From positions 1 to 64,000 of the forward strand of contig NZ_RAZF01000001.1 in assembly GCF_003612555.1 (NCBI RefSeq): DNA of 64,000 nt, read 5' to 3'. The position numbers and the translations under genes were made by a program. This DNA comes from Acutalibacter sp. 1XD8-33. Its GTDB lineage: Bacteria; Bacillota; Clostridia; Oscillospirales; Acutalibacteraceae. The notes under the pieces were generated by a model, which did no database searches, was not told the DNA's origin, and saw nothing but the letters and a program-made list of their open reading frames with translations. Shown here one piece after another: positions 1 through 64,000 of this stretch (position 1 is the first letter of the stretch; the number at the start of each line of letters is the position of its first letter).

Positions 1-93
1 TCTGTCATCGAGCTGGAACGGTATCTCTCCGGCGGTAGTCAGGCCGGAACCGATTTTTCAGAAAGTAGTCAATCCGTAAAAGACCACACCTGA
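1..93 (+). CDS. Integrase C-terminus of a left-hand neighbouring element (partial)
   Basis: The window opens inside a reading frame that ends at a TGA (91-93) and encodes the last 30 residues of a tyrosine integrase. It contains ELERYLSGGSQ, which closely matches the C-terminus of the full integrase at 51569-52660 (QLERYLSGGSQ). The following ~50 bases are also nearly identical to the bases after that integrase, and the tRNA-derived core comes next. This is therefore the integrase end of a second element integrated at the same tRNA site, placed head-to-tail with this prophage. The rest of the gene lies outside the window. Confidence 0.88.
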   Translation, partial: SVIELERYLSGGSQAGTDFSESSQSVKDHT

Positions 94-141
94 CCACACA
101 AAGCAAAAACCCCGGAAGCCACATAGCTTCTAGGGTTTTCG

Positions 142-189
142 TGGTGGGCGCTAACGGACTTGAACCGCTGACCCCCTGCACGTCAAGCA
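142..189. repeat. attL core (48-bp copy of tRNA-Val 3' half)
   Basis: These 48 bases are identical to 52723-52770, which is the 3' half of the tRNA-Val gene including the encoded CCA and the anticodon arm up to its 5' stem. Base 190 (c) differs from base 52771 (g), which marks the crossover limit. The copy lacks the 5' half of the tRNA and is not a functional tRNA gene. Confidence 0.93.
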
Positions 190-285
190 CTCCGGGTCAG
201 TACACACTTGTACAAAAACCCGCATAAAATCTGGATTTTTTTGACTTCCCGGCACGGGCGGGAATGGGGTATTTTCAGCCGCCGG

Positions 286-303
286 GTAGTCAAAAAGTAG
301 TCA
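286..303 (+). repeat. Left integrase arm-type sites (GTAGTCA x2)
   Basis: Two GTAGTCA heptamers start at 286 and 297, 11 bp apart, i.e. one helical turn. The same pair with 11-bp spacing occurs on the right end (52635 and 52646). Matching short repeats flanking the two ends of an element are typical of integrase arm-binding sites. The role is inferred from position and symmetry. Confidence 0.6.
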
Positions 304-318
304 GATGCAGGAACACAC

Positions 319-356
319 CAAGTACCAATTTGCCGCGCCCGGCAAATTGGTACTTG
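319..356. repeat. 17-bp perfect inverted repeat (hairpin) overlapping a -35 box
   Basis: CAAGTACCAATTTGCCG (319-335) pairs perfectly with 340-356 across a 4-nt loop. It is followed by ACTTTTTG on the plus strand, so it could terminate transcripts arriving from the left-hand element. Its right arm also carries the first bases of the TTGACT -35 box of the next gene, so it could equally be a DNA operator. Confidence 0.65.
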
Positions 357-394
357 ACTTTTTGCAACGCAAGTAGTATACTTATTGCGTTGCA
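354..394 (+). promoter_or_regulatory. Promoter with palindromic operator for the RHH gene
   Basis: TTGACT (354-359), a 17-bp spacer and TATACT (377-382) form a near-consensus promoter. A perfect 10-bp inverted repeat, TGCAACGCAA (363-372) and TTGCGTTGCA (385-394), is centred on the -10 box. The gene downstream encodes a ribbon-helix-helix protein, a class that binds such palindromes as dimers of dimers, so autorepression is likely (inference). Confidence 0.75.
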
Positions 395-411
395 GAAAGT
401 GAGGTGACAAG

Positions 412-585
412 ATGCCGCCCAAAATGGGCCGGCCAAAAGCAGACAAGCCAAAAAGTGTAAACTACACTATTCGCATGGATGTTGAAACAGAAAAGCGACT
501 GCAAGCCTATTGCCTTAAACATGAGATTCCTCGAAGTGAGGCAATACGGCAAGGGGTACATCTCCTTTTGGCCCAAGATAAATAA
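412..585 (+). CDS. Small ribbon-helix-helix (CopG/Arc-like) DNA-binding protein
   Basis: A 57-aa protein. It has a basic N-terminus (MGRPKADKPKSV), then one beta strand NYTIRMDVE and two helices (TEKRLQAYCLKHE and RSEAIRQGVHLLLAQ). This is the order of the ribbon-helix-helix fold, in which the strand contacts DNA as a dimer. The ATG at 412 follows GAGGTGA at good spacing; the internal ATG at 424 is less well placed. It lies directly behind a promoter whose -10 is enclosed by a 10-bp palindrome. It may be a transcriptional regulator of the left accessory region or an accessory factor near the att site. No toxin partner is apparent next to it. Confidence 0.8.
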   Translation: MPPKMGRPKADKPKSVNYTIRMDVETEKRLQAYCLKHEIPRSEAIRQGVHLLLAQDK

Positions 586-632
586 CGGAACTGCCCTCCC
601 GTGGAAAGTTGAGCAGTCCGTTGCACACCAAT

Positions 633-674
633 CCCCGAAAGGCTTGGTAAATCTATTCTACCAAACCTCCGGGG
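633..674 (+). other. Hairpin in the leader of the 699 gene
   Basis: CCCCG (633-637) pairs with CGGGG (670-674), and TTGGTA (644-649) pairs with TACCAA (659-664) around a 9-nt loop. The hairpin ends ten bases before the AAGGAGG ribosome binding site. It has no T-run, so it is more likely a stabilising or regulatory leader structure than a terminator. Confidence 0.45.
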
Positions 675-698
675 AAATTACAAGGAGGTAAATCAAAA

Positions 699-1043
699 AT
701 GTGCATTGAAACTGAAAGCACAGCCGAGCCCGCAATGACCACCAAAGACCAGGAGCGTGAGGCCCTGCAGCAGATCAAGGCCCTGGTGGCCGACCTGGGG
801 CCGAATAGCTACATCGCCACCGCTTTCCGCGGCGTGTTCGATATCGCCGAAGAGAACATCGACAACGACTTCTCCGGAAACCCGGTGGACCACGCCCAGG
901 AGCTGGGGGAGCAGCTGGCCCAGCGCACGGTGCAGGTCGGCCAGCTGGCAGATGAGCTTGCCGAGTACAAGGCCCGGGCCGAAACGGCAGAGGCCCAGTT
1001 GATTGTTCTGAAAGCCAAACTGTACGACTACATGACAGCCTAA
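699..1043 (+). CDS. Hypothetical coiled-coil phage protein
   Basis: A 114-aa acidic protein. The N-terminal 60 residues form a helical segment (QEREALQQIKALVADLGPNSYIATAFRGVFDIAEENI). A coiled coil follows (residues ~67-110, ELGEQLAQRTVQVGQLADEL...) rich in Ala, Glu, Gln and Leu. There are no cysteines suggesting metal binding, no signal peptide and no membrane segment. The ATG follows AAGGAGGTAAATC, an excellent ribosome binding site. It probably shares the promoter of the RHH gene, since only ~110 bp separate them and the hairpin at 633-674 lacks a T-run. It ends just before a bidirectional terminator. Function not recognised. Confidence 0.65.
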   Translation: MCIETESTAEPAMTTKDQEREALQQIKALVADLGPNSYIATAFRGVFDIAEENIDNDFSGNPVDHAQELGEQLAQRTVQVGQLADELAEYKARAETAEAQLIVLKAKLYDYMTA

Positions 1044-1054
1044 AGAAATACACA

Positions 1055-1083
1055 AAAGGGGCGGAATAACTTTCCGCCCCTTT
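1055..1083. terminator. Bidirectional rho-independent terminator
   Basis: AAAGGGGCGGAA (1055-1066) pairs with TTCCGCCCCTTT (1072-1083) around a 5-nt loop. A/T tails are present on both sides, so it can stop transcription from either strand. It lies between the convergent genes 699-1043 and 1085-1333. Confidence 0.9.
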
Positions 1084-1084
1084 G

Positions 1085-1333
1085 CTATGCCCTGCCGCTT
1101 TCCCCTTGCGCTATCCTGTCCAGCTCCAGCAAGTCCTCAATGTGGCACCCCAGCACCTGCGCCACCTTATACAGCTGGTAGACATTTGGGCTGGTGCGCG
1201 TCCTCTTGGCCCAGCCCTCTATGGTGCGGATCGGCACCCCGCTCTGCCGGGCCAGTTCCCGCCGGGTGATGCCCTTCTCCACACAGAGCTTGTCCATTGG
1301 AGTCATGTCCTCGCTATAAGTCATACGCCTCAT
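1085..1333 (-). CDS. XRE-family helix-turn-helix regulator
   Basis: An 82-aa single-domain HTH protein. Helix 1 is MDKLCVEKGI; the HTH proper is TRRELARQSGVPIRTIEGWAKRTRTSPNVYQLYKVAQVLGC, followed by HIEDLL, a classic lambda-repressor-like fold. The ATG at 1333 was chosen because it follows GGAGGCGCTTATA; an upstream ATG at 1354 has no good ribosome site. It is divergent from the amidoligase operon, with its own promoter at 1363-1391, so it is a candidate local repressor of that cassette (inference). No peptidase or ligand domain is attached. Confidence 0.85.
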   Translation of the reverse strand: MRRMTYSEDMTPMDKLCVEKGITRRELARQSGVPIRTIEGWAKRTRTSPNVYQLYKVAQVLGCHIEDLLELDRIAQGESGRA

Positions 1334-1362
1334 TATAAGCGCCTCCTTCTCCATTTTACTCT

Positions 1363-1391
1363 ATTATCCCTCAAATGCGTGGTTTTGTCAA
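1363..1391 (-). promoter_or_regulatory. Promoter of the XRE gene
   Basis: On the minus strand TTGACA (1391-1386), a 17-bp spacer and GATAAT (1368-1363) match the sigma-A consensus. They lie upstream of the XRE start at 1333. Confidence 0.75.
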
Positions 1392-1441
1392 GCCGGCATA
1401 TGCACCAGGTATCAAAGCGAAAGTTTGTGCGCCTTAGCCTC

Positions 1442-1470
1442 TTGTAATTACGGCGATTGCATGGTAATAT
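1442..1470 (+). promoter_or_regulatory. Weak candidate promoter of the amidoligase gene
   Basis: TTGTAA (1442-1447), a 17-bp spacer and TAATAT (1465-1470) lie 33 bases upstream of the amidoligase ATG. The -35 is poor, and the palindrome GTAATTAC overlaps it, which suggests regulated use. Confidence 0.4.
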
Positions 1471-1502
1471 ACAGACACAATCAAACCACGGAGGTAAACA
1501 AA

Positions 1503-2456
1503 ATGAACGCGAAACTTGCTAAAATGGTCGAGGACATGAAGAAACAAACCATCGGCGTGGAAATCGAAATGGCGGAAATCACCCGCCAGCAGGCCGCAAA
1601 GGTGGTAGCAAAATATTTCGGTACCGAGCGCACTGTCCGGCACGATGGCGGCAGCTATGATTCCTGGAGCTGCCAGGACCGGCAGGGCCGGACCTGGAAA
1701 ATCACCCGGGACGTAAGCATCCATGCCAGCTCCGATATCAAAAAGGCCGAACTTGGCACTCCGATCCTTACTTACGATGACCTGGAGGACCTGCAGGAAA
1801 TCGCCCGCCAGCTCCGTCACGCCGGGGCCATCAGCAACCCGGCCCACGGCTGCGGGGTACATATTCACATCGGAGCCAACGGCCACACACCCGCTTCCCT
1901 GCGGAACCTGGCAAACCTCATGGCCAGCCACGAGAGCCTGCTGGCCAGCGCCCTGAATCTCGACCAGAATCGAATGGGCACCTACTGCAAAACCGTTGAC
2001 CCCCGCTTCCTGGAGCGGCTGAACCGGGAAAAGCCCAGCACGATGGCGGCTCTGTCCGATGTGTGGTATAAAAGCCAGAACGCCGATTATGGCCGCACCC
2101 ACCACTACAATTCCAGCCGCTACCATATGCTGAACTTCCACGCCACCTTCACCCACGGCACCGTTGAATTCCGGCTTTTCCAGTTCGACAACCCCGGCGA
2201 GGGCCGCAAGGGTGGGATCCACGCAGGCCAGCTGAAGACCTACATCCAGCTGTGCCTGGCCCTGAGCCAGATGGCAAAGGTCGCTAAAAGCGCCAGTCCC
2301 CGGCCCCAGCAGAACGAGAATCCCCGGTACGCAATGCGGACATGGCTGCTCCGCCTGGGCTTCATCGGGGAGGAGTTCAAAACGGCCCGGGAAATCCTCA
2401 CCCGGCGCTTGAGCGGCGATACCGCTTTCCGGCACACCAGCCGCCCTGCAGCTTGA
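1503..2456 (+). CDS. Putative amidoligase (Amidoligase_2, glutamine-synthetase-like fold)
   Basis: A 317-aa protein with the family signatures in order: TIGVEIEM near residue 20 (metal-binding Glu pair), GCGVHIHIG near residue 120 (His-x-His) and HGTVEFRLFQFD near residue 225 (Glu/Arg of the active site). The family (COOH-NH2 ligases) is predicted to form amide or isopeptide bonds using ATP; substrates are unknown for most members. The ATG at 1503 follows GGAGGTAAACAAA; an in-frame upstream start lacks a ribosome site. It is followed by a gamma-glutamylcyclotransferase-like gene and a zinc-ribbon gene, an association that suggests synthesis and removal of a gamma-glutamyl-type amide. It probably acts in the cytoplasm. 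It is phage cargo rather than a structural gene. Confidence 0.85.
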   Translation: MNAKLAKMVEDMKKQTIGVEIEMAEITRQQAAKVVAKYFGTERTVRHDGGSYDSWSCQDRQGRTWKITRDVSIHASSDIKKAELGTPILTYDDLEDLQEIARQLRHAGAISNPAHGCGVHIHIGANGHTPASLRNLANLMASHESLLASALNLDQNRMGTYCKTVDPRFLERLNREKPSTMAALSDVWYKSQNADYGRTHHYNSSRYHMLNFHATFTHGTVEFRLFQFDNPGEGRKGGIHAGQLKTYIQLCLALSQMAKVAKSASPRPQQNENPRYAMRTWLLRLGFIGEEFKTAREILTRRLSGDTAFRHTSRPAA

Positions 2457-2522
2457 AGGACTTAGGTGCAGTTAATGCAGTTAACTGCTATGCCCATACC
2501 GAGAACCCGCCAAAGAGCGGGC

Positions 2523-2551
2523 TTTCGGTGGTAGGAGAACTATGTTATAAT
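2523..2551 (+). promoter_or_regulatory. Candidate extended -10 promoter before the cyclotransferase gene
   Basis: TATAAT (2546-2551) is preceded by TGT, giving an extended -10 (TGnTATAAT). The -35 (TTTCGG, 2523-2528, 17-bp spacer) is poor. A CCCGC...GCGGG hairpin lies just upstream (about 2508-2522). The gene may therefore be transcribed both with and independently of the amidoligase. Confidence 0.5.
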
Positions 2552-2574
2552 AAACCTGAAAGGAATGTTGAATC

Positions 2575-3054
2575 ATGAAAAAATACTACCTTGCTTATGG
2601 AAGCAATCTGAACCGGGAGCAGATGGGGTACCGCTGCCCCAATGCCCAGCCTGTGGGCACTGTCCAGCTGGAGAGCTGGCGGCTGATTTTCCGGGGGAGC
2701 GGAACCGGGAACTATCTCACCATTGAACCGGCTCCCGGCTATTCCGTGCCTGTGGCCGTGTGGGCCGTTACAAAGGCCGACGAAGCGGCCCTGGACCGCT
2801 ATGAGGGCTTTCCTGTGTTCTACCGTAAAGAAACCCTACCTATTACTTATACCGGCCTTAAAACGGCGCAGGAGCGGCAAGTGGAGGCTTTTGTCTATCT
2901 CATGAACGACGGGCATCCGGCGGGCCTGCCCACCACCCGGTACATGGACACCTGCGAGGTGGGCTACCGGGACTTTGGCTTTGACCCCGAGGCGCTGCTG
3001 GGGGCCAGGGCATACACGAGGGAGGTGATGGCGCTTGAAAGAAACGAGGGATAA
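2575..3054 (+). CDS. Gamma-glutamylcyclotransferase-like protein (AIG2/GGCT)
   Basis: A 159-aa protein opening with YYLAYGSNLN, the substrate-binding YGSN loop of the GGCT/BtrG/AIG2 fold. The catalytic Glu is in DRYEGFPVFYRKE (about residues 80-92). Known members cyclise gamma-glutamyl groups to 5-oxoproline, releasing the amine. Length and motifs are typical and intact. It follows the amidoligase and overlaps the zinc-ribbon gene by 20 nt. The ribosome site is AAGGA, with a somewhat long spacing. In this context it may remove or edit the product of the amidoligase (inference). The substrate is not known. Confidence 0.88.
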   Translation: MKKYYLAYGSNLNREQMGYRCPNAQPVGTVQLESWRLIFRGSGTGNYLTIEPAPGYSVPVAVWAVTKADEAALDRYEGFPVFYRKETLPITYTGLKTAQERQVEAFVYLMNDGHPAGLPTTRYMDTCEVGYRDFGFDPEALLGARAYTREVMALERNEG

Positions 3055-3247
3055 TCTGTACCAGCTGATGGTCTGCCCCAAATGCGGCAAGCCCTACCGG
3101 GGCGCCCCGGCGATCTCACGGGACAACACCCGGCTGATCTGCCCGGACTGCGGCACCCGCGAGGCCCTGGAGGGGCTGGGCCTGAGCCAAGAGGAACAGG
3201 AGCACATCCTGGGGAATATACACCGATACCAGGAGGAGCAAGAGTAA
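3035..3247 (+). CDS. Small zinc-ribbon protein
   Basis: A 70-aa protein with two CxxC pairs, MVCPKCGKPYRG and ICPDCGTREAL, forming a four-cysteine zinc ribbon. An acidic helical tail follows (LSQEEQEHILGNIHRYQEEQE). Translation probably starts at TTG (3035), nine bases after GGAGGTG inside the preceding gene, so the two are translationally coupled. It may be a DNA, RNA or protein-binding partner of the amidoligase/cyclotransferase pair. The role is unknown. Confidence 0.72.
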   Translation: MKETRDNLYQLMVCPKCGKPYRGAPAISRDNTRLICPDCGTREALEGLGLSQEEQEHILGNIHRYQEEQE

Positions 3248-3249
3248 AG

Positions 3250-3296
3250 GCATGGAGCGGTCGAGTTGGCAGCCAACTCATGGGCCGCTCCCATGC
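3250..3296. other. Long imperfect hairpin after the amidoligase cassette
   Basis: GAGTTGGC pairs with GCCAACTC across one base, and the flanking GCATGG/CCATGC and AGCGG/CCGCT extend the stem with an internal loop. There is no T-run. It may stabilise the 3' end of the cassette mRNA. Confidence 0.5.
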
Positions 3297-3340
3297 GTTA
3301 TTCCTATCAATTATTTGCGTAAAAAAACAAGCCGTTTGTG

Positions 3341-3369
3341 TAGACACACACACGAATTCGTGCTATAAT
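3341..3369 (+). promoter_or_regulatory. Strong promoter with a 12-bp palindrome in the spacer
   Basis: TAGACA (3341-3346), a 17-bp spacer and a perfect TATAAT (3364-3369). The spacer contains the perfect palindrome CACGAATTCGTG (3351-3362). This suggests a repressor operator that would shut the promoter during lysogeny. Confidence 0.8.
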
Positions 3370-3393
3370 GACAAAAAAACGGAGGTGGAGGAT

Positions 3394-4242
3394 GTGCTAA
3401 CTATTTTGAATAATGTCTCACCATCATGCTGGGAATCCTTTTGCAAATTGGTTTCTGCATCTCCATTTGAGTTTATTACTATGCTTATTGCTGGCTTATC
3501 GGCTATTATCGCTTTTTGTGCGTATGTGCATCAACGCCGGCAATCAAAAAAGGCATCAGCCTGTAAATTGGCGCAATACTATGCTGAGAGCATCATTCCC
3601 AGAGCATCTTATACTTCTTCCGTTTATGTGGCAAATAAGTATGCTGAAACTAATAAGGTTGCCTTTCCTTTGGACAAGATTACATCATTCTCAAAAAAGG
3701 AAATGGATAGACTAATTTCTGAGGCTAAAAAACAGTTAGCAATCGAAGAAACTGAAAAAATTTCACCCACGTCTTTGAGGATAAACAAGATTATATTTGC
3801 TAGTTCTGAAGATGAGCGCAAAATGTATGTAGATATGCGCGTCGAAGAAAACAGTGTAGGCAAGTCTCCTGAAAACTTAAATGCAATGCTTTTGCAACGG
3901 GACTTTGATAGAGAAGTCAATCTATTATTGAATGATCTTGAGTGGTTTTCAATGCAATGCCGATATAAAGTTGCAGACGAGAAACTGATTTATCAATCCT
4001 TACATCAAGTTTTTTTATCCGAAGTACAGATGTTATACCGCTGCATCTGTGCACATAACATTAATGGGGAAGATAAATATTACACTAATTTGATTTGGTT
4101 GTTCAATATTTGGAAGAAACGATTGCTAAAGTACAGAAAAAAGAATGATAGAGCACGGAAAAAGGCTCAAAAGCAGGTTGTTTCTGCCACCAGAAAAGCT
4201 GAGCAAGCAGGAGAAACTACTCATCACGGAAAGTCTGTATAG
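3394..4242 (+). CDS. AT-rich membrane-anchored helical protein, possible exclusion/defence cargo
   Basis: A 282-aa protein. An N-terminal region with one transmembrane helix (about residues 26-45, EFITMLIAGLSAIIAFCAYV) is followed by a basic stop-transfer QRRQSKK. A long helical cytosolic domain and a very basic tail (KKRLLKYRKKNDRARKKAQKQ) complete it. The GTG at 3394 lies eight bases after GGAGG; the longer open frame upstream is non-coding. The base composition is visibly AT-richer than its neighbours and it has its own promoter, both typical of recently acquired phage cargo. The architecture resembles superinfection-exclusion or membrane-effector proteins, but no catalytic motif or known family was recognised. 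Confidence 0.7.
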   Translation: MLTILNNVSPSCWESFCKLVSASPFEFITMLIAGLSAIIAFCAYVHQRRQSKKASACKLAQYYAESIIPRASYTSSVYVANKYAETNKVAFPLDKITSFSKKEMDRLISEAKKQLAIEETEKISPTSLRINKIIFASSEDERKMYVDMRVEENSVGKSPENLNAMLLQRDFDREVNLLLNDLEWFSMQCRYKVADEKLIYQSLHQVFLSEVQMLYRCICAHNINGEDKYYTNLIWLFNIWKKRLLKYRKKNDRARKKAQKQVVSATRKAEQAGETTHHGKSV

Positions 4243-4245
4243 AAC

Positions 4246-4274
4246 TTGACATTTCACATCTTTTCGGTTATACT
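4246..4274 (+). promoter_or_regulatory. Promoter of the 41-aa gene
   Basis: TTGACA (4246-4251), a 17-bp spacer and TATACT (4269-4274) are almost consensus. They lie just after the stop of the preceding gene. Confidence 0.85.
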
Positions 4275-4318
4275 AAAATACGTGTAGAGGTATTCTGCAC
4301 CTGAAAGGAGGGCTTTCG

Positions 4319-4444
4319 ATGTGGTCTACGGCAGCAGAATTCTTTAATCCGTATGAGGAAATTTTGCCCAAGACTTTCTCGAAAGACGACAAAGGCAATT
4401 CCTCAGAAGAAAAAGCAAAGGACCGTCAAGAAGAGAACGGCTAA
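4319..4444 (+). CDS. Small (41-aa) charged hypothetical protein
   Basis: The ATG at 4319 follows GAAAGGAGGGCTTTCG, a near-perfect ribosome site, and a strong promoter lies 45 bp upstream. The product begins MWSTAAEFFNPYEEILPKTFS and ends in a highly charged tail of Lys, Glu, Asp and Arg. It has no membrane segment or cysteine. It stands alone, converging on the late operon. The strong expression signals argue that it is real; function unknown. Confidence 0.65.
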   Translation: MWSTAAEFFNPYEEILPKTFSKDDKGNSSEEKAKDRQEENG

Positions 4445-4501
4445 AACAAAAAGCCCCCGACCCTCCCAGCCGAAACATCGGCCCGGGAAAGCCGGGGGCT
4501 T
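4441..4501 (-). terminator. Terminator of the late operon
   Basis: On the minus strand CCGGGGGCTT-side bases 4501-4493 pair with 4459-4451 (AAGCCCCCG/CGGGGGCTT), followed by TTTTTGTTTT (4450-4441). It lies directly after the stop of the last late gene (4512) and before the convergent 41-aa gene. Confidence 0.82.
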
Positions 4502-4511
4502 CCGTATGTCC

Positions 4512-4925
4512 TTATGCGCTAAACGTCAAAGTGCCCACGCCCATCTTCTGATTCCGCACCTCCGCCTCAATCCGGCTCTTGAGGTACTCATTCAAGTCGC
4601 CGTAGGCGTTCTCGAGAAAGGCCGCGGCTTCGGCAGTCAGCAGGTTCTTCGCCTGAGCCACCGCAATCCCCAAGGCCTCCCGCTGGTTCTCTTTGGTGAA
4701 CTGGCCGGTCTCCTTCAGCTTGTCTACATACACCTGGCTGGTGTACGTCACGGCGGTGGCCACCGCGTCAGCCGCAGCGGCCAGATACTTCTTTGCCGTC
4801 TCGTTCTCGGACTTCTGGCCCAGGTATCCGGCCAGAGCCTTGAGCCCCTTACCGATGAACGCCGCGCACACGGGCACGGCGGCCACCAGGACAGCCTGCA
4901 GCAGGGTTGTCAGAAATTCATTCAT
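4512..4925 (-). CDS. Phage holin, LLH family
   Basis: A 137-aa protein with a hydrophobic N-terminal helix (FLTTLLQAVLVAAVPVCAAFIGKGL). A helical cytoplasmic part follows, with YTSQVYVDKLKETGQFTKENQREALGIAVAQAKNLLT, characteristic of the LLH holin family. Holins form the membrane lesion that releases the endolysin at the end of infection. The ATG follows AGGAGGAATCTGT. It is the last gene of the late operon, two genes after the endolysin, which fits a lysis cassette. Confidence 0.85.
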   Translation of the reverse strand: MNEFLTTLLQAVLVAAVPVCAAFIGKGLKALAGYLGQKSENETAKKYLAAAADAVATAVTYTSQVYVDKLKETGQFTKENQREALGIAVAQAKNLLTAEAAAFLENAYGDLNEYLKSRIEAEVRNQKMGVGTLTFSA

Positions 4926-4936
4926 ACAGATTCCTC

Positions 4937-5266
4937 CTAGCCCATCGGGCCCTCAGTATTGGTTTCGTCAGCTACGAAGCTATTCGCTTTTGCGCTCTCA
5001 AAGGTGATACCGCCCTCCTTATGGTCGGACTTGGCCATGTTCAGGTAGAATGAACACACCACCCCGTGAGCCGTCCAGGGCAAACCCACCATCGCCGAGA
5101 GCCAGGGCAGCGACCCCACATAGCCGTTATGGATGCAGTACGCTGCCAGCAGCAGGCCGCCAATCGTTACGGCCCACAGCAGCCAGCGGATGTCGGTAAT
5201 CAGCTGCTTGGAGTAGTCGGGACGGGTTTTCACCTTGACAGTCTGCTCCTTCATGTGCGCGGCCAT
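4937..5266 (-). CDS. Two-helix membrane protein of the lysis cassette
   Basis: A 109-aa protein with two predicted membrane helices (DIRWLLWAVTIGGLLLAAYCI and LPWLSAMVGLPWTAHGVVCSFYL) separated by a short loop. The N-terminus is basic. The ATG at 5266 overlaps the endolysin stop (TAATG), so it is translationally coupled. Its position between endolysin and LLH holin suggests a second holin, antiholin or pinholin. No family name was recognised with certainty. Confidence 0.75.
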   Translation of the reverse strand: MAAHMKEQTVKVKTRPDYSKQLITDIRWLLWAVTIGGLLLAAYCIHNGYVGSLPWLSAMVGLPWTAHGVVCSFYLNMAKSDHKEGGITFESAKANSFVADETNTEGPMG

Positions 5267-6243
5267 TACAACTTCTCCCGGATGCGCTTGGCAATCACAG
5301 CGGCCTTGCAATCGGACTTGGTGAGGCCCAGCTTGCCGCCGCCAGTGCCGGCAATAACGCCCTTGTCCACCAGTTCCTTGATATCGGCTCTCCAGTAACT
5401 GGGCACTTCCTCCAGCGTGTTGTAGGTGGGATTGATTTCATCGTACATTTTCTTGAAAGTCTTGCCGTCCATAATCGTTTCCTCCTTAGCCGCCGGGTCT
5501 TTGGCCGACGCGATTTTGTTGATGTAGTCCAGGCACACCCAGCCCTCGCCGCAGTAGCCCCAATTCCCATCCTCTTTGGTGATGGTCAGCACCGTACCGT
5601 CAGGATAGGTCTTGAGGACTGCGCCGCTCACAGGGGCCGTGCGGCAGTTCAGGCCGTCATCGGCATTTACCTGGCCCTGGTACGCCTTGAAAGGCTCGGC
5701 GGGAGCGCCGCTGAGTTTTTGGTTGACTTCCTTTGCCAGCTGGCCGTACCGGCTATAAAGGTAATCGCCAGGACAGGATTTGTTGTCAAACCAGCGATGG
5801 GCGCTGAGCACCATTTCGTTTGCTTTGGGCGAGTAGGCCAGGGTAGCCTCTTTGCTCCCCAACCAGAGCACCTTGTTTTTGCCGTGTCTTTTGCAGATGT
5901 CCGCACACAATTCCACCAGAGATTTCCAGACGTTGGCGTTGACGGCGTAGGGATAGAACGCGTCACTGGCGCACTCGATGGTGATGGCCCGGTTGTCGTT
6001 GCTGGGGCTGGAAGAGCACCAGGAGCGGTCGCACTCATCCACTACGACGCCGCTGCGGCCATCGCAACCGATGCCATAGTTGCAGCTTGCGCCTTTGGAC
6101 GTCCGGCTGAACTCATTGCATAAAGCCTCTACGCTCATCTGCCCAACCGCACAGTGGGGCGTGAGCGTGTCAGTATCGTGATTTCTGGGGCTGTTGCGGT
6201 TGGGGCTTATCAGCCGCATACAGCTGAGTGGGCTGTTGCTCAT
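5266..6243 (-). CDS. Endolysin: N-acetylmuramoyl-L-alanine amidase with SH3 domain
   Basis: A 325-aa protein. Residues 1-175 form an Amidase_2 (PGRP-like) domain with the expected zinc ligands in TLTPHCAVGQM and SAHRWFDNKSCPGD. Residues ~185-245 form an SH3-like wall-binding domain (LNCRTAPVSGAVLKTYPDGT...WGYCGEGWVCLDYI). The C-terminal ~60 residues form a small helical repeat domain (PSYWRADIKELVDKGVIAGTG) seen in Clostridia endolysins. It cleaves the bond between MurNAc and L-Ala in peptidoglycan. There is no signal peptide, so release depends on the holins downstream. The start follows AAGGAGG. Confidence 0.92.
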   Translation of the reverse strand: MSNSPLSCMRLISPNRNSPRNHDTDTLTPHCAVGQMSVEALCNEFSRTSKGASCNYGIGCDGRSGVVVDECDRSWCSSSPSNDNRAITIECASDAFYPYAVNANVWKSLVELCADICKRHGKNKVLWLGSKEATLAYSPKANEMVLSAHRWFDNKSCPGDYLYSRYGQLAKEVNQKLSGAPAEPFKAYQGQVNADDGLNCRTAPVSGAVLKTYPDGTVLTITKEDGNWGYCGEGWVCLDYINKIASAKDPAAKEETIMDGKTFKKMYDEINPTYNTLEEVPSYWRADIKELVDKGVIAGTGGGKLGLTKSDCKAAVIAKRIREKL

Positions 6244-6260
6244 AGAAAAAACCTCCTTGT

Positions 6261-6542
6261 CTAATTCCGATTCGCGCTTTCCAGAGTGGTGATCCGCACC
6301 TCGTGGTCGTTCACCTTACCATCTACGGCATCAATGCGCTCATGGAGCCGCGCCCGGGCTTGGCGTGTGGATTCCTGAAAATCCTTGTCGGCCACCTCCA
6401 GCTTGTTCAGCCGATCAGTGACGCTGTCTAAAATGGTGGAAATTTTCGTCAGGTTGGAGCTGACTTTTATCATGGGCCCAGCCACGGTCACGATCAGGCC
6501 CACAACGGCAATCAGCACGCCGACTACACCCCATTCGTTCAT
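6261..6542 (-). CDS. XhlA-like membrane-anchored coiled-coil protein
   Basis: A 93-aa protein with an N-terminal membrane helix (VVGVLIAVVGLIVTVAGPMI) and a long coiled coil ending DHEVRITTLESANRN. This is the arrangement of XhlA/hemolysin-type accessory lysis proteins, which sit in the membrane with holins. The ATG follows AAGGAGGTGAGATC. It is immediately upstream of the endolysin and downstream of a terminator hairpin. Confidence 0.75.
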   Translation of the reverse strand: MNEWGVVGVLIAVVGLIVTVAGPMIKVSSNLTKISTILDSVTDRLNKLEVADKDFQESTRQARARLHERIDAVDGKVNDHEVRITTLESANRN

Positions 6543-6564
6543 GATCTCACCTCCTTCCGCGCGC

Positions 6565-6599
6565 AAAAGGAAAAGCCGGAGCACACACCGTGCTCCGGC
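6565..6599 (-). terminator. Intra-operon terminator/attenuator before the lysis genes
   Basis: GCCGGAGCAC (6575-6584) pairs with GTGCTCCGGC (6590-6599) around a 5-nt loop. The minus strand continues TTTTCCTTTT. It lies between the tail/DGR block and the lysis cassette, so lysis-gene expression may need read-through or antitermination. Confidence 0.75.
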
Positions 6600-6610
6600 C
6601 ACAGCCTTTG

Positions 6611-7033
6611 TTAAATTTTCGCGCCCACCAAGTCTGCAATGTGCTGCAGATCCCCGATGGGCGCGTTGTAGAAGTCCTCTGTCCATATCCAGTGTTCTTC
6701 CAGGTCAGGGCGCTTGTAGGCCCTGCATCTGCGGTCGGCCCATATCTTCTCCCACCTTGCGTTGGAGGCCCCTTGCCGGGCCTCCTGCGGGTCGAGACAG
6801 GCAAGGATAGCCGTTACCAGCCGCCCCCGCGTTTCACCCTGCCCGTCATCATCCTGCACAAAGAAATCCTTTGTGTTTTGGGCGCTGGCCGCACACAGCA
6901 GCTTGTCGCCGCGCCAGAGAAAACCGTCCCGCTTCTCGGCCGCCGTGCCCCAGGGGAGATTCACCACCCCATTCAGGCTTTGGAACCGAGCACGCCTGCG
7001 TGTGATGTACCGTTTATACATCAGTCTGCTCAT
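6611..7033 (-). CDS. Hypothetical phage protein downstream of the DGR
   Basis: A 140-aa soluble basic/aromatic protein (MSRLMYKRYITRRRARFQSLNGVVNLPWGT...). It has conserved-looking segments FVQDDDGQGETRGRLVTAILACLDP and WIWTEDFYNAPIGDLQHIADLVGAKI. It overlaps the XkdX-like gene by 20 bases, and the two starts are close, so the first residues are uncertain. Proteins of this type occur between tail-fibre and lysis genes of Clostridia phages. No function was recognised; a tail-fibre accessory or virion role is possible. Confidence 0.65.
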   Translation of the reverse strand: MSRLMYKRYITRRRARFQSLNGVVNLPWGTAAEKRDGFLWRGDKLLCAASAQNTKDFFVQDDDGQGETRGRLVTAILACLDPQEARQGASNARWEKIWADRRCRAYKRPDLEEHWIWTEDFYNAPIGDLQHIADLVGAKI

Positions 7034-7178
7034 CTCCCCGCAGCCTGCCCAGCATGGCCGTCAGTTCCAGGTATTCCGCCTGGGTCAGCCTGTTGGCGGC
7101 GAAGAAGATATCCAGCTTGCTGTCCATCCCGTCAAGCTGGCCGCGCTCGATCATGCGCTTCAAGGTCCTATACAACAT
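7014..7178 (-). CDS. Small XkdX-like protein
   Basis: A 54-aa protein. The ATG at 7178 follows GGGAGGGAAAAAGA. The sequence MLYRTLKRMIERGQLDGMDSK followed by FFAANRLTQAEYLELTAML has the XkdX pattern: a short helix, then a Lxx-G(R/N)-(I/L)T-x-xE-Y-x-x-L motif. XkdX-type proteins lie beside tail-fibre genes in many Firmicute phages; their role is unclear. Its 3' end overlaps the 6611-7033 gene. Confidence 0.7.
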   Translation of the reverse strand: MLYRTLKRMIERGQLDGMDSKLDIFFAANRLTQAEYLELTAMLGRLRGDEQTDV

Positions 7179-7196
7179 TCTTTTTCCCTCCCCTCT

Positions 7197-7517
7197 TTAG
7201 TTATTCTCATCAGCCGCGGCCAGCCCCAAGCTCACCAGGGTCAGCCGGTACTCATGGTCTATGTTCATGGCGTCAATGTCGGAAAGAGCGTCAGTGGCTA
7301 TGAAAAGGTCCGGGCCGCTGTCCATTTCCTCCAGCATGACGGTTTCGGCGCCCTCCAGCTCATCCCGGCCCAGCAGATGGAGGGGCGTCCCCTCCCAGAC
7401 TATGCCGACGGCCTCGCTTTCCGGGCATAAAACAAGGCACCCATTGGGTGCCTGCTTAATATAGGTGGGGCGCTCGGTCAGGCCGAGGCTGGCCCCGTCT
7501 CTTGTGATTTTATACAC
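7197..7517 (-). CDS. Hypothetical protein co-operonic with the DGR reverse transcriptase
   Basis: A 106-aa protein starting at GTG (7517), seven bases after AGGAGG. It overlaps the 3' end of the reverse transcriptase gene by 40 nt, so it is translated from the same message. The N-terminus YKITRDGASLGLTERPTYIKQAPNGCLVLCPE looks like a small beta-rich domain; the C-terminus is acidic (LEEMDSGPDLFIATDALSDIDAMN). No DGR function is known for such a protein. It resembles small tail-associated proteins of Clostridia phages. Confidence 0.65.
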   Translation of the reverse strand: MYKITRDGASLGLTERPTYIKQAPNGCLVLCPESEAVGIVWEGTPLHLLGRDELEGAETVMLEEMDSGPDLFIATDALSDIDAMNIDHEYRLTLVSLGLAAADENN

Positions 7518-8668
7518 TTTGTACCTCCTGTCTTGCTCATGATATCCCCGAACAGAGCGTAGCAAAGCTGCAAGAGCCGCAGCTCCCGTCCGTGGTCGTT
7601 ATAGCCTTTGTAGTACGCCAGCTGGCAGTCCATGAACTGCTTCACGGTTTTGATATCCCGCTTGCCCGCTGCCACCTGTTCCTTAAAGAGCCTCAGCTTG
7701 CGCCGGGCGCGTTTCACTCCGTCCCGGCAGCCGTTGACGATTACCTTCCCGGTTTCGCGTAAACGAAACTTAGCCTTGCAAAACTTGAAAGGCTTCGTCA
7801 GGGGGATAATTTTGCACTTGCGCTGGTTCACTGGGATCCCGATGGCCGCGAACCGCCGGACCATCTCATGGGCCAGCTTCTTGAGTTGGTCGATGTCCGG
7901 CAGAATCACATAGTAGTCGTCCATGTAATGGCCGCAGCAGTGGATCCCCTGCTGGCACTTGAGCCAGTTATCCACGGGGCTTGGCAGGGCCACCATCTCC
8001 TGCTGGGACGGTTCCACACCCAGGGGCATACCCCTGCCCGGCGCGGATGATGGCACACCCTCCACGATGGCGTCCCCCACCCACCTCAAATCCGGGCTGG
8101 TTATCAGCTGCTCATGCCGCTGGAAGATGGCCTTTCGCGGCGCGCTGGGGAAAAACTGCTTCAGGTCCATCAGGAGAACCGCGCCCGCCCGGCCATAGTG
8201 CCGGAAGTGCCAGCGGAGCTGCTCCTTCAGCTCCCGGAAATGCCAATGCAGGCCCTTGCCCTTTTGGCTGGCTCCATTGTGCTTTATCATGCTGGGGCTG
8301 TAGAGCGGCACCAGCACCTTGTTGCAATACACCTTTTCAACTTGCCTGTCCGTTACATGGGGCGCGTCAATAGGCCGCACCTTGCCCCGCTCACACAGGG
8401 TGAAGTGCGTACACTTTTGCGGCTTCCACTTCTTTTCTAGTATCAGCCTCCGGCGCTTGGCCGTGCCGGAGAAAAGGTGCATTTCGTAATTCTGGACGGA
8501 TTGTTTCCAGCGGACCCCATTGCAGCACTTGGTCCCATACTTGAACATATCCCGGTATGAGAACACTTCCTCAATGGGGCCTAGCCGGAAACACCTCTCG
8601 TCCTTATTCGCCGCCCGATATGCCTTGCGGCGTTGGTATCGCGCCTCCCGGCGCTGTTCGCTTGTCAA
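7478..8668 (-). CDS. DGR reverse transcriptase
   Basis: A 396-aa group II intron/DGR-type reverse transcriptase. The first catalytic Asp is D168 in LLMDLKQFFPS. LGVEPSQ (216-222) matches the [ILV]GxxxSQ motif typical of DGR enzymes rather than the group II intron QG form. HYMDDYY holds the YMDD active site at 248-251. The basic N-terminus (REARYQRRKAYR) fits RNA binding. Translation probably starts at TTG (8668) after GGAGGAG; no upstream ATG has a ribosome site. It reverse-transcribes the template-repeat RNA with adenine-specific errors and, with Avd, directs the cDNA into the variable repeat of the tail-fibre gene. No maturase or endonuclease domain is attached, as expected for a DGR. Confidence 0.95.
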   Translation of the reverse strand: MTSEQRREARYQRRKAYRAANKDERCFRLGPIEEVFSYRDMFKYGTKCCNGVRWKQSVQNYEMHLFSGTAKRRRLILEKKWKPQKCTHFTLCERGKVRPIDAPHVTDRQVEKVYCNKVLVPLYSPSMIKHNGASQKGKGLHWHFRELKEQLRWHFRHYGRAGAVLLMDLKQFFPSAPRKAIFQRHEQLITSPDLRWVGDAIVEGVPSSAPGRGMPLGVEPSQQEMVALPSPVDNWLKCQQGIHCCGHYMDDYYVILPDIDQLKKLAHEMVRRFAAIGIPVNQRKCKIIPLTKPFKFCKAKFRLRETGKVIVNGCRDGVKRARRKLRLFKEQVAAGKRDIKTVKQFMDCQLAYYKGYNDHGRELRLLQLCYALFGDIMSKTGGTKCIKSQETGPASA

Positions 8669-8882
8669 AATGATTCGCTCCTCCGAACAGATATCTTGTA
8701 GGGTGCCGTCTAATCTGCTTTGCCCCAGCACATGAAACGGGATAGGGCACATCCACCCGCCATGCAAGCAGCGTCCGTGCAAGGGCGTCAAAGGGCACTT
8801 TCGGCCTTACGACCGGGAAGCATCTCTCCTTCTGAAGAGGTCGTCTTTCACTTTTCAGCTACTCCGTTTGACCTATGTTATA

Positions 8883-9013
8883 TCAGAATCCGGCGCGCAC
8901 GCCGCCAGAGTAGTAGGCGTTGTTGTTGTTGTTGTAGTTGCCGTTGTTGTTGACAATGCAGAAGTTATTGTTGTTATTGTAATAGGGCGACCGCAGCCAC
9001 CACCACACCGCAG
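8883..9013 (-). repeat. DGR template repeat (TR)
   Basis: 131 bp, 88% identical to the variable repeat 9715-9845 at a constant offset of 832. The 16 mismatches are all T on the plus strand, i.e. adenine on the transcribed TR strand. Read in the fibre frame, TR would encode a run of AAC/AAT asparagine codons, the usual DGR design that avoids stop codons while allowing maximal change. It lies between avd and the reverse transcriptase. The surrounding 8669-9048 holds no gene and probably encodes the TR RNA. Confidence 0.96.
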
Positions 9014-9048
9014 AGCACGCATTTACAGAGATACACCCATATCAGGAA

Positions 9049-9522
9049 TTACTTTTTCAGTTCACGCCTCTTTTTGGCTACATAGTCCAGAGCTCCTTTC
9101 AGCAGGTCGTTTTCTTTATCGATAAGCTCTCCCAGCTTCTGGGCCATTTTGTCCAGCTTTTCCTCAGCTTTTTTAGGCGGCAGATACTGGCCGGCCGAGT
9201 TGGTGAAAGCTCCCTGGGGATTCTTCATCATGAGCCGGTAGCACCGGCCCAGCCGAACGTCCAGGGCCATAAGAGCGGCCCTGGCTTCCAGCAGGTGGAC
9301 TTCCCGCCGGTCTACCCGCAGCAGACTGGATGGGAAAATGCTGTTTGCCTTTTCCGCCTCATCCAGAACTTCCCCGGCAAGGTCGGCGGTCTTATCCGCT
9401 ATCAGCCGGGAATACCGGGCCGAAAGCCGGGACAAAAACGCCACGGTTTCATCGAATATCTCGCCGGCTGTGTTCACAAATTCCGCCTTGCTGACAGCGC
9501 GCATATCTTTCAGGACCGACAA
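9049..9522 (-). CDS. avd: DGR accessory variability determinant (Avd)
   Basis: A 157-aa all-helical protein of the bAvd/23S-rRNA-IVP four-helix-bundle type. Signatures include the long amphipathic helices SARYSRLIADKTADLAGEVLDE and LLEARAALMALDVRLGRCYRLM, the conserved KNPQGAFTNSAGQYLPPKKAEEKLDKMAQKLGELIDKE region and a basic C-terminus (AKKRRELKK). Avd forms a pentameric barrel that binds the reverse transcriptase and the TR RNA. It probably starts at TTG (9522) after AGAGGTGG; an ATG at 9504 is the alternative. The order fibre-avd-TR-RT is the canonical DGR layout. Confidence 0.92.
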   Translation of the reverse strand: MSVLKDMRAVSKAEFVNTAGEIFDETVAFLSRLSARYSRLIADKTADLAGEVLDEAEKANSIFPSSLLRVDRREVHLLEARAALMALDVRLGRCYRLMMKNPQGAFTNSAGQYLPPKKAEEKLDKMAQKLGELIDKENDLLKGALDYVAKKRRELKK

Positions 9523-9545
9523 AAAACCACCTCTTTCCGCAGAAC

Positions 9546-9551
9546 ATTATA
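9546..9551 (-). promoter_or_regulatory. Candidate extended -10 of an avd-TR-RT promoter
   Basis: On the minus strand TGCTATAATG gives an extended -10 (TGnTATAAT), 24 bases upstream of the avd start. The -35 region is poor. It could let the DGR be expressed in the lysogen independently of the late operon. Confidence 0.4.
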
Positions 9552-9699
9552 GCACAACGGCGGCAGGCGGAAAACCCCTATTTTTGAAATTTCGCGCGAC
9601 CGCCTTACGGCGGTATGGGGTAAGGGCTTTAAGGGCATTTCCCGCCGCCTCGCTGCCCTGCAGTACGGGCCGCTGGCGCGTCCCTGATGGTGGGGCCGA

Positions 9700-12204
9700 T
9701 CAGGCCGCCGATACGCAGAAGCCGGCGCGCACGCCGCCAGAGTAGTAGGCGCTGGTGTAGAAGTCGTAGGTGCCGCCGGTGTTGACAACGCAGAAGCTAG
9801 TGTTGGTATTGTAATAGGGCGACCGCAGCCACCACCACACCGCAGTAGTCACTGCGGTGTGACGATTTGCTATCTTCGGGTTTCCTGCCTTAAAGTAATC
9901 ATACTGCTGCTGGTAGGTTTGTTCGGCGCTATTTGCATAGCTTCTGCCTCCGAATACCTCAAACTCCGATAACAAGAACAGTTTGCACGGTTTGCCGGTT
10001 ACACTGGCAGCATTGTTTTGATTTCCACCCACATTGTCAGTGTATTTGGTAATAGACTTGATGGCACTCTGCAGGGCCGCAGGCAGGGCTTTCAGCAGGC
10101 TGTTGCTGGCACCGTTCAGCAGTGTCTTGTTCATGTAGCAGCCATCCCAACCACCACTGTTGCTGTTATTCGTATTCATGTTGAAGTAACCGCTGCTAGT
10201 AGTATTACTGCCGTGCTGACTGTCACACAGCGCGATCTCCGCCGTGCCTATCTTGCCCAGCAGGAAATGCACGCCGTTGCCCTCCCGGCTGCTGTTGTGG
10301 TTGATGCCAATGATGAACGCCTTGACCGTCAGGTTGGAGAATGTGAAATTACCCACCTTGCCGTTTATCACCACGTCCTTGCTGTCGCCCACGCTCCAGA
10401 AGTTGGCGGCATTGCCGGCCGCGCCCACGTCCGCTATCACGTCCCAGCTGTTATCGGCCATAGACGTAGTGGGCAGAGTAACCGTTACCGGAACCTGCTT
10501 GCTCTCGGGAGCCGTGTGGTTCGTCCCCTCCGACACGTTGATGGTGATAGTGGCGCTGCCCTTGGTTTTGGCCTGCACCGTTACCCTCTCACCGCTCACC
10601 GTGGCCGTAGCCACTGCCGCGTTGCTGGAGGTAGCCGTAATCACGCCGTCACCGGGCCGGGTCACCCCTATGATCTGGCTCATGGCCGAGGCTTTCAGGT
10701 TTAGGGAGCTTACGGACAGGGTAATGCTGCCAGGGGCCTTTGCAATCGTCCACATGACCTCTTTTGTTCCGTGCGTCCCATCCGGCCACTGATAGTTGCG
10801 GCCTGGCGTGACGTCTACCGTGTAGCCGCCCGCGTCCGTGGCGCTGGTGGGGCCGGTCATCGTCATCTTGGTTTCATCATAGCCCGTCCAGCTGGGAGAC
10901 TGCTCCGCGCCGGTATACACGTTCTCCACGCTCTGGCAGGGGACGGACTCCAGCGTGATCCGGGCGATGCTCCACGGGAAATCCTTTTCACCGCAGGTAC
11001 CGTCCGGCCAGCAATAGTTGTTGTCCAGCGTGATTTTCTGGATGTACTCCCCGGCCTCTGTCCCGCTGACATCCCCGGACACAGTCATGATATCCTCCCG
11101 GATGCCCTCCCAGGTAGGGGCTTGTTCCTCCCCGGTGTACGTCAGTTCATTGCTCTGCGTCACTGCCTCTACCGGCTGCCGGCCTATCTTCCACTTGATG
11201 GGCTTGGTGTCGTTAGAGCCGTCCGCGCCCCAAAAATAGGGCTGTTTCGGCGTGGCCAGGGCTTCATATTCACCCGCGTCCGTGGCCTTGAGGACGCCTG
11301 TCAGCAGCACTGTGGCACTGTCGTAACCGTTGAGCACCAGGGCCTGTTCCTCGCCGTTGTAGGTCAGTTCCCCATACTGCGTGGGGATATTCTGGATGGC
11401 GCGGTCCGTGCTGGCCGATTCTTCCAGGGTTTTCAGAAACGCGGTCAGGGGCTTGCCCTCATACATGATCTGGCTGGCGTCCACACCAGCGCCGGTGATC
11501 ATCCACAGGTAGTTTCCTTCCTCGTCCTGCCCGATGCAGATGTACTCCTTTTTCGCCTCGGCGTCAAAGTAGTGCTGGCCGGGTTCCGCGGGGGTGTCCG
11601 GGCCAGGAGGCTCCGTCCCCGGCTCCAGATTACCGCTCCCCGCTTCCTCCAGCGCCTGGTCCAGCACCTGCTTAATAGCCAGCGTCAGCCCAGGATGGGC
11701 CTGGGGGTCGGCGTTGTGGTCGGCCAGCAGCTGGGCCAGCATAGCCGGGGTTACCATGGCCTTGCTGCCCTCCAGGCTGATTTTTATCTCCACATCGTTG
11801 GTGATGTAGATGAGGCCCTGCACCTCCAGGGCAAAGCTGGGGTTGTCCGACACCGAGGGGATCTCGATACCGTTCTCATGCTCGTCCTGCAGGATGAACA
11901 GCAGCTGTTCCGGCTCGTCATCCAGACGCGCATACACGCCGATCTGGTGCAGCTGGTAGCCCTGTTCAATGCCCACATTGTTGATCTGCACCCGGACCAT
12001 CTTGCCCTCCGGGGTCTTTTCCAGCCCCAGCAGGCCCAGCTCATGCCGCTCCCCGCATACGTCCGTAAGACCGGCCAGCTCGTCCTCCGCGGCCTTTTCC
12101 GTGCCGCCCCAGGCGCTGCAAATGGTCATCTTCCGGCCGGCCATCAGGTCATTGAGCATTTCATTGCCCACGTCCGTGACAGCTCTCTGCTGCCAGTAGG
12201 CCAT
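9700..12204 (-). CDS. DGR-targeted tail-fibre / receptor-binding protein
   Basis: An 834-aa protein. Residues 1-165 form a tail-collar/fibre N-terminus (DUF3751-like: WQQRAVTDVGNEML...GYQLHQIGVYARLD) that attaches to the baseplate. Three ~72-aa tandem repeats (about 272-342, 345-416, 418-488) share a Y(N/T)GxEQ...W motif and resemble bacterial MBG/Ig-like modules. A BIG2-like Ig domain spans 490-577. Residues 585-834 form a C-terminal display domain with VWWWLRSPYY, resembling the C-type-lectin-like (DUF6273-type) folds used by DGRs. Its last 44 codons are the variable repeat, so the exposed ligand-binding residues can be rewritten. The ATG at 12204 follows GGGAGGTGGTTGTA. It is separated from the upstream tail gene by a structured element. 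Confidence 0.92.
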   Translation of the reverse strand: MAYWQQRAVTDVGNEMLNDLMAGRKMTICSAWGGTEKAAEDELAGLTDVCGERHELGLLGLEKTPEGKMVRVQINNVGIEQGYQLHQIGVYARLDDEPEQLLFILQDEHENGIEIPSVSDNPSFALEVQGLIYITNDVEIKISLEGSKAMVTPAMLAQLLADHNADPQAHPGLTLAIKQVLDQALEEAGSGNLEPGTEPPGPDTPAEPGQHYFDAEAKKEYICIGQDEEGNYLWMITGAGVDASQIMYEGKPLTAFLKTLEESASTDRAIQNIPTQYGELTYNGEEQALVLNGYDSATVLLTGVLKATDAGEYEALATPKQPYFWGADGSNDTKPIKWKIGRQPVEAVTQSNELTYTGEEQAPTWEGIREDIMTVSGDVSGTEAGEYIQKITLDNNYCWPDGTCGEKDFPWSIARITLESVPCQSVENVYTGAEQSPSWTGYDETKMTMTGPTSATDAGGYTVDVTPGRNYQWPDGTHGTKEVMWTIAKAPGSITLSVSSLNLKASAMSQIIGVTRPGDGVITATSSNAAVATATVSGERVTVQAKTKGSATITINVSEGTNHTAPESKQVPVTVTLPTTSMADNSWDVIADVGAAGNAANFWSVGDSKDVVINGKVGNFTFSNLTVKAFIIGINHNSSREGNGVHFLLGKIGTAEIALCDSQHGSNTTSSGYFNMNTNNSNSGGWDGCYMNKTLLNGASNSLLKALPAALQSAIKSITKYTDNVGGNQNNAASVTGKPCKLFLLSEFEVFGGRSYANSAEQTYQQQYDYFKAGNPKIANRHTAVTTAVWWWLRSPYYNTNTSFCVVNTGGTYDFYTSAYYSGGVRAGFCVSAA
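9715..9845 (-). repeat. DGR variable repeat (VR)
   Basis: 131 bp covering residues ~787-830 of the fibre protein. It differs from TR at 16 positions, all opposite template adenines, giving 12 amino-acid changes. Where TR would give Asn (or one Ile), VR now encodes Thr, Ser, Gly, Asp, Phe, Tyr or Val. The constant 3' segment encoding SGGVRAGF (GC-rich, identical to TR) corresponds to the initiation-of-mutagenic-homing region. The stop codon lies just beyond. Confidence 0.96.
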
Positions 12205-12235
12205 TACAACCACCTCCCCGTTTTCGCCCACTCAA

Positions 12236-12317
12236 AAGTTTTGCGGTTTTGCGAAGCAAAATTGCGGCGCTTCGCGTCGCAAAGCGAAACTTGGTAAGTT
12301 GAAAACACAGTTTTCAA
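12236..12317. other. Three-way-junction structured element, copy 1
   Basis: Outer stem AAGTTTTGC (12236-12244)/GCGAAACTT (12284-12292) encloses hairpin A TTTTGC-gaa-GCAAAA (12247-12261) and hairpin B (12262-12282, 9 bp, ttc loop). A trailing hairpin TTGAAAAC/GTTTTCAA (12299-12317) follows. Copy 2 at 21375-21457 has the same joints and near-identical loop lengths with different stem bases. It lies between the tail protein I and tail-fibre genes. Confidence 0.8.
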
Positions 12318-12330
12318 GCTTATCATCTCC

Positions 12331-13356
12331 TTATACTGATAATTTTTGATATACTCCCAGCACGGCCACGCCGAACTTTGTTGTGGCTGTGCTTTTGGGC
12401 CATGATAATTTCCCGGGCCGTACCGATGCCCGGTGACGCATGGTCTGACTCAGCACTACCATTCCCGCGGCCCCGGACACCTCTGCTTTCGGCCAGCGGA
12501 GCGTCACCCTGGGGACATCCACGGAACACACGCTGGACATCCCCAGCAGAGCGCCGCCCAGCAGCGCCCGGGTCTTTACCCTGGGCCATTGCAGGCTCAC
12601 TCTGGGAAGTTCAACCGAACACACGCCAAAGGCGCCCAGATGGACCGCCCCAGCCAGAGCGCCTGTCCTGACGCGCGGCCAGCTGGCCTTTATCTCCGGC
12701 AGCTCCACCGAGCATACGCCTGAAGAAGCCAGAAACACAGCGCCGGATGCGGCGCCGACCTCCGACCGGGGCCAGTGGGCATCGGGCTTCAGGTCAACGG
12801 ATACTTGCCCCGCGTGGCTCAAAAGGACAGCCCCCGCATATGCCAGGGCTGTGGGCGCTTTTATGAAATATTCGATACTGTCTAAATGGGAGCGCAGATT
12901 TTTACATACGTTGATTGCATTGATGACCTGGCGGTCTTTTTCCAAGCTGAAGATGTCATCCGTTATATTCACCCGCATCTTGAAATGGTACGGCTCCCCG
13001 CCATACTCAAACCATTCCTGCATCTGGCTCCCGCCGAAGATGGTTTGCGTAGCCCAATTGATAGCCTTTGGCGTCCCCAGCTTGGCATAAAAGGGCAGGG
13101 TACCCGCTATCAGCTCCCGCTTTATCTCAATGGGGAAACTGTCCTCATAGGCCGGAGCCCGCAGTTCTACAGCCAGGTAATCCAGTACCCACTCATCCAG
13201 ATTTTCCACCACGGCCATGAGCCTGGTACGATCCACAAGGGACATGAGCCTCTGCTTCTCCTGCAGGATGGCATACCCGATGGACATGGTTTCCGGGTTA
13301 TAAGCCATCTGGTTGTTTATCAGGTCTGTGATTTTACCGTCCCGAAGGTCAATCAT
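12331..13356 (-). CDS. Tail protein I (P2 gpI-like) with five 31-residue C-terminal repeats
   Basis: A 341-aa protein. The N-terminal ~170 residues match phage tail protein I (baseplate wedge tip): KRELIAGTLPFYAKLGTPKAI and a C-terminal wedge ending SLDSIEYF-like. The remainder is unusual: five tandem repeats of exactly 31 residues, with Trp-Pro at 195, 226, 257, 288 and 319 and the consensus VCSVELPxVxLxWPR. The repeats probably form a beta-rich extension linking baseplate to fibre. The ATG at 13356 overlaps the stop of the baseplate J gene. It is followed by the three-way-junction element and the fibre gene. Confidence 0.82.
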   Translation of the reverse strand: MIDLRDGKITDLINNQMAYNPETMSIGYAILQEKQRLMSLVDRTRLMAVVENLDEWVLDYLAVELRAPAYEDSFPIEIKRELIAGTLPFYAKLGTPKAINWATQTIFGGSQMQEWFEYGGEPYHFKMRVNITDDIFSLEKDRQVINAINVCKNLRSHLDSIEYFIKAPTALAYAGAVLLSHAGQVSVDLKPDAHWPRSEVGAASGAVFLASSGVCSVELPEIKASWPRVRTGALAGAVHLGAFGVCSVELPRVSLQWPRVKTRALLGGALLGMSSVCSVDVPRVTLRWPKAEVSGAAGMVVLSQTMRHRASVRPGKLSWPKSTATTKFGVAVLGVYQKLSV

Positions 13357-14503
13357 CTTCCAGCCCCCCATACTTCACGGACAGCTCGCCCAGCTGGGCC
13401 ACCTGGGTTTCCATTACCGGGGTGAAGATGGGGCTTGCCAGCTCCACCCTTTTTGCCCCGGCCTCCCGGATCCGCCGCACCAGCTCCGTAGGGTTCACGT
13501 CCCGGCCTATCTCTGTGGTCTGCCAGATGATGAACTCTTGGATCGCTTTCTGCACCTCTGCCTGGATGGCAGCCGCTGTGGCCTGGTTGGAGCGGGCGAT
13601 GCGGTAGGTGAGCTTGAGGTCAAAGAACTTGACATCCGGCGCAGACACAGTCACATGGTCGGTCATGGGCCGTACTTCCTCCCTGGCCAGATACTCTGTC
13701 AGGCCCTGCACCACTTCCTCACCCGGCAGACTTCCATCCCGCATAATGATGTACACTACCACTTCACCTGGCGTGGGGCTAACAGGCCGCACGGAGCCGA
13801 TATCCGTGTTGTAGGTCTTGGTCCAGAAGGTATAAGCGTCCTGAGAACCGGCGGTACTGTAGCCGGAGGGGGCCAGGAACGTGCGCTCCGCCAGGCTCTT
13901 GTCGTCCTCCACATCCGTGCCGCCAGCCGTAATGGTGACATTTTCCACGCTCTCAACATAGGGCAGGGGATCTACCAGGATATTGAGCTGTCCCGGCAAG
14001 AAGCCGTTGCCATCCACACCGCTGACGGTACACTCCGCTTCCACGTCCGCGAACATCTCCCCGGCGGGCACCTCCCCATACTGCAGGGTCTTGAAATACA
14101 GATTATTTCCGTTGGTCACCCGGGTTTCCGCCGGGATGGCGCTGGCGTAGGGCTTCTCCGCCGAGAGAGTAAACCGCAGGGTAGTCCGGGCCGGGCTGGC
14201 CCCGTGCCGGGTGACTCCCCTGGTTCCGGCCAGGTTGTCCAGAAAGCCGCCATAGCTGTACTTGAGCAGGTCCTGCTTCCCGGCCCTGTCCACGAACTGT
14301 TCTATCTGGTACAGGTCCAGGGCGATAGCGTAAAGCTGCACCCGCACAGGGTCGGCGGCGCCCAGGCTTACGGTTTTCCCTGTGACCTCCTTATACCGCT
14401 TTTCATAGTTGCCCACCAGCCTCTGCATCATAGCGTCCAGGCTGTCGTTCTCTATGAAGGAGATATCCGGCAGGTCATACACCGATTTTAAGAGGTTATC
14501 CAC
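13349..14503 (-). CDS. Baseplate J-like protein (gp47/P2 gpJ)
   Basis: A 384-aa protein. It has the Baseplate_J pattern: DPVRVQLYAIALDLYQIEQFVDRAGKQDLLKYSYGGFLDNLAGTRGVTR near the N-terminus, and SLAERTFLAPSGYSTAGSQDAYTFWTKTYNTDIGSVRPVSPTPGEVVVYI in the middle. It forms the inner wedge of the contractile baseplate. The start is GTG (14503) after GGTGG; a TTG two codons upstream is possible. It overlaps the gp25-like gene upstream and tail protein I downstream. Confidence 0.92.
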   Translation of the reverse strand: MDNLLKSVYDLPDISFIENDSLDAMMQRLVGNYEKRYKEVTGKTVSLGAADPVRVQLYAIALDLYQIEQFVDRAGKQDLLKYSYGGFLDNLAGTRGVTRHGASPARTTLRFTLSAEKPYASAIPAETRVTNGNNLYFKTLQYGEVPAGEMFADVEAECTVSGVDGNGFLPGQLNILVDPLPYVESVENVTITAGGTDVEDDKSLAERTFLAPSGYSTAGSQDAYTFWTKTYNTDIGSVRPVSPTPGEVVVYIIMRDGSLPGEEVVQGLTEYLAREEVRPMTDHVTVSAPDVKFFDLKLTYRIARSNQATAAAIQAEVQKAIQEFIIWQTTEIGRDVNPTELVRRIREAGAKRVELASPIFTPVMETQVAQLGELSVKYGGLEDD

Positions 14504-14807
14504 TTCCAATCACCACCTTTACGCCCAAGCTGCCCGACGGATCGGGGACAAAACTCACATCCCGCACACGCACACGGGGCTCCCATTTCTCTATGGCGTC
14601 TATCACCTCCACAGCCATCATGCTCTGGGCCGTGTCCAGCGGGTAATCCAGAGCGGAGGTATCAATGCCGAAATCCCGGTAGAGCGGGTCAGTGCCCACC
14701 GGGGTCAGAAGGATGTTTTCGATGTTTCGGACGACCTCCCGCCGCAGGGCCTCATCGCCCCCGGCGCGGTCAAAGGATATTTCTATTCCGGACAGGGTGA
14801 TACTCAT
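14496..14807 (-). CDS. Baseplate wedge protein (gp25-like / gpW)
   Basis: A 103-aa protein of the GPW/gp25 family: N-terminal beta, then REVVRNIENILLTPVGTDPLYRDFGIDTSALDYPLDTAQSMMAVEVIDAIEKWEPRVRVRDVSF, which contains the expected EPR motif. It bridges sheath and baseplate. The ATG at 14807 follows AGGGGGCG. It overlaps baseplate J by eight bases. Confidence 0.9.
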   Translation of the reverse strand: MSITLSGIEISFDRAGGDEALRREVVRNIENILLTPVGTDPLYRDFGIDTSALDYPLDTAQSMMAVEVIDAIEKWEPRVRVRDVSFVPDPSGSLGVKVVIGSG

Positions 14808-14818
14808 ACACGCGCCCC

Positions 14819-15214
14819 CTACAGGTATTCTTCCATCGTCACAGTGACTTTGGCCCTCACCAGCTCGCCCCGGTTCAGCACGGTTTCCCATGCCTCACTG
14901 AGATTGGTGATGCGCCACTTGTTCTTCCCGATGCGCCTGCTGCCTATCACCAGAGGATACACCCGGCCTGTTTCTGTATACTCGGAGAGCCTGTCCAGCA
15001 TGGCCCGGGGCCGCACCCCCAGAAGGGCGTTGAGCTCCATCGTGAAGGTCAGTTTCTGCAGCGCCGGCCGGAGATACTCCACCTGATCCTTCAGCCCGAT
15101 CCGGCTGTGGGTGGCCCACTCGGAGGCCACGGTCCGGCTCATATCGTTAAAGGTAAGCACTTTTTTGTCGCTGACAGAAAACACCAGGCCCGGCCCCCAG
15201 CTGCCGATTGCCAT
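14819..15214 (-). CDS. Tail protein (P2 gpU-like)
   Basis: A 131-aa protein with AIGSWGPGLVFSVSDKKVLTFNDMSRTVASEWATHSRIGLKDQVEYLRPALQKLTFTMEL, typical of the phage_P2_GpU family, which acts in tail termination or completion. The ATG at 15214 follows GGGGAGG at ideal spacing. It sits in the conserved order V-U-W-J-I. Confidence 0.88.
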   Translation of the reverse strand: MAIGSWGPGLVFSVSDKKVLTFNDMSRTVASEWATHSRIGLKDQVEYLRPALQKLTFTMELNALLGVRPRAMLDRLSEYTETGRVYPLVIGSRRIGKNKWRITNLSEAWETVLNRGELVRAKVTVTMEEYL

Positions 15215-15228
15215 ACGCACACCTCCCC

Positions 15229-15720
15229 TTAATGCGGTTTACTCGTTTCTCCATGCACACCAGAATGGGTGTGGTTTTCCAGGCTGATACCGTCCGCTAT
15301 CACATCGCCGTTCACGGTCACATTGCCCGGAGCGGTAATGCTGATATTCCCGCTGTCCCGGTTCATCTCCAGGATGCAGGAGCCCACCTGAATCTTATAA
15401 ACTCCGGTATTGGCGTCATACCGTTCATAGGCTTCTCCCGGCTTTTTGTAGTTATACTCTTTGCGGTACAGCCCCTTGAAGCCCTCCACCGGGCGCCACT
15501 CGTTATGCCAGGTAGGGCCCAGGATGAACGCCATGCCGGTACCGTTGGACAGGTGTGCCACCAGCACCTGATCCCCAACCTCCGGCATCATGTACTGCCA
15601 GGAGAGAAAAGGGAACTCGGCGGTGGTGCTGCCGTCCTTGTCCTCATAGGTCACCCGGGCTGTGCCTTTGGGATAGTTAAAGCTGGATATTTTTCCGATA
15701 CGCAGGTATTGGGTCTGCAT
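15229..15720 (-). CDS. Baseplate assembly protein V (spike)
   Basis: A 163-aa protein with an OB-fold N-terminus (RIGKISSFNYPKGTARVTYEDKDGSTTAEFPFLSW...VGDQVLVAHLSNGTGMAFILG). The C-terminal beta-helix-type stretch is GDVIADGISLENHTHSGVHGETSKPH; its H-x-H pattern is the likely iron-binding tip of the membrane-piercing spike. It forms the central baseplate needle. Confidence 0.9.
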   Translation of the reverse strand: MQTQYLRIGKISSFNYPKGTARVTYEDKDGSTTAEFPFLSWQYMMPEVGDQVLVAHLSNGTGMAFILGPTWHNEWRPVEGFKGLYRKEYNYKKPGEAYERYDANTGVYKIQVGSCILEMNRDSGNISITAPGNVTVNGDVIADGISLENHTHSGVHGETSKPH

Positions 15721-15730
15721 GGTATCACCT

Positions 15731-16759
15731 CTATGAAACCGTACTTGAGGCCGATTTGGCCGCTGTCACCCTGGGCTGCACCAGCCGCATATCCAGGGCC
15801 ATCTTGTAGCCGCTGCCGATATCGTGGTCTATCTTCTCCACATAGAACTTGCCGGAGAGCTTGCCCAGGCCCTTGATCTCCACGCAATCAGAGGCAATCA
15901 ACCCGGGCCGGGCCATCATGGTGATGCTCATAGTGGTGGCGTCCCGGTTGGCCTTGTTCAGCGCGGCCAGGGCTATCAGTGTAGCCTCTCCCAGATTCTC
16001 GGCGGCGTCGTTCACCTCCAGGATGCGGTCGCCGCCCCCGGCGGTCACTGTGAAGGTGCGGTTCTTTTCGCTGTTGGTGTACTGGTACTTTACCCCAGTA
16101 TAGGTCTGGTCCAGTTTGGTGTTCCAGGACCAGCCGGGCTCAAAGTCCTTTTCGGTGAGGGTGAATTTCGGGGCTTTGGCCTCATATTTCCCCTCATCGA
16201 ACACCACCAGCTTGTCATTGTAGATTTTCAGCGCGTAGCCGTACTTCTCCACCAGGGAGCCGAAGAACGCGCAGTCGGTCTGGTTGTTCTGCTCCACTTT
16301 CTCAATGCTCACCGCCCCTGCCTCATAGTGCAGCGCTACTTTGGCCCTGGAAGCCACGATTTGGCCGATTTCCTTGAGGGTGGTACTCTCATAGGTTTCT
16401 GTGCGTTCAGTGGCCTTAAAGCCGCTGGCAGCGGGCAGAGCGAGGCCCTCCAGGTCCAGGCGGATGGGCCCGCCCTTGAAGCTGAAATCGTCCACCAGAA
16501 ACTTCCCGCAGGGAAACTTCTTCTTTTGGCCATCCCTCTCCCAATTATAGGTTTCTATGGTGGGCTGCAGCCGGTCCCCCTTTTGGGGGAACCAGCCGTT
16601 TATCCACTTGCGGTCCCGGTCATTGATGGAGATACTGATACTGTCGCTGGAGCCGGAGGCCACGTCCGTATACTTAAAGGCGCTGAGATAGGGGGCCAGC
16701 TGTACCTCGGCTTTCACACCGTTGTACAGTATGTCCACCGTTGCTTTTCTTGGATCCAT
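15731..16759 (-). CDS. Late control D / tail hub protein (gpD-like)
   Basis: A 342-aa protein of the phage late control D family (structural homologue of T4 gp27): SSDSISISINDRDRKWINGWFPQKGDRLQPTIE near the N-terminus, GQIVASRAKVALHYEAG and the ADCAFF-like QTDCAFFGSLVEKYGYALKIYN in the middle, and a KFYVEKIDHDIG end. It forms the hub that carries spike V. The start follows GGAGG. Confidence 0.9.
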   Translation of the reverse strand: MDPRKATVDILYNGVKAEVQLAPYLSAFKYTDVASGSSDSISISINDRDRKWINGWFPQKGDRLQPTIETYNWERDGQKKKFPCGKFLVDDFSFKGGPIRLDLEGLALPAASGFKATERTETYESTTLKEIGQIVASRAKVALHYEAGAVSIEKVEQNNQTDCAFFGSLVEKYGYALKIYNDKLVVFDEGKYEAKAPKFTLTEKDFEPGWSWNTKLDQTYTGVKYQYTNSEKNRTFTVTAGGGDRILEVNDAAENLGEATLIALAALNKANRDATTMSITMMARPGLIASDCVEIKGLGKLSGKFYVEKIDHDIGSGYKMALDMRLVQPRVTAAKSASSTVS

Positions 16760-16762
16760 TGG

Positions 16763-16987
16763 CTATTTCCTCCAATCGGGCAGGCCGTCCACCCCGTCAT
16801 AATCGTCCGCCACCGGTACCGCTACCACGATGCCGGTGGGGAACACCTGATAATCCAGAAGCCGGATATTCTCTCTGGCCTCCATAAGAAGCTGGGTGTG
16901 CCGGGGGAGAGCGCGAGGCTCTCCCCCATAGGCCCGCAGCGCGATGGTGTCCCAGGTATCGCCCATTATGGTGGTTATGGTGTTCAC
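16763..16987 (-). CDS. Tail protein X, LysM-like
   Basis: A 74-aa protein with TTIMGDTWDTIALRAYGGEPRALPRHTQLLMEARENIRLLDYQVFPTGIVVAVP, the tail protein X form of LysM. It acts in tail assembly, not wall binding in this context. The start is GTG (16987) eight bases after GGAGG; the GTG at 16996 is too close to that site. Confidence 0.88.
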   Translation of the reverse strand: MNTITTIMGDTWDTIALRAYGGEPRALPRHTQLLMEARENIRLLDYQVFPTGIVVAVPVADDYDGVDGLPDWRK

Positions 16988-16999
16988 GGCCTGCACCTC

Positions 17000-19900
17000 C
17001 TAGAAGTCTTTCCTGCTATGGTCTTTCATCCACTTGCTCATCATCTCATTGAACTTGCTCTGGGACATTTCCTCCGCGCCCTCCAGGTCCTCTTTGGTGG
17101 GAGCCTCGCCCTGGAAGTAATACTGGGGCGAATAGTTTATCTGCATGGGGGGCCCGCCCGCGGCTGCAGGCTGCGGCCCGCCTTTCACACCGTCCAACAG
17201 GTCGGCAAAGGAAAGCCGCCTGCTGTTTTCCGCAAGCCCCAACTGCTGGCCCAGAGAGTTGATGCGCTCACGCACACCGCCGATGGACTCAGCGAACATC
17301 CCACGCATCTGCTGCCACAGCACGGAAAGGGGCAGTACGGCCTCTTTCCCGTCCTCGCCGCCGCCCAGAAGGTGGTTGCCCTGCATACCGAATATCTGAG
17401 CCCCGCTCAGGATGCCGCCATCCTTATACCAGCTCACGCTGAAATTGGGAGCGGTAGGCGGCTGCAGGCTGAAAGCCCCGCTGATATTCACATGGGGCAC
17501 CTTCAGGTGGGGCAGCGACCAGGAGAAGTTCATGGCCGCCCGCATCTTGCCTACGGCGTTGGTGACTGCCGTAGCCGCGGCGTTCATCTTGGTTTCCACA
17601 GCGGACCGCACCCGCTCGAAGCTGGAGGTGGTCTGCTGCACCACCGCGTCACAGCCGGTCTGAGCGGCGCTCTGTACGCCGGGCATACCGCTCTGCAGGC
17701 CGGCGGTCATACCGTCCGTGTAGGCCGTACCGGAAGCCACGGCAGAGGTATTCACGGAGGCCAGGCCCTGACTGATGGAGCCGTTCAGGGAGGCCGTGGC
17801 GGACGCGCCCATGCTGGCTACCGTGCTGTCCAGCTGGCCCGCGCCGGACGCCACCCCGGAGTTGATCCCGCTGGTAAGCGCCGCGCCGGCCGCGTTGGCG
17901 CTGGCGGTCATGCTGGGCAGGGCCGTGTTCAGGCTGTTCTGCATCCCGGTCACGGCGGAGCGCCCCACGCCGCTGGCAGCTTCCTGCACTGCCGGAGTGG
18001 TGCTCTGTATGGCCGCCGCCGTGCTGTCGCCGGTTTCCTTGCCCTTGCCGGAGAAGAAGCTGGTCACATTGTTCCAGATATTCCCCACAGATTCGAACAG
18101 GCCGCCAACCGCTGACAGGATACCGTCCTTAATTCCGTTGAGAATATCCATGCCCAGCTGGAGCCAGTCAATGCTCAGAACACCGTCCACCAGGGTCATG
18201 AAGATGTCCCAGCCCACCTGCAGCCAGTTCACCGAGGTGAGGGCCGTAATGATGGACCAGCATATCTGGGGGATAGCTGCCAGCAGGGAGGGGATCGCCT
18301 GCAAAAGCCCTTGGGCCAGCGTGACGATCAGCTGAACGCCTGCCTGCAGGATAGTGGGGATATTGGAGATGATGCCGTTTGCCAGGCTGGAAATGATGGA
18401 TGGTACCGCCGAGATAATTGCCGGCAGTCCCTGCATCAGCCCACTCACCAGGCCGTTGATAAGGGCGACCGCCCCATCAATGAGCATTCCCGCGTTGGCG
18501 CATATGGAGGCCACCAGGTCGACCACCATCTGCACCCCCTGCTGGATGACCGTCGGCAGGTTCGCCTGCAGCTGGGAGCCGAAGTCGCTCATCAGCGTGA
18601 AGGCGGCGGTCGCTATCTGCGGTATGGCGGTGAGGATCCCCTGCACCAGCTGGCCTAAGATTTGACCGCCCATAGAGAGCAGCTGGGGCAAAAGCACACC
18701 GATCCCGCCGATGAGCTGGACAATGATGTCCGTCCCCGCGGACAGGATGGCGGGCAGATTGGCTGTGATTCCGGCTCCCAGGCTTTGGATCGTCTGGGAG
18801 CCTATTGCAATGATGTTGGGTATCTCCCCGGCCATGCCCTGCAGGAATTGGGCCAGAAGCGCGGCCCCGGCGCTCCAGAATTCCGCGTAAAAACTGCCGA
18901 AAGCTCCCAGCCCCTGAACTACCAGCTGGGAGAGGCCCTGCGCCAGCACCGGTCCGTTCTGCACCAGGCCGTTCAGTAAACTGGTAGCGATGACCGAAGC
19001 CATCATCACGAACTGTGGGGCAAAGTTTACCGCTTTCGCCAGCACGTTGCTCAGCACGTTTCCGACGGCGGAGGCCATGCCCTCAAAGCCGCCATTGGTG
19101 AGAGCGTCCGACAGGGTGTATATCTGCTCTGTGGCAAACTGCGCCGCTCCCCGGAGAGGCTCCTGCAGGTTCTGGTATACCCTTATCCCGGTATCCTCCA
19201 GGGCCGATTGCAGGGTAGCCAGGTCACCGTTGAGGTTGTCCAGCTTGGTGGCCCTCATGGCCTCCAGCGCGCCGTCCGCGTTATACAGCTGTTCGCTCAG
19301 GGCCTCCCATTCCGTCACGCCGTCCGCCGTAGTGGTGTTCAGGCCGGACATCAGATCGTTCAGCGCGTCAATATGCTGCTTGCCACCTATTGCCGCAAGC
19401 GCCGCGTTGCGCTGTTCCTCCGACAGCCCGGCGGTGGCCTGGTTTACTTTCTGGAGGGTAGCTTCCAGGCCGATAAACTTCCCCTCACTGTCAAAGGCAG
19501 AGATGCCCAGGCTTTCCATCATCTTGCCCGCCGCGCCTGTGCCCGTGGTCAGATTCGCCATGATGGCGTTCAGAGCGTTGCCGGCCTCCGAGCCCTTCAG
19601 GCCGCGGTTGGCCAGCACACCCAGCACAGTGGCCGTATCCTCTATGGGGATATTCAGCCCCTTCATGGTTCCGCCTACGCCGATGAACGCTTCCATCATC
19701 TGTTCGGCGCTCTGGTTGGATTTGTTCTGGGCCTTTGCGGCTATATCCAGATATCCAGCCAGATTGTCCACGGACACACCCGCCGCAGACATGGAGTCCG
19801 TTATCATGTCAGAACAGTGGGCCAGCTCCATACCAGATGCCTCGGACATTTTCAGCACCGAGGGCAGAGCCGATATGGAGGTGTCCACGTCCCAGCCCGC

Positions 19901-20260
19901 AAGGGACATATACTCCAGGGCGTTAGCGGATTCCGTTGCGGTCTTGGAGGTAGTGCGGCCCATTTCCATTGCCGCCGCCTCCAGCTTTTTGTACTCTGCT
20001 TCGGTGGCGCTTGCCGTAGCCGCCGCGGAGGACATAGCCGCCTCAAATTCCCGCCCTGTGTTCACAGAGGCCACGCCAGCCGTGGCCAGCGCCCCGCCTA
20101 CAGCGGCCAAAGAGCCGGCGGCGATCTTCATACTGCCCGCCGCCATGCCCCCCAGCCCCTTCAGGCCGGATACCGCTTTCTGTGCTGCGGAGATGGCAGA
20201 GCCAAAGTCCTTTTCCAGCTTGGCCGCGATCTTTATTGTTACTTGGGACGGCCCTGCCAT
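17000..20260 (-). CDS. Tail tape measure protein
   Basis: A 1086-aa protein. The N-terminal helical TP901-type domain has EFEAAMSSAAATASATEAEYKKLEAAAMEMG and EYMSLAGWDVDTSISALP. A long hydrophobic middle (residues ~440-690) has repeated Gly/Ile/Ala-rich segments such as ANLPAILSAGTDIIVQLIGGIGVLLPQLL. A C-terminal globular tail follows. Its length sets the tail length, and it occupies the tube lumen. It is the largest gene of the phage, placed just after the frameshifted chaperone as in all such tails. The ATG follows AGGTGAGAGT. Confidence 0.95.
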   Translation of the reverse strand: MAGPSQVTIKIAAKLEKDFGSAISAAQKAVSGLKGLGGMAAGSMKIAAGSLAAVGGALATAGVASVNTGREFEAAMSSAAATASATEAEYKKLEAAAMEMGRTTSKTATESANALEYMSLAGWDVDTSISALPSVLKMSEASGMELAHCSDMITDSMSAAGVSVDNLAGYLDIAAKAQNKSNQSAEQMMEAFIGVGGTMKGLNIPIEDTATVLGVLANRGLKGSEAGNALNAIMANLTTGTGAAGKMMESLGISAFDSEGKFIGLEATLQKVNQATAGLSEEQRNAALAAIGGKQHIDALNDLMSGLNTTTADGVTEWEALSEQLYNADGALEAMRATKLDNLNGDLATLQSALEDTGIRVYQNLQEPLRGAAQFATEQIYTLSDALTNGGFEGMASAVGNVLSNVLAKAVNFAPQFVMMASVIATSLLNGLVQNGPVLAQGLSQLVVQGLGAFGSFYAEFWSAGAALLAQFLQGMAGEIPNIIAIGSQTIQSLGAGITANLPAILSAGTDIIVQLIGGIGVLLPQLLSMGGQILGQLVQGILTAIPQIATAAFTLMSDFGSQLQANLPTVIQQGVQMVVDLVASICANAGMLIDGAVALINGLVSGLMQGLPAIISAVPSIISSLANGIISNIPTILQAGVQLIVTLAQGLLQAIPSLLAAIPQICWSIITALTSVNWLQVGWDIFMTLVDGVLSIDWLQLGMDILNGIKDGILSAVGGLFESVGNIWNNVTSFFSGKGKETGDSTAAAIQSTTPAVQEAASGVGRSAVTGMQNSLNTALPSMTASANAAGAALTSGINSGVASGAGQLDSTVASMGASATASLNGSISQGLASVNTSAVASGTAYTDGMTAGLQSGMPGVQSAAQTGCDAVVQQTTSSFERVRSAVETKMNAAATAVTNAVGKMRAAMNFSWSLPHLKVPHVNISGAFSLQPPTAPNFSVSWYKDGGILSGAQIFGMQGNHLLGGGEDGKEAVLPLSVLWQQMRGMFAESIGGVRERINSLGQQLGLAENSRRLSFADLLDGVKGGPQPAAAGGPPMQINYSPQYYFQGEAPTKEDLEGAEEMSQSKFNEMMSKWMKDHSRKDF

Positions 20261-20264
20261 ACTC

Positions 20265-20797
20265 TCACCTGCCCTTGTTGGCCTTTAGGTTCTTCACATA
20301 GTCCGCTAGTTCTTTGGCTACCTGCAGAAGCTCCAGGTAGTCCATGTTCATCAGCTGGAATAAGTCACAGCGCATAGAGAAGGAGAGCTGCACACACAAT
20401 TTGCGCAGCTCCCCTCCGTCTCCCGGTCTTATTCCTCGCCGTAGAAAAAATTTGTTACCTTATTCTTGACCTTCTCCATCTCCCTGGGGGGCAGGCCCTC
20501 GAAGAACTCCACCGGGAGCTTTGCCGCCTTTGCCGCCATGATGCACACATAGTTGATGTTCATCTCCGGCAGCGGGGTGAACACCCCGGTGCGGGCCAGC
20601 CGCTTCTCCGCCTCGATCATATCTTTGGTGGAGAGGTCCTCCAGGCCCGCCAGGTCCACCTCGGTGTAGTCTTTGTCCTCGAAGCGGTACGGCTTCTTAA
20701 ACTCTACCAGGGTATCGGGTATAGGCTCCGCCTCGGGGGCCGCCGCCAGCTCGGTCACGTTCTCGGTCACGTCAATGATGTTGTTGTCTTTTGCCAT
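20265..20797 (-). CDS. Frameshifted tail assembly chaperone (G-T-type product)
   Basis: Slipping back one base at 20447-20453 fuses the upstream chaperone to a second frame that ends at TGA 20267-20265. The extension reads ...LCVQLSFSMRC then MNMDYLELLQVAKELADYV, the usual pattern of such extensions. The fused product would be about 177 aa. It binds the tape measure protein and brings it to tube subunits in related phages. The extension has no start of its own. Confidence 0.85.
20429..20797 (-). CDS. Tail assembly chaperone (unshifted product)
   Basis: A 122-aa acidic protein (MAKDNNIIDVTENVTEL...PYRFEDKDYTEVDLAGLEDLSTKDMIEAEKRLARTG) of the P2 gpE / Mu gp41-like chaperone class. It lies between tail tube and tape measure. 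The ATG follows TAGGAGGCAATC. The stop comes nine bases after the slippery site, and most ribosomes would end here. Confidence 0.88.
   Translation of the reverse strand: MAKDNNIIDVTENVTELAAAPEAEPIPDTLVEFKKPYRFEDKDYTEVDLAGLEDLSTKDMIEAEKRLARTGVFTPLPEMNINYVCIMAAKAAKLPVEFFEGLPPREMEKVKNKVTNFFYGEE
20447..20453 (-). promoter_or_regulatory. -1 programmed frameshift site A AAT TTT
   Basis: The heptamer AAATTTT is in the chaperone frame as A-AAT-TTT, a canonical X-XXY-YYZ slippery site near the end of the zero frame. The -1 frame continues for about 60 codons into a typical chaperone extension. Confidence 0.85.
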
Positions 20798-20831
20798 GAT
20801 GATTGCCTCCTAAAATTTTTTTTGCTTTCTA

Positions 20832-21356
20832 TCAGGTGAGGGCGCGGACCTTTGCCAGCTGATCCACACCGTTTACCACGTACTTGGGGTTGAGCTTGTC
20901 CAGCTCCAGCTTCTTTTCGTCGCCCATCTCAATGAGAATGTAGGTCAGCTCCAGAGTGACGGAAGCGTCCATCACGTCATGCAGCTTGACCGTGCCGGGC
21001 TTGACCTTCTTGCACTTCCCCCGGAACACCACACGCAGGCCCATATAATTGGTGTTCTGCGTGGCCTGGTCCGTATACTGGATGGCGCCCCGGAGGGTAA
21101 GGTCTACCGCTTTCGTGGGGGCGATCATGTCAAAGAAATCTTTGTTGACCACCCGGAACGGTACCTCCTGCTCCAGGCTGCTGAAGTGCCCGGCTACCAC
21201 AGCCTCGTATTCGCCCAGGATACCGGCCCCGGATACAGAAGCCGTGAGGGCCTCCAGGTCGGGGAGCGCAACCTCGCCGGTTACACCGACCTGCTTTTTA
21301 CCGGTATTATAGGTGTTGAAGTCATGGACGACTTCGGGGATTCCTGTTACTGCCAT
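20832..21356 (-). CDS. Major tail tube protein (P2 FII-like)
   Basis: A 174-aa protein: IPEVVHDFNTYNTGKKQVGVTGEVALPDLEALTASVSGAGILGEYEAVVAGHFSSLEQEVPFRV..., with a C-terminus HDVMDASVTLELTYILIEMGDEKKLELDKLN. This is the standard tube fold of contractile tails. It follows the sheath gene, from which a three-way-junction element separates it. Confidence 0.92.
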   Translation of the reverse strand: MAVTGIPEVVHDFNTYNTGKKQVGVTGEVALPDLEALTASVSGAGILGEYEAVVAGHFSSLEQEVPFRVVNKDFFDMIAPTKAVDLTLRGAIQYTDQATQNTNYMGLRVVFRGKCKKVKPGTVKLHDVMDASVTLELTYILIEMGDEKKLELDKLNPKYVVNGVDQLAKVRALT

Positions 21357-21374
21357 TTCAATTCATCCTTTCCA

Positions 21375-21457
21375 GAGTTTTGCGGTCCCGCATAGCGGGA
21401 TTGCGGTTTTTCAAACCGCAAAGCAAAACTCATTAAGTTGAAAAATTTATTTTTCAA
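21375..21457. other. Three-way-junction structured element, copy 2
   Basis: Outer stem GAGTTTTGC (21375-21383)/GCAAAACTC (21423-21431), hairpin A TCCCGC-ata-GCGGGA (21386-21400), hairpin B TTGCGGTTT-ttc-AAACCGCAA (21401-21421), trailing hairpin TTGAAAAA/TTTTTCAA (21438-21457). Joints of 2, 0, 1 and 6 nt are identical to copy 1 at 12236-12317. It lies between the sheath and tube genes. Confidence 0.82.
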
Positions 21458-21462
21458 TCTTA

Positions 21463-22950
21463 TCAACCCCCAGTCAGAGCCGCGCTGAGAGCGTCGGGGT
21501 CAAATTCCAGAATGTTCAGAATGTCCTCCGCCGGCACATAGGGGGCAAGGTGCTGGTGGAAGGTGAGCTTGCCGTTGATCAGGTCCGTCACCGCGTTTTC
21601 CTCGGCGTTGAACTCAATATAGGCCGCCGCGCACTTCCCCTGGGCCACATAGGCCCCGCCCCGGATATTCTCCGTGTCCACAATGGCCTGGATCAGCCGG
21701 GGGTCAGCGGGATCGTCCACCTTCTGGGCGTAGGTCAGGATGAAGCTGTTGCCCCACCAGCTGAAGAACCGGCGGCAGCAGAACCACATATCTTTGGGGT
21801 CAGAGTTGGCCGGGTAGGCCGCCGTGCGGTTGCCCCAGGTTTTCCAGCCGTTGTTGTTGATGGCCGCAGTCACGCCAAAGCTGTTGACGGCGTTCCCCTG
21901 CAGCTGGTCCAGAATGACCTCCGTCCCGTCCGCCAGCACGGTGCCGGTAGCGCCGATGAGCTTGTTGGAAGGGGAAAGGTTCGGCACATCATCGTTGCTG
22001 GCGTCCAGCTGGGCAGTCACAGCGGCCATAATGGCGGAGTACCAGAACCGCTGGGAGCCCACCTCGATGCAGGGCCACAGGGCCATAATGTGGATGGAGG
22101 TACACCCTGCCGACTCTTTGGACATCTTCACCTTGTCATAGGAGGTGCAGCCCTCGGAGGTGCTGTCGATGTCAATGAAGCCCTCGCAGGAGAAGTAGCC
22201 GTTGACCTCCACACACTTGGCCGCCAGAGCGATGCCCACGTCCGGGATATGGCTCCAGCCGGGGGCCAGCAGCAGGCCGGGGGTCATACCAAACCGGGGG
22301 TACACCTGCCGGAGCACCTCCAGGCCCTTCTCGCCGCCGGAGGCGCTTGCCCCGATGATGTCCCACTGGTCTACGGCGTCCGGGTCGATGGAGGTACACT
22401 CCACCTTGAGGGTGGCCGCCGCGGCGCCAGCCCCTGCAGGGGTAAGACTTACAGCCAGCTGGCCGTCATCGTCAAAGGAGAGGATGTAATCCACGTCCGG
22501 GGCCAGGTCGGTTTCCGTGGCCGCGTCCCCCTCGCCGGATACGGCCTTGATCGTGACCGTGTCCGGCAGGATGCCGGTCAGGGGAACTACGGCCTCCATA
22601 TCCTCCACAGTGACGGTCTGAGGGTCGTTTTTCTTCTTATGGGTCTTGGGGTCCAGGACGTTCACAAAAATCACCGGGGCTACCGCCGCCAGCTTGAAGC
22701 TGGCGTACATGGCTTCACACAGGGTGTACTTGTGATGCCCCAGCTCATTCAGTTCCTGACTGTACCCCAGCTTCTTCACCGCCTCCGCCCAGGAGTAGGC
22801 GATCACCGGGGTGTTGGTGACGGAGTAGGGATCCTCCGCCAGATTGACAGGTGCGGTACCGAACACTACCTGCAGCCCGGCAGTCCCCAGAATAGGGGCC
22901 ACCAGGCTTGTGGCCTGTTCCTGCACCCTTACGCCATGCTGAAACGCCAA
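21463..22950 (-). CDS. Tail sheath protein
   Basis: A 495-aa protein beginning AFQHGVRVQEQATSLVAPILGTAGLQVVFGTAPVNLAED, the sheath N-terminal domain. Its C-terminal domain has GGAYVAQGKCAAAYIEFNAEENAVTDLINGKLTFHQHLAPYVPAEDI. It forms the contractile outer sheath. It starts at TTG (22950) after AGAGGTGATTTAA. It defines the phage as a myovirus. Confidence 0.96.
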   Translation of the reverse strand: MAFQHGVRVQEQATSLVAPILGTAGLQVVFGTAPVNLAEDPYSVTNTPVIAYSWAEAVKKLGYSQELNELGHHKYTLCEAMYASFKLAAVAPVIFVNVLDPKTHKKKNDPQTVTVEDMEAVVPLTGILPDTVTIKAVSGEGDAATETDLAPDVDYILSFDDDGQLAVSLTPAGAGAAAATLKVECTSIDPDAVDQWDIIGASASGGEKGLEVLRQVYPRFGMTPGLLLAPGWSHIPDVGIALAAKCVEVNGYFSCEGFIDIDSTSEGCTSYDKVKMSKESAGCTSIHIMALWPCIEVGSQRFWYSAIMAAVTAQLDASNDDVPNLSPSNKLIGATGTVLADGTEVILDQLQGNAVNSFGVTAAINNNGWKTWGNRTAAYPANSDPKDMWFCCRRFFSWWGNSFILTYAQKVDDPADPRLIQAIVDTENIRGGAYVAQGKCAAAYIEFNAEENAVTDLINGKLTFHQHLAPYVPAEDILNILEFDPDALSAALTGG

Positions 22951-23253
22951 TTAAATCACCTCTTTCTGGACGATTTCCTGAATCTTGGCGCTGTCCTCCT
23001 GCGCCTTGCAGAACAGGGTATAGCTGCTGCCCGCCTGCCGCTGGATCTGCGTCATGGCCTTGCCAAGCCCGGAGAAAGGAATGCAAAGCCCCGCCATGTA
23101 CGGCAGGGCCTTTACAACCTTATTCAGTTCCTCCGGCAGGTCGTCGTACACCGTGTTCCTTGCGGCCACGCCGGTAATGGTGGGGCCGATGTACACGGTC
23201 TTGGTTTTCTTTGCGGCCTTTTCCGCCGTCTTTACGGCTTCCTTTTTGGTCAC
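22951..23253 (-). CDS. Hypothetical protein upstream of the sheath
   Basis: A 100-aa basic protein (MTKKEAVKTAEKAAKKTKTVYIGPTITGVAARNTVYDDLPEELNKVVKALPYMAGLCIPF...). It begins with a Lys/Ala-rich helix and continues with a compact helical domain. It overlaps the upstream tail terminator gene by four bases (ATGA) and ends directly at the sheath start, so it is a tail-module protein. Proteins in this position in Clostridia myoviruses lack an assigned function. Confidence 0.72.
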   Translation of the reverse strand: MTKKEAVKTAEKAAKKTKTVYIGPTITGVAARNTVYDDLPEELNKVVKALPYMAGLCIPFSGLGKAMTQIQRQAGSSYTLFCKAQEDSAKIQEIVQKEVI

Positions 23254-23804
23254 ACTAAATCACTCCATTTCGCTCTGGGAGCCTGCATCGCAAAGGTCAG
23301 CTGACAGGCCCCGAAATAGTAAGGGTAGCTTTCTTCTTCCTGAAGCGCCCACTCAAAGGGTTCCTGGCACACGAACTGCCCGGCGAGGAGGGACGTTTCC
23401 TGGTAGTGCATCTGGATGCGCTCGATGATCTCCAGAACGGCCTCATGGCCCTGGTTTTTAGGGTCGTCGTCAAATATCCCAATGAGCAGGATAACATCGG
23501 CCTTGTGGGCCGCTGTGGGGTCCTCTATGCCCCCTTTGTCCGCCCGGACGATAATGTAGGGGAACGGGTCCTCCGCGCTGGGGTCAATGGCGCCGTTGTC
23601 CATCGTCTTGAGGGGGAGATACTGCTCATAGGCTTTGGGGGCCGCCATACGGTGCAGATGCCAATCGGGCACCGGCTGGGGCAGCTCCTTCAGCCATTCG
23701 GGCCATTCTTCCTCCGGGGCCGTTTCCGGGGTCTTGAAAAAGTCATTCTTGAACAGGGCCTCCAGGTCGGCGGCCACAGCCTTTCGCAATGCGCGGACGG
23801 TCAT
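23250..23804 (-). CDS. Tail terminator / tail completion-like protein
   Basis: A 184-aa protein. FPYIIVRADKGGIEDPTAAHKADVILLIGIFDDDPKNQGHEAVLEIIERIQMHYQ resembles the alpha/beta fold of gpU/Gp37-like tail terminators, with a central conserved I(G/F)xxDDDPxNQG motif seen in Firmicute phages. It lies between minor tail protein Z and the sheath. The ATGA overlap couples it to the upstream gene. Assignment is by position and pattern. Confidence 0.65.
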   Translation of the reverse strand: MTVRALRKAVAADLEALFKNDFFKTPETAPEEEWPEWLKELPQPVPDWHLHRMAAPKAYEQYLPLKTMDNGAIDPSAEDPFPYIIVRADKGGIEDPTAAHKADVILLIGIFDDDPKNQGHEAVLEIIERIQMHYQETSLLAGQFVCQEPFEWALQEEESYPYYFGACQLTFAMQAPRAKWSDLV

Positions 23805-24400
23805 TTACCCATCAGCTCCCCGATTTTCTGATTCACTTTCTGGCTATAGATCTTCTGGATCTCAGGTTTTAGCGCCCGCTTGGCCGCGCCCCGGCCCTCA
23901 TACACCATTTCCAGCATTTTGGGCACCGACACCGAGTGCAAGACCTGCACCGGGTACCGGGCAGCGCCCTGCCGCTGAAGGATCTGCTTGGTGCGGCTTT
24001 TCCCGGATGGGACGGTAGAGGAGAACGCCTTGATGCCGCTTGAGCCGCGAATCTCCTTCAGCCCGCCGCCGGCCACCACCTCGGCCTTTGCGCCGGGAGC
24101 GCCTTTCTTGTGGCTCCTGGGCCGGGTGACATGGAACCGGGGGATGTCCAGCCGCTTGCCGCCCGCCTGGATGGTGGCCACCAGATTGCTCACTGTGGCC
24201 CGGCGTATCTTGGCCGCGGAGTTAAAGCCGGGGTTTTTCACCGTGTACCGGCTCTGGGCCTCCTGGGCCAGTATCTTCCGGGCCTCCACCGCCGTGCTGT
24301 TGATGGCGCTACGCAGCACCTTCGGGGCCTGGTCTTTCATTTTCCCCAGCCGCCGTTCTACGTCCTCCACGCCGGATACCGTTACATCGATATCTATCAT
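23801..24400 (-). CDS. Minor tail protein Z-like / gp10-type head-tail protein
   Basis: A 199-aa basic protein: MIDIDVTVSGVEDVERRLGKMKDQAPKVLRSAINSTAVEARKILAQEAQSRYTVKN, then RFHVTRPRSHKKGAPGA. This is typical of lambda gpZ / HK97 gp10-like tail completion proteins. The ATG at 24400 overlaps the upstream stop (CGATGA). It connects the head-tail interface to the tail. Confidence 0.8.
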   Translation of the reverse strand: MIDIDVTVSGVEDVERRLGKMKDQAPKVLRSAINSTAVEARKILAQEAQSRYTVKNPGFNSAAKIRRATVSNLVATIQAGGKRLDIPRFHVTRPRSHKKGAPGAKAEVVAGGGLKEIRGSSGIKAFSSTVPSGKSRTKQILQRQGAARYPVQVLHSVSVPKMLEMVYEGRGAAKRALKPEIQKIYSQKVNQKIGELMGK

Positions 24401-24732
24401 CGGCTTCTGTTCACCTCCAGCATGATGGCGTACACGCCGCATTCGTCTGTGGCGTCCGTCACCCGGTATTGCTGGCCATCCAGTTTGATAAGGACGCCCT
24501 GGGGCGGCAAACTGCCGAAATCCTCAGAGGCTACATAGAGCAGGAGCTGACGCACATACACACCGTCCATGTTGGACTTCATGCGCTTCTCCCGCTCGAT
24601 GTGCTCCATATCGTCCAGGACCGCCATCATCTTGCGTCCATTGACCACATGAGGCTCCCCAAACTCAGCCGGGTTCAGGAACACCGCCTTGACGTCATTC
24701 TGGAGGGTCTCCTTAAAATTCAGCGGCCTCAT
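24397..24732 (-). CDS. Head completion / head-tail joining protein
   Basis: A 111-aa protein (MRPLNFKETLQNDVKAVFLNPAEFGEPHVVNGRKMMAVLDDMEHIER...). Genes of this type are often labelled ATP-binding sugar transporter-like (gpFII-like stopper). The combination NP-x-EFG and QYRVTDATDECGVYAIMLE fits a small beta-barrel stopper. It sits between the capsid decoration gene and minor tail protein Z. Confidence 0.68.
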   Translation of the reverse strand: MRPLNFKETLQNDVKAVFLNPAEFGEPHVVNGRKMMAVLDDMEHIEREKRMKSNMDGVYVRQLLLYVASEDFGSLPPQGVLIKLDGQQYRVTDATDECGVYAIMLEVNRSR

Positions 24733-25094
24733 CCCAGCAGCTTCACCAGCACAGACTTCTCACTGGCCTCACTGGGGGCCGCGGCATAGCCCGCCGGGGT
24801 GGTGGTGCCCTCCGCCGCCGTGGCGGTAATACCAGCGCCGTCAAAGTGGACAGCCGCGCCCATCTCGATAGCGCCCTCGCCGCTCTTGGGCAGCTTGAAC
24901 ACACCCACCATGTGCAGGGAGCCCAGCTCCCCGGGCTTTATCTCACCGCCGGTAATGCCGAGCCTGCCGCCCACGACTACCACTGTATTACAGGGGATGG
25001 CCGTGTCTGTGGCGTTCTTGTAGTCCAAGGTTTCGCCCCGCTGGACATATTCAGCGGTCACACTGGCCTTTGAGGCCTCTTTTGCAGTTGCCAT
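24729..25094 (-). CDS. Capsid decoration protein (DUF2190-like)
   Basis: A 121-aa protein: SVTAEYVQRGETLDYKNATDTAIPCNTVVVVGGRLGITGGEIKPGELGSLHMVGVFKLPK. This is the DUF2190 pattern of head decoration or cement proteins that stabilise the expanded capsid. It lies immediately after the capsid gene. The ATG follows GAAGGAGATAAACT. Confidence 0.85.
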   Translation of the reverse strand: MATAKEASKASVTAEYVQRGETLDYKNATDTAIPCNTVVVVGGRLGITGGEIKPGELGSLHMVGVFKLPKSGEGAIEMGAAVHFDGAGITATAAEGTTTPAGYAAAPSEASEKSVLVKLLG

Positions 25095-25110
25095 AGTTTA
25101 TCTCCTTCCT

Positions 25111-26637
25111 TTACGCCAGAAGCGAGTTCTCAATTTTAATACCGGGATTCTTCACCGCGCCCCGGAAGTCCATAACCTGGATACCCCAATCCAGATAAAT
25201 ATCCCACACAAAGCCCAGCTGGCCGGCGGTTTCCATGCGGCGGATGCTGGGGATCTCCTGGCCGTTGAGGTAGTCCACCTCGATAAAGGCGGTGTCCTCA
25301 GTAGCGCCCAGCAGGAACCAGGGGGCCGCGCCAGCCCCAGCCAGCCGGTTGATCTCCGGGTCCTCCACCTGCTCCAGGCCGTAGCGGTACAGAGGGTTCA
25401 CCGCCTGGGTGTTGTCCGTGGTCTGGATGGTGGGGGAGTTGAACAGGGTGAACAGGTCGAAGCCCATACCCACCGGCAGCACCAGCATGGCGGGTCGGAT
25501 GGTGATGGCCTGTTCGAACTGGTCTTTCTGGGTGGAGATGGCCATAATCATGGCCTGCACAGCCTCTTTGGTGATGCCGGTGCCGGTTTTGAGCAGGTTC
25601 TTGTGGTCCGCGCTGAACAGCACCTTGTCATCGTAGATTTTGGGATTCTTCATGAGGATCTCGTAGCACTGGCGGTTGATGGTGCGCCGGGCCGCGGCGG
25701 CGTGGCGGGCGGGGATGGAAGTCACCAGCCCGATATCGTCATTGATGAACGCCTGGCGGGTAAGGGTGAACTGCTTGCCGTAGGTTTTGAGCTTACGGGT
25801 GGGCAGCTTGGCGTCCACCGGCTTGTCATGTTTCAGCTCGCCGCCCTCGGGTACCTCCACAAAGTCGCCGATAGGCCCGGCCAGGTAGTTGTTGTCGTGG
25901 GTCTTGAAGTCTGGCAGAGTGCCCTTCTTCGTCCACTTGTCAAAGGTGACAGGCACCTGCTTGTGTCCGGCCACATACGCCTTTTCGATGGCGTTATCGA
26001 GAATAGCCGGGAACGCCGCCGTGGGGGTCAGGTACTGGCGCTGCATGATGGCTGTGAACAGCTCATCCGAACTCATACGCCGGGCCCCGGCCTCGCCGGC
26101 CCGCTCCAGGCACTCAATGGCCAGGTCACGAAAACTCATAGCGGCAAACTGCCGCGCACCGTCCCCGGCGCCCTCGGGGGTATACCCGCCCCGCATGACC
26201 AGGCCGTCAGCCGCATCCCGGCGGAACTCATCCTCGCCGCTCTCACCCACAGTGATTCTACTGCCCAGAGGCGCGCCGTTCTTCTTCAGGTGCTCCAGCA
26301 CGGCGGCGCGGGTTTCATCCAGGGTCTTGCCCTCGGTGATGAATTTGTCCGGCTCCATACCGAACTCCCGGCACAGGGTGGTGATTTCCGCGCTGCGCTG
26401 GCGTTCAGCCTGCAGAGCCTCATCCACCAGCTGCCGGGTGTTCTCCGGGGGAACAGGTTCGCCGTCCGGCTCCTTTTCCTCTGCCTCGATTTCACGGGTC
26501 AGGTCGTCGATCTCTCTCTGGAGAGAATCGAACTCTGCTTGTTCCGTTGCGGTAAGGTCGCGGTTTGCGTCCTTTGCAGCATTTACAAGCTCCTGCTGGC
26601 GCAGCAGCTTCGCCGCCCGAATTGCTTTTCTGCCCAT
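25111..26637 (-). CDS. Major capsid protein with N-terminal scaffold region
   Basis: A 508-aa protein. The N-terminal ~95 residues are a charged coiled coil (LVNAAKDANRDLTATEQAEFDSLQREIDDLTREIEAEEKEPDG) like the delta/scaffold domain cleaved in HK97-type heads. The capsid body has PVTFDKWTKKGTLPDFKTHDNNYLAGPIGDFVEVPEGGELKHDKPVDAKLPTRKLKTYGKQFTLTRQAFINDDIGLV, resembling the Mu gpT-like major head subunit. The ATG at 26637 follows GGAGG at eight bases. The prohead protease gene lies just upstream. Confidence 0.92.
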   Translation of the reverse strand: MGRKAIRAAKLLRQQELVNAAKDANRDLTATEQAEFDSLQREIDDLTREIEAEEKEPDGEPVPPENTRQLVDEALQAERQRSAEITTLCREFGMEPDKFITEGKTLDETRAAVLEHLKKNGAPLGSRITVGESGEDEFRRDAADGLVMRGGYTPEGAGDGARQFAAMSFRDLAIECLERAGEAGARRMSSDELFTAIMQRQYLTPTAAFPAILDNAIEKAYVAGHKQVPVTFDKWTKKGTLPDFKTHDNNYLAGPIGDFVEVPEGGELKHDKPVDAKLPTRKLKTYGKQFTLTRQAFINDDIGLVTSIPARHAAAARRTINRQCYEILMKNPKIYDDKVLFSADHKNLLKTGTGITKEAVQAMIMAISTQKDQFEQAITIRPAMLVLPVGMGFDLFTLFNSPTIQTTDNTQAVNPLYRYGLEQVEDPEINRLAGAGAAPWFLLGATEDTAFIEVDYLNGQEIPSIRRMETAGQLGFVWDIYLDWGIQVMDFRGAVKNPGIKIENSLLA

Positions 26638-26638
26638 T

Positions 26639-27292
26639 TCACATACCTCCAATGATATTTTTGTTTATTTGTAACTGCCGCTCATACACCGAAAGGGGAG
26701 CGCCAGCGGTCAACGTTGCCCTGCGGGCAAGTTGCGGAGTTTCCCCCAATGGGGAAAACTCCGGGCCGTCCCATTCCCGGCCCACACCAACAGTGGAATC
26801 GGCGGGAATGCTTACTATGCTGATCTCATAGGGCTGCCACTTTTTCATCACGCGGCATGGGCCGGAAAATCGGCCATCCTTGGACTTCTTTCCGGCCCGG
26901 ACGTCCTCCGCTTCCCTCATGTTGACCATATAGCCCACGGATACACCCTTGAGGGAGCCGGATTTCACCTTGCGGTATATGGTGTCGGATTCAGCGTCAT
27001 CATCAAACTCCACCTCAGCCTGCCCCCGGCCGTTTTCCACCCAGGCGCGGGTGATTTTGCCAATCACCTTATCCCGGTTGTGGTTGTAGAGCACACACCC
27101 GATGGAGTTGAGCCGGGAGAGGTCCACCGCCCCCTCGGAGTGGTCCAGAATCTCCGGGCCGAAGATGCGATCATAGGGCTCCTCACTGGAAAAGGAGAGG
27201 GTGACCTTGCGCCCCTCTCCTTCCTCCGCCCGGATGGCCGATACCGTCATGTCCCGGTGGAAATTATTCTCCGTCTCCGCTGCCCTTGTCAT
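26639..27292 (-). CDS. Prohead protease
   Basis: A ~217-aa protein with the HK97-type prohead protease features: VTLSFSSEEPYDRIFGPEILDHSEGAVDLSRLNSIGCVLYNHNRD, where the His is a likely catalytic residue, then SGSLKGVSVGYMV with the nucleophilic Ser and WQPYEISIVSIPADSTVGVGR. It cleaves the scaffold region of the capsid protein during head maturation. The start is uncertain; 27292 (MTRAAE) fits the family but has only a weak ribosome site. It overlaps the portal gene by 29 bases. Confidence 0.87.
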   Translation of the reverse strand: MTRAAETENNFHRDMTVSAIRAEEGEGRKVTLSFSSEEPYDRIFGPEILDHSEGAVDLSRLNSIGCVLYNHNRDKVIGKITRAWVENGRGQAEVEFDDDAESDTIYRKVKSGSLKGVSVGYMVNMREAEDVRAGKKSKDGRFSGPCRVMKKWQPYEISIVSIPADSTVGVGREWDGPEFSPLGETPQLARRATLTAGAPLSVYERQLQINKNIIGGM

Positions 27293-28826
27293 CGGTATCG
27301 TCATTCCCGGCAGCATCGTCCTTATCTGGCTCATCTCCGTCGCCGTCCTCTTTGTCGGGGTCAGTATCATCCTCGCCGCCGGAGCCTGCCTGTATTGCCT
27401 GTCCAAAAATCATCCCTCCCAAATCCAGGCCGTGTTCGTCCTGGGCGTATTGTAAAACCTCCGCGATATCGTCTATCTGATCCCGCCAGTCAGCGCCGTT
27501 CTCAGCCGCCACCTGCTTAAAGGTTTTCTGGCCGGTTTTCAGCGCGGTCATCACCGCCGTGGCCTCTTTTGCCGGATCGATCCAGGGTTTGGGCGGCTTT
27601 ACCCATTTATGGGCAAAGTACACCTCTTTCTGGTTCCAGAAGTCGGGAGCAGAGATTTTTCCCGCCAACATGGCCGAAATGACAAAGGTTTCATATATCT
27701 CATCAATGACCTCCACCAGCAGTTCTACCTCGTCAGCATAGGTCATGCCGTCCTCAATAAGATTCTGCCGGGTGGAGCTGTAGGTGCTGCCGCTCATGTC
27801 ACGGGCCACGGCCTCATAACTCAGCCCCTGGCCGGAGGACACCAGCCTCTGGAGCAGCTTGATATAAGTGGCGGCGTCCGTGGCCTGCCCCTGGGGGTTG
27901 ATCATGTCCACCTCATCCCCCACGTTCAGCTCACTGACCATGCCGGGGGTGAACATGGCCCGGGAGTAAGTCTTTCCCGTCTGCCCTCCCGCGGCGCGGC
28001 CCAAGCCGGTGGGGTTCAGCCTCTTGATGAACAGCGCCACACACGCCTGGATGCGCTGCTTGGTGTCCTCCGCCACCATGAACTCATTGGCGTCCCGGAT
28101 GCGGGGGAGGGTCTGGCTCATGTCGCTCATCTCCCGGAGCTGGGAGGGCCGGCGCTTGCTGAAGTAGAAGATCACGTCCTTTGCCTCCACATACACCGGC
28201 TCCGGGGCGGTAATACCGTCAATGGAGTACTGCCGGAACCAGTACCCCACCGGCTTATTGTAGGGGGTGTACTCGATGCCCCCGCACACACGGTTGCCCT
28301 TGTGCTTTGCCACAATGGCGCTGCCGTCCAGCTCGTCCACCTCCATAGCCTGGAGCTTGAACGGCAGCAGGCCGTCCCCGGTGTACCGCTTGACGAATAG
28401 CATACCGCCGTCCACCTTTTTTCGGCGGATGGCCATGCGCAGCATCTGGCTGAAGCTCTGTGTGCCGGTGACGTCGCAGTTGCGCTTTTTGCACCACTGA
28501 GCCCACAGCTTTTCGATCTGCTGATTGAGGCCCGTGTCCCCGGTTTCCGCCTGAAGAGTAAAGCCCCCGCCCACCACATTGCGGACGAAGGCCCCCATCA
28601 CTCCATTGAGCATATCCGAGTTGCGCTCCAGGTCCCGGGCCCGGGCGCGCACCGTGTCCCGGCTGTAGCGGTCGGTCTGTTCCGCGCTGGCATTGATGGC
28701 CCGCCAGTTTGCGTTGAGCCGGGAATCGTCCCCGGCATCGTAGTTGCGCAGGGCGTCCCGCCAGGCCAGCCGGGTAAAGCCCCGCTGGGGGCTCACCCAG
28801 CCCACCACTCTGTCGATTATATTCAT
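27264..28826 (-). CDS. Portal protein (lambda gpB-like)
   Basis: A 520-aa protein of the lambda-type portal family: SPQRGFTRLAWRDALRNYDAGDDSRLNANWRAINASAEQTDRYSRDTVRARARDLERNSDMLNGVMGAFVRNVVGGGFTLQAETG. LSYEAVARDMSGSTYSSTRQNLIEDGM lies later, and the acidic Asp-rich tail is common in portals. It forms the dodecameric DNA gate at the capsid vertex. The ATG at 28826 follows GGGGAGG. Confidence 0.94.
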   Translation of the reverse strand: MNIIDRVVGWVSPQRGFTRLAWRDALRNYDAGDDSRLNANWRAINASAEQTDRYSRDTVRARARDLERNSDMLNGVMGAFVRNVVGGGFTLQAETGDTGLNQQIEKLWAQWCKKRNCDVTGTQSFSQMLRMAIRRKKVDGGMLFVKRYTGDGLLPFKLQAMEVDELDGSAIVAKHKGNRVCGGIEYTPYNKPVGYWFRQYSIDGITAPEPVYVEAKDVIFYFSKRRPSQLREMSDMSQTLPRIRDANEFMVAEDTKQRIQACVALFIKRLNPTGLGRAAGGQTGKTYSRAMFTPGMVSELNVGDEVDMINPQGQATDAATYIKLLQRLVSSGQGLSYEAVARDMSGSTYSSTRQNLIEDGMTYADEVELLVEVIDEIYETFVISAMLAGKISAPDFWNQKEVYFAHKWVKPPKPWIDPAKEATAVMTALKTGQKTFKQVAAENGADWRDQIDDIAEVLQYAQDEHGLDLGGMIFGQAIQAGSGGEDDTDPDKEDGDGDEPDKDDAAGNDDTDDKGSGDGE

Positions 28827-28831
28827 GTAAA

Positions 28832-29083
28832 TCACCTCCCCTCAAAAAATGCCGCCACCGTTCCCGGCAGCAGGCTTCCATCTCCAGCGTTTTCCTGAGC
28901 CAGCAGTTCATTGCGCATCTGTCGCAGAAGCCCCAGGTCGGCGCGGGTCAGGCTCCGGCTCCCCAGCTTGTAGCTCTGCCCACCCACCAGGATGTTTTGG
29001 ATGGCGGCGTCAACATGGGCCAGCAGTTCCCGGTTGGGGAAGGTTTCCAGGTTGATAGCGGTGCCCTCGTTATTCTCAGACAT
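28832..29083 (-). CDS. Head-tail joining protein (gpW-like)
   Basis: An 83-aa protein (MSENNEGTAINLETFPNRELLAHVDAAIQNILVGGQSYKLGSRSLTRADLGLLRQMRNELLAQ). It has the gpW/gp6 pattern SYKLGSRSLTRADL, two helices around a short beta element. It stabilises packaged DNA below the portal. The ATG at 29083 follows GGGAGGAATTC; in-frame starts further upstream lie inside the neighbouring gene. Confidence 0.82.
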   Translation of the reverse strand: MSENNEGTAINLETFPNRELLAHVDAAIQNILVGGQSYKLGSRSLTRADLGLLRQMRNELLAQENAGDGSLLPGTVAAFFEGR

Positions 29084-29231
29084 GTGAATTCCTCCCCGAA
29101 CTTCCCGGAGCCAAGTCGACAATAATTTTTGCTTGAGGATATTTCTCCAGTAAGCGGTCGATAAATTCACAGATGTGTTCTAATTGCGATCTCCCGGTCA
29201 AATTTACATGAATTTCCAGGCTTCCGTTCAT
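29076..29231 (-). CDS. Small hypothetical protein between terminase and gpW
   Basis: A 51-aa protein (MNGSLEIHVNLTGRSQLEHICEFIDRLLEKYPQAKIIVDLAPG): beta-alpha-beta in appearance. The ATG at 29231 follows AGGGAGGAATGCC. It overlaps the gpW-like start by eight bases and is tightly packed in the packaging operon. Function not recognised. Confidence 0.68.
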   Translation of the reverse strand: MNGSLEIHVNLTGRSQLEHICEFIDRLLEKYPQAKIIVDLAPGSSGRNSHV

Positions 29232-29244
29232 ATGGCATTCCTCC

Positions 29245-31077
29245 CTATATCCAGTTCTCGTGGGTCTTGATCCATTCTTCCTCCGGCGCGGGCGCGGGTT
29301 CAGGCGGCACCGGGGGCTGGGCGATATCCTCCAGATACAGTTTCCGAACGTCCAAAATATCAGCCGCCGCGGCGGCATACACCTCGCAGTCCAGATAGTG
29401 GTTGTCGCCGTGGGAGTTTTTCTGCACCCATGTCAGCACGTTCTTTTTCCCGGAACGCACATTCACCTTGTGTTCGGCGGTCACCTGTTCAGCATATTCC
29501 CGGTCGCAGCCCTGATACACCATCCAGCTCCCTTTGTCCGCGTTTTTCTTGTGCATCCGGCCCGCTATCATATCCTTGTATAGCCCGGTATTCACCAGTA
29601 CCATCTGCATACCGTGGGCCCGGCTGGTGGGCCGGTTCACCTGAGTAATACGGTAGTGGTCGTTCATGGCCCCGCTGGCCCCCTTGCTGGGCAGTGCCCA
29701 CTCAGAATTTTCCGAGCAGAAGTCATACACCATATCAGTATCATAACCGCTGTCGATGAGGCAGAGGTTCACCACCATCGGCGCGCCGCCGTCCTCTCGC
29801 TGGTACTGCAGATTCATGACATGCTCCACATCCGCAAGGCTCAGCGCCTGGCCGTGGGCGATGTTCTGAGAGGTGATGTAGCTGCCCCAGGCCCGGATGG
29901 TCCAATACACACAGGTCTTTTGCACGTCTACCCCGGCAGTAAGCAGCTTGGCCCAGGAGGGAACCACCAGCTCCGGCACATGGGTCTGTCGCTCCAGTAC
30001 CAGGTCGGCGTCAGTCTTGAGGGCTGTGTCCTCCCAGGGCTCTGCCATCCAGGAATTGATGAAGTTCTGATGGGATTCCGGGTCGTGTCGGCTCTTGAAG
30101 TATTCTTTGGCGATATCCGCGAACCGCACAAAGGGAGAGTAAAAGGTGTTGATCCAGAAGCCCACCCGCTTTCCGTGGGGGCTGTTCTGTTTGACCACCC
30201 GCCACTCCCCGAGCCTCAGCATCTGCCCCTTGTGCTGGTCTGTGATAACCCCGCCGCACTCCGGGCAGGCGTACACCGCCAGCTCCGCCCGGTCAACATA
30301 AGACATGCCCTCATCATTGGGGAACTTGAGGTTTGCCCACTTGAACTCTATCATCTTCCCACAATGGGGGCAGGGGACAAAGTAGTGTTTCTCGATGTCA
30401 CAGTTCTGCAGGGCTTTCCAGACGTGCCCGGTGGTGATGGTAGGGGTACTGGTGATAAATATCTTGCGGTTCTGGAAGGTCTTGGTGCGCTCCCGTGCCA
30501 GGGCGATAGGGTCCGCCTCTTTGGCGCTGGCGCCGGGGTACTTGTCCACCTCATCCAGGAAAAGAAAACGGATAGCCTTGCTGGCCAGGTTCGAGGGAGA
30601 GTTGGAGCCCACCAGGCTCAGGTACATCCCGTCAAACTGAAGCTCCAGCTTTTTGCTCTCCAACGCCTGGTACCGCTCCCGCAAGGATGGCGAGGCCAGC
30701 ACCATCGGCACGATACGGTTTTTGGAGATGCTCTCTGCCAACACGTCAGATGGATACACTACCATTGTGGGGGACGGGTCCTGCTGGATGATGTAGCCCA
30801 GGGCATTGAGGATCGCCTCTGTGCCGCCCAGCTGGGCTGACTTGCACAGCACAATTTCCTCTGTTTCGTAGTCCAGCAGCGCGTCCATGATGCCCACCAG
30901 ATACGGTGTCATCTCATTGCGCCAGGGGCCGGGGAGGGCGCTGGTCTTGCTGTCCAGCATACGATACTTCTCGGCCCATTCAGATACAGTTAAGTCCTCC
31001 GGGGGCATGAGGCTTTCCAGGGCCTTGCGCTGGTAATCTGTCACCGGGTACTTGCGTATCCGAGGGGAGCGTTTCAT
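29245..31077 (-). CDS. Terminase large subunit (gpA family)
   Basis: A 610-aa protein of the lambda gpA-type terminase family. The N-terminal ATPase has a Walker A-like CKSAQLGGTEA (78-88) and Walker B FLFLDEVD (171-178). A C-terminal nuclease domain carries DSGYDTDMVYDFC and HYLDCEVYAAAAADILDV. It packages DNA into the prohead and cleaves it. Lambda-type gpA terminases usually cut at cos sites, so cos ends are likely (inference). ATGA overlap with the small subunit gene. Confidence 0.95.
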   Translation of the reverse strand: MKRSPRIRKYPVTDYQRKALESLMPPEDLTVSEWAEKYRMLDSKTSALPGPWRNEMTPYLVGIMDALLDYETEEIVLCKSAQLGGTEAILNALGYIIQQDPSPTMVVYPSDVLAESISKNRIVPMVLASPSLRERYQALESKKLELQFDGMYLSLVGSNSPSNLASKAIRFLFLDEVDKYPGASAKEADPIALARERTKTFQNRKIFITSTPTITTGHVWKALQNCDIEKHYFVPCPHCGKMIEFKWANLKFPNDEGMSYVDRAELAVYACPECGGVITDQHKGQMLRLGEWRVVKQNSPHGKRVGFWINTFYSPFVRFADIAKEYFKSRHDPESHQNFINSWMAEPWEDTALKTDADLVLERQTHVPELVVPSWAKLLTAGVDVQKTCVYWTIRAWGSYITSQNIAHGQALSLADVEHVMNLQYQREDGGAPMVVNLCLIDSGYDTDMVYDFCSENSEWALPSKGASGAMNDHYRITQVNRPTSRAHGMQMVLVNTGLYKDMIAGRMHKKNADKGSWMVYQGCDREYAEQVTAEHKVNVRSGKKNVLTWVQKNSHGDNHYLDCEVYAAAAADILDVRKLYLEDIAQPPVPPEPAPAPEEEWIKTHENWI

Positions 31078-31709
31078 TTTGCACCAGTCCCTTTGATCTG
31101 GCTCTCATCCACACCCGCCACCACAAAGGCCCGGAGCAGCTGAGTCACGCCCCCCTGCATCTCCTTTTCAATGCGCCGGGCCTCTGTGGGCTCCACCGCC
31201 CCGCCGATCCGGCTGATCAGCCGCCCCGGCAAAGACAGCGCAAACTTCTTAAAAGCCACGAAGAACCGGGCGTAGTCCAGGGTCGCTTCCTCCACGGGGA
31301 TGTATTTTCCCGCAGCTATGTCCAGCTTTAGGCGGTGCAGTTCATTTTGGGTACCCTTGAGGGCCAGGTCGGCCTCCAGCTTCTGCTGCTTCAGCTCCTG
31401 CTCCCTCTCGGAGCCGGTCTTGCCGTGGGCGGCGTCCCGCAGGTAGCGGATGTACGCCTGGATGGTGGGCACCAAGTCATACTGCCGGCCGTTGGAGGTT
31501 TCTGTGGCCGGGAGCACACCGTCCTTTGTCAGTTGCTGGATGTGCCGCTCCCCCACACCGAACAGCTTTGCAATGACGCGGGTGGGATACATGGAGCCGC
31601 CGGTTATTTCGCCATTTGCACTCACGATGAGTTCAACTCCTTCCAAAATCAATTCCAGGGTATCGAGCGCAAGATTGCGCCGGTTGGTTTTTTGCCGTCC
31701 CCTGCTCAT
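31074..31709 (-). CDS. Terminase small subunit (Nu1-like)
   Basis: A 211-aa protein with an N-terminal winged HTH (TRVIAKLFGVGERHIQQLTKDGVLPATETSNGRQYDLVPTIQAYIRYLRD) as in lambda Nu1. A helical oligomerisation region (EQELKQQKLEADLALKGTQNELHRLKLDIAAG) follows. It recognises the packaging site and recruits the large subunit. It overlaps the neighbouring genes by four bases at each end. Confidence 0.9.
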   Translation of the reverse strand: MSRGRQKTNRRNLALDTLELILEGVELIVSANGEITGGSMYPTRVIAKLFGVGERHIQQLTKDGVLPATETSNGRQYDLVPTIQAYIRYLRDAAHGKTGSEREQELKQQKLEADLALKGTQNELHRLKLDIAAGKYIPVEEATLDYARFFVAFKKFALSLPGRLISRIGGAVEPTEARRIEKEMQGGVTQLLRAFVVAGVDESQIKGTGAK

Positions 31710-33073
31710 AACCTCACCGCTTTCTCCCCGGTGTATTCCTCCCAGCGCCGAACGATGACATCACAGTTGCGCTCATCCAGTTCCATGAGGTAGGCCGTGC
31801 GGCCCAGCTGCTCACAGGCCATGAGCGTGGATCCGCTGCCGGCAAAGAAATCACCTACACACCACTCCGGCTTGCTGGAATTGTTCACCAGCCTGCCAAC
31901 CAGGGAGACCGGCTTCATGGTGGGGTGCATATCGTTCCGGCTGGGCCGTTTTTCGTAGAGGACGGTGGTCAGGTCTTTGTACTGCTTGACGTAGCCCTCC
32001 ACAAAGGTCAGCAGTTCCTGCTTGCTCATTTTCTTAAAGTTCGGCTCATCCTCCAGAAGGATGGTATCCTGGGAGCGGTCATTGATAAAGTAATGGCCCG
32101 CCCCTTCCTTCCAGCCGTACAGAATAGGCTCGTGCCGCCATTGATAATCCTGCCGGCCGAGGACAAAGCTGGACTTTTCCCAGATAAGGCATTGCGCCAG
32201 CTTAAAGCCCGAATCGCTGAACGCCTCCCGGAACTTGGTGCCGGTGCTTTCCGCATGGAAGATGTAGGCAGCCGCGCCCTTCTTCATCACGTCAAAGGCG
32301 CAGCGGAACGCCGCCCGAAGGAATTTGTAAAAGTCGGCGGAGGTCATCTTGTCGTTCTTTATCTCGCTGGTGGCCCTGGGGCCTGTCTGGCCCAGGTAAT
32401 TTTTCAGGAACACGGCCTTGCCGCCGTAGTCCACGTTGTAGGGCGGGTCTGTTACCAGCAAGTCCAGCTGGGCGCCGTTCATGAGAAGGGCCACGTCCTC
32501 ACTCTCGGTGGCGTCGCCGCACAGCAGACGGTGGCGGCCCAGCTGCCAGATCTCTCCCCGGTTGGTGACGGGAGTCTGGATCTCAGCCGCCGCAGCATCC
32601 GGGTCGAATTCATCATCCTGGGCCTCATCGGGAATGTCCAGGGACTGTATCAGGTCCTCCAGCTCGTTCCGGGTGAAGCCCGCAGCGGTGAAGTCATAGC
32701 CGTCCAGATCCAGGCCCACCAGGATCTCCTTCAGCTTCTCAGTGTCCCAGCGCCCGGAAATCTTATTGAGGGCAAGGTTGGCCATGCGCTCCTTGTTCTT
32801 GTCCTGGATGTTCACCACGACTACACTTGCCTCGGTGTAGCCCAGGTCCATCATCACCCGGCGGCGCTGATGCCCGCCGATGATGGTGCCGTCAAAGTTC
32901 ACCACGATGGGCTCCACGTAGGTGTTCTCCTGGATGCTTTTCTTCAGGGCCTCGTACTCCGGGTCGCCGGGGGCCAAAGGTTCTCGGGGGTTGTAGTCCG
33001 CGGGGACCAGGTCAGCCAGCCGACGGACTTCCATCTTCATGTCGGCCCCGGCGGTCATGGGGGTGATTTCCAT
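31706..33073 (-). CDS. ParB-domain DNA methyltransferase
   Basis: A 455-aa two-domain protein. Residues ~14-145 form a ParB/Sulfiredoxin-like N-domain with IIGGHQRRRV (64-73). Residues ~170-455 form an N6-adenine or N4-cytosine methyltransferase with TDPPYNVDYGG (DPPY at 209-212) and, near the C-terminus, the SAM-binding FFAGSGSTLMACE; the order is that of the beta class. Such fused enzymes are common next to phage terminases and may methylate phage DNA against restriction or during packaging. The ATG at 33073 follows AAAGGAGG; the open frame continues upstream without a start signal. Confidence 0.92.
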   Translation of the reverse strand: MEITPMTAGADMKMEVRRLADLVPADYNPREPLAPGDPEYEALKKSIQENTYVEPIVVNFDGTIIGGHQRRRVMMDLGYTEASVVVVNIQDKNKERMANLALNKISGRWDTEKLKEILVGLDLDGYDFTAAGFTRNELEDLIQSLDIPDEAQDDEFDPDAAAAEIQTPVTNRGEIWQLGRHRLLCGDATESEDVALLMNGAQLDLLVTDPPYNVDYGGKAVFLKNYLGQTGPRATSEIKNDKMTSADFYKFLRAAFRCAFDVMKKGAAAYIFHAESTGTKFREAFSDSGFKLAQCLIWEKSSFVLGRQDYQWRHEPILYGWKEGAGHYFINDRSQDTILLEDEPNFKKMSKQELLTFVEGYVKQYKDLTTVLYEKRPSRNDMHPTMKPVSLVGRLVNNSSKPEWCVGDFFAGSGSTLMACEQLGRTAYLMELDERNCDVIVRRWEEYTGEKAVRL

Positions 33074-33086
33074 ATGGTTTCCTCCT

Positions 33087-33557
33087 TTAGACGCCCCTGC
33101 GCCATATCTCCGAGAGGTTTTCCAGGGCCCGCAAAACTTCCTTGCGGGTCTTGCTGGCTTCCTCGGGGAGAGGCTGGGCGGCGTCAAATTCGTTTATGTA
33201 CCCTCGGATGATATCCTCTATCACAAAGCCGCTGAGGTCGTCCTGAGCGGGGGCCTTGTTCCCGGCCTTGTCGTCCCAATATTCACTTGCCCCCACCTTG
33301 CGCGGGGCGGTGCCGAAGGCGCTCACCCATTCCGGCAGGCTCTCGTTCACGGCGTCAAACCGCAAGCCCCACTTGCGGCATGCATCCACCGCTGCCTGGA
33401 GCAGCTCCCCCTCCCGGCAGGTCCAGAGTATCAGAGCCGCGCCGGATCTCTGGGCTATCAGGGCCTCGGATATGACCCTCCAGTTGGGCTTGCCGATGCC
33501 GGGGTAGGAGTTGGTGCATATGCACCCGTCAAAATCTATCGCTATCACTTTTCTCAT
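33087..33557 (-). CDS. HAD-superfamily phosphatase-like protein
   Basis: A 156-aa protein with the HAD motif I IAIDFDGCICTNSYP (D8 and D10). A central GAALILWTCREGELLQAAVDACRKWGLRFDAVNE supplies motif II (Thr in WTCR), and a DD-containing SEYWDDKAGNK supplies the acidic motif. Phage members of this type hydrolyse phosphate esters; the substrate here is not known. It is the first gene after the long non-coding leader, so it is probably the first gene of the late transcript. Confidence 0.82.
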   Translation of the reverse strand: MRKVIAIDFDGCICTNSYPGIGKPNWRVISEALIAQRSGAALILWTCREGELLQAAVDACRKWGLRFDAVNESLPEWVSAFGTAPRKVGASEYWDDKAGNKAPAQDDLSGFVIEDIIRGYINEFDAAQPLPEEASKTRKEVLRALENLSEIWRRGV

Positions 33558-34133
33558 GGCTGGGCTCCTTTGGGGGGAAAATCAGGGGCAAACGAAGCGA
33601 AGTGGCGTTTTCAAAATTCTTTTCATGCACAAAATCCGCGGGGTCACGCGGCCGCATTGGGTGCCTGGGTCAGGTAGTACCTACTCATGGGGAGGCCATA
33701 GCGGCCTCACAGACGCGCTCTGGCGGCCCTTGTGGGCCTCTCATGTGTACGCGCCTCTCCCTGTGTGTGCTGCCTGTCAGCGGCCTTGTCAAGCCCTCTG
33801 CTGTGCGCCCTCTCATGTGTCTTGCTTGCTGTGTGTGCTATGCTATGACACATGGCCTGGGCCTATGGCTGGTGCCTGTGTGTAAGTGCGCTGTCCCTCA
33901 TGTTAGCTGGGCCATGCTGGCCCCTTGCTATGGGGAGTATACAGAATAACCCCCATATGTAGGCCCTGTGTACCCCCAGAAATTCGGGGCTATACACGGC
34001 CCCGCCATATAGGGGTGCGCTTTTGCGGGTGGGCCTCCAAGGGTAACACACAGCGCCCCATGCCAAGCTGCACGGGGCGCTAGTGGGAGGACAACCACAT
34101 GGATGAGCCTGCTATCTGCGGGCCCTAGTATTT
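33558..34133. other. Gene-free region: long late leader, possible packaging or RNA element
   Basis: About 580 bases without a credible gene; open frames here lack ribosome sites. CCTCTCATGTGT occurs twice (33737 and 33809), CTGTGTGTGCT also recurs, and several GGCC-rich palindromes are present. It lies between a candidate late promoter (34134-34164, minus strand) and the first late gene, near the terminase genes. It may contain the cos/packaging site or a structured leader. Confidence 0.5.
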
Positions 34134-34164
34134 ATTATATCGTGCGCTTTGTGCGTTTGGTGCG
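34134..34164 (-). promoter_or_regulatory. Candidate activator-dependent late promoter
   Basis: On the minus strand a perfect TATAAT (34139-34134) is preceded not by a -35 box but by three direct CGCAC repeats spaced exactly 9 bp apart (34164-34160, 34155-34151, 34146-34142). Phased repeats at the -35 position are expected for a promoter switched on by a bound activator. The regulator gene ends just upstream at 34175. Confidence 0.65.
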
Positions 34165-34174
34165 AAAAGTGACT

Positions 34175-34543
34175 TTATTTTAAATTTTCAAAGAGCTTGT
34201 AATAATGGCGCTTGACGGAGTACACAGATACCCGGTGCCCTATTTTCGCGGCCACTTGTTCCCAGCTCATGCCCTGAAGCACCCTATAATCCACGATTCT
34301 ACGAAGCCTGCTGTTAGGCAACCCCCTTATAAATCCCTCTATTTCTTCTTTTTGTGCTTGTAACCCGGCCTTAACCGCCAGTAGTTCAGGCTGGATGCCG
34401 CGTATGGAAACCGTATGCTGTGTAAAGGGGAACTCTGACCCACTGCCGGACACGGTATCCGTTACAGGCTGATGCAGCTTGCGTTCTACGTCCTCCAGCT
34501 CCCGACAGATATCCGGGTACTGCTCTAAAAGTTCTTTAGTCAT
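34175..34543 (-). CDS. ArpU/RinA-like late transcription regulator
   Basis: A 122-aa protein. The N-terminus is helical (ELLEQYPDICRELEDVERKLHQP). The C-terminus is a sigma-region-4-like HTH (RLRRIVDYRVLQGMSWEQVAAKIGHRVSVYSVKRHYYKLFENL). This is the pattern of ArpU/RinA/LtrC-type activators of late genes. The ATG at 34543 follows GGGGGAGC. It is the last gene before the late leader and probably activates the promoter at 34134-34164. Confidence 0.8.
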   Translation of the reverse strand: MTKELLEQYPDICRELEDVERKLHQPVTDTVSGSGSEFPFTQHTVSIRGIQPELLAVKAGLQAQKEEIEGFIRGLPNSRLRRIVDYRVLQGMSWEQVAAKIGHRVSVYSVKRHYYKLFENLK

Positions 34544-34571
34544 TGGAAAGCTCCCCCTTTTTGCTGAAATT

Positions 34572-35930
34572 TCACGCTGTGTATTTCTCAATCCGGGCCT
34601 TAAGGGCCTCCATCATGGACGCCTGCTCATCGGCCTTGATTTTCAAGGACTGCATGGCCTCTTCCTCCACGGTACCCTCTGCTACCAAGTAGATGATGCT
34701 GGTAGTCGATCTTTGCCCCTGGCGATAGAGGCGGTCATTGAACTGTTCGTCAAGTTCTAAATCATAAGTGGGCCCAAACCAGACGATAATGTGCCCTCCG
34801 TCCTGCAGGTTCAGGCCATGCCCTGCCCCGGCAGGATGCGCCAGCAGGATGGGTATCTCTCCCCGGTTCCAGGCGGCTATGGTGCTGCTGTCCTTCATCT
34901 GTACCGCTTGCGGGAACCGGGCTAGGATGCGGTCCCGCTCATGCTGGAAGCGATAGGCGACCAGAACTGGCTCTCCATTCGCCTCGGCTATGATATCTTC
35001 CAGGGCATCCAGCTTTTCGCAGTGAATCTCACGCGCCCTGTGGTCGTCATCATACACCGCACCGCCGGCAAGCTGTAGGAGTTTACCGTTGACGGCTGCG
35101 GCACTGGCCGCGTCTATGGTACAATCGGCCAGGGGAAGAACCGCCTCCCGCTCCAGCTGCTCATACTGGGCTTTGGATGCGTGGGAGAGAATGACGGGCC
35201 GGTTTGTTACCACCAGCTCTGGCATCTCCAGGTTGCCATCTGTTTCCAGGCTGACACAGATGTCAGAAATGCGCTCCGTGATTTCTTCCTCTGCCCCTGG
35301 CCGGGGATCCCAATCAAACACCACATAACCGTTGCGGCGACCGGGAGTGAAATACCGGTCTTTGTACCCGCCGTAGGTTTCCCCCAGCCGCTTTCCACGG
35401 TCCAGAAGGTACACCTGCGCCCAGAGGTCAAGGAGACTGCGGGGCCTGGGGGTGCCGGTAAGGCCCCAGATATGCTTAATAAGCGGTCTAACTTTCCGTA
35501 AGGCCCGAAACCGCTTAGAGGTAGGGTTTCGGAAATTGGACAGCTCATCAATAATCACCAGGTCAAAAGGCCAATGTGGGCCATAGTGCTTTACCAGCCA
35601 GGAGACGTTTTCCCGGTTGATGCAGTAGAGGTCTGCATCGGCCTCCAAAGCCGCCAGCCGCTTCTTTGCGTCTCCCAGGACCTTACTCACCCGGAGGTGC
35701 TTCAGGTGGTCCCACTTGGCGCTCTCCCGGCTCCAGGTATCCTCCGCCACTCGCAGGGGTGCAATCACCAATACCTTTGACACCTCGAAGCTGTCGTACA
35801 GAATATGGTCGGCGGCAGTCAGGGCGATAGAAGTTTTTCCCATGCCAGGCTTCAGGAAAAGCCCCGCTGCTGGATGTTCCAGAAGGAAGTCGATACAATA
35901 AGCCTGATAATCATGGGGTATGTACCTCAT
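34572..35930 (-). CDS. SNF2/DEAD-like helicase
   Basis: A 452-aa superfamily 2 helicase of the short phage SNF2 type. Motif I is LKPGMGKTS (27-35), motif II is VIIDELSN (DE rather than DEAD/H, about residue 117-124), motif III is LTGTP, and motif VI is DRLYRQGQRSTTSI. It probably remodels DNA during replication or recombination together with the VRR-NUC nuclease, which it overlaps by four bases. The ATG at 35930 follows GGGAGGGATACCT. Confidence 0.92.
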   Translation of the reverse strand: MRYIPHDYQAYCIDFLLEHPAAGLFLKPGMGKTSIALTAADHILYDSFEVSKVLVIAPLRVAEDTWSRESAKWDHLKHLRVSKVLGDAKKRLAALEADADLYCINRENVSWLVKHYGPHWPFDLVIIDELSNFRNPTSKRFRALRKVRPLIKHIWGLTGTPRPRSLLDLWAQVYLLDRGKRLGETYGGYKDRYFTPGRRNGYVVFDWDPRPGAEEEITERISDICVSLETDGNLEMPELVVTNRPVILSHASKAQYEQLEREAVLPLADCTIDAASAAAVNGKLLQLAGGAVYDDDHRAREIHCEKLDALEDIIAEANGEPVLVAYRFQHERDRILARFPQAVQMKDSSTIAAWNRGEIPILLAHPAGAGHGLNLQDGGHIIVWFGPTYDLELDEQFNDRLYRQGQRSTTSIIYLVAEGTVEEEAMQSLKIKADEQASMMEALKARIEKYTA

Positions 35931-36211
35931 AGGTATCCCTCCCGGATACACGCCATCATGCTGTCTACCGCCGCTTTACTGTCTGGCACGAACACCCAGA
36001 ATCCCAGCTCTCTCAGCTTTTCATGCACTCGCTTCTGCCGGGGCCGTGGCGTTTTTCCTGCATCCTTCGTCTCTGCAAAGCACATCTGACCTCCCGGCAG
36101 GAGAATGAGGCGGTCCGGCACACCAGTGAACCCGGGGCACACCAACTTGAGTGCAAGGCCCCCCGCCTTTTTCACCTGTTTGCGTAGGTATTGCTCTACT
36201 GTTTTTTCCAT
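35927..36211 (-). CDS. VRR-NUC domain nuclease
   Basis: A 94-aa protein consisting of a stand-alone VRR-NUC (PD-(D/E)xK) domain: GGLALKLVCPGFTGVPDRLILLPGGQMCFAETKDAGKTPRPRQKRVHEKLRELGF. The catalytic core is PD in GVPDRLIL and the ExK in FAETK. Phage versions are Holliday-junction or branched-DNA endonucleases. The ATG follows AAGGAG. It lies between the primase and the helicase, the standard order of this replication module. Confidence 0.92.
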   Translation of the reverse strand: MEKTVEQYLRKQVKKAGGLALKLVCPGFTGVPDRLILLPGGQMCFAETKDAGKTPRPRQKRVHEKLRELGFWVFVPDSKAAVDSMMACIREGYL

Positions 36212-36468
36212 GATTCTTTCTCCTTTTCACGGTTGGTATCAAAATGCGGTATCAAAACGTCAATTTTTCCCTTACGCGCGTGTATTAGGCGCATTAGGCG
36301 TGTGTGCGTGTGCGCTTTCCCTTTATTCTCTTTATTTTTAGCCTTATTAACTAAAAACTGATACTTGTGATACCAAAGGCCATGAAGCCTAGCGGCTATT
36401 GGGTTTTCACGGTAGCAGTTTAGTGATACCTTACTGTTACCAGTGATACCAGCGGTATCACTTCTCAT
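36196..36468 (-). CDS. Doubtful small ORF across the iteron region
   Basis: An open frame of 90 codons runs from the last bases of the VapE gene (ATGA overlap) into the nuclease gene. There is no ribosome site upstream of its ATG, the sequence is AT-rich and repetitive, and the GGTATCA repeats run through it. The predicted basic protein (KAKNKENKGKAHTHTRLMRLIHARKGKIDVLIPHFD) matches nothing I recognise. The region is more likely cis-acting DNA. Confidence 0.25.
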   Translation of the reverse strand: MRSDTAGITGNSKVSLNCYRENPIAARLHGLWYHKYQFLVNKAKNKENKGKAHTHTRLMRLIHARKGKIDVLIPHFDTNREKEKESWKKQ

Positions 36469-36483
36469 TGCGGTTTTGATACC
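36235..36483. repeat. Seven GGTATCA iterons: candidate replication origin
   Basis: GGTATCA or its complement TGATACC occurs at 36235, 36248, 36368, 36424, 36444, 36454 and 36477. Both orientations are present, in an AT-rich 250-bp gap between the VapE primase-helicase and VRR-NUC genes. Clustered 7-mers at this position are typical of phage origins recognised by a replication protein. It also contains the inverted pair GCGGTATCAAAACCGC at the 3' end of the VapE gene. Confidence 0.65.
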
Positions 36484-38909
36484 GCTTTTTCTGCGTTCTG
36501 ATATAGAGGCGGCGTCCGCCTAAAACGGTTCTGCAGGCCGTAGGGGCCGCATTTTTGCCGCCCCTTTTCCTCTGTCCATCCGTCCAGCTGGCGCAATATG
36601 GCCATAATCTCATTGCGTTCCTGCCGGGGCATCCTGGCTACATCGTTTCCTAAGCATTCACTCCATACCTCTATTGCGCTGATGGTTTCCCGCTGGATAC
36701 GGCCTACAGAGGTCAATTCATCGCAGGCAGTAAACCACGACCGGCGCTGCGCTTTATCCTTTTTGGCCCAATCATCGGGGAGCAAGGTTTCCAGGTAGTC
36801 CTCTATGAGCCCCCGCCGGGGGTCGTCCTCTGTAAACTCCCGCTGCTGTTCGGCGGCATAGCTGTCCAGTTCATGGGGCAGCATCAGGGGCTCCCCCTCA
36901 TGGTACCGAAAGAGGGCTTCCGCCCAGAGCTGATTTACCACGTCCGGGGTCAGGTCGTCCCACACAGTTTTCACCGGAGGCTGGGCATCCAGGCGAACCG
37001 GCCAGAAGCGGCGGTTGCCTGTGTCGTCCCGGAGAAAGCTGGTGGAGTTGGTGGTGGCGATGAACACGCACTGCCGGGGGTGGTCCTCCACCCGGCGGCC
37101 GTAGGCGGCCCTGAAGCTGTCTATCCGCTTGCTGATGAAGTTCTTGATGGCTTCGATCTCCACTTTACGCAGAGCGGCCAACTCTCCCAACTCTATGAGC
37201 CAGAAGCCTTGTATCCCCTCATACGCCTCTTTGGTGCCGATCCCGGCCACGCTGTCGGTGTACCAGCCCTTTGACATGACGGCCACCAGAGTGCTCTTGC
37301 CCCGGCCCTGGGGGCCGGAGAGGGTGAGCACATAGTCAAACTTGCAGCCGGGATCCAGCACCCGGGCCACCGCCGCCACAAAGGTCTTGCGGGTAACGGC
37401 TCGGGTGTATGGCGTGTCCTCGGCCCCCAGGAAGTCCACCAGCAGGGTGTCAAGGCGTGGGGTGTTATCCCATTCCAGCCCCGCGAGGTAGGTCTTTATG
37501 GGGTGTATGGCGTTATCTCTGGCGGCGGTTATCATCCCATCCATGATCTTTTCCTTGCCGGAGAGCTTATAATATTTTTCCAGGTAGCGCCGCAGGGCGC
37601 TGTCGTCGGCGTCCGTCCAGGTGCTGCCGTTTACCCCGTCCGTCACCTTGCGCCAGGGCAAGTCCCGCAGGGCTACTGGGCGCACTTTCAGGTCGTTATA
37701 GGCCACACAGCCCTTGAGCATAGGGTCGTGCTGCAGGATGGTGTAGGCGTTGTCAATTGTATTAAGTACATTGCCCTTGCGGTCTACCTCCAGCTTGCTG
37801 AGCCAGTCTGTATCGGCATCCGGCTCCAGCGGCGTGTCAAAGTCCGCCTGGGCCCGCTCCTGCCGCTCCCGGTTCAGGAGCCGCTTTACCTCTATGTCAT
37901 TGGCGGCCAGCTCTTGCATTGCTAAAAATGACGGCCTCCGGCTCATGGGGGTGTCAGGTGCCGCATCCTCGTCCTGTTCGCCGTAAAGGTGGACGCGCAC
38001 CAGGTCAAAGGCATTGCACAGTTTGCCGCTGGCGGGGTCTGTGGCGTGGTTGGAGTAGGCGAACAGGCTACCGTCATACACCACCAGGCCGGCCGCTGTG
38101 GAGCCCTTTGCGTAGGTGTAGCGGCCCTGCATGGCGCATTCAGTGTACACCTCCGAGAGGTACTTCTCTATGGCCGCATCGATGTCATAGCACCGGCAGA
38201 ACGCCCCCACCAGCCCGGGCTTCATCCGGGGGTCGCCCTGCTTTTTAGCTTCTCTCTTTCGTGCTTCCCCGGCGTAGGGGGATACCGGCCAGTAAGAGGT
38301 ATCCCGCCAGTCAGGGTATTGTCTGAGGATTTCGTCCGGGTCAAGCCAGGGGTTGTCGATATAGGCCGGTTCGAATACGCCATCCGCTGCAGTGCTGGGG
38401 TAGTACATGATACGCGTCGGCTGGTGCGTGGTGTCGTCAAACTGTTCTATTCCCAGGTCGTAGGCCAGTTTTCGGCTCATAGCTTCGTATTCTTCCGCTC
38501 CGACGGGGCGGGAGAGGGGTATGACCAGCCGGAGCCGGTTTCTTTCCGGGGTGTGTTTATGGGTGGGGTATACGGCTCCGGCGCAGCCGTATACCAAATC
38601 CAGCGCATCCAGCAGGCCGGGCTTGGCAAAGTCGGCATCCAGGGTGAGCAAGGTGCGGTGTTCCAGGTGGTCTGCCTTGCGGCGGCCCTCCTTCAGCCAG
38701 CCCCCTACAAAGCCCCCCACATCTTTTAGGGCGTCTTGTTCCTCTTTGCCCATCTTGAAATAATCCCGCAAATTCTCTTTGGTGCGGGTCGTGGTCAGCA
38801 GCGAATCCAGGAACTCTGACCAGGGGAGCTCTTTGTTTTTGCCGGTCTTTGCTTTTCTGGAGGAAAATACCGCGATGTGAATACCACCGTCATATTGTAG
38901 CGTTGGCAT
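36465..38909 (-). CDS. VapE-family primase/helicase
   Basis: An 814-aa protein. The N-terminal primase-like half has RTLLTLDADFAKPGLLDALDLVYG and AVYPTHKHTPERNRLRLVIPLSRPV (PriCT/RepB-type primase signatures). The C-terminal virulence-associated E helicase domain has Walker A GPQGRGKST at ~530 and Walker B GFWLIELGELAALRK. It primes and unwinds phage DNA. It sits next to the iterons and DNA polymerase A. The ATG follows AAAGGAGGGCGGCTC. Confidence 0.93.
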   Translation of the reverse strand: MPTLQYDGGIHIAVFSSRKAKTGKNKELPWSEFLDSLLTTTRTKENLRDYFKMGKEEQDALKDVGGFVGGWLKEGRRKADHLEHRTLLTLDADFAKPGLLDALDLVYGCAGAVYPTHKHTPERNRLRLVIPLSRPVGAEEYEAMSRKLAYDLGIEQFDDTTHQPTRIMYYPSTAADGVFEPAYIDNPWLDPDEILRQYPDWRDTSYWPVSPYAGEARKREAKKQGDPRMKPGLVGAFCRCYDIDAAIEKYLSEVYTECAMQGRYTYAKGSTAAGLVVYDGSLFAYSNHATDPASGKLCNAFDLVRVHLYGEQDEDAAPDTPMSRRPSFLAMQELAANDIEVKRLLNRERQERAQADFDTPLEPDADTDWLSKLEVDRKGNVLNTIDNAYTILQHDPMLKGCVAYNDLKVRPVALRDLPWRKVTDGVNGSTWTDADDSALRRYLEKYYKLSGKEKIMDGMITAARDNAIHPIKTYLAGLEWDNTPRLDTLLVDFLGAEDTPYTRAVTRKTFVAAVARVLDPGCKFDYVLTLSGPQGRGKSTLVAVMSKGWYTDSVAGIGTKEAYEGIQGFWLIELGELAALRKVEIEAIKNFISKRIDSFRAAYGRRVEDHPRQCVFIATTNSTSFLRDDTGNRRFWPVRLDAQPPVKTVWDDLTPDVVNQLWAEALFRYHEGEPLMLPHELDSYAAEQQREFTEDDPRRGLIEDYLETLLPDDWAKKDKAQRRSWFTACDELTSVGRIQRETISAIEVWSECLGNDVARMPRQERNEIMAILRQLDGWTEEKGRQKCGPYGLQNRFRRTPPLYQNAEKAVSKPQ

Positions 38910-38923
38910 GAGCCGCCCTCCTT

Positions 38924-40909
38924 TTAATCTTTCATGTAAAAATCAGCTTCAAAGCCAGCCGCCCGAAGCGGCAGGCCCGGAGCCCAGGGCAGGGGCCTGC
39001 TCATGATTTCCTGCATTTCTGCCAGGGAGCCCTTTCCCTCCGGCATATCCGCTATGATCTCATCATGTACATGAAACACGATATTGTACCCGGCGGCATC
39101 CAGCGCGGTCATGGCGTCCCGCAGGCAGTCCCGGGCGGTGGCCTGGGTGATGTTTTCCACCAGCTTGCCGCCGTAGGTCTTTTGCCGGGCCAGGCGTCCG
39201 TTCTGGCCCTTGCCCAGATAGGTCAGGCACATTTTATTGAACTCCGGCTCCCGCCGAAGCTCCGGCTGGAAATAGGCCAGCTTGCGGCCCGAGGGCAGGG
39301 TGATAAACAGGTACCCAGCTTTGCATTCAAACTCGACCATGCCATTAAGGCGGCCGGGGTGGCCTTGTACGGCCTCGATGGCGCAGTCCTCAACCTGATA
39401 CCAGAAGTCCACGATGTTGGCGTTAGCGTCGCGCCAGCGTTTCACAATGCCCGGCAGTTCGTCCTCCGGGATCCCGCTTTTCAAAGCACCCATGTTGATG
39501 AGCGCGCCCACGCTGCCCTGATAGCCACAGGCCAGGGTCGCGACCTTACCTTTGGAGCGCAGGTCGGTTTTGGGGCCTCCCTTTTTGATGTCGTTCTTTT
39601 CAGCGTGGAACATCATGGCCGCGGTGGCCTCATAGATCAGGCCCTCCCCGGCGAACTCATCCAGCACCCATTGTTCCCCGGCCAGCCAGGCCAGCACTCG
39701 GGCTTCTATTGCGCTGTAGTCCGCAATGATGAAACGGCACCCCTCCGAGGGGATGAATGCCGTGCGGATCAGCTGGGACAGCACGAAACTGGGGGAGCCG
39801 AAGGCCATCTCCAGCATTTCAAAGTCGCCGCTCTTTACCAGCTGCCGCGCTAGGGCCAGATCGTTCAGCTTGTTCTGGGGCAGGTTGTGCATCTGCACCT
39901 GACGTCCCGCCCAGCGCCCGGTGCGGCCGGCGCCGTAAAACTGCAGGGTGTTATGTACCCGGCCATCCCGGCACAGCCCTCTTTGCATGGCTTCATACTT
40001 CTTTACTGAGGTCTTTCCCATCTCTTGCCGAAGCTGCAGCACCCGCTTAGTGATCTGGTCGGGGGCGGCAGCCAGCAGATCGGGGATAGCGTTTTTGTCC
40101 AGGCTTTCCACCTCCATGCCGCGCTCTGTCAGCCAGCGTTTCAGCTGGGCATCGCTGCGGGGATTCTCCAACCCGGTGAGACGCTGGGCCTCGGCCCGGA
40201 GCTGAGAGGAATAATCCTTGTCCAGCTCCAGAGCCTTTTCCAGCAACCCGGTGTCGATCCGCACACCTCTTTCATTGATTTTCTGATCCAGCGCCCAGGC
40301 GTCATGCTCCGCCTGGGGCCGGGGAAATTTGGAAAGCCGGTCCCGGATGTCGGTTTCCACATCCACATCCCGAACGTTGTACTGCCTAAACCGTTCCCAT
40401 TTCTCCGGGGCCTCAGATGGCAGACGTCGGTGACCATCCTTTGTGGGGCTGCAGAAGGTTCGGATCAGCTCCTTGCCTTCGGTCATTTTCTGTTTGTCCA
40501 GCCCCAGTGCGGCACCGACCTGGGCCAGCGTTCCCGGCAGGCCCAGCGTGGCCGCTTGCACCATCGTACAGCGCCATTGCTCTGGGGGCAGGGTTATGTG
40601 GAATTGCTGTTCTAAGCACGTCCGCTCAAAGGGGGCATTATAAGCGGTCTTGATGAGCTCCGGGTCTGTCAGCATGGGGAGGAACTCATCCAGGCTGCCC
40701 TCGGGTATTGCAGAGAGCTCGGGAGGCAGCAGCGTGAGGGCTTTCTGATTCTCATCCTCGCCCAGGTCAATGAGCTTCGTGAGCTGATTCCCCAGCTTGT
40801 AGCCTATCAGCAGGATCCGAAAGTCCGGGGATTCCACATAGGGCCGGACGCCTGTTTTGGTGAGGTCTACGCTGGAGTAGGTTTCAAGGTCTATGCCTAG
40901 CTCAATCAT
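38924..40909 (-). CDS. DNA polymerase, family A with 3'-5' exonuclease domain
   Basis: A 661-aa protein. The N-terminal exonuclease-like domain is IELGIDLETYSSVDL (DxE motif), with IKTAYNAPFERTCLE. The C-terminal polymerase has motif A RFIIADYSAIEARVLAWLAG, motif B KVATLACGYQGSVGAL and motif C VFHVHDEIIADMP (HDE). It replicates the phage genome. The start M at 40909 follows GGAGG at eight bases. It overlaps the zinc-ribbon gene upstream. Confidence 0.95.
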   Translation of the reverse strand: MIELGIDLETYSSVDLTKTGVRPYVESPDFRILLIGYKLGNQLTKLIDLGEDENQKALTLLPPELSAIPEGSLDEFLPMLTDPELIKTAYNAPFERTCLEQQFHITLPPEQWRCTMVQAATLGLPGTLAQVGAALGLDKQKMTEGKELIRTFCSPTKDGHRRLPSEAPEKWERFRQYNVRDVDVETDIRDRLSKFPRPQAEHDAWALDQKINERGVRIDTGLLEKALELDKDYSSQLRAEAQRLTGLENPRSDAQLKRWLTERGMEVESLDKNAIPDLLAAAPDQITKRVLQLRQEMGKTSVKKYEAMQRGLCRDGRVHNTLQFYGAGRTGRWAGRQVQMHNLPQNKLNDLALARQLVKSGDFEMLEMAFGSPSFVLSQLIRTAFIPSEGCRFIIADYSAIEARVLAWLAGEQWVLDEFAGEGLIYEATAAMMFHAEKNDIKKGGPKTDLRSKGKVATLACGYQGSVGALINMGALKSGIPEDELPGIVKRWRDANANIVDFWYQVEDCAIEAVQGHPGRLNGMVEFECKAGYLFITLPSGRKLAYFQPELRREPEFNKMCLTYLGKGQNGRLARQKTYGGKLVENITQATARDCLRDAMTALDAAGYNIVFHVHDEIIADMPEGKGSLAEMQEIMSRPLPWAPGLPLRAAGFEADFYMKD

Positions 40910-41297
40910 ACGCATCCCCTCCCATTTTTTGTATCCGCTCTTTCAGATCTGCGAATGCTGATTCAGTTAATGGCCGACCGCAATTCTCGCAATAGGGATG
41001 AGCGGGAGTCCACTGACTATGCCCAGTACAATGTTTGCACTCTGTCTCGTTTTTGAACGTGACACCCCAGAAACAGGTGCCGCAGGTTTTGCTTACGCAG
41101 CTTACGCAAGGTTCCCAACGGTCGGGCAGTAATACGATTGCATTATTTGTTTCCTGGGCAGCCTCGATAATTTTTGCGGCTTCCTGCAGCGCAGCCATGT
41201 CATGAGCGAATATACTGTCTGGCTCATCTGCTGGTATCATGCTCTCCCGGTCCTGTGCCTGATCGAGCAGGCTGTCAATTATTTCCTTTATGTTCAT
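40902..41297 (-). CDS. Zinc-ribbon hypothetical protein
   Basis: A 131-aa protein. The N-terminal half is helical (IKEIIDSLLDQAQDRESM...AAKIIEAAQETNNAI). The C-terminal half has several cysteine pairs (EPCVSCVSKTCGTCFWG, ETECKHCTGHSQWTPAHPYCENCGRPL), probably two zinc ribbons. It lies just upstream of DNA polymerase and overlaps its start. The function is not known; a DNA-associated role is possible. Confidence 0.7.
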   Translation of the reverse strand: MNIKEIIDSLLDQAQDRESMIPADEPDSIFAHDMAALQEAAKIIEAAQETNNAIVLLPDRWEPCVSCVSKTCGTCFWGVTFKNETECKHCTGHSQWTPAHPYCENCGRPLTESAFADLKERIQKMGGDAYD

Positions 41298-41470
41298 TTT
41301 GTGCGCCCTTTCCTCTTAGTCACCTGCGGCCTTACCAGCCCACACTTTTCCGGGCTGTTCTTACATGGCCGCTGGCAGGTTTTCTTGTATCCGCAGTCGG
41401 CACAGCAGTAATTGCCGTGCCGGCGGTCGCAGTTGAAAGTGACGCAGCCGCGGGGGAACATTTTACTCAT
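41294..41470 (-). CDS. Small Cys-rich (58-aa) protein
   Basis: The ATG at 41470 follows AGGAGAAACAAGTA, and the TGA at 41294 overlaps the next ATG (ATGA), so it is coupled at both ends. The product carries CVTFNCDRRHGNYCCADCGYK followed by TCQRPCKNSPEKCG, i.e. eight cysteines plus His, a compact metal-binding domain. Such small proteins are frequent in early operons of Clostridia phages; no function is assigned. Confidence 0.75.
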   Translation of the reverse strand: MSKMFPRGCVTFNCDRRHGNYCCADCGYKKTCQRPCKNSPEKCGLVRPQVTKRKGRTK

Positions 41471-42140
41471 TACTTGTTTCTCCTGTTTGCTTCTCCAAAG
41501 CCGCTATATAATTATCGGCCTGAGCCTTCGCGATTTCCGCGTCCATCTTTTCACCGCAAAATGGGCAGTATAGGAATTCTGGAGGGACTCCTGGGTCATC
41601 ATACTCATCAGGGAGTACTGACTTGCATTTTGAACACCGCCAGCCATACTCCCACTCATAAGCGTTAGGGTTTGATATGGTTTCTTCATACCACGCCCAG
41701 TAGCTAGGAGGGGGAGCCGGCTTATCCATAGCATCTTCTGCCCGGAACACGATGCCCACTGAGACAGTTTCTCCATCCTCAATAATGTTAAATGTCTCAT
41801 GCGGGATGTCGGTAAGGATGGTCCAACAAGGGCCAGACCCATTGTGCCAGACAGTGGTCATCTTATGGGCCGTGCTTAGGAACTCCTGGTACAGTTTGCA
41901 CTCATCGGCCTCGACACCGCAGCTGGGTTCGGGAATCAACTCGCCCTTTTTCAAATAGGCAGTCACACCCCCATACGCACCGACCTCATCGCAGATAGCG
42001 CCCTCAAATTCCAGTAGGTCGTCGGAATAGCCGTAGGCCACCACCAGGTTGGCGGCTTTCGCTTCAGCTTGTTCTTCATCAGTAATCACATAACCATATT
42101 TCCGCCCATCCAAAAGGCAGGCTAATTCTTTTACCGTCAT
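41463..42140 (-). CDS. Early phage protein with C-terminal zinc ribbon
   Basis: A 225-aa protein. The N-terminal ~120 residues begin TVKELACLLDGRKYGYVITDEEQAEAKAANLVVAYGYSDDLLEFEGAICDEVGAYGG; the C-terminal zinc ribbon is WRCSKCKSVLPDEYDDPGVPPEFLYCPFCGEKM. An acidic surface is evident. This family recurs in early operons of Firmicute phages. It overlaps the Cys-rich gene and directly follows the cytosine methylase. Function not recognised. Confidence 0.75.
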   Translation of the reverse strand: MTVKELACLLDGRKYGYVITDEEQAEAKAANLVVAYGYSDDLLEFEGAICDEVGAYGGVTAYLKKGELIPEPSCGVEADECKLYQEFLSTAHKMTTVWHNGSGPCWTILTDIPHETFNIIEDGETVSVGIVFRAEDAMDKPAPPPSYWAWYEETISNPNAYEWEYGWRCSKCKSVLPDEYDDPGVPPEFLYCPFCGEKMDAEIAKAQADNYIAALEKQTGETSNE

Positions 42141-42144
42141 AAGT

Positions 42145-43866
42145 CTATATATCCTTTCCGAATCTGTATTTTGTCACCGCCACCGCAAACTCATCTATCT
42201 CACTTGCCCACAGGCAGGTGCCGGGGCCGTTGAGCCGCTCCCAGATCAGCGGGAAGCCTCCGATTCCGTCAAACAGGCTGGCCATCGTTGCGGGGTGTTC
42301 ATAGCAAGCGCACAGGCGCTTGAGCACCCAGGCCCAGGGCGGTATGGCTATGGAGTTGCCCAGGGCCGTGTACCGGGCGCTGGCAGTGCATTCCTTGTGC
42401 CGCTTGCCTTTGCTGTCCACCCAGGGGCCGATGTCCGTCCACCCGTCCGGGAAACCCTGGAGCCTTTCGCACTCCAGTTCCGTCAGGCGGCGCACAATAC
42501 GGGCGCGCCTTACCACGTTGTTCAGATTAAGGCTCTGGCCCCCGGTGCTTTTGGCCTGCAGGGTGCCGTTTACCTCTGCACACTCCCTGCCGTTGCGGCA
42601 GTCCACGGCGGCCACGATAGGCTGTTCATGGTTGCAGTTCAGGGTGGGGCTGGCGTCTACGGTAATTTCCGCGTTGGATTGCCCGGTAGCCATGACCAGC
42701 GGAGTGTTGTTCCCGCCTGTCCCAAATTGCCGGGCTACTGTGGGAGCCACATCCAGAGGCCCTGTCAGGCGGCTGTCTTGGCCGTGGTTTTCGTACACAG
42801 CGCATTCCTGCTCTGCCGTAAGGGTGGGGGCCTGCTCCGGCTGGTAGCCGATACTCCCGGCCTTTGCCCCAGCGAAAGGCTTGAATCCAGCGCACACCAC
42901 CGGCTGGTGGCCGTGTGCCTCTGCCCGGAGGGTCCCAGCCTTGTCGGCGCTGACGTCCATCAAGCTGCCGCCCTGGTCGTTCAAGCACAGCACCGCATGG
43001 CGGTCTACCGTGTTCAGGGTGTACATAGGGCCGTCTGAAATGCCGGAGCCGTTCATGCCTACGTCCCGATCCACGGCGTTGCCCTGGAGGCTCCATACTT
43101 TTTCCCTCATGGCTGGGGGTAGGTGGTCTGTCAAAACACAGGGGTAGCTTTCACCCTCTGAGGGCGCGGCGGTAAAAAGAGCCTGGTCATTATGGCAGGC
43201 CAGCGTCCCGGACTTCTCTGTCTGAAGGAGTGCCCCTTTGCCGCCGCCCTCACACCCGGTCCTCATGCTGAGCGTGACTGCAGTATTAGCGCCGCCTCCA
43301 GCTCCGGGGGCAGGGGTTTCCCCCTCCGGCTGGCCCGGTTCAATATCCCCGCACACGCTTTTGCGGACAAAGAGTATTTCTGGTGCGGATTGTCCTCCAA
43401 AATCTGCGACAAGCGCGATCCTACGTCTACGCTGGGGGACTCCCCAAAACTGAGCGTCGAGAACTCTGTAAGCGATTGACCATCCGTCTCCCATGACGCA
43501 TCCGCTGGTAGTCCACTTCCCCTTTGGAGGTCCAGGTATAACGGCGGACGGGTCCGCAATTTTCGCCGTTTCCTCAAGGACGGCTCTGAAATCGGCCCCC
43601 TTGTTGCTGCTAAGTGCCCCGACCACGTTCTCCCATACCATGTACCGGGGTCGGATGAACCGGCCCTCGTTTCCTCGCTCTGCATCTGCCTGCCTCATCT
43701 CCTTTATGATTCTGATCTGCTCCATAAACAGCCCGCTGCGCTCGTCAGTGAGCCCCTGCCGCTTTCCGGCTATGCTAAGCCCCTGACAAGGTGAGCCGCC
43801 GATTACTACGTCCACCGTGGGCGCGGTATGGCCGTCTATGGCGGTTATATCTCCTAAATGTTCCAT
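42145..43866 (-). CDS. dcm: Circularly permuted DNA cytosine methyltransferase
   Basis: A 573-aa C5-cytosine methyltransferase with the motif order changed. The N-terminus begins just before motif IV (IGGSPCQGLS, catalytic Cys27). Then come motif VI (WENVV, ENV at 79-81), motif VIII (VPQRRRRIAL) and a long variable target-recognition region. Motif IX (LTELECERLQGFP) and motif X (ARYTALGNSIAIPP) follow. Finally, motifs I and II (MASLFDGIGGFPLIWERL...WASEIDEFAVAVTKYRF), which normally open the protein, form the C-terminus. All catalytic motifs are intact. The ATG at 43866 (MEHLGD) follows AGAGG; a longer start at 43929 is possible. It probably protects phage DNA from restriction. Confidence 0.92.
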   Translation of the reverse strand: MEHLGDITAIDGHTAPTVDVVIGGSPCQGLSIAGKRQGLTDERSGLFMEQIRIIKEMRQADAERGNEGRFIRPRYMVWENVVGALSSNKGADFRAVLEETAKIADPSAVIPGPPKGKWTTSGCVMGDGWSIAYRVLDAQFWGVPQRRRRIALVADFGGQSAPEILFVRKSVCGDIEPGQPEGETPAPGAGGGANTAVTLSMRTGCEGGGKGALLQTEKSGTLACHNDQALFTAAPSEGESYPCVLTDHLPPAMREKVWSLQGNAVDRDVGMNGSGISDGPMYTLNTVDRHAVLCLNDQGGSLMDVSADKAGTLRAEAHGHQPVVCAGFKPFAGAKAGSIGYQPEQAPTLTAEQECAVYENHGQDSRLTGPLDVAPTVARQFGTGGNNTPLVMATGQSNAEITVDASPTLNCNHEQPIVAAVDCRNGRECAEVNGTLQAKSTGGQSLNLNNVVRRARIVRRLTELECERLQGFPDGWTDIGPWVDSKGKRHKECTASARYTALGNSIAIPPWAWVLKRLCACYEHPATMASLFDGIGGFPLIWERLNGPGTCLWASEIDEFAVAVTKYRFGKDI

Positions 43867-43930
43867 ATGTTGTATACCTCTATTTTTGGAAAATCTCCGC
43901 CAGCCACCGCTGGCTGACGGGGTTTCCATC

Positions 43931-44185
43931 TTAAGTTACCATTTCCGTTTTCCGAATCACACGGGCCTCTGCCAGCTTCGTTTTGACTTCCTGATTGAGC
44001 GTGTTCAAATGCCTATGTATCTCGAACAGACCATCCAGGTATCCCTCTGCTTTGTATTCGCCGCAGGACATGGCGACTTGAATAGCGTCCAGGGCGTTGA
44101 GAGCGCAGGCCATTTGAAACTGCAGGTCCTCCAAAGCTCCAAAGAGGGAAGCCATGCTCTGCTTGGATTCATTACAAGAGGTCAT
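43931..44185 (-). CDS. Small helical early protein
   Basis: An 84-aa protein: MTSCNESKQSMASLFGALEDLQFQMACALNALDAIQVAMSCGEY, then LDGLFEIHRHLNTLNQEVKTKLAEARV, which is mainly helical. The ATG at 44185 follows GGAGG and overlaps the DUF2815 stop by 14 bases. It lies between the DUF2815 and methylase genes. Function not recognised. Confidence 0.65.
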   Translation of the reverse strand: MTSCNESKQSMASLFGALEDLQFQMACALNALDAIQVAMSCGEYKAEGYLDGLFEIHRHLNTLNQEVKTKLAEARVIRKTEMVT

Positions 44186-44744
44186 CATCATCCTCCAGCA
44201 GTTCGTCGATGAAGTCATCATCAAAGTCATCCTCCGCCCGGCTGCCACCGCCCAGGCGCTCACCATCGCACACCTTTTGGATGTTGTTCAGGCCAGCTGC
44301 GACACCTTTGTTACCCCTGACGGAAAAGGGGTAGAAGTTCAGGGAGAACCGGCAGTAGCACCCGCTGTACACCAGTTCCTCATCGGTGATTTCCTGTCTG
44401 GACAGATCCACGATGCCGGGTTTGTTATTGGAGGTGGCGTTGAGGAAGTAGCACCCCACATAGTTGGGATCATCGGGCCGGTCCTCGTCACCATCACGCA
44501 GGGGGAGCTTCAGCTTGGCGGGCTTCTTGCCCTCCCACTTACTCTGAACGCCGTCCTTAACGGCGGCCTCTTGGGCGGCTTTAATCTTTGCCAGTGTGGC
44601 GGCATCCGTCTTGGGGATGATAATGCTTGCACTGTACTTAGCCTGGGAGTCCTCATCCATCTTGCTGGGCTTCCAGATGTGCTCAAAGGACAGGCGGCAC
44701 TTGCCAGTGATAACTTTCGTGGGGTTGTTTGCTTTGTCAGCCAT
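44172..44744 (-). CDS. DUF2815 protein (ssDNA-binding-like)
   Basis: A 190-aa protein: KVITGKCRLSFEHIWKPSKMDEDSQAKYSASIIIPKTDAATLAKIKAAQEAAVKDGV, with the later GIVDLSRQEITDEELVYSGCYCRFSLNFYPFSVRGNKGVAAGLNNIQKV. This is the DUF2815 family, predicted OB-fold single-strand DNA-binding proteins of phages. The acidic tail (EDDFDDDFIDELLEDDDDLL) resembles SSB C-terminal tails that recruit partners. It precedes DNA polymerase in this replication module. The ATG follows AAAGGAG. Confidence 0.9.
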   Translation of the reverse strand: MADKANNPTKVITGKCRLSFEHIWKPSKMDEDSQAKYSASIIIPKTDAATLAKIKAAQEAAVKDGVQSKWEGKKPAKLKLPLRDGDEDRPDDPNYVGCYFLNATSNNKPGIVDLSRQEITDEELVYSGCYCRFSLNFYPFSVRGNKGVAAGLNNIQKVCDGERLGGGSRAEDDFDDDFIDELLEDDDDLL

Positions 44745-44774
44745 TTTGAATATCTCCTTTATGTTATAGAAATT

Positions 44775-45941
44775 TTAGGTTGCAAAATCTTCAGCCGCTT
44801 TGGCGGCAGTGTTCAGTTCAGGGCGCTTGTCGCTCAACGGCACCAGCGTGGGCGCACCCTCGGGTTTGATGATGTACTTCCCAGCCAACTCTCCGAACTT
44901 TTTCTTGCCCACCAGCTTTTCCATTGCGGTGATGCCTAGCAGTTCTTTGGGCTTGTAGATGGCTGCTGAAGAAAAACCTGCCCTGATCAGCTGATCTGCG
45001 ATGGCATCTTCATTTGTGTACTTGCGGTTGCTCCGGCCCTCGACTACCTTGTAGCCGGGGAAGTGGACACCGTGGTTCACGGCGGCGTCCTGGGCGTATT
45101 CTTCGAGCTGTTTTACCCAGGCCTTAAACTCGGGCAGCCTTGTCAGAATATCGGCAATTTCGCTTTCGTCCAGAGTGGGAGGCGGTGCAAAATCGTGTTT
45201 GGCCAGCTCCATCTGGTATTCCGCCCTAGCCCGGCAGGTAGCCGCGGCCTTGCACCACTTACATTGCTTTTCGCCGGGATTGAATTCGCCCTTGCCCTCC
45301 CAGGCCAGCTTAGCTTTGGGCTTCAGCTCTTTCTCCGCCCATTCCAACAGGTCAGTGACGGTCATGGTGTCGCTGGAGATGCTGTCCAGTCGGGGCTGGT
45401 AGATGGTCATGCGTACTCTTTGGATATCATAAGCCCAGCACCATGCCAAGTAAGCCCCCAGGCCGTAAATACGCATTTGCGGGTTCCCCTCCGCGCTGAC
45501 CGGGATGCCAGAGCCGTATTTCAAATCCACCACCTCCATCTGCCCATCGGTGATGATCACCACGTCCGAGGTGCCGAAGCCTTCAGGAGCATACTCTGCA
45601 AAGGCTACCTGCTGCTCTATAAAGATGTGTGGGTCTGAACACTGGGCCTTTGCCTCTGCCATGCGTTCCTCCACAAAATCGGCGTAGGCTTTCATGTACT
45701 CAAGCATGGAGGCAGAATACAGAGGGTCTGTTTGCGCTGAGGCCATGTCCTCGCTGATATCCATATCTTCCCATTTCTCCCGGAGGAGCAGTTCACCGAC
45801 ATGGTGGGCCAGTGTGCCCTCTGCAGCGTACTCGCTGCCAGTGTCCTCTATCTTCTCCCCAAGCCGGGCGCTGGGCGGACAGGCCATCCACATGGCTGCG
45901 CTGGAGGGCCCCAGCAGGGCGTGGACGTCAGGCATCGCCAT
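44775..45941 (-). CDS. DUF2800 protein (RecB/Cas4-like nuclease)
   Basis: A 388-aa protein of the DUF2800 family: MPDVHALLGPSSAAMWMACPPSARLGEKIEDTGSEYAAEGTLAHHVGE near the N-terminus, VVIITDGQMEVVDLKYGSGIPVSAEGN (the D...ExK-type core of PD-(D/E)xK nucleases) in the middle, and a cysteine cluster (KQCKWCKAAATCRARAEYQ) that may hold an Fe-S or zinc site. It is probably a 5'-3' exonuclease for recombination. The start is 45941 (MAMPDV) or 45935; both overlap the gene upstream. Confidence 0.9.
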   Translation of the reverse strand: MAMPDVHALLGPSSAAMWMACPPSARLGEKIEDTGSEYAAEGTLAHHVGELLLREKWEDMDISEDMASAQTDPLYSASMLEYMKAYADFVEERMAEAKAQCSDPHIFIEQQVAFAEYAPEGFGTSDVVIITDGQMEVVDLKYGSGIPVSAEGNPQMRIYGLGAYLAWCWAYDIQRVRMTIYQPRLDSISSDTMTVTDLLEWAEKELKPKAKLAWEGKGEFNPGEKQCKWCKAAATCRARAEYQMELAKHDFAPPPTLDESEIADILTRLPEFKAWVKQLEEYAQDAAVNHGVHFPGYKVVEGRSNRKYTNEDAIADQLIRAGFSSAAIYKPKELLGITAMEKLVGKKKFGELAGKYIIKPEGAPTLVPLSDKRPELNTAAKAAEDFAT

Positions 45942-46395
45942 CACCCAGGCTTTCCAGATTCTGGAGGAATACGGCCCGGTCGCCCTCGGCCAGCTCGGAC
46001 ATCTTTGCGACACCCATCTCCTTCAGGATGGCTTTCACTTTCGGGTTGCCGTATTTTTGTCCGGCGGCAACCCCCGCGGCCCTGACTTCCTCCATTGTAG
46101 GGATCTTCTCAGCCGAGGGCGCTTTCTCCGGCGCCGGATCGGCGGCAGGGGCCTCGGGCTCAGGGATCAGGGTATCGCACTCGGGCGGCACCGTAGGGGC
46201 GGTAGGTTTCGATACGGAATTTCCCGTATCGGGCTGGCCAGCTGCTTGCTTGGTAGCTTTCCAGTGCTTCTCCATGTTCAGGACTAGGTCGGAAGCCTCG
46301 GACACCTCCGGGATCTGCAGGAGCTTCACTCCATAGACAGCTGCCTGAGCGAAAACCTCCAACGGGTTCTCGCCTGAGATTTCAACTTTGATCAT
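45928..46395 (-). CDS. Early phage protein with Pro/Ala-rich linker
   Basis: A 155-aa protein. The N-terminus MIKVEISGENPLEVFAQAAVYGVKLLQ is followed by a long Pro/Ala/Thr linker. The C-terminal small helical domain is EKIPTMEEVRAAGVAAGQKYGNPKVKAILKEMGVAKMSELAEGDRAVFLQNLESLG. The two-domain layout suggests a partner-binding adaptor, perhaps for the DUF2800/DUF2815 recombination pair next to it. The ATG at 46395 follows AAGGAATGG. Function not recognised. Confidence 0.7.
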   Translation of the reverse strand: MIKVEISGENPLEVFAQAAVYGVKLLQIPEVSEASDLVLNMEKHWKATKQAAGQPDTGNSVSKPTAPTVPPECDTLIPEPEAPAADPAPEKAPSAEKIPTMEEVRAAGVAAGQKYGNPKVKAILKEMGVAKMSELAEGDRAVFLQNLESLGDGDA

Positions 46396-46454
46396 TATGT
46401 TACCATTCCTTTCTATGGGGCGCATAAGGGCCCCTGGTTTCTCTATTCTTTCCT

Positions 46455-46700
46455 TTAGTATTTGCTTCCCTTTTCGTGCTCCAGCAGGTTTAACGCCTGC
46501 GTGATTAGTTTGGGAAGGTTGTAAGGATTGGCGACTGACACCATAACCAGCCAATGTGGCCTAGCTTTATGCTTTTCATCTGTCTCTATCCAGTGAATCT
46601 CTACGTTGTCGTCATTTTTGGGGTAGACGTCCACGAGCCAATGGTCGCGTTCGGGGGCAACCTGAGAGATGGGGATAATTTTGGCCGGTTCAGCGTTCAT
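46455..46700 (-). CDS. Small early hypothetical protein
   Basis: An 81-aa protein (MNAEPAKIIPISQVAPERDHWLVDVYPKNDDNVEIHWIETDEKHKARPHWLVMVSVANPYNLPKLITQALNLLEHEKG). It is rich in aromatic and charged residues and probably a small alpha/beta domain. The ATG at 46700 overlaps the stop of the preceding gene (ATGA) and follows GGGAGGGC. Function not recognised. Confidence 0.68.
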   Translation of the reverse strand: MNAEPAKIIPISQVAPERDHWLVDVYPKNDDNVEIHWIETDEKHKARPHWLVMVSVANPYNLPKLITQALNLLEHEKGSKY

Positions 46701-47035
46701 GTCCTGCCCTCCCTGCACTTTACCACCCGGTCCAGAATGCACTGGGAGAGGGAGGCTGGGCTGGCAGACACCTCCTGGATGGCCTGGGCTACCCGCATAC
46801 CGTAAAGGATGGCAGGGTAGTCGGTTGCGCTAGCCAGGCCCCAGGCTGCGGCCCGGAGACTTTCTATCTGTTCGTCAGATACAATACCCTCCAGAGCTTC
46901 CAGATTGCTGTCCAACTCTTTTTCAGCGTCTTGAATCAGCGGGTCGGTCATCAGGATGTTATTCCACATCTCAGTTTGAGTCACATGGTCCATGATGTCA
47001 TCCATAATGGCTACGCTGTCTTTCATAGGGTTCAC
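46697..47035 (-). CDS. Early helical hypothetical protein
   Basis: A 112-aa acidic, mainly helical protein (NPMKDSVAIMDDIMDHVTQTEMWNNILMTDPLIQDAEKELDSNLEALEGIVSDEQIESLRAAAWGLASA). It starts at GTG (47035), seven bases after GGAGG. Its translation-initiation region directly faces the antisense small RNA at 47083-47153. Function not recognised. Confidence 0.7.
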   Translation of the reverse strand: MNPMKDSVAIMDDIMDHVTQTEMWNNILMTDPLIQDAEKELDSNLEALEGIVSDEQIESLRAAAWGLASATDYPAILYGMRVAQAIQEVSASPASLSQCILDRVVKCREGRT

Positions 47036-47047
47036 TTAAAATCCTCC

Positions 47048-47076
47048 TTGCGTTCCCGGAGGGGCTGTGCTATAAT
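47048..47076 (+). promoter_or_regulatory. Plus-strand promoter within the minus-strand early operon
   Basis: TTGCGT (47048-47053), a 17-bp spacer and TATAAT (47071-47076) preceded by TGC (extended -10). It lies in the 116-bp gap between two minus-strand genes and points against the operon. Confidence 0.68.
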
Positions 47077-47082
47077 AAATAC

Positions 47083-47153
47083 AGAACCTTCGGGTTTGAT
47101 TGTGCCTTTATTCGCGTTGCTTGGTGGCGGTTGCGAATAAGGGCTTTTACTTT
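47083..47153 (+). ncRNA. Candidate antisense small RNA (~70 nt)
   Basis: Downstream of the promoter at 47048-47076, the sequence has a UUCG-capped hairpin AACC-TTCG-GGTT (47085-47096). A 12-bp stem GCCTTTATTCGC (47104-47115)/GCGAATAAGGGC (47133-47144, one G-U pair) with a 17-nt loop follows. TTTTACTTT then completes a rho-independent terminator. No open frame or ribosome site is present. It lies antisense to the early transcript between two genes. Confidence 0.7.
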
Positions 47154-47337
47154 ACCAATTTTCCGGCCAGGTGGATTCATCCCACCTGTAAATGCCCATG
47201 CGTGGGTCGTGGGGAGGGGTCTTGACCTTGTATGTTTTACGGTCGTAACAACCGCCGGGCCGGCCGCATTCCTCATATTCGCATCCGTGTGGGTCAAATT
47301 TTTTGCGGGCGTATTGACAATACTTACAGTCTTTCAT
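47152..47337 (-). CDS. Small Cys-rich early protein
   Basis: A 61-aa protein: MKDCKYCQYARKKFDPHGCEYEECGRPGGCYDRKTYKVKTPPHD..., with CxxC and further cysteines plus His that fit a zinc-binding module. The ATG at 47337 follows AAGGAGGAAAACC. It overlaps the upstream gene by 14 bases. Function not recognised. Confidence 0.72.
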   Translation of the reverse strand: MKDCKYCQYARKKFDPHGCEYEECGRPGGCYDRKTYKVKTPPHDPRMGIYRWDESTWPENW

Positions 47338-47488
47338 GGTTTTCCTCCTTGCGGCGTGTTTCATATAACGCCACGATTTCTCTGTATTTTTGAATCTGCC
47401 GGGCTTGGATGCACGCGAACTTTGAAAGGCGGATGATGTAGCTGAACAGGGCCGCATATAAAAGCGCATTTCCGCATATGGTCAGCAT
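47324..47488 (-). CDS. Small membrane protein
   Basis: A 54-aa protein (MLTICGNALLYAALFSYIIRLSKFACIQARQIQKYREIVALYE) with one N-terminal membrane helix and a charged cytoplasmic tail. The ATG at 47488 overlaps the preceding stop (TGATG). Together with the next gene upstream it makes a pair of small membrane proteins in the early operon. Function not recognised. Confidence 0.62.
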   Translation of the reverse strand: MLTICGNALLYAALFSYIIRLSKFACIQARQIQKYREIVALYETRRKEENHERL

Positions 47489-47718
47489 CAAGCGCCTTTC
47501 CTCCCTTCCACGCTCTCCAGCACCTCCTGCATCTGGGCTAGGTAGTTGGCATGCCGGCGATGAGAGTCCTCCCGACGGTTGAGCCGATGCAGCTGGCGCT
47601 CCTGCCGCTTTGCTTTCCTGTTCTCCTGCCATTCGATGATAGTGCCCAGCAGGGCAAGACCGCCCAGAAAAAGGGCAAGGGCTAAGAAGAACAGTATGTA
47701 GTCTTGCGGGCCATACAT
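47488..47718 (-). CDS. Small membrane protein with coiled-coil tail
   Basis: A 76-aa protein (MYGPQDYILFFLALALFLGGLALLGTIIEWQENRKAKRQERQLHRLNRREDSHRRHANYL). It has one membrane helix, then a basic, Arg/Gln-rich coiled coil. The ATG at 47718 follows GGGAG at eight bases. The topology is like small inner-membrane regulators, but function is not recognised. Confidence 0.68.
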   Translation of the reverse strand: MYGPQDYILFFLALALFLGGLALLGTIIEWQENRKAKRQERQLHRLNRREDSHRRHANYLAQMQEVLESVEGRKGA

Positions 47719-47719
47719 T

Positions 47720-47998
47720 TTACCATCTCCCGTCTTTCGGGGTGAGGATCTCCCTGGTGAGGGTGATGCGCTCATGACAGTAGGCGCCGAAGTTGCCATC
47801 TATCAGCTCAGAGTCCATAAACTCATCCTCGCTGTAGATGTCAGCGCAGTTGAGCCTTCCGGCACTGCCAGGGCGGTTGGGGTGGTAGATCTGAAACAGT
47901 TTGCAGGCCGAGGGCCTGTCCGGGGCCTCGATCTCCGTCCAGCCGCCCAGGAAAGGATAGGCCGGGTCGGTACCGTAGGAAAAGTAAAACTTTGGCAT
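47720..47998 (-). CDS. Early hypothetical protein
   Basis: A 92-aa protein (MPKFYFSYGTDPAYPFLGGWTEIEAPDRPSACKLFQIYHPNRPGSAGRLNCADIYSEDEFMDS), an alpha/beta-looking small domain with many aromatic residues. This sequence type is common in early regions of Clostridia phages. The ATG follows GAAAGGAGTAAAGTT. Function not recognised. Confidence 0.72.
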   Translation of the reverse strand: MPKFYFSYGTDPAYPFLGGWTEIEAPDRPSACKLFQIYHPNRPGSAGRLNCADIYSEDEFMDSELIDGNFGAYCHERITLTREILTPKDGRW

Positions 47999-48011
47999 AA
48001 CTTTACTCCTT

Positions 48012-48356
48012 TCAAATTCCCAGCGGCTGACCCTGACGGGCGGCCGCCGTTCGGCTTGTGCGTGTCCGGGCTTTGCTGGGCTGCTTTTTCATGGGGCCGC
48101 TGTGGTCGGCGATGAACTTGTCCACTCCGGCCTGGGTCACCCTGGTGGAGCTGCCCACCGTCACCGGCTCCCCGAACTTCCCTGCGCGTACCCACTCCCG
48201 CACCGTGCTCTTGGACTTGCCCAGCATCTGCGCCAGGTCGTCATAGGTGTACAGGCGGGTGGGGGGCGGGGGCTCGTCCCTGCCGTTGCCTAACAGTTCC
48301 AGACAATCCATAAGCGCTTGAGCTAGGTTGGCGCAGATGGTTTCTTGTGATTTCAC
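48012..48356 (-). CDS. Excisionase-like helix-turn-helix protein
   Basis: A 114-aa protein with a MerR/excisionase-type winged HTH: LYTYDDLAQMLGKSKSTVREWVRAGKFGEPVTVGSSTRVTQAGVDKFIADH. A basic Ser/Thr/Arg-rich tail follows (KKQPSKARTRTSRTAAAR). It is a candidate recombination directionality factor or early regulator. It starts at GTG (48356) and overlaps the upstream gene (GTGA). It lies ~3 kb from the integrase, on the opposite strand. Confidence 0.75.
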   Translation of the reverse strand: MKSQETICANLAQALMDCLELLGNGRDEPPPPTRLYTYDDLAQMLGKSKSTVREWVRAGKFGEPVTVGSSTRVTQAGVDKFIADHSGPMKKQPSKARTRTSRTAAARQGQPLGI

Positions 48357-48811
48357 AGTGCTTCATCCTCCTCTCCAAAATCCCTAAGCAGCGTTGGAAG
48401 GTTAAGATCCCCTATACGGTCCTCCCAAATTGCATAGGTGATGGCCCGAAACAGTTCAAAACCCATGCAATTCAGCGGGTCGTCTTTATCTGGGCCCCCG
48501 GTTACGATCAGGCCGTGGTCGCTTTTCTGCACCTTGTAGCTGTTCTGGACGCAGTAGGCGTAAAGGCGCGGGTCCTGTTTCTGCAGGTCATCCATAGCCG
48601 AGGGGTAGTGCGTTGTCCAGGGGATGATGTGGGCCTCTGCCGCTTCTTCCAGCGTTACACCGAAATGGGAGCAGGTCATCTGTGCTTGCAAGGCTATCAC
48701 CCTCGGTGGCAATCCTGCATCTTGCATGGTCTTTCCTACTGTGTCTATCAGCTTGGCCACGCCTACTACGTGCTGTTCATGTTCAACTTCTGATCTTCTG
48801 CTGTTGGCCAC
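48353..48811 (-). CDS. Hypothetical early protein
   Basis: A 152-aa protein. An N-terminal helical region (VVGVAKLIDTVGKTMQDAGLPPRVIALQAQMTCSHFGVTLEEAAEAHIIPW) is followed by a mixed C-terminus with GFELFRAITYAIWEDRIGDLNLPTLLRDFGEED. It starts at GTG (48811) after AAAGGAG. It is the second gene of the early operon after the Cro-like gene. Function not recognised. Confidence 0.68.
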   Translation of the reverse strand: MANSRRSEVEHEQHVVGVAKLIDTVGKTMQDAGLPPRVIALQAQMTCSHFGVTLEEAAEAHIIPWTTHYPSAMDDLQKQDPRLYAYCVQNSYKVQKSDHGLIVTGGPDKDDPLNCMGFELFRAITYAIWEDRIGDLNLPTLLRDFGEEDEAL

Positions 48812-48816
48812 TGTAG

Positions 48817-49011
48817 CTACTCCTTTCTCTTTGCAATCAGCTGGTCGAGAGCTGCAGTCAACTTGTTCTTTGCGTCCTTTGGATTTCTGTGACCATTCAT
48901 CACGGCGCTTAGGTACTTTTCATGCCAGCCAACCTCTTTGGCCAGCTCTTTGAAGGTTATGCAATTCAAATGCATTTGCCCAATAATATCTGCTGTCCAT
49001 TGTGCAGGCAT
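48817..49011 (-). CDS. Cro-like XRE regulator
   Basis: A 64-aa protein with a compact HTH: MHLNCITFKELAKEVGWHEKYLSAVMNGHRNPKDAKNKLTAALDQLIAKR. It is divergent from the CI-like repressor, with the operator array between them, so it is the probable Cro equivalent and the first gene of the early operon. The ATG at 49011 follows AAGGAGGTG; the frame continues upstream but through the operators. Confidence 0.85.
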   Translation of the reverse strand: MPAQWTADIIGQMHLNCITFKELAKEVGWHEKYLSAVMNGHRNPKDAKNKLTAALDQLIAKRKE

Positions 49012-49040
49012 ACAAATTTTCACCTCCTTATAATTATGGT

Positions 49041-49190
49041 GTTGACCTTGGTAAGCGTTTGTGATATCATTACGTTGTCTAAAGTCAATATCACAAGTGC
49101 ATTCGCTTTTGTTGTCTGTGGTCAACTTATGGGCTTATTATACGTTGTCTTTGGTAAACAGTCAAGTCCTTTTTGTTGACTTTGGGAAAC
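49041..49190. promoter_or_regulatory. Immunity switch: five operators and divergent promoters
   Basis: Five related 14-16-mers with consensus GTTGTCTTTGGTAAAC lie at 49041, 49074, 49111, 49144 and 49175, spaced 31-37 bp. A plus promoter TTGACC-N17-TATCAT (49042-49070) and a minus promoter TTGACT-N16-TATCAC (49088-49061) overlap at their -10 boxes. A 9-bp inverted repeat TTGTGATAT/ATATCACAA (49059-49067 and 49088-49096) brackets the second operator. This is a repressor/Cro bistable switch. Confidence 0.82.
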
Positions 49191-49226
49191 ATTGTTACTT
49201 TGCACAAAAAGGGAGCGTTGTTTTCT

Positions 49227-49766
49227 ATGGCTTTTGTCTTTTATGATGTGTTTTCAATGCTGTGTAAAAAGAAAGGGGAGAGTGAGTCAAAAGCGGTAGA
49301 AGGGAACGATGTACAACTAAATCGGTCTGCTGTTGTAAAATGGAAAAAGGGCTCGACTCCAGAGATGGCAACCATCCAGAAATTAGCTGCACATTTTTCC
49401 GTGTCTACAGACTATCTTATTGGCACCGACTCGGCAGCGCAGTTAGATGTGGCTCTGTTTAAGGTACAAGATAGCCTACGCCTTTGGGGCGCCAAACTGG
49501 ACTTTGCTGAGAATGAGGAGCAACGTGCTGAAGCTGAAAAAGAAATCAAACAATTAACAAAGGAGCAGGAGCGCCTCAAAGCAGAAATCTCCGAAAGCAA
49601 AAAAGCGCCCGCCCAAGAGGGCGAGCGCAAACCTGATATCGAGGAGCTAAAGCTGGCTTTATTCGGCGGTGACGGCGAGGTTACGGATGAAATGTGGGAG
49701 GAGGCTCTGTTTGCTGCGGAAATGATTAAAGCACGTTATAAGCGAAAGAAGGCGCAAGATGAATAA
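49227..49766 (+). CDS. CI-like repressor (XRE HTH, no peptidase domain)
   Basis: A 179-aa protein. The N-terminal HTH has MLCKKKGESESKAVEGNDVQLNRSAVVKWKKGSTPEMATIQKLAAHFSVSTDYLIG (residues ~10-65). A coiled coil follows (LDFAENEEQRAEAEKEIKQLTKEQERLKAEI) and a C-terminal helical domain. It lacks the S24 autocleavage domain of lambda CI. The ImmA-type protease gene overlapping its 3' end by eight bases probably inactivates it, as in the ImmR/ImmA system. The ATG at 49227 follows GGGAGC. Confidence 0.88.
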   Translation: MAFVFYDVFSMLCKKKGESESKAVEGNDVQLNRSAVVKWKKGSTPEMATIQKLAAHFSVSTDYLIGTDSAAQLDVALFKVQDSLRLWGAKLDFAENEEQRAEAEKEIKQLTKEQERLKAEISESKKAPAQEGERKPDIEELKLALFGGDGEVTDEMWEEALFAAEMIKARYKRKKAQDE

Positions 49767-50178
49767 ACTATTTCAAATTGCCCAGCGTTCGGGTGTGACT
49801 GTTGAATACTGCCATATCCCTCTGAATGAATCTATCTCTGTGGAGGACGCTGCCGGAGATTTTGTCTTGCTCGACTACGGCCTTATCTCTGCTGGAGCCA
49901 AGGAGCGGACGCACCTTGCCCACGAATTGGGGCATTGCGTGACCGGGAGCTTTTATAACCGCCATTCTGGCCTGGATGTCCGCCAGAAACATGAGAACCG
50001 AGCAGACAAATGGGCTATTGAAGAACTGATAGGGGAGGAGGCTTTGAATGAGGCGGTGTCTGAGGGAAACACCGAAGTGTGGCAGCTCGCCGAGTATTTT
50101 AACGTCAGCGAGGCTTTCATGAAGAAGGCGGTCTGCTGGTACAAATTTGGGAACTTAGATGTGGAATATTATATGTGA
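49759..50178 (+). CDS. immA: ImmA/IrrE metalloprotease (anti-repressor)
   Basis: A 139-aa protein with the zinc-protease motif HLAHELGHC (HELGH at 55-59). The downstream acidic ligand lies in RQKHENRADKWAIEELIG, typical of COG2856 ImmA/IrrE proteins. ImmA of ICEBs1 cleaves its partner repressor ImmR when induced by DNA damage or signals. It is coupled to the repressor gene by an eight-base overlap. Confidence 0.92.
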   Translation: MNKLFQIAQRSGVTVEYCHIPLNESISVEDAAGDFVLLDYGLISAGAKERTHLAHELGHCVTGSFYNRHSGLDVRQKHENRADKWAIEELIGEEALNEAVSEGNTEVWQLAEYFNVSEAFMKKAVCWYKFGNLDVEYYM

Positions 50179-50196
50179 GGAAATGGAGATGAGAAT

Positions 50197-50679
50197 GTGC
50201 TCTTGGATTCTACAACTGCTTCACAAAATCTTGCAGACTCGACCCCTCTTTGGGTAACGATTATTGGCTGGGGTATTACTCTTTTAGCAGCCGTTTTGCC
50301 AAGCATTTTTAACTTTTTTTCGACACGCCATTTGCGAAAAGATGTCGAAGCCTTACAGAACGCAAAGAAACAGGCTATCGATAAAGTGAAATTTGTTGAG
50401 CAACGTATAGGGATTATAAGTAATCTTGAAAAATTTATAAAAGCATTAGAATCCGATGTAAAAGGGAAAAGCACGGTAGCAAATCTAAGCCGTACCCTTG
50501 CCACAGTTCAATCGTATGCAGAACGCCTCGGGTTCTCTACGACCGATAAAAAAGAAATTACCGATTTACTTGAGCTTACTCGGGATATGCAAATGAACAG
50601 TACTTTACGATGTAATATCACACCTGATATGATACAGAGTATAATTGAAATTCTATCTAAAGGAGAATATTTGGCATGA
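50197..50679 (+). CDS. Membrane-anchored coiled-coil protein, candidate exclusion/defence cargo
   Basis: A 160-aa protein. One membrane helix (PLWVTIIGWGITLLAAVLPSIFNFF, residues ~17-41) precedes a long helical region (LRKDVEALQNAKKQAIDKVKFVEQRIGIISNLEKFIKALESDV). It starts at GTG (50197) after GGAG. AT-rich, it is followed by a coupled gene (ATGA) and lies between the immunity and integration genes, a common cargo spot for superinfection-exclusion or anti-phage genes. No known family was recognised. Confidence 0.68.
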   Translation: MLLDSTTASQNLADSTPLWVTIIGWGITLLAAVLPSIFNFFSTRHLRKDVEALQNAKKQAIDKVKFVEQRIGIISNLEKFIKALESDVKGKSTVANLSRTLATVQSYAERLGFSTTDKKEITDLLELTRDMQMNSTLRCNITPDMIQSIIEILSKGEYLA

Positions 50680-51101
50680 TTACTGACGTAGCAAATCACT
50701 TCATTAAGGAACTCACTGCAAAAACAACAAAGTCTGAAATAGAATGGAAACCTTTGTGCGAACTATACTCAGACACCAGTGGTTTCCCCGATTTTTTAAA
50801 TCAATCCTGGGAAATGCTGAATTGTAACGAATTCAAGATGGTCCAAAGGGAAAACTCCTTTTTCTTCTTCCACAATCAAGGCATTATTTCACTTATGCGC
50901 ATCGAGAATTATAGCGGAAGAGATTCCTCTCACTATGCCTCCTACTCCATTATTTTGCAAATACGGAAAAACTATCCTCCCCAAAGTCTATGCGAGGGTT
51001 TGTTCCAGGATGAATTGGAAATATTATATATGGCTGTTTTAGATTATATAAATCGTGATATTTCCCTACCCGATGATTTATACAAGTTCCTCAATTTCTG
51101 A
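50676..51101 (+). CDS. AT-rich cargo protein coupled to the 50197 gene
   Basis: A 141-aa soluble protein (ITDVANHFIKELTAKTTKSEIEWKPLCELYSDTSGFPDFLNQSWEMLNCNEFKMVQRENSFFFFHNQGIISLMRIENYS...). It has an alpha/beta appearance and aromatic-rich strands. Its start overlaps the preceding stop, so both are expressed together. Its 3' end converges on the SOS-controlled gene by 24 bases. No catalytic motif is visible; the pair may be one functional unit. Confidence 0.68.
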   Translation: MITDVANHFIKELTAKTTKSEIEWKPLCELYSDTSGFPDFLNQSWEMLNCNEFKMVQRENSFFFFHNQGIISLMRIENYSGRDSSHYASYSIILQIRKNYPPQSLCEGLFQDELEILYMAVLDYINRDISLPDDLYKFLNF

Positions 51102-51326
51102 TGCGAGAGGCTGGTGATCTTCAAGATAGCACAGTAGGTCAAATACCTCCGCCGACATGGAAACATCTTTACCATACTCGGTGCATTCTGGATTGGTGCA
51201 ATGATAATGAATTGTTCTGCCCTGATTTGTGCATAAATCAGATACCCCACTTTGTAAGCACTTAGGACACACGCCGAATCGGAGCACTTTCAGGAACGGT
51301 TCTTGTTTTATGATATCTCTTTTCAA
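51078..51326 (-). CDS. Zinc-ribbon protein under SOS control
   Basis: An 82-aa protein: KRDIIKQEPFLKVLRFGVCPKCLQSGVSDLCTNQGRTIHYHCTNPECTEYGKDVSMSAEVFDLLCYLEDH. Four or five cysteines with His form a zinc ribbon, and the C-terminus is acidic and helical. It starts at TTG (51326) eight bases after AAGGAGG. The promoter (51397-51369) carries a LexA box in its spacer, so the gene should be induced by DNA damage. This suggests a role in prophage induction or excision (inference). An upstream frame continues to an ATG without ribosome site. Confidence 0.75.
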   Translation of the reverse strand: MKRDIIKQEPFLKVLRFGVCPKCLQSGVSDLCTNQGRTIHYHCTNPECTEYGKDVSMSAEVFDLLCYLEDHQPLASEIEELV

Positions 51327-51368
51327 GATTGATCCCTCCTTAGCAATTTGTGATGCCTCTATATTTAT

Positions 51369-51397
51369 ATGATAGAACACTTGTTCTATTCTGTCAA
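51369..51397 (-). promoter_or_regulatory. Promoter with LexA (SOS) box
   Basis: On the minus strand TTGACA (51397-51392), a 17-bp spacer and TATCAT (51374-51369). The spacer holds the palindrome ATAGAACA-AG-TGTTCTAT (51372-51389), whose core GAAC-N4-GTTC (51375-51386) is the Gram-positive LexA consensus core. Confidence 0.85.
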
Positions 51398-51412
51398 GAC
51401 CTTTTCTACAAT

Positions 51413-51451
51413 AAAAAAAGCCGCTTTCGGTGCTGGAACACCAAAAGCGGC
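51413..51451 (-). terminator. Rho-independent terminator, minus strand
   Basis: GCCGCTTT...AAAGCGGC arms (51420-51451) with an inner GGTG/CACC extension; the minus strand continues TTTTTTT (51419-51413). It insulates the SOS promoter from antisense transcription through the integrase gene. Confidence 0.85.
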
Positions 51452-51568
51452 AAGTAATGAGGCCGGATAGGGCACATCATCACCTAGACAATGATATTGT
51501 ACCCCATCCCGCCCTTAAAAGCAAGAGGGAACGTATTTTCTCTTTGCAGAAAGGACGGTTTTATTTTC

Positions 51569-52660
51569 ATGAAAAAAAGAAAGGACGGACGCTATCAGAA
51601 AAAAGTCACCCTGTCAGATGGCCGGCAGAAGCTGGTCTATGGCCGCACCATTGCCGAGGTGAATCAGGCCGCCGACGCTCTCCGCGACCAGGACCGGCAG
51701 GGACTGGTAGTGGGGGATACCACCACGGTGGATGAGTGGGCAAAGACTTGGTTTGCCACCTACAAGAGCGGCCTGCGAAACAACACCCAGAACGTCTACC
51801 GCAACGCCTATAACAACCATATCCTGCCGCTTTTGGCTACGCTCAGGCTGCAGGACATCCGCCCGGTTCACGTCCGGCAGGTGATGCAGTCTGTGGCTGA
51901 CAAATCAGAGTCCCTCCAGGGGAAAGTGCTTGTCACCATGCGGCAGTTGTTCACCACCGCCAGGCAAAACGGCCTGATGCAGGGGGACCCAACCGAAGGT
52001 ATCAAGATTACGCCTCACGCCCGGCCAAAGAAAAAGGAATACCTCACCCTGGAAGAACAGGACGCTCTTATTGCCGCTCTGGAAAGCGCCGATCCCCGCG
52101 CCCGGTGCTTTGTGGGGCTGTGCCTTTACTGCGGCCTGCGCCGGGAGGAGGCCCTGGGACTCCAGTGGGGGGATATTCAGGGGGACAAGCTGACGGTGAA
52201 TCGGGCGGTTACGTTCCTGAACAACCAGCCGGATCCCATTCAGGAACTGAAAAGCAAATCTGCCCACCGCACTCTCCCGGTTCCCCAGCGCCTGCTGGAC
52301 TTACTGGCCGCTGTGCCCCGGACGAGCCTTTACATCATCACCTGCGCCGATGGGGAAATCATGACCCGTATCGGGTTCCGCCGGATGTGGGACAAAGTCA
52401 AACGGGTTTCTCCCTGTGAGGTGAGGCCCCATCAGCTCCGGCACAGCTATTGCAGTAACCTCTACCGAGCAGGCATCGACCTAAAGACCGCACAGTACCT
52501 TATGGGCCACGCCACCATCCAGATGACCGCCAACATATACACCCACATGGAGAAAGAGGACGCCTCTGCCTCCCTTTTCCAGCTGGAGCGGTATCTTTCC
52601 GGCGGTAGTCAGACCGGGGGTGATTTTTCAAAAAGTAGTCAAAAGGTAGTCAACCCATGA
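51569..52660 (+). CDS. int: Tyrosine integrase
   Basis: A 363-aa tyrosine recombinase. The N-terminal arm-binding domain is AP2-like (KRKDGRYQKKVTLSDGRQKLVYGRTIAEV). The SAM-like core-binding domain spans about residues 55-150. The catalytic domain has R191 (CGLRREEAL), H288-x-x-R291 (HQLRHSY), H314 (LMGHA) and the nucleophile Y324 (IYTHM). It integrates the phage at tRNA-Val. The ATG at 51569 is preceded by a weak AAGGA site. The C-terminus is nearly identical to the partial integrase at 1-93. Its 3' end overlaps arm-type sites. Confidence 0.95.
   Translation: MKKRKDGRYQKKVTLSDGRQKLVYGRTIAEVNQAADALRDQDRQGLVVGDTTTVDEWAKTWFATYKSGLRNNTQNVYRNAYNNHILPLLATLRLQDIRPVHVRQVMQSVADKSESLQGKVLVTMRQLFTTARQNGLMQGDPTEGIKITPHARPKKKEYLTLEEQDALIAALESADPRARCFVGLCLYCGLRREEALGLQWGDIQGDKLTVNRAVTFLNNQPDPIQELKSKSAHRTLPVPQRLLDLLAAVPRTSLYIITCADGEIMTRIGFRRMWDKVKRVSPCEVRPHQLRHSYCSNLYRAGIDLKTAQYLMGHATIQMTANIYTHMEKEDASASLFQLERYLSGGSQTGGDFSKSSQKVVNP
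52605..52652 (+). repeat. Right integrase arm-type sites (GTAGTCA x3)
   Basis: GTAGTCA starts at 52605, 52635 and 52646. The last two are 11 bp apart, mirroring the left pair at 286/297, and both pairs share GTAGTCAAAARGTAGTCA. They lie inside or just after the 3' end of the integrase gene. A TGACCACAC direct repeat follows at 52664-52681 and also at 81-98. Confidence 0.62.
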
Positions 52661-52722
52661 TTGACCACACCTGACCACACAAAGCAAAAACCCCAGAAAC
52701 CGCATGATTCCTAGGGTTTTCA

Positions 52723-52770
52723 TGGTGGGCGCTAACGGACTTGAACCGCTGACCCCCTGCACGTCAAGCA
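52723..52770. repeat. attR core (48 bp) within the tRNA gene
   Basis: Identical to 142-189. It is the 3' half of the intact tRNA-Val gene, so integration leaves the tRNA functional. Confidence 0.93.
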
Positions 52771-52799
52771 GGTGCTCTAGCCAGCTGAGCTAAGCGCCC
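52723..52799 (-). tRNA. tRNA-Val(GAC)
   Basis: A 77-nt gene with encoded CCA. GGGCGCT pairs with the 3' acceptor strand AGCGCCC, a discriminator A precedes CCA, and the T arm is CGGTTCAAGTCCG. The anticodon stem CCTGC/GCAGG encloses TTGACGT, giving anticodon GAC. It is the integration target of this prophage and of the left-hand element. Confidence 0.93.
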
Positions 52800-52811
52800 T
52801 TAACGTGCCTT

Positions 52812-52840
52812 ATTATACACTATCTCAAGACAAAATGCAA
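52812..52840 (-). promoter_or_regulatory. Promoter of tRNA-Val
   Basis: On the minus strand TTGCAT (52840-52835), a 17-bp spacer and a perfect TATAAT (52817-52812), 13 bases upstream of the tRNA 5' end. The rest of 52841-53035 holds no recognisable gene. Confidence 0.7.
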
Positions 52841-53035
52841 GCCTTTTTCTAGGATTTTTCTCGTGTGTCCAATTCGTTTTTGGCAATACAGAGAAAATCC
52901 TGGCGGAAGCAAGCCTGATAGATACGGTGACTCCTTTTTTGCGCCCTGCGCGGCGGCTGGTTGGGTATCCGTTTTAGAAAAGGAGGCCCCGTGTAAGCTG
53001 CCGCTTTTCATAGTGTCTCGTGTATGGAATCCGAA

Positions 53036-53941
53036 TTAGTCCAGAATCATCAGGCTGCGGATGTATTGAATTGTATAGCGTACGCCTTTTTCGCCCTTCT
53101 CCCCCTGCCAGGTACGGGAGTGGGGCTCAATGGCCAGATATCCATCGTATCCGTACTTATACAAAATGGCAAAGAACGCCCGCCAATTGATAGCGTCGAT
53201 GCCTGCGGGAGGGTTATCGTAGTAGTCATTTTCACCCCAGCTGCCCATCAGTTCATCCTTCAGCTCGGGGTGCTTTGCCAGCATGGCCCAGGTTTTCATA
53301 TGTTCCGGCTCTCGAGACTCGCCTCGCTGAATCACGCCCTTCACATGGCAATACTGAAAATGCGCGCCCCATTCCAGGCCCTCTTCCAGGTACGCGCCAT
53401 TCTGACCGCCATGAACAAAGCTGTGGGAGGGGTCGTACTTGATACCCAGGCCAGGTACTTCGCTGAGCACCAGCTTCCATTGTTCCGGGGTGCGGATGTA
53501 GTTGCCGCCCATCATGCAGTTGACGATGGAGGTCTGCATCCCCCGTTCTTTGGCATAGGCCACAATGTCTTTCAAAAGCGCGATGGCAGCGGTGATATTC
53601 TTATAATAGCTCAGTTCTTTCGCGTAGTTCACGCTGCACAGATAGTGCTTAGCTCCCAGATAGGCACCCAGGTCGATAACGGCTTTCACTTCTTCCCACT
53701 CTGCGGGAATGACCTGACCGTTCTCGTCCAGAATCTGGCTGGCCCAGCGGCCTACCGCGCCCACCTCCACGCCGGTTTCCTGGCTGGCGGCCTTCAGCTG
53801 TTCTTTGACAGCCAAAAGCTCGGCCATAGGCACGCCAAAAAACGGAGGCGGGTTGCAGTCGAACTCCACAAATTCCAGGCCCAGGTCTTTGGCCTGCTGG
53901 AAGCTTTCAGGCTTCGGGGGCATGATGATCCCAAGTTTCAC
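53036..53941 (-). CDS. Sugar phosphate isomerase/epimerase (AP endonuclease-2-like TIM barrel)
   Basis: A 301-aa protein of the xylose-isomerase-like TIM barrel family: EFVEFDCNPPPFFG, GAVGRWASQIL, GLGIKYDPSHSFVHGG (metal-binding D and H) and YCHVKGVIQRG (H) with the terminal GYLAIEPHSRTW (E). Members isomerise or epimerise sugars and inositols; the exact substrate cannot be told. It starts at GTG (53941) seven bases after AAAGGAGG. It is a stand-alone host gene, the first after tRNA-Val. Confidence 0.87.
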   Translation of the reverse strand: MKLGIIMPPKPESFQQAKDLGLEFVEFDCNPPPFFGVPMAELLAVKEQLKAASQETGVEVGAVGRWASQILDENGQVIPAEWEEVKAVIDLGAYLGAKHYLCSVNYAKELSYYKNITAAIALLKDIVAYAKERGMQTSIVNCMMGGNYIRTPEQWKLVLSEVPGLGIKYDPSHSFVHGGQNGAYLEEGLEWGAHFQYCHVKGVIQRGESREPEHMKTWAMLAKHPELKDELMGSWGENDYYDNPPAGIDAINWRAFFAILYKYGYDGYLAIEPHSRTWQGEKGEKGVRYTIQYIRSLMILD

Positions 53942-54023
53942 AATGGTTCCTCCTTTGAAAATGTATATTTTTAAGACTTGGCATTTTTATATGGGCGCGT
54001 GGGTGCGTGCGCTGGCTGATTGC

Positions 54024-54327
54024 GGCACACGGCGCGAAGAATGGCGAAAGGATATAGCTGAGTTTCGCCGTGGTGTCAAAAAGATAAACACTCGCGCGGC
54101 TTGGTTTATCTTTCCGTTTTCCTGCGGAAAACTCTGCCGGGCTGGGTGCGAACGTTCGCCGCGGGCTGGTTCCGGGACTAGGGGTGCTTTTTATTCAGTT
54201 GCAAAAGAGTTTCATCTCGTTACACGAGATGAACTCTCCGCCCCCCTCTTGTATAGTTAACCGAGCGCAGCGAGTGTTAACCTATTATTCACCACCCGCA
54301 AAAATTGCGCTTCTCAGGTGTTAAGGT
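54024..54327. repeat. Structured intergenic repeat, copy A
   Basis: About 300 bp similar along its length to 58476-58770. Shared blocks include ATAGCTGAGTTTCG, a GTTTTCC-tgc-GGAAAAC hairpin (54116-54132), CAGTTGCAAAAGAG followed by a hairpin closing on GATGAACTCTCC (54206-54237), a GTTAAC...GTTAAC palindrome around 54255-54280 and TGCGCTTCT near the end. No open frame is conserved. It is a host repeat or structured RNA family of unknown type. Confidence 0.75.
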
Positions 54328-54339
54328 CAAGGACAAGAC

Positions 54340-54450
54340 CGTGGAGCTCCGCTCCACACCTCGCAAACTTTTTGAAAAAAGTTTTGTCCACTTTTTCAAA
54401 AGTGGTGGGGTTCTTAGGGGGCGATAATCGCCAGTGGCGATTTCCCGTCG
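54340..54450. repeat. Palindrome cluster of the host intergenic type
   Basis: Contains TGGAGCTCCGCTCCA, AAACTTTTTGAAAAAAGTTTT, CCACTTTTTCAAAAGTGGTGGGG and GGCGATAATCGCC. These nested short hairpins with a CTTTTTCAAAAGTGG core are also seen at 55070-55130 and 58935-59010. They end close to gene termini and may act in termination or mRNA stability. Confidence 0.6.
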
Positions 54451-54508
54451 CCGACCGAAGCGGCAGCTGAGACTCAAAGCCCCTGAGCCGCCGGAGGCCG
54501 TCCCCATC

Positions 54509-54937
54509 TCAACCGGGCAGCTTCCCGTCTCCAGCCATGGCATCGGTCATCTCCTGGATCCGCTCTAAGGGAAAGGGGGGCTGGGCTAAAGGGCGCATGG
54601 CAATGGACATGAGCTTCATGGGGTTGTCATCGGCGGCCACCCGGTTGGAGCTAAGCGCGCCGCAACGCTTGCAGCGGTGGATGAGGGCCCACTCGCCGTT
54701 CTTTCGCACCCATACGCCGATGGGCTCCATAACGCCCCCACAGTCTGCCGCCCGGTCCCCGGGGGAATCGTCCACATGAAGGCTGGAAAGACAGTTGGGG
54801 CAGTGGTTGCGGTGCTGGGTGCCGGCCTCCTCGGGAGTGACCAGTCGCCCACAGACCTTGCAGGTGAAGCTGTCGTTGCAGGGATGATTTTGGAAATACC
54901 CTTTTTCATATTGTTTCCGTTTGTTTTCTCTGTTCAA
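54509..54937 (-). CDS. RNHCP-domain protein
   Basis: A 142-aa zinc-ribbon-rich protein with FTCKVCGRLVTPEEAGTQHRNHCPNCLSSLHVD, where RNHCP (43-47) is the family signature. A second pair lies in IHRCKRCGALSSNRVAADDNP. The family is widespread in Gram-positive bacteria and has no established function; it probably binds RNA. It starts at TTG (54937) eight bases after GGGAGG. A host gene. Confidence 0.9.
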   Translation of the reverse strand: MNRENKRKQYEKGYFQNHPCNDSFTCKVCGRLVTPEEAGTQHRNHCPNCLSSLHVDDSPGDRAADCGGVMEPIGVWVRKNGEWALIHRCKRCGALSSNRVAADDNPMKLMSIAMRPLAQPPFPLERIQEMTDAMAGDGKLPG

Positions 54938-55029
54938 GCGGATTCCCTCCCTCGCGATTTTCTGAAAGAGCCTCCCTCTGCCGTAGCCACATGGCCTCCG
55001 GCGGCTGGGGGTTTCACCCCCAGACCCCT

Positions 55030-55150
55030 AACCAGCTTAAGGCCAGCTGGACCGGCCAAAGCCCTCCAGGGTAAAAGTTTCGCCCGCCTTTTCAAAGGCG
55101 GCGGGGTGGAGGGGCGGAGCCCCCCTGTCGGAGGGCACGAACTGTGTGCC
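55030..55150. repeat. GC-rich palindrome cluster
   Basis: Contains CCGCCTTTTCAAAGGCGGCGGGG and GGGGCGGAGCCCCC, the same style as 54340-54450 and 58935-59010. 54938-55238 contains no gene; the lacZ stop lies at 55239. A CGGCC...GGCCG hairpin (TGCGGCCAGCTTGC...CACCGGCCGCA, about 55200-55223) just after the lacZ stop may be its terminator. Confidence 0.58.
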
Positions 55151-55238
55151 CGGAGGCCAGCATATAACTATTATAAACTATACATCCTGTAAAAACAAAT
55201 GCGGCCAGCTTGCACCGGCCGCATAGCTTCCCTCTTCT

Positions 55239-58325
<3,087 letters not shown>

Positions 58326-58346
58326 TTAAGGATAGGGGATACCCTT

Positions 58347-58375
58347 AGAGTACACAAAAACCGGGGAGCTGTCAA
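58347..58375 (-). promoter_or_regulatory. lacZ promoter
   Basis: On the minus strand TTGACA (58375-58370), a 17-bp spacer and TACTCT (58352-58347), 46 bp upstream of the lacZ ATG. No clear operator is visible beside it. Confidence 0.72.
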
Positions 58376-58403
58376 CTGTTATTTTGGAAAGAGGCGGGGG
58401 GAT

Positions 58404-58432
58404 TTGACTTTCCCGGTGGAATGGAGTATAGT
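58404..58432 (+). promoter_or_regulatory. Promoter reading into repeat copy B
   Basis: TTGACT (58404-58409), a 17-bp spacer and TATAGT (58427-58432), divergent from the lacZ promoter. It would transcribe the structured repeat and possibly the glycosyltransferase gene. Confidence 0.7.
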
Positions 58433-58475
58433 ATAGGGTAAGAGTTTTGTTTTGAAGTAGTATTGTGTGGCCTTC

Positions 58476-58770
58476 GGCACATGATGCCACGAATGGAAAG
58501 ATGAGATAGCTGAGTTTCGTCATGTGTCATGAGTTTTCCTGCGGAAAACTCTGCCAAGCTGAGTGCCAAATGCACGCAGGCGGCTTGCTCCGGGGCCCAG
58601 GAAACTTTTTTCTCAGTTGCAAAAGAGATTTATCTCGACGTGCGAGATGAACTCTCCGTTTCCTCTTGCTGATGTTTTGCGAAGCAAAACTCAGACAGTT
58701 AATCGAGCGAAGCGAGCATTAACTGTTTATTCACACTTCAAAAAATGCGCTTCTGAGGAGTTTAAGACCT
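58476..58770 (+). repeat. Structured intergenic repeat, copy B
   Basis: The second copy of the ~300-bp repeat described at 54024-54327. Hairpins AGTTTTCC-tgc-GGAAAACT (58532-58550), a stem-loop 58624-58655 and AGTTAAT...ATTAACT (about 58698-58725) are preserved despite sequence differences. An extra GTTTTGC-gaa-GCAAAAC hairpin (58674-58690) is present. A near-consensus promoter lies 45 bp upstream. Confidence 0.75.
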
Positions 58771-58934
58771 TGAGGGCTGCGCGGGTCTCACCTGCCGGCT
58801 CGGTCGGTTCGCGGCGTGTCTGCCACTGGCAGACGCTCACCCCTCAAACTCCCCGCCAGCGCAAGGTCCACTGGACCGGCCAATGTTGTTCCGCAAGACG
58901 TTCACGACGAGCAAAGCGAGGAGTGGGTAAAATG

Positions 58935-59010
58935 TTTCGTAGACTTCGTTCTACGAAGTCTTACCTTTCTCAAAGGTGGCAGGGGTTTGGGGACAGCGTC
59001 CCCAAGGTCT
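58935..59010. repeat. Palindrome cluster before the glycosyltransferase gene
   Basis: CGTAGACTTCG-ttc-tacGAAGTCTTACG-like arms, CCTTTCTCAAAGGTGG and GGGGACAGCGTCCCC form successive hairpins. It is of the same style as 54340-54450. It is followed by a short spacer and the ribosome site at 59028. Confidence 0.58.
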
Positions 59011-59038
59011 TAAAGTTTAGGCAATGTGGAGGGATTCT

Positions 59039-62000
59039 ATGACTGGATACATCTACCTGGGCGCGGCCTTCTGCGGCGGCGCCATTTGGCTTTCCAACCG
59101 GCCCTGCGGCCAGAAGCGGCGGCAGGCCTTCGGGCTGTGGGCGGGGCTTCTCTTTCTGGGGGCCCTGGTGCTGCGCCTTTGGCTGGGCTACTATTCCGAG
59201 GGCTTCAGCGTGGATATGGGCACCTTCAAGTCTTGGGCCTATTCCGTCAAACAGGTGGGGTTCGGAGAGATCTACCAGCAGGACATGTTCCTGGACTACC
59301 CCCCTGGATATCTGTACATTTTAATGCTCCTGGAGAATATCCGCCAGCTCTTCGGCCTGACTCTGGAGGGCCAGACCTATACCGTGGTGATGAAGCTGCC
59401 CTCCATCCTCGCGGACCTGCTCTGCGGCGGGGCCCTGCTGTGGCTGGGCCGGAAAAAGCTGGGAGATTTAGATGCCCTGCTGGTCTCGGCGGCGTACCTC
59501 TTCTGCCCGGCGGTGTTCGTGAACTCCGCCCAATGGGGACAGGTGGACTCCTTCTGCACCGCCATTTTGCTGGCCTCCGCCCTGCTGCTCTATGGCGAGC
59601 GGTACGTGCCCTCGGCCCTGCTCTACGGCCTCTCCATCATTTGCAAGCCCCAGATGCTGGTGTTCGCCCCCCTATACCTGTGCTTCGCCATCAAACAGAA
59701 GAAGTGGCTCCAGCTGGGGGCGGGCGTGGGCTGCGCGCTGGGAGTCATTCTACTGGTGGCCGCGCCCTTTACCCGGGACTTCAATTACTGGTGGCTGGTG
59801 GAAAAATACAAGGCCACTATGGACTATTACAACTACTACTCGGTGAACGCCTGTAATTTCTGGGCCCTCATCGGCCGGAACTGGTGGGGCCTGCCCGAGG
59901 GATTTTCTTCGGCGCTGCTTACGGTGGCCGCGCCCCTCTTGGCTACCGCCGCCTGCTGTGTCCTGATCTTTTTCTCCAAGCGGAAGGACGCGGTGTTCGC
60001 CGCGCCCCCGGTCCTGATGAGCATCGTCTACCTCTTCGCGGTGAAGATGCACGAGCGCTACCTGTTCCCCGCCCTGCTGTTCATCCTGGTGAGCTTCCTC
60101 TTTGTCCGGGACAAAGGCCTTATGCGGGCATACGGCTTTTTAGCCGGGATACACTACATAAATGTCAGCTACGTGCTGTGGCTGTTCCGGGAGCTGGGGG
60201 GTAGCTATGATCCCAACGCCTTTGCCAGCAGGTTTATTTCCGCAATGCAGGTGGCCGCCGTGGCCTACCTGTTGTGGACAACCTACCGGGTCTATCTGCG
60301 GGGAGGCCTGCAAAAGGCCGGGAAACCGGGAGAAGAGGAGGAAGAAGAGATGAACCAGAGAACTGTCCCTGCGGAAAAGCGGAAGCAGGGAAAAAAGAAG
60401 GGCCGGAACGCCCGGCCGCAGAGCGGCGCCCCGGTCCGGGCGGAGGCGGTCACCTCTTTGCGGCCGCCGGAAAATCGGAAAATGCTCCGCTTGGACTGGA
60501 TCGTCATGGCGGGGATCACCTTGATATACGCCTTTGTGGCCTTCTGGCATCTGGGAGACGCCAAGCTGCCTGTTACCAACTGGACTCCGGCGGAGGGGGA
60601 GAGCGTGGTGCTCCACTGCGAGGAACCCGCCAACAGTTTGGCCTTCCTGCCCGGCCTTGCGCCGGACGCCGAGCACTATGCCGCCCGGGTGGGCTCCTCC
60701 ATACGGGTGGAAACCAGCGAGGATGGCGTCACCTGGACACCCTGCGGAGAAACCGGGAACAGCGGCGTTTTCGCCTGGGTCATCAAATGGCTGGACGTCC
60801 CCGGCAGCTATGTGCGCCTGACGGCCCTGAATGATTCGGTGACCATCAGCGAGGCGGGACTGCTGCCCGCCGGGGCCCTCAGTGCTCCGGACATCACCGC
60901 CGAAGGGCCCGGGGCCCAGCTCCTCTGCGACGAGCAAAACACGGTGCCCGCCTTTAAGACCTACGAGAATTCCAGCTATTTTGACGAGATCTACCACGCC
61001 CGCACCGCCTACGAGCATATTTTGGGTCTGGAGCCCTATGAGAACACCCATCCCCCTCTGGGCAAGCTGATTATCTCCCTGGGCATCCGGATCTTCGGGA
61101 TGAATCCCTTTGGCTGGCGGTTTATGGGGACCTTCTTCGGTGTGCTCATGTTGCCTGTGCTATATCATCTGTGCAAGCAGCTCTTCGGCAAGACCTGGCT
61201 CTGCGGTCTGGGGACCTTCCTCTTCGCCTTTGACTTCATGCACTTCACTCAGACACGTATTGCCACCATCGACACGTATTCCGTGTTTTTCCTGTTGCTT
61301 ATGTACGACGCCATGGTGTGTTTCATGTATAAGGATATTGTGAAGGACCGGATGCGGGACCTGCTGGTTCCCCTGGGCCTCAGCGGGATTTTCATGGGCC
61401 TGGGCGTGGCCTCCAAGTGGACGGCGGCCTATGGCGCGGTGGGGCTGGCGGTGCTCTTCTTTGGAAAGCTCTACAGCGCCTGGCGGCTGGAGGTGAAAAA
61501 CCGCCGGTCCACGACGCCGGTGCTCAAACGCTGCGGCCTGCTGTGCGCCTGGTGCTGCCTCTTGTTCATTGCCATTCCCTTTGGCATCTACTTCTGCGCG
61601 TTTCTGCCCATCACCGCTCTGCCCCATAACCGGCAGCGGATGCTTTGGGCCTTCGGCAACTACCAGACCACCATGTTTAATTACCACTCCCAGCTGGAGG
61701 CCACCCACGATTTCTCCTCTCCCTGGTATGACTGGCCTCTAGACGTGCGGCCTATCTGGTTCTTTGGCAGCGACAATGTAAACGCCCAGGGCCAGTACAG
61801 CACCATCTCCTCCATGGGCAACCCCCTGCTGTGGTGGTCCTTTATTCCGGCGCTGGCGTTTGGAGTCTGGCGTTGGGTCAAAGAGCGGGGTCTGGCTTGG
61901 AGCGTAGCGATTGTAGGCTTCCTGGCGGTGTACATGCCCTGGGTTCTGGTCCCTCGGTGCACTTTTATCTATCACTATTTCACGGCGGTGCCCTTCCTGA

Positions 62001-62260
62001 CCATCGCGTTGATGGCGTGTTTCAACTATTTTTCAGAGACGGGTCCCCTCAGCCGCCCTCTGGCGGCTGAGGACAAGGGCAAGGACGGTTCCGCCGCCGG
62101 CCTGGGCTTCGCGCTCAATAGGAGCCAGGCCCTTATGGCCGCGATGGTCCTATGCTGTCTGGCGCTCTTTATCGTGTATTTCCCGGTGATTTCCGGCGCG
62201 CCCACAACCCGGGAGCATGTGAAGTCTTTGGCGCTGTTTAGCACATGGTATTTTGGCTAA
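59039..62260 (+). CDS. Fused membrane glycosyltransferase (GT87-like + PMT family GT39)
   Basis: A 1073-aa polytopic membrane protein made of two GT-C modules. The N-terminal half (~1-430) is a mannosyltransferase-like integral enzyme with VDMGTFKSWAYSVKQVGF, DYPPGYLYILMLLENIRQLF and MKLPSILADL. A charged cytoplasmic linker (~430-480, EEEEEEMNQRTVPAEKRKQGKKKGR) follows. The C-terminal half is a protein O-mannosyltransferase with YFDEIYHARTAYEHILGLEPYENTHPPLGK (conserved DE) and GMNPFGWRFMGTFFG. The donor would be a lipid-linked sugar. It probably glycosylates secreted proteins or cell-surface glycans. The ATG at 59039 follows GGAGGGATTCT. Confidence 0.88.
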   Translation: MTGYIYLGAAFCGGAIWLSNRPCGQKRRQAFGLWAGLLFLGALVLRLWLGYYSEGFSVDMGTFKSWAYSVKQVGFGEIYQQDMFLDYPPGYLYILMLLENIRQLFGLTLEGQTYTVVMKLPSILADLLCGGALLWLGRKKLGDLDALLVSAAYLFCPAVFVNSAQWGQVDSFCTAILLASALLLYGERYVPSALLYGLSIICKPQMLVFAPLYLCFAIKQKKWLQLGAGVGCALGVILLVAAPFTRDFNYWWLVEKYKATMDYYNYYSVNACNFWALIGRNWWGLPEGFSSALLTVAAPLLATAACCVLIFFSKRKDAVFAAPPVLMSIVYLFAVKMHERYLFPALLFILVSFLFVRDKGLMRAYGFLAGIHYINVSYVLWLFRELGGSYDPNAFASRFISAMQVAAVAYLLWTTYRVYLRGGLQKAGKPGEEEEEEMNQRTVPAEKRKQGKKKGRNARPQSGAPVRAEAVTSLRPPENRKMLRLDWIVMAGITLIYAFVAFWHLGDAKLPVTNWTPAEGESVVLHCEEPANSLAFLPGLAPDAEHYAARVGSSIRVETSEDGVTWTPCGETGNSGVFAWVIKWLDVPGSYVRLTALNDSVTISEAGLLPAGALSAPDITAEGPGAQLLCDEQNTVPAFKTYENSSYFDEIYHARTAYEHILGLEPYENTHPPLGKLIISLGIRIFGMNPFGWRFMGTFFGVLMLPVLYHLCKQLFGKTWLCGLGTFLFAFDFMHFTQTRIATIDTYSVFFLLLMYDAMVCFMYKDIVKDRMRDLLVPLGLSGIFMGLGVASKWTAAYGAVGLAVLFFGKLYSAWRLEVKNRRSTTPVLKRCGLLCAWCCLLFIAIPFGIYFCAFLPITALPHNRQRMLWAFGNYQTTMFNYHSQLEATHDFSSPWYDWPLDVRPIWFFGSDNVNAQGQYSTISSMGNPLLWWSFIPALAFGVWRWVKERGLAWSVAIVGFLAVYMPWVLVPRCTFIYHYFTAVPFLTIALMACFNYFSETGPLSRPLAAEDKGKDGSAAGLGFALNRSQALMAAMVLCCLALFIVYFPVISGAPTTREHVKSLALFSTWYFG

Positions 62261-62443
62261 CCAGAAAAGGACGGCGTGCTGCGGCGTCCAAAAGATAAAG
62301 AATCCCGCGCGTTTTATAAGGCGGGACCTTGGCCTTTTGAGTGTCAGATGCCGCTTTGGCCGGCGATTGTCGCCCCCAACCCCCTGCAATGGGGTGGAGT
62401 TCCAGCCGCCGGGGGTGAAAACATCTTCCCGAAAATCCGCGCT

Positions 62444-62472
62444 TGACTTTTTCAAAAAGAGATGCTATCATA
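62444..62472 (+). promoter_or_regulatory. Promoter of the ABC transporter gene
   Basis: TTGACT (62444-62449), a 17-bp spacer and TATCAT (62467-62472). The resulting leader is ~190 nt, with a GC-rich hairpin-prone stretch and a TTGC/GCAA hairpin with T-run at ~62617-62640, suggesting attenuation. 62261-62440 holds only a TCCCGC/GCGGGA hairpin (62303-62326), possibly the end of the glycosyltransferase transcript. Confidence 0.7.
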
Positions 62473-62668
62473 GGAAAACCGTCACATCATTTTAAAGCGA
62501 TTGAATCGCGACTGTCCATATTTTGCCCCATGCTGTGTACGTTGCACAGAGATCGGCGCAGTATAGTTCAGGCCGGGCGCTCCCATCCGTGCTGTGGGAA
62601 GCGTCCCCCTGAGGCTTGCTGCGCTTTTTTGCGGCAAAAAACCATTGAATCCAGTTTTGAGGTATCGT

Positions 62669-64000
62669 ATGAAAAAGAAAGAAAGTTCCAAGAAAAAATC
62701 CAGCATCCTGCGGTTTTTCCCCTTTACCAGGGGCCTGCGGGGGAATTTTTTGCTGGCCATGGCCACGGTCATTCTCTCCGCCCTGGCCAGCTACATGACG
62801 CCCCAGGTGGTCCGGGTCACGGTGGATTCCGTTATCAACAACCAGCCCTTTGTCCTGCCCGGCTTCCTGCTGCGCTGGGTGGAGTCCATGGGCGGCCGGG
62901 AATTTCTGCGGCAGCATATCATCGTCTGCGCCGGGGCCGCGCTGTTTTTCGCGGCCATTGCCGGAGCGGCCAACTATGTTTCCCGCATGAACCTGGCCAA
63001 GGCCTGCGAGGGTACGGTAGAGCGCCTGCGCAATCAGCTCTTTTCCCATATCCAGCGCCTGCCCTATGCCTGGCACAACGCCCACCAGACCGGCGACATC
63101 ATCCAGCGCTGCACCCAGGATGTGGAGCTGATCCGGGTGTTTGTCAACGACCAGTTGACTACTGTGGTACGCACGGTGCTGTCTATCCTGATTTCGCTGG
63201 GGCTGATGTTTCTGATGAACGTACAGCTCTCTCTGATCGTGCTGGCCTTCATTCCCATCGTCATCGGCTATTCCATGATCTTTTTCGTGATTGTGGGAAA
63301 AAAGTTTGAGCAGGCTGACCAGACCGACGGCCAGCTCACCGCCCTGGTGCAGGAGAACCTCACCGGCGTGCGGGTGGTGCGGGCCTTTGGCCGGGAGCGG
63401 TTTGAGATCGACCGGTTCAACAAAAAGAACCAGGAGTTCGCGGACCTGTGGTCCCATCTGGGCAAGATCCTGGGGGTGGACTGGGGCATTGGCGAGCTTT
63501 TTGCGGGCCTGCAGGCCCTGGTGATCATGGTGGTGGGCGTGTTTTTTGTGGAGAACGGCGCCATTACCGAGGGGGAATTCCTGGCCTTTACGGCCTATAA
63601 CTCCATGTTGGCCTGGCCCGTGGCCCAGCTGGGCCGGGTGCTCAGCGAACTGAGCAAGACCTCCATCTCAGCCACCCGTATTTTTGAGATTTTGGACGCG
63701 CCGGAGGAACAGGACTGCCAGAGTCCGAAAACGCCCCCCATAGATCGGGACATTGTGTTTGACCATGTGAGCTTTCGCTATGGGGAAAGCGGCGAAGTGC
63801 TGGAGGACGTGAGCTTTACCATCCCGGCGGGGAGCACTTTTGGCATTTTGGGGGCCACAGGCAGCGGAAAATCCACTTTGATATACCTGCTGGACCGGCT
63901 CTATGAGCTGCCGGCGGGCAGCGGAGCGATTACCATCGGCGGGGTGGATATCCGGCGCATGAGCCTGGAACATCTGCGCCGGAACATCGGCGTGGTGCTT
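62669..64000 (+). CDS. ABC multidrug/lipid exporter, half-transporter (partial, runs off the end)
   Basis: 444 codons to the window edge with no stop. The N-terminal ABC exporter membrane domain has six helices and the signature GDIIQRCTQDVELIRVFVNDQL. The nucleotide-binding domain begins at ~365, with VFDHVSFRYGESGEVLEDVSFTIPAG and Walker A GATGSGKST (~395-403); Q-loop and ABC signature lie outside the window. It exports drugs, lipids or peptides. The ATG at 62669 follows GAGGT. Such half-transporters are usually followed by a partner gene. Confidence 0.93.
   Translation, partial: MKKKESSKKKSSILRFFPFTRGLRGNFLLAMATVILSALASYMTPQVVRVTVDSVINNQPFVLPGFLLRWVESMGGREFLRQHIIVCAGAALFFAAIAGAANYVSRMNLAKACEGTVERLRNQLFSHIQRLPYAWHNAHQTGDIIQRCTQDVELIRVFVNDQLTTVVRTVLSILISLGLMFLMNVQLSLIVLAFIPIVIGYSMIFFVIVGKKFEQADQTDGQLTALVQENLTGVRVVRAFGRERFEIDRFNKKNQEFADLWSHLGKILGVDWGIGELFAGLQALVIMVVGVFFVENGAITEGEFLAFTAYNSMLAWPVAQLGRVLSELSKTSISATRIFEILDAPEEQDCQSPKTPPIDRDIVFDHVSFRYGESGEVLEDVSFTIPAGSTFGILGATGSGKSTLIYLLDRLYELPAGSGAITIGGVDIRRMSLEHLRRNIGVVL

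What the first reader, a model, noticed from the sequence alone, without database searches (positions are those of the whole stretch)
7478..12204. Complete diversity-generating retroelement aimed at the tail fibre
Sequence: target gene (9700-12204), avd (9049-9522), TR (8883-9013) and reverse transcriptase (7478-8668, YMDD and LGVEPSQ) lie in canonical order. TR and VR (9715-9845) align without gaps over 131 bp at offset 832, with 16 mismatches, every one opposite a template adenine and none elsewhere. Knowledge: adenine-specific mutagenic retrohoming is unique to DGRs. Inference: the prophage can retarget its receptor-binding protein, and the current VR records at least one past homing event.
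Basis: partly seen in the sequence, partly recalled or inferred. Interest (0 to 1): 0.92.

Follow-up and report, generated by a model that had tools for sequence, protein, structure and literature searches.

The report
Prophage tail-fibre diversifier with priming RNA
A gut-bacterium prophage carries an ordinary, complete machine that randomises the tip of its tail fibre; the RNA beside its template belongs to a catalogued RNA family without a stated role, and comparison suggests how it pairs with the template to start the copying.

Summary
A ~52.6-kb prophage at tRNA-Val, in a genome of the same genus as Acutalibacter sp. 1XD8-36, carries a complete diversity-generating retroelement (DGR): DUF6273 tail fibre with VR, Avd-like gene, TR, reverse transcriptase. 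In two relatives identical over the 400 nt before VR, VR differs at 19 of 32 adenine columns and 1 of 93 others. As a DGR it is a new member of a known kind; Faecalibacterium phages carry close relatives.

Added here: the TR-to-RT spacer is Rfam RT-2 RNA (168 bits), in the place of BPP-1's Phage_DGR RNA. The TR's 3' end pairs, with covariation, with a spacer strand beside an AAGG box (30 of 46 loci testable; 0 of 20,000 permutations), which suggests how copying starts. An AGUA-hairpin-GAA module lies before that box in this and Toutatis-type DGRs, after it in the clade with BPP-1; that homology is a lead, not proof. Key papers could not be read, so priority is unknown.

The parts
7478..8668 (-). 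DGR reverse transcriptase (396 aa, TTG start; YMDD, LGVEPSQ)
   Evidence: Pfam RVT_1 1e-14; PHROG 1423 reverse transcriptase 1.1e-71; only PDB sequence match at E up to 0.01 is the BPP-1 RT 8ub7, E 1.5e-9; 63-65% identical to Pioen, Taranis and Roos RTs over 87-93% of its length
8657..8876 (-). RT-2 RNA (RF03077): the spacer from just after TR to the RT start
   Evidence: 168.3 bits against a cut-off of 40
8839..8873 (-). AGUA module: GGUC ... AGUA-hairpin-GAAA ... GACC
   Evidence: RT-2 alignment; pair covariation over 38 rows; limits counted by eye
8830..8835 (-). spacer strand UCAGAA that pairs with the TR 3' edge
   Evidence: coordinates counted
8883..8888 (-). UUCUGA at the TR 3' edge (IMH* side), partner of 8830-8835
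   Evidence: coordinates counted
8797..8831 (-). proposed initiation core: AAGGAG-N-UUCCC-hairpin (limits by eye)
   Evidence: a similar layout seen by eye in spacers of the other groups
8884..9013 (-). template repeat (TR)
8889..8889 (-). fixed IMH*/IMH difference (TR A, VR C)
   Evidence: 17 of 17 loci
9049..9522 (-). avd-like accessory gene (157 aa, TTG start)
   Evidence: PHROG 30516, unknown function, 5.1e-66; predicted helical bundle, pLDDT 88; weak match to 8ub7 chains B and C
9716..9845 (-). variable repeat (VR) at the 3' end of the target gene
9667..9684 (-). imperfect stem-loop 3' of VR (one A/G mismatch)
   Evidence: same alignment position as perfect stems in L028, L029 and L030; coordinates counted
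9700..12204 (-). target: tail fibre; N-terminal tail-fibre part, Ig-like repeat region, C-terminal DUF6273
   Evidence: DUF6273 1.8e-19; Big_2 below its cut-off; PHROG 27381 tail fiber 6.6e-29
12331..14509 (-). Tail_P2_I and Baseplate_J genes directly upstream of the target
142..189 (.). left att repeat (48 bp; a second, 32-bp repeat at 82-113)
52723..52770 (.). right att repeat inside tRNA-Val 52723-52799; integrase gene at 51491-52660 (+)

Best explanation
A complete DGR of the common avd-TR-RT layout diversifies the C-terminal DUF6273 domain of a prophage tail fibre. The transcript from avd to RT carries TR followed by the RT-2 RNA. That RNA is taken to bind the RT/Avd complex (inferred from BPP-1). 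The TR's 3' edge (UUCUGA, 8888-8883) pairs with the spacer strand UCAGAA (8835-8830) next to the AAGG box (pairing supported by covariation among relatives). cDNA synthesis would start from a spacer adenosine at this duplex and copy TR upstream of 8889, misreading adenines (inferred; the fixed TR A / VR C at 8889 fits a start just upstream of it). The cDNA replaces VR by homing at IMH, helped by a stem-loop 3' of VR (inferred from BPP-1). Result: new residues on the fibre's terminal domain.
Against: No expression or activity data. The VR-downstream stem-loop is imperfect here and in L027, whereas 37 of 46 loci, window included in the 46, have a perfect stem of 7 bp or more within 70 nt. The near-identical IMG/VR record is 100% identical over 12,788 bases, VR included, so no variation within this very phage was seen. 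Duplex covariation was not clear in the BPP-1-like and Aeromonas-like sets (488 and 678 of 5000; 783 and 834, and 203, of 5000 with other windows). The permutations treat loci as independent, which related sequences are not. The Avd-like protein has no significant match to a known Avd. More distant VR pairs show no clean adenine rule.
Confidence: 0.9

Rival explanations
1. The DGR is complete in sequence but idle in this prophage: VR records old homing and the element no longer acts.
For: Imperfect VR-downstream stem-loop; identical VR in the one near-identical record.
Against: RT, avd-like and target frames are open and the RNA scores full length. L027 has the same imperfect stem at the aligned place, yet its VR differs from the window's at 18 of 31 A columns and 4 of 93 others, so homing probably went on with that stem. 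In BPP-1 the stem-loop is reported as important but not strictly required (PMC12875486, passages).
Confidence: 0.2
2. RT-2 RNA is a leader that regulates RT translation and has no part in cDNA priming.
For: It overlaps the first 12 nt of the RT frame and covers a GGAGG-like ribosome-binding site (by eye).
Against: It starts next to the TR end in each locus measured, holds a strand that covaries with the TR 3' edge, and occupies the place of BPP-1's spacer, which is reported to recruit bRT-Avd and to prime (PMC12875486, passages). A pure leader would not need to covary with TR.
Confidence: 0.07
3. Another kind of retroelement (retron, group II intron, defence RT) beside a chance repeat.
For: Pfam calls the protein only RVT_1.
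Against: The only solved sequence match is the RT of the BPP-1 DGR; on the tree its nearest rows are RTs of loci with TR/VR pairs (the tree holds no retron or intron RTs, so it does not test that split); the adenine rule is met.
Confidence: 0.01

Closest known systems
DGRs of Faecalibacterium phages FP_Taranis, Roos and Pioen
   Same: RT 63-65% identical; RT-2 spacer; avd-like gene and, for Taranis, the target domain align; Roos and Pioen targets reported to hold DUF6273 and their VRs reported variable in reads (PMC11792537, two sections read)
   Different: megablast of 4000-28000 found no phage record; different host genus; this target is longer than the Taranis one
Bordetella phage BPP-1 DGR
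   Same: Order target, avd, TR, spacer, RT; 17 of 17 detected mismatches at A; structured spacer in the same place
   Different: RT 19% identical; spacer is RF03022, not RT-2; the AGUA-type element is at the 3' end of that RNA's consensus and is degenerate in BPP-1 itself; Mtd target instead of DUF6273
Rfam RT-2 RNA (RF03077)
   Same: 168.3 bits over the full model
   Different: The table names it only 'RT-2 RNA', type 'Gene; sRNA'; here it is placed as a DGR RNA
Treponema denticola variable protein 1 (2y3c; that it is a DGR target is recalled)

Membership tests
Diversity-generating retroelement | TR/VR near-repeat with mismatches confined to TR adenines | tested here: met
   14 of 14 core mismatches at A, P 1.3e-9
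Diversity-generating retroelement | RT related to known DGR RTs, next to TR | tested here: met
Diversity-generating retroelement | VR at the 3' end of a target gene, with IMH/IMH* difference | tested here: met
Diversity-generating retroelement | Accessory Avd-type helical-bundle protein | tested here: inconclusive
   Predicted helical bundle; 8ub7 chains B and C at Foldseek probability 0.72 and 0.63, E above 1; 2gsc at probability 1.00, E 0.15
Diversity-generating retroelement | Stem-loop 3' of VR | tested here: inconclusive
   Imperfect stem at the aligned place; other imperfect stems score as well there
Diversity-generating retroelement | Mutagenic retrohoming activity | not testable with these tools
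   Only indirect: VR divergence between relatives
RT-2 RNA RF03077 | Covariance-model score over the curated cut-off | tested here: met
   168.3 against 40 bits
Phage_DGR RNA RF03022 | Covariance-model match over the cut-off | tested here: not met
   Absent from the table for 8500-9100 at E up to 1
C-type lectin fold of DGR variable proteins | CLec fold of the variable domain | tested here: inconclusive
   [not shown]

The most novel reading that the evidence does not exclude
DGR RNAs share one architecture across distant groups: a duplex between the TR end and the spacer that sets the start of copying, an AAGG- or GGUCAGC-type initiation core, and an AGUA-hairpin-GAA module that lies before the core in most groups sampled and after it in the lineage that includes BPP-1, most simply by one change of side (direction open, since the tree's root is not known). 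Several Rfam 'RT-n' RNAs (RT-2 here, RT-14 in L111) are then DGR RNAs.
Probability: 0.5. Interest if true: 0.65.

Novelty: new member of a known kind. Interest (0 to 1): 0.45.

Why it matters
The element itself adds one more gut-phage DGR. The RNA part, if it holds and is not already in print, would place an RNA family without a stated role, give a simple rule (the TR end pairs with the spacer beside the AAGG box) for locating the start of copying in DGRs far from BPP-1, and make a testable claim about how the RNA that controls the copying is built and how it evolved.

Tried and rejected
Rejected: 16 of 16 as mutagenesis (8889 fixed, 8883 outside). A second VR in the host genome: none seen. 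A circular-permutation reading of the whole spacer: dropped, only the AGUA module changes side. The idea that GGUCA beside TR in RT-2 equals BPP-1's priming box: not pursued, because GGUC pairs with GACC in RT-2.

Weak or negative: a covariance model of the module (38 up-type rows) over 83 BPP-1/Aeromonas-type sources gave 14 rows, none significant; L107 (E 0.04), L077 (E 0.6) and L120 (E 5.5) lie between the box and the RT as predicted, L090 (E 2.0) spans its box, the other 10 lie elsewhere. RNAalifold found no pairs in that alignment, so the structure counted was chosen by eye on the same rows. The strict full-module filter found 2 of 35 in the Toutatis-type set. 56 of 134 loci have no strict AGUA hexamer; shuffles kept only base composition. 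The box pattern differs by set (AAGG type, or GGUCAGC in the BPP-1-like set). RT-2 in an even sample of the phylum: over cut-off in 1 of 398 genomes, the window's own. Two sub-cut-off RT-2 hits (L014 26 bits, L026 37 bits) gave no TR/VR pair in their 3.2-kb loci, but hold ORFs with a YxDD box that look like Toutatis-type RTs by eye. Of 217 viral loci 47 gave no TR/VR pair (median length 4.8 kb against 6.7 kb). In building the sets, loci without TR (26 of 96, 7 of 60, 12 of 56, 2 of 28) or box (5, 4, 1, 4) and near-copies were left out. 16 of 46 loci were dropped from the register test, some because the TR end was set too early or the IMH differs. L036 ends just after the TR-like match. Megablast of 4000-28000 against phages: no match.

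Literature: the listings (titles and starts of abstracts; two searches showed 25 of 171 and 10 of 1,564) held no paper seen to tie RT-2 to DGRs. The only paper with RF03077 was Rfam 15, which lists it in a table (passage). PMC8143477, a DGR-phage paper, cites Weinberg 2017, but for DUF2800/DUF2815 (passages). Weinberg 2017 and Handa 2025, the two papers most likely to say it, are not held, so no claim of priority is made.

Full report
The observation. Searches confirm the four parts and the gapless 130-nt TR/VR repeat at offset 832. The mismatch at 8889 is TR A / VR C in all 17 loci laid out (window included; some are close kin), which random incorporation would hardly give, so it is read as a fixed IMH*/IMH difference. 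The other 14 of 14 lie at adenines (34 A of 124 nt, P = 1.3e-9). The detector found nothing in 10 strand-stretches of 8 kb elsewhere in the window. It tolerates A mismatches more than others, so its counts in the 17 loci (266 of 278 mismatches at A, my sum) lean towards the rule.

The setting. tRNA-Val, an integrase gene and direct repeats at 82-113/52663-52694 and 142-189/52723-52770 bound a prophage of about 52.6 kb with terminase, portal, sheath and tape-measure genes, baseplate, holin and endolysin genes, and helicase and DNA polymerase genes. The host genome (G000, 3.6 Mb) is of the same genus as G010, whose RT-2 contig has the same length, 638,521 bases, as that of Acutalibacter sp. 1XD8-36. 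An IMG/VR record is identical to the window over 12,788 bases.

Natural variation. In close pairs VR differs mostly at columns where both TRs have A: L031/L033 19 of 32 against 1 of 93 (0 of 400 differences upstream), L032/L033 20 of 32 against 2 of 93 (4 of 400), L031/L032 21 of 31 against 1 of 93 (4 of 400), Taranis/Roos 11 of 29 against 1 of 105 (16 of 400), window/L027 18 of 31 against 4 of 93 (59 of 397). The five more distant pairs are less clear, for instance window/L029 8 of 27 against 21 of 90, where the TRs themselves differ.

The spacer is RT-2 RNA. Rfam RT-2 fills 8657-8876 with 168 bits. It was found in 11 of 11 loci fetched by RT similarity, in L027-L034, 8 of 8, and in L013, in L043, in 20 of 20 loci picked from the 80 for having a TR and being distinct, and in L171. 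In 99 genomes, own and related, 5 have it over cut-off, each with a TR/VR pair; some of these are the same loci as. In an even sample of 398 genomes of the phylum only the window's own passes. BPP-1's spacer is RF03022 Phage_DGR in the same place, as in L046, L051 and L071; L111 has RT-14. Not all DGR spacers are in Rfam: 6 of 8 loci and 15 of 20 match no RNA family over cut-off.

The duplex. Printing spacers showed that the bases after the GGA junction of TR are complementary to the bases before the spacer's AAGG box. In a free search own partners beat swapped ones in the RT-2 set (46 loci) and the Toutatis-type set (35 loci), 0 of 5000 permutations each. With the register fixed, 30 of 46 RT-2-type loci could be tested: 5.20 of 6 positions paired against 4.17, 0 of 20,000 permutations, with several standard pair types at positions 3-6. 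Relatedness of the loci is not corrected for. In the window the pair is UUCUGA with UCAGAA. BPP-1 itself has AUCACCU/AGGUGGU, 7 pairs, two bases before the A at spacer position 56 (that A56 is the published priming base is recalled). The BPP-1-like set gave no clear covariation (488, 783 and 834 of 5000) and the Aeromonas-like set at most a weak one (678 and 203 of 5000). PMC12875486 (passages) states that in BPP-1 the spacer recruits bRT-Avd and that an internal adenine primes within IMH*.

The module that changes side. A strict AGUA hexamer lies only upstream of the box in 28 of 46 RT-2-type loci (only downstream in 1) and in 17 of 35 Toutatis-type loci (2), but only downstream in 19 of 34 BPP-1-like loci (2 only upstream) and 9 of 19 Aeromonas-like loci (0); the rest have none. 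Expectations from base-composition shuffles are 0.7-3.9 upstream and 2.4-6.2 downstream. With hairpin, GAA and outer stem required, the counts upstream/downstream are 26/0, 2/0, 0/17 and 0/5. On the RT tree (quick method, midpoint root) 28 of 31 'downstream' rows fall in one strongly supported group of 52 rows (all BPP-1-like and 18 of 19 Aeromonas-like rows), which holds 2 of the 47 'upstream' rows. Pairs of the module covary in 38 up-type rows: 81.9% of cells paired against 58.1% shuffled, 0 of 500, with the structure chosen on the same rows. The covariance-model search across to the other group was not significant. The change of side is thus well patterned, but homology of the two is not proven.

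Verdict. An ordinary, complete DGR; new member of a known kind. The added value is the RNA: RT-2 as the DGR spacer is well supported, the duplex is supported in two of four groups, and the change of side of the module is a good lead. Whether these are in print could not be settled, because the two key papers are not held.

Noticed in passing
window 1425-3054: Amidoligase-like and gamma-glutamyl cyclotransferase-like genes lie side by side near the left prophage end, possibly a cargo pair.
   Followed up: no
L016 and L027, 10064-10152, minus strand: A type II hammerhead ribozyme over cut-off in the related prophage; none reported in the window.
   Followed up: no
L131 and L016: IMG/VR entries numbered 2889787374 give two prophages with different DGRs, one RT-2-type (L016) and one found with the Toutatis RT (L131).
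   Followed up: no
[not shown]
   Followed up: no
L111 2834-2975: Rfam RT-14 (RF02921, 58 bits) lies in the TR-to-RT spacer of another DGR, so a second RT-n family may be a DGR RNA.
   Followed up: partly
window 31706-33187 and 42145-43929: A protein with ParB-like and DNA methyltransferase parts, and a second DNA methyltransferase, in the prophage.
   Followed up: no
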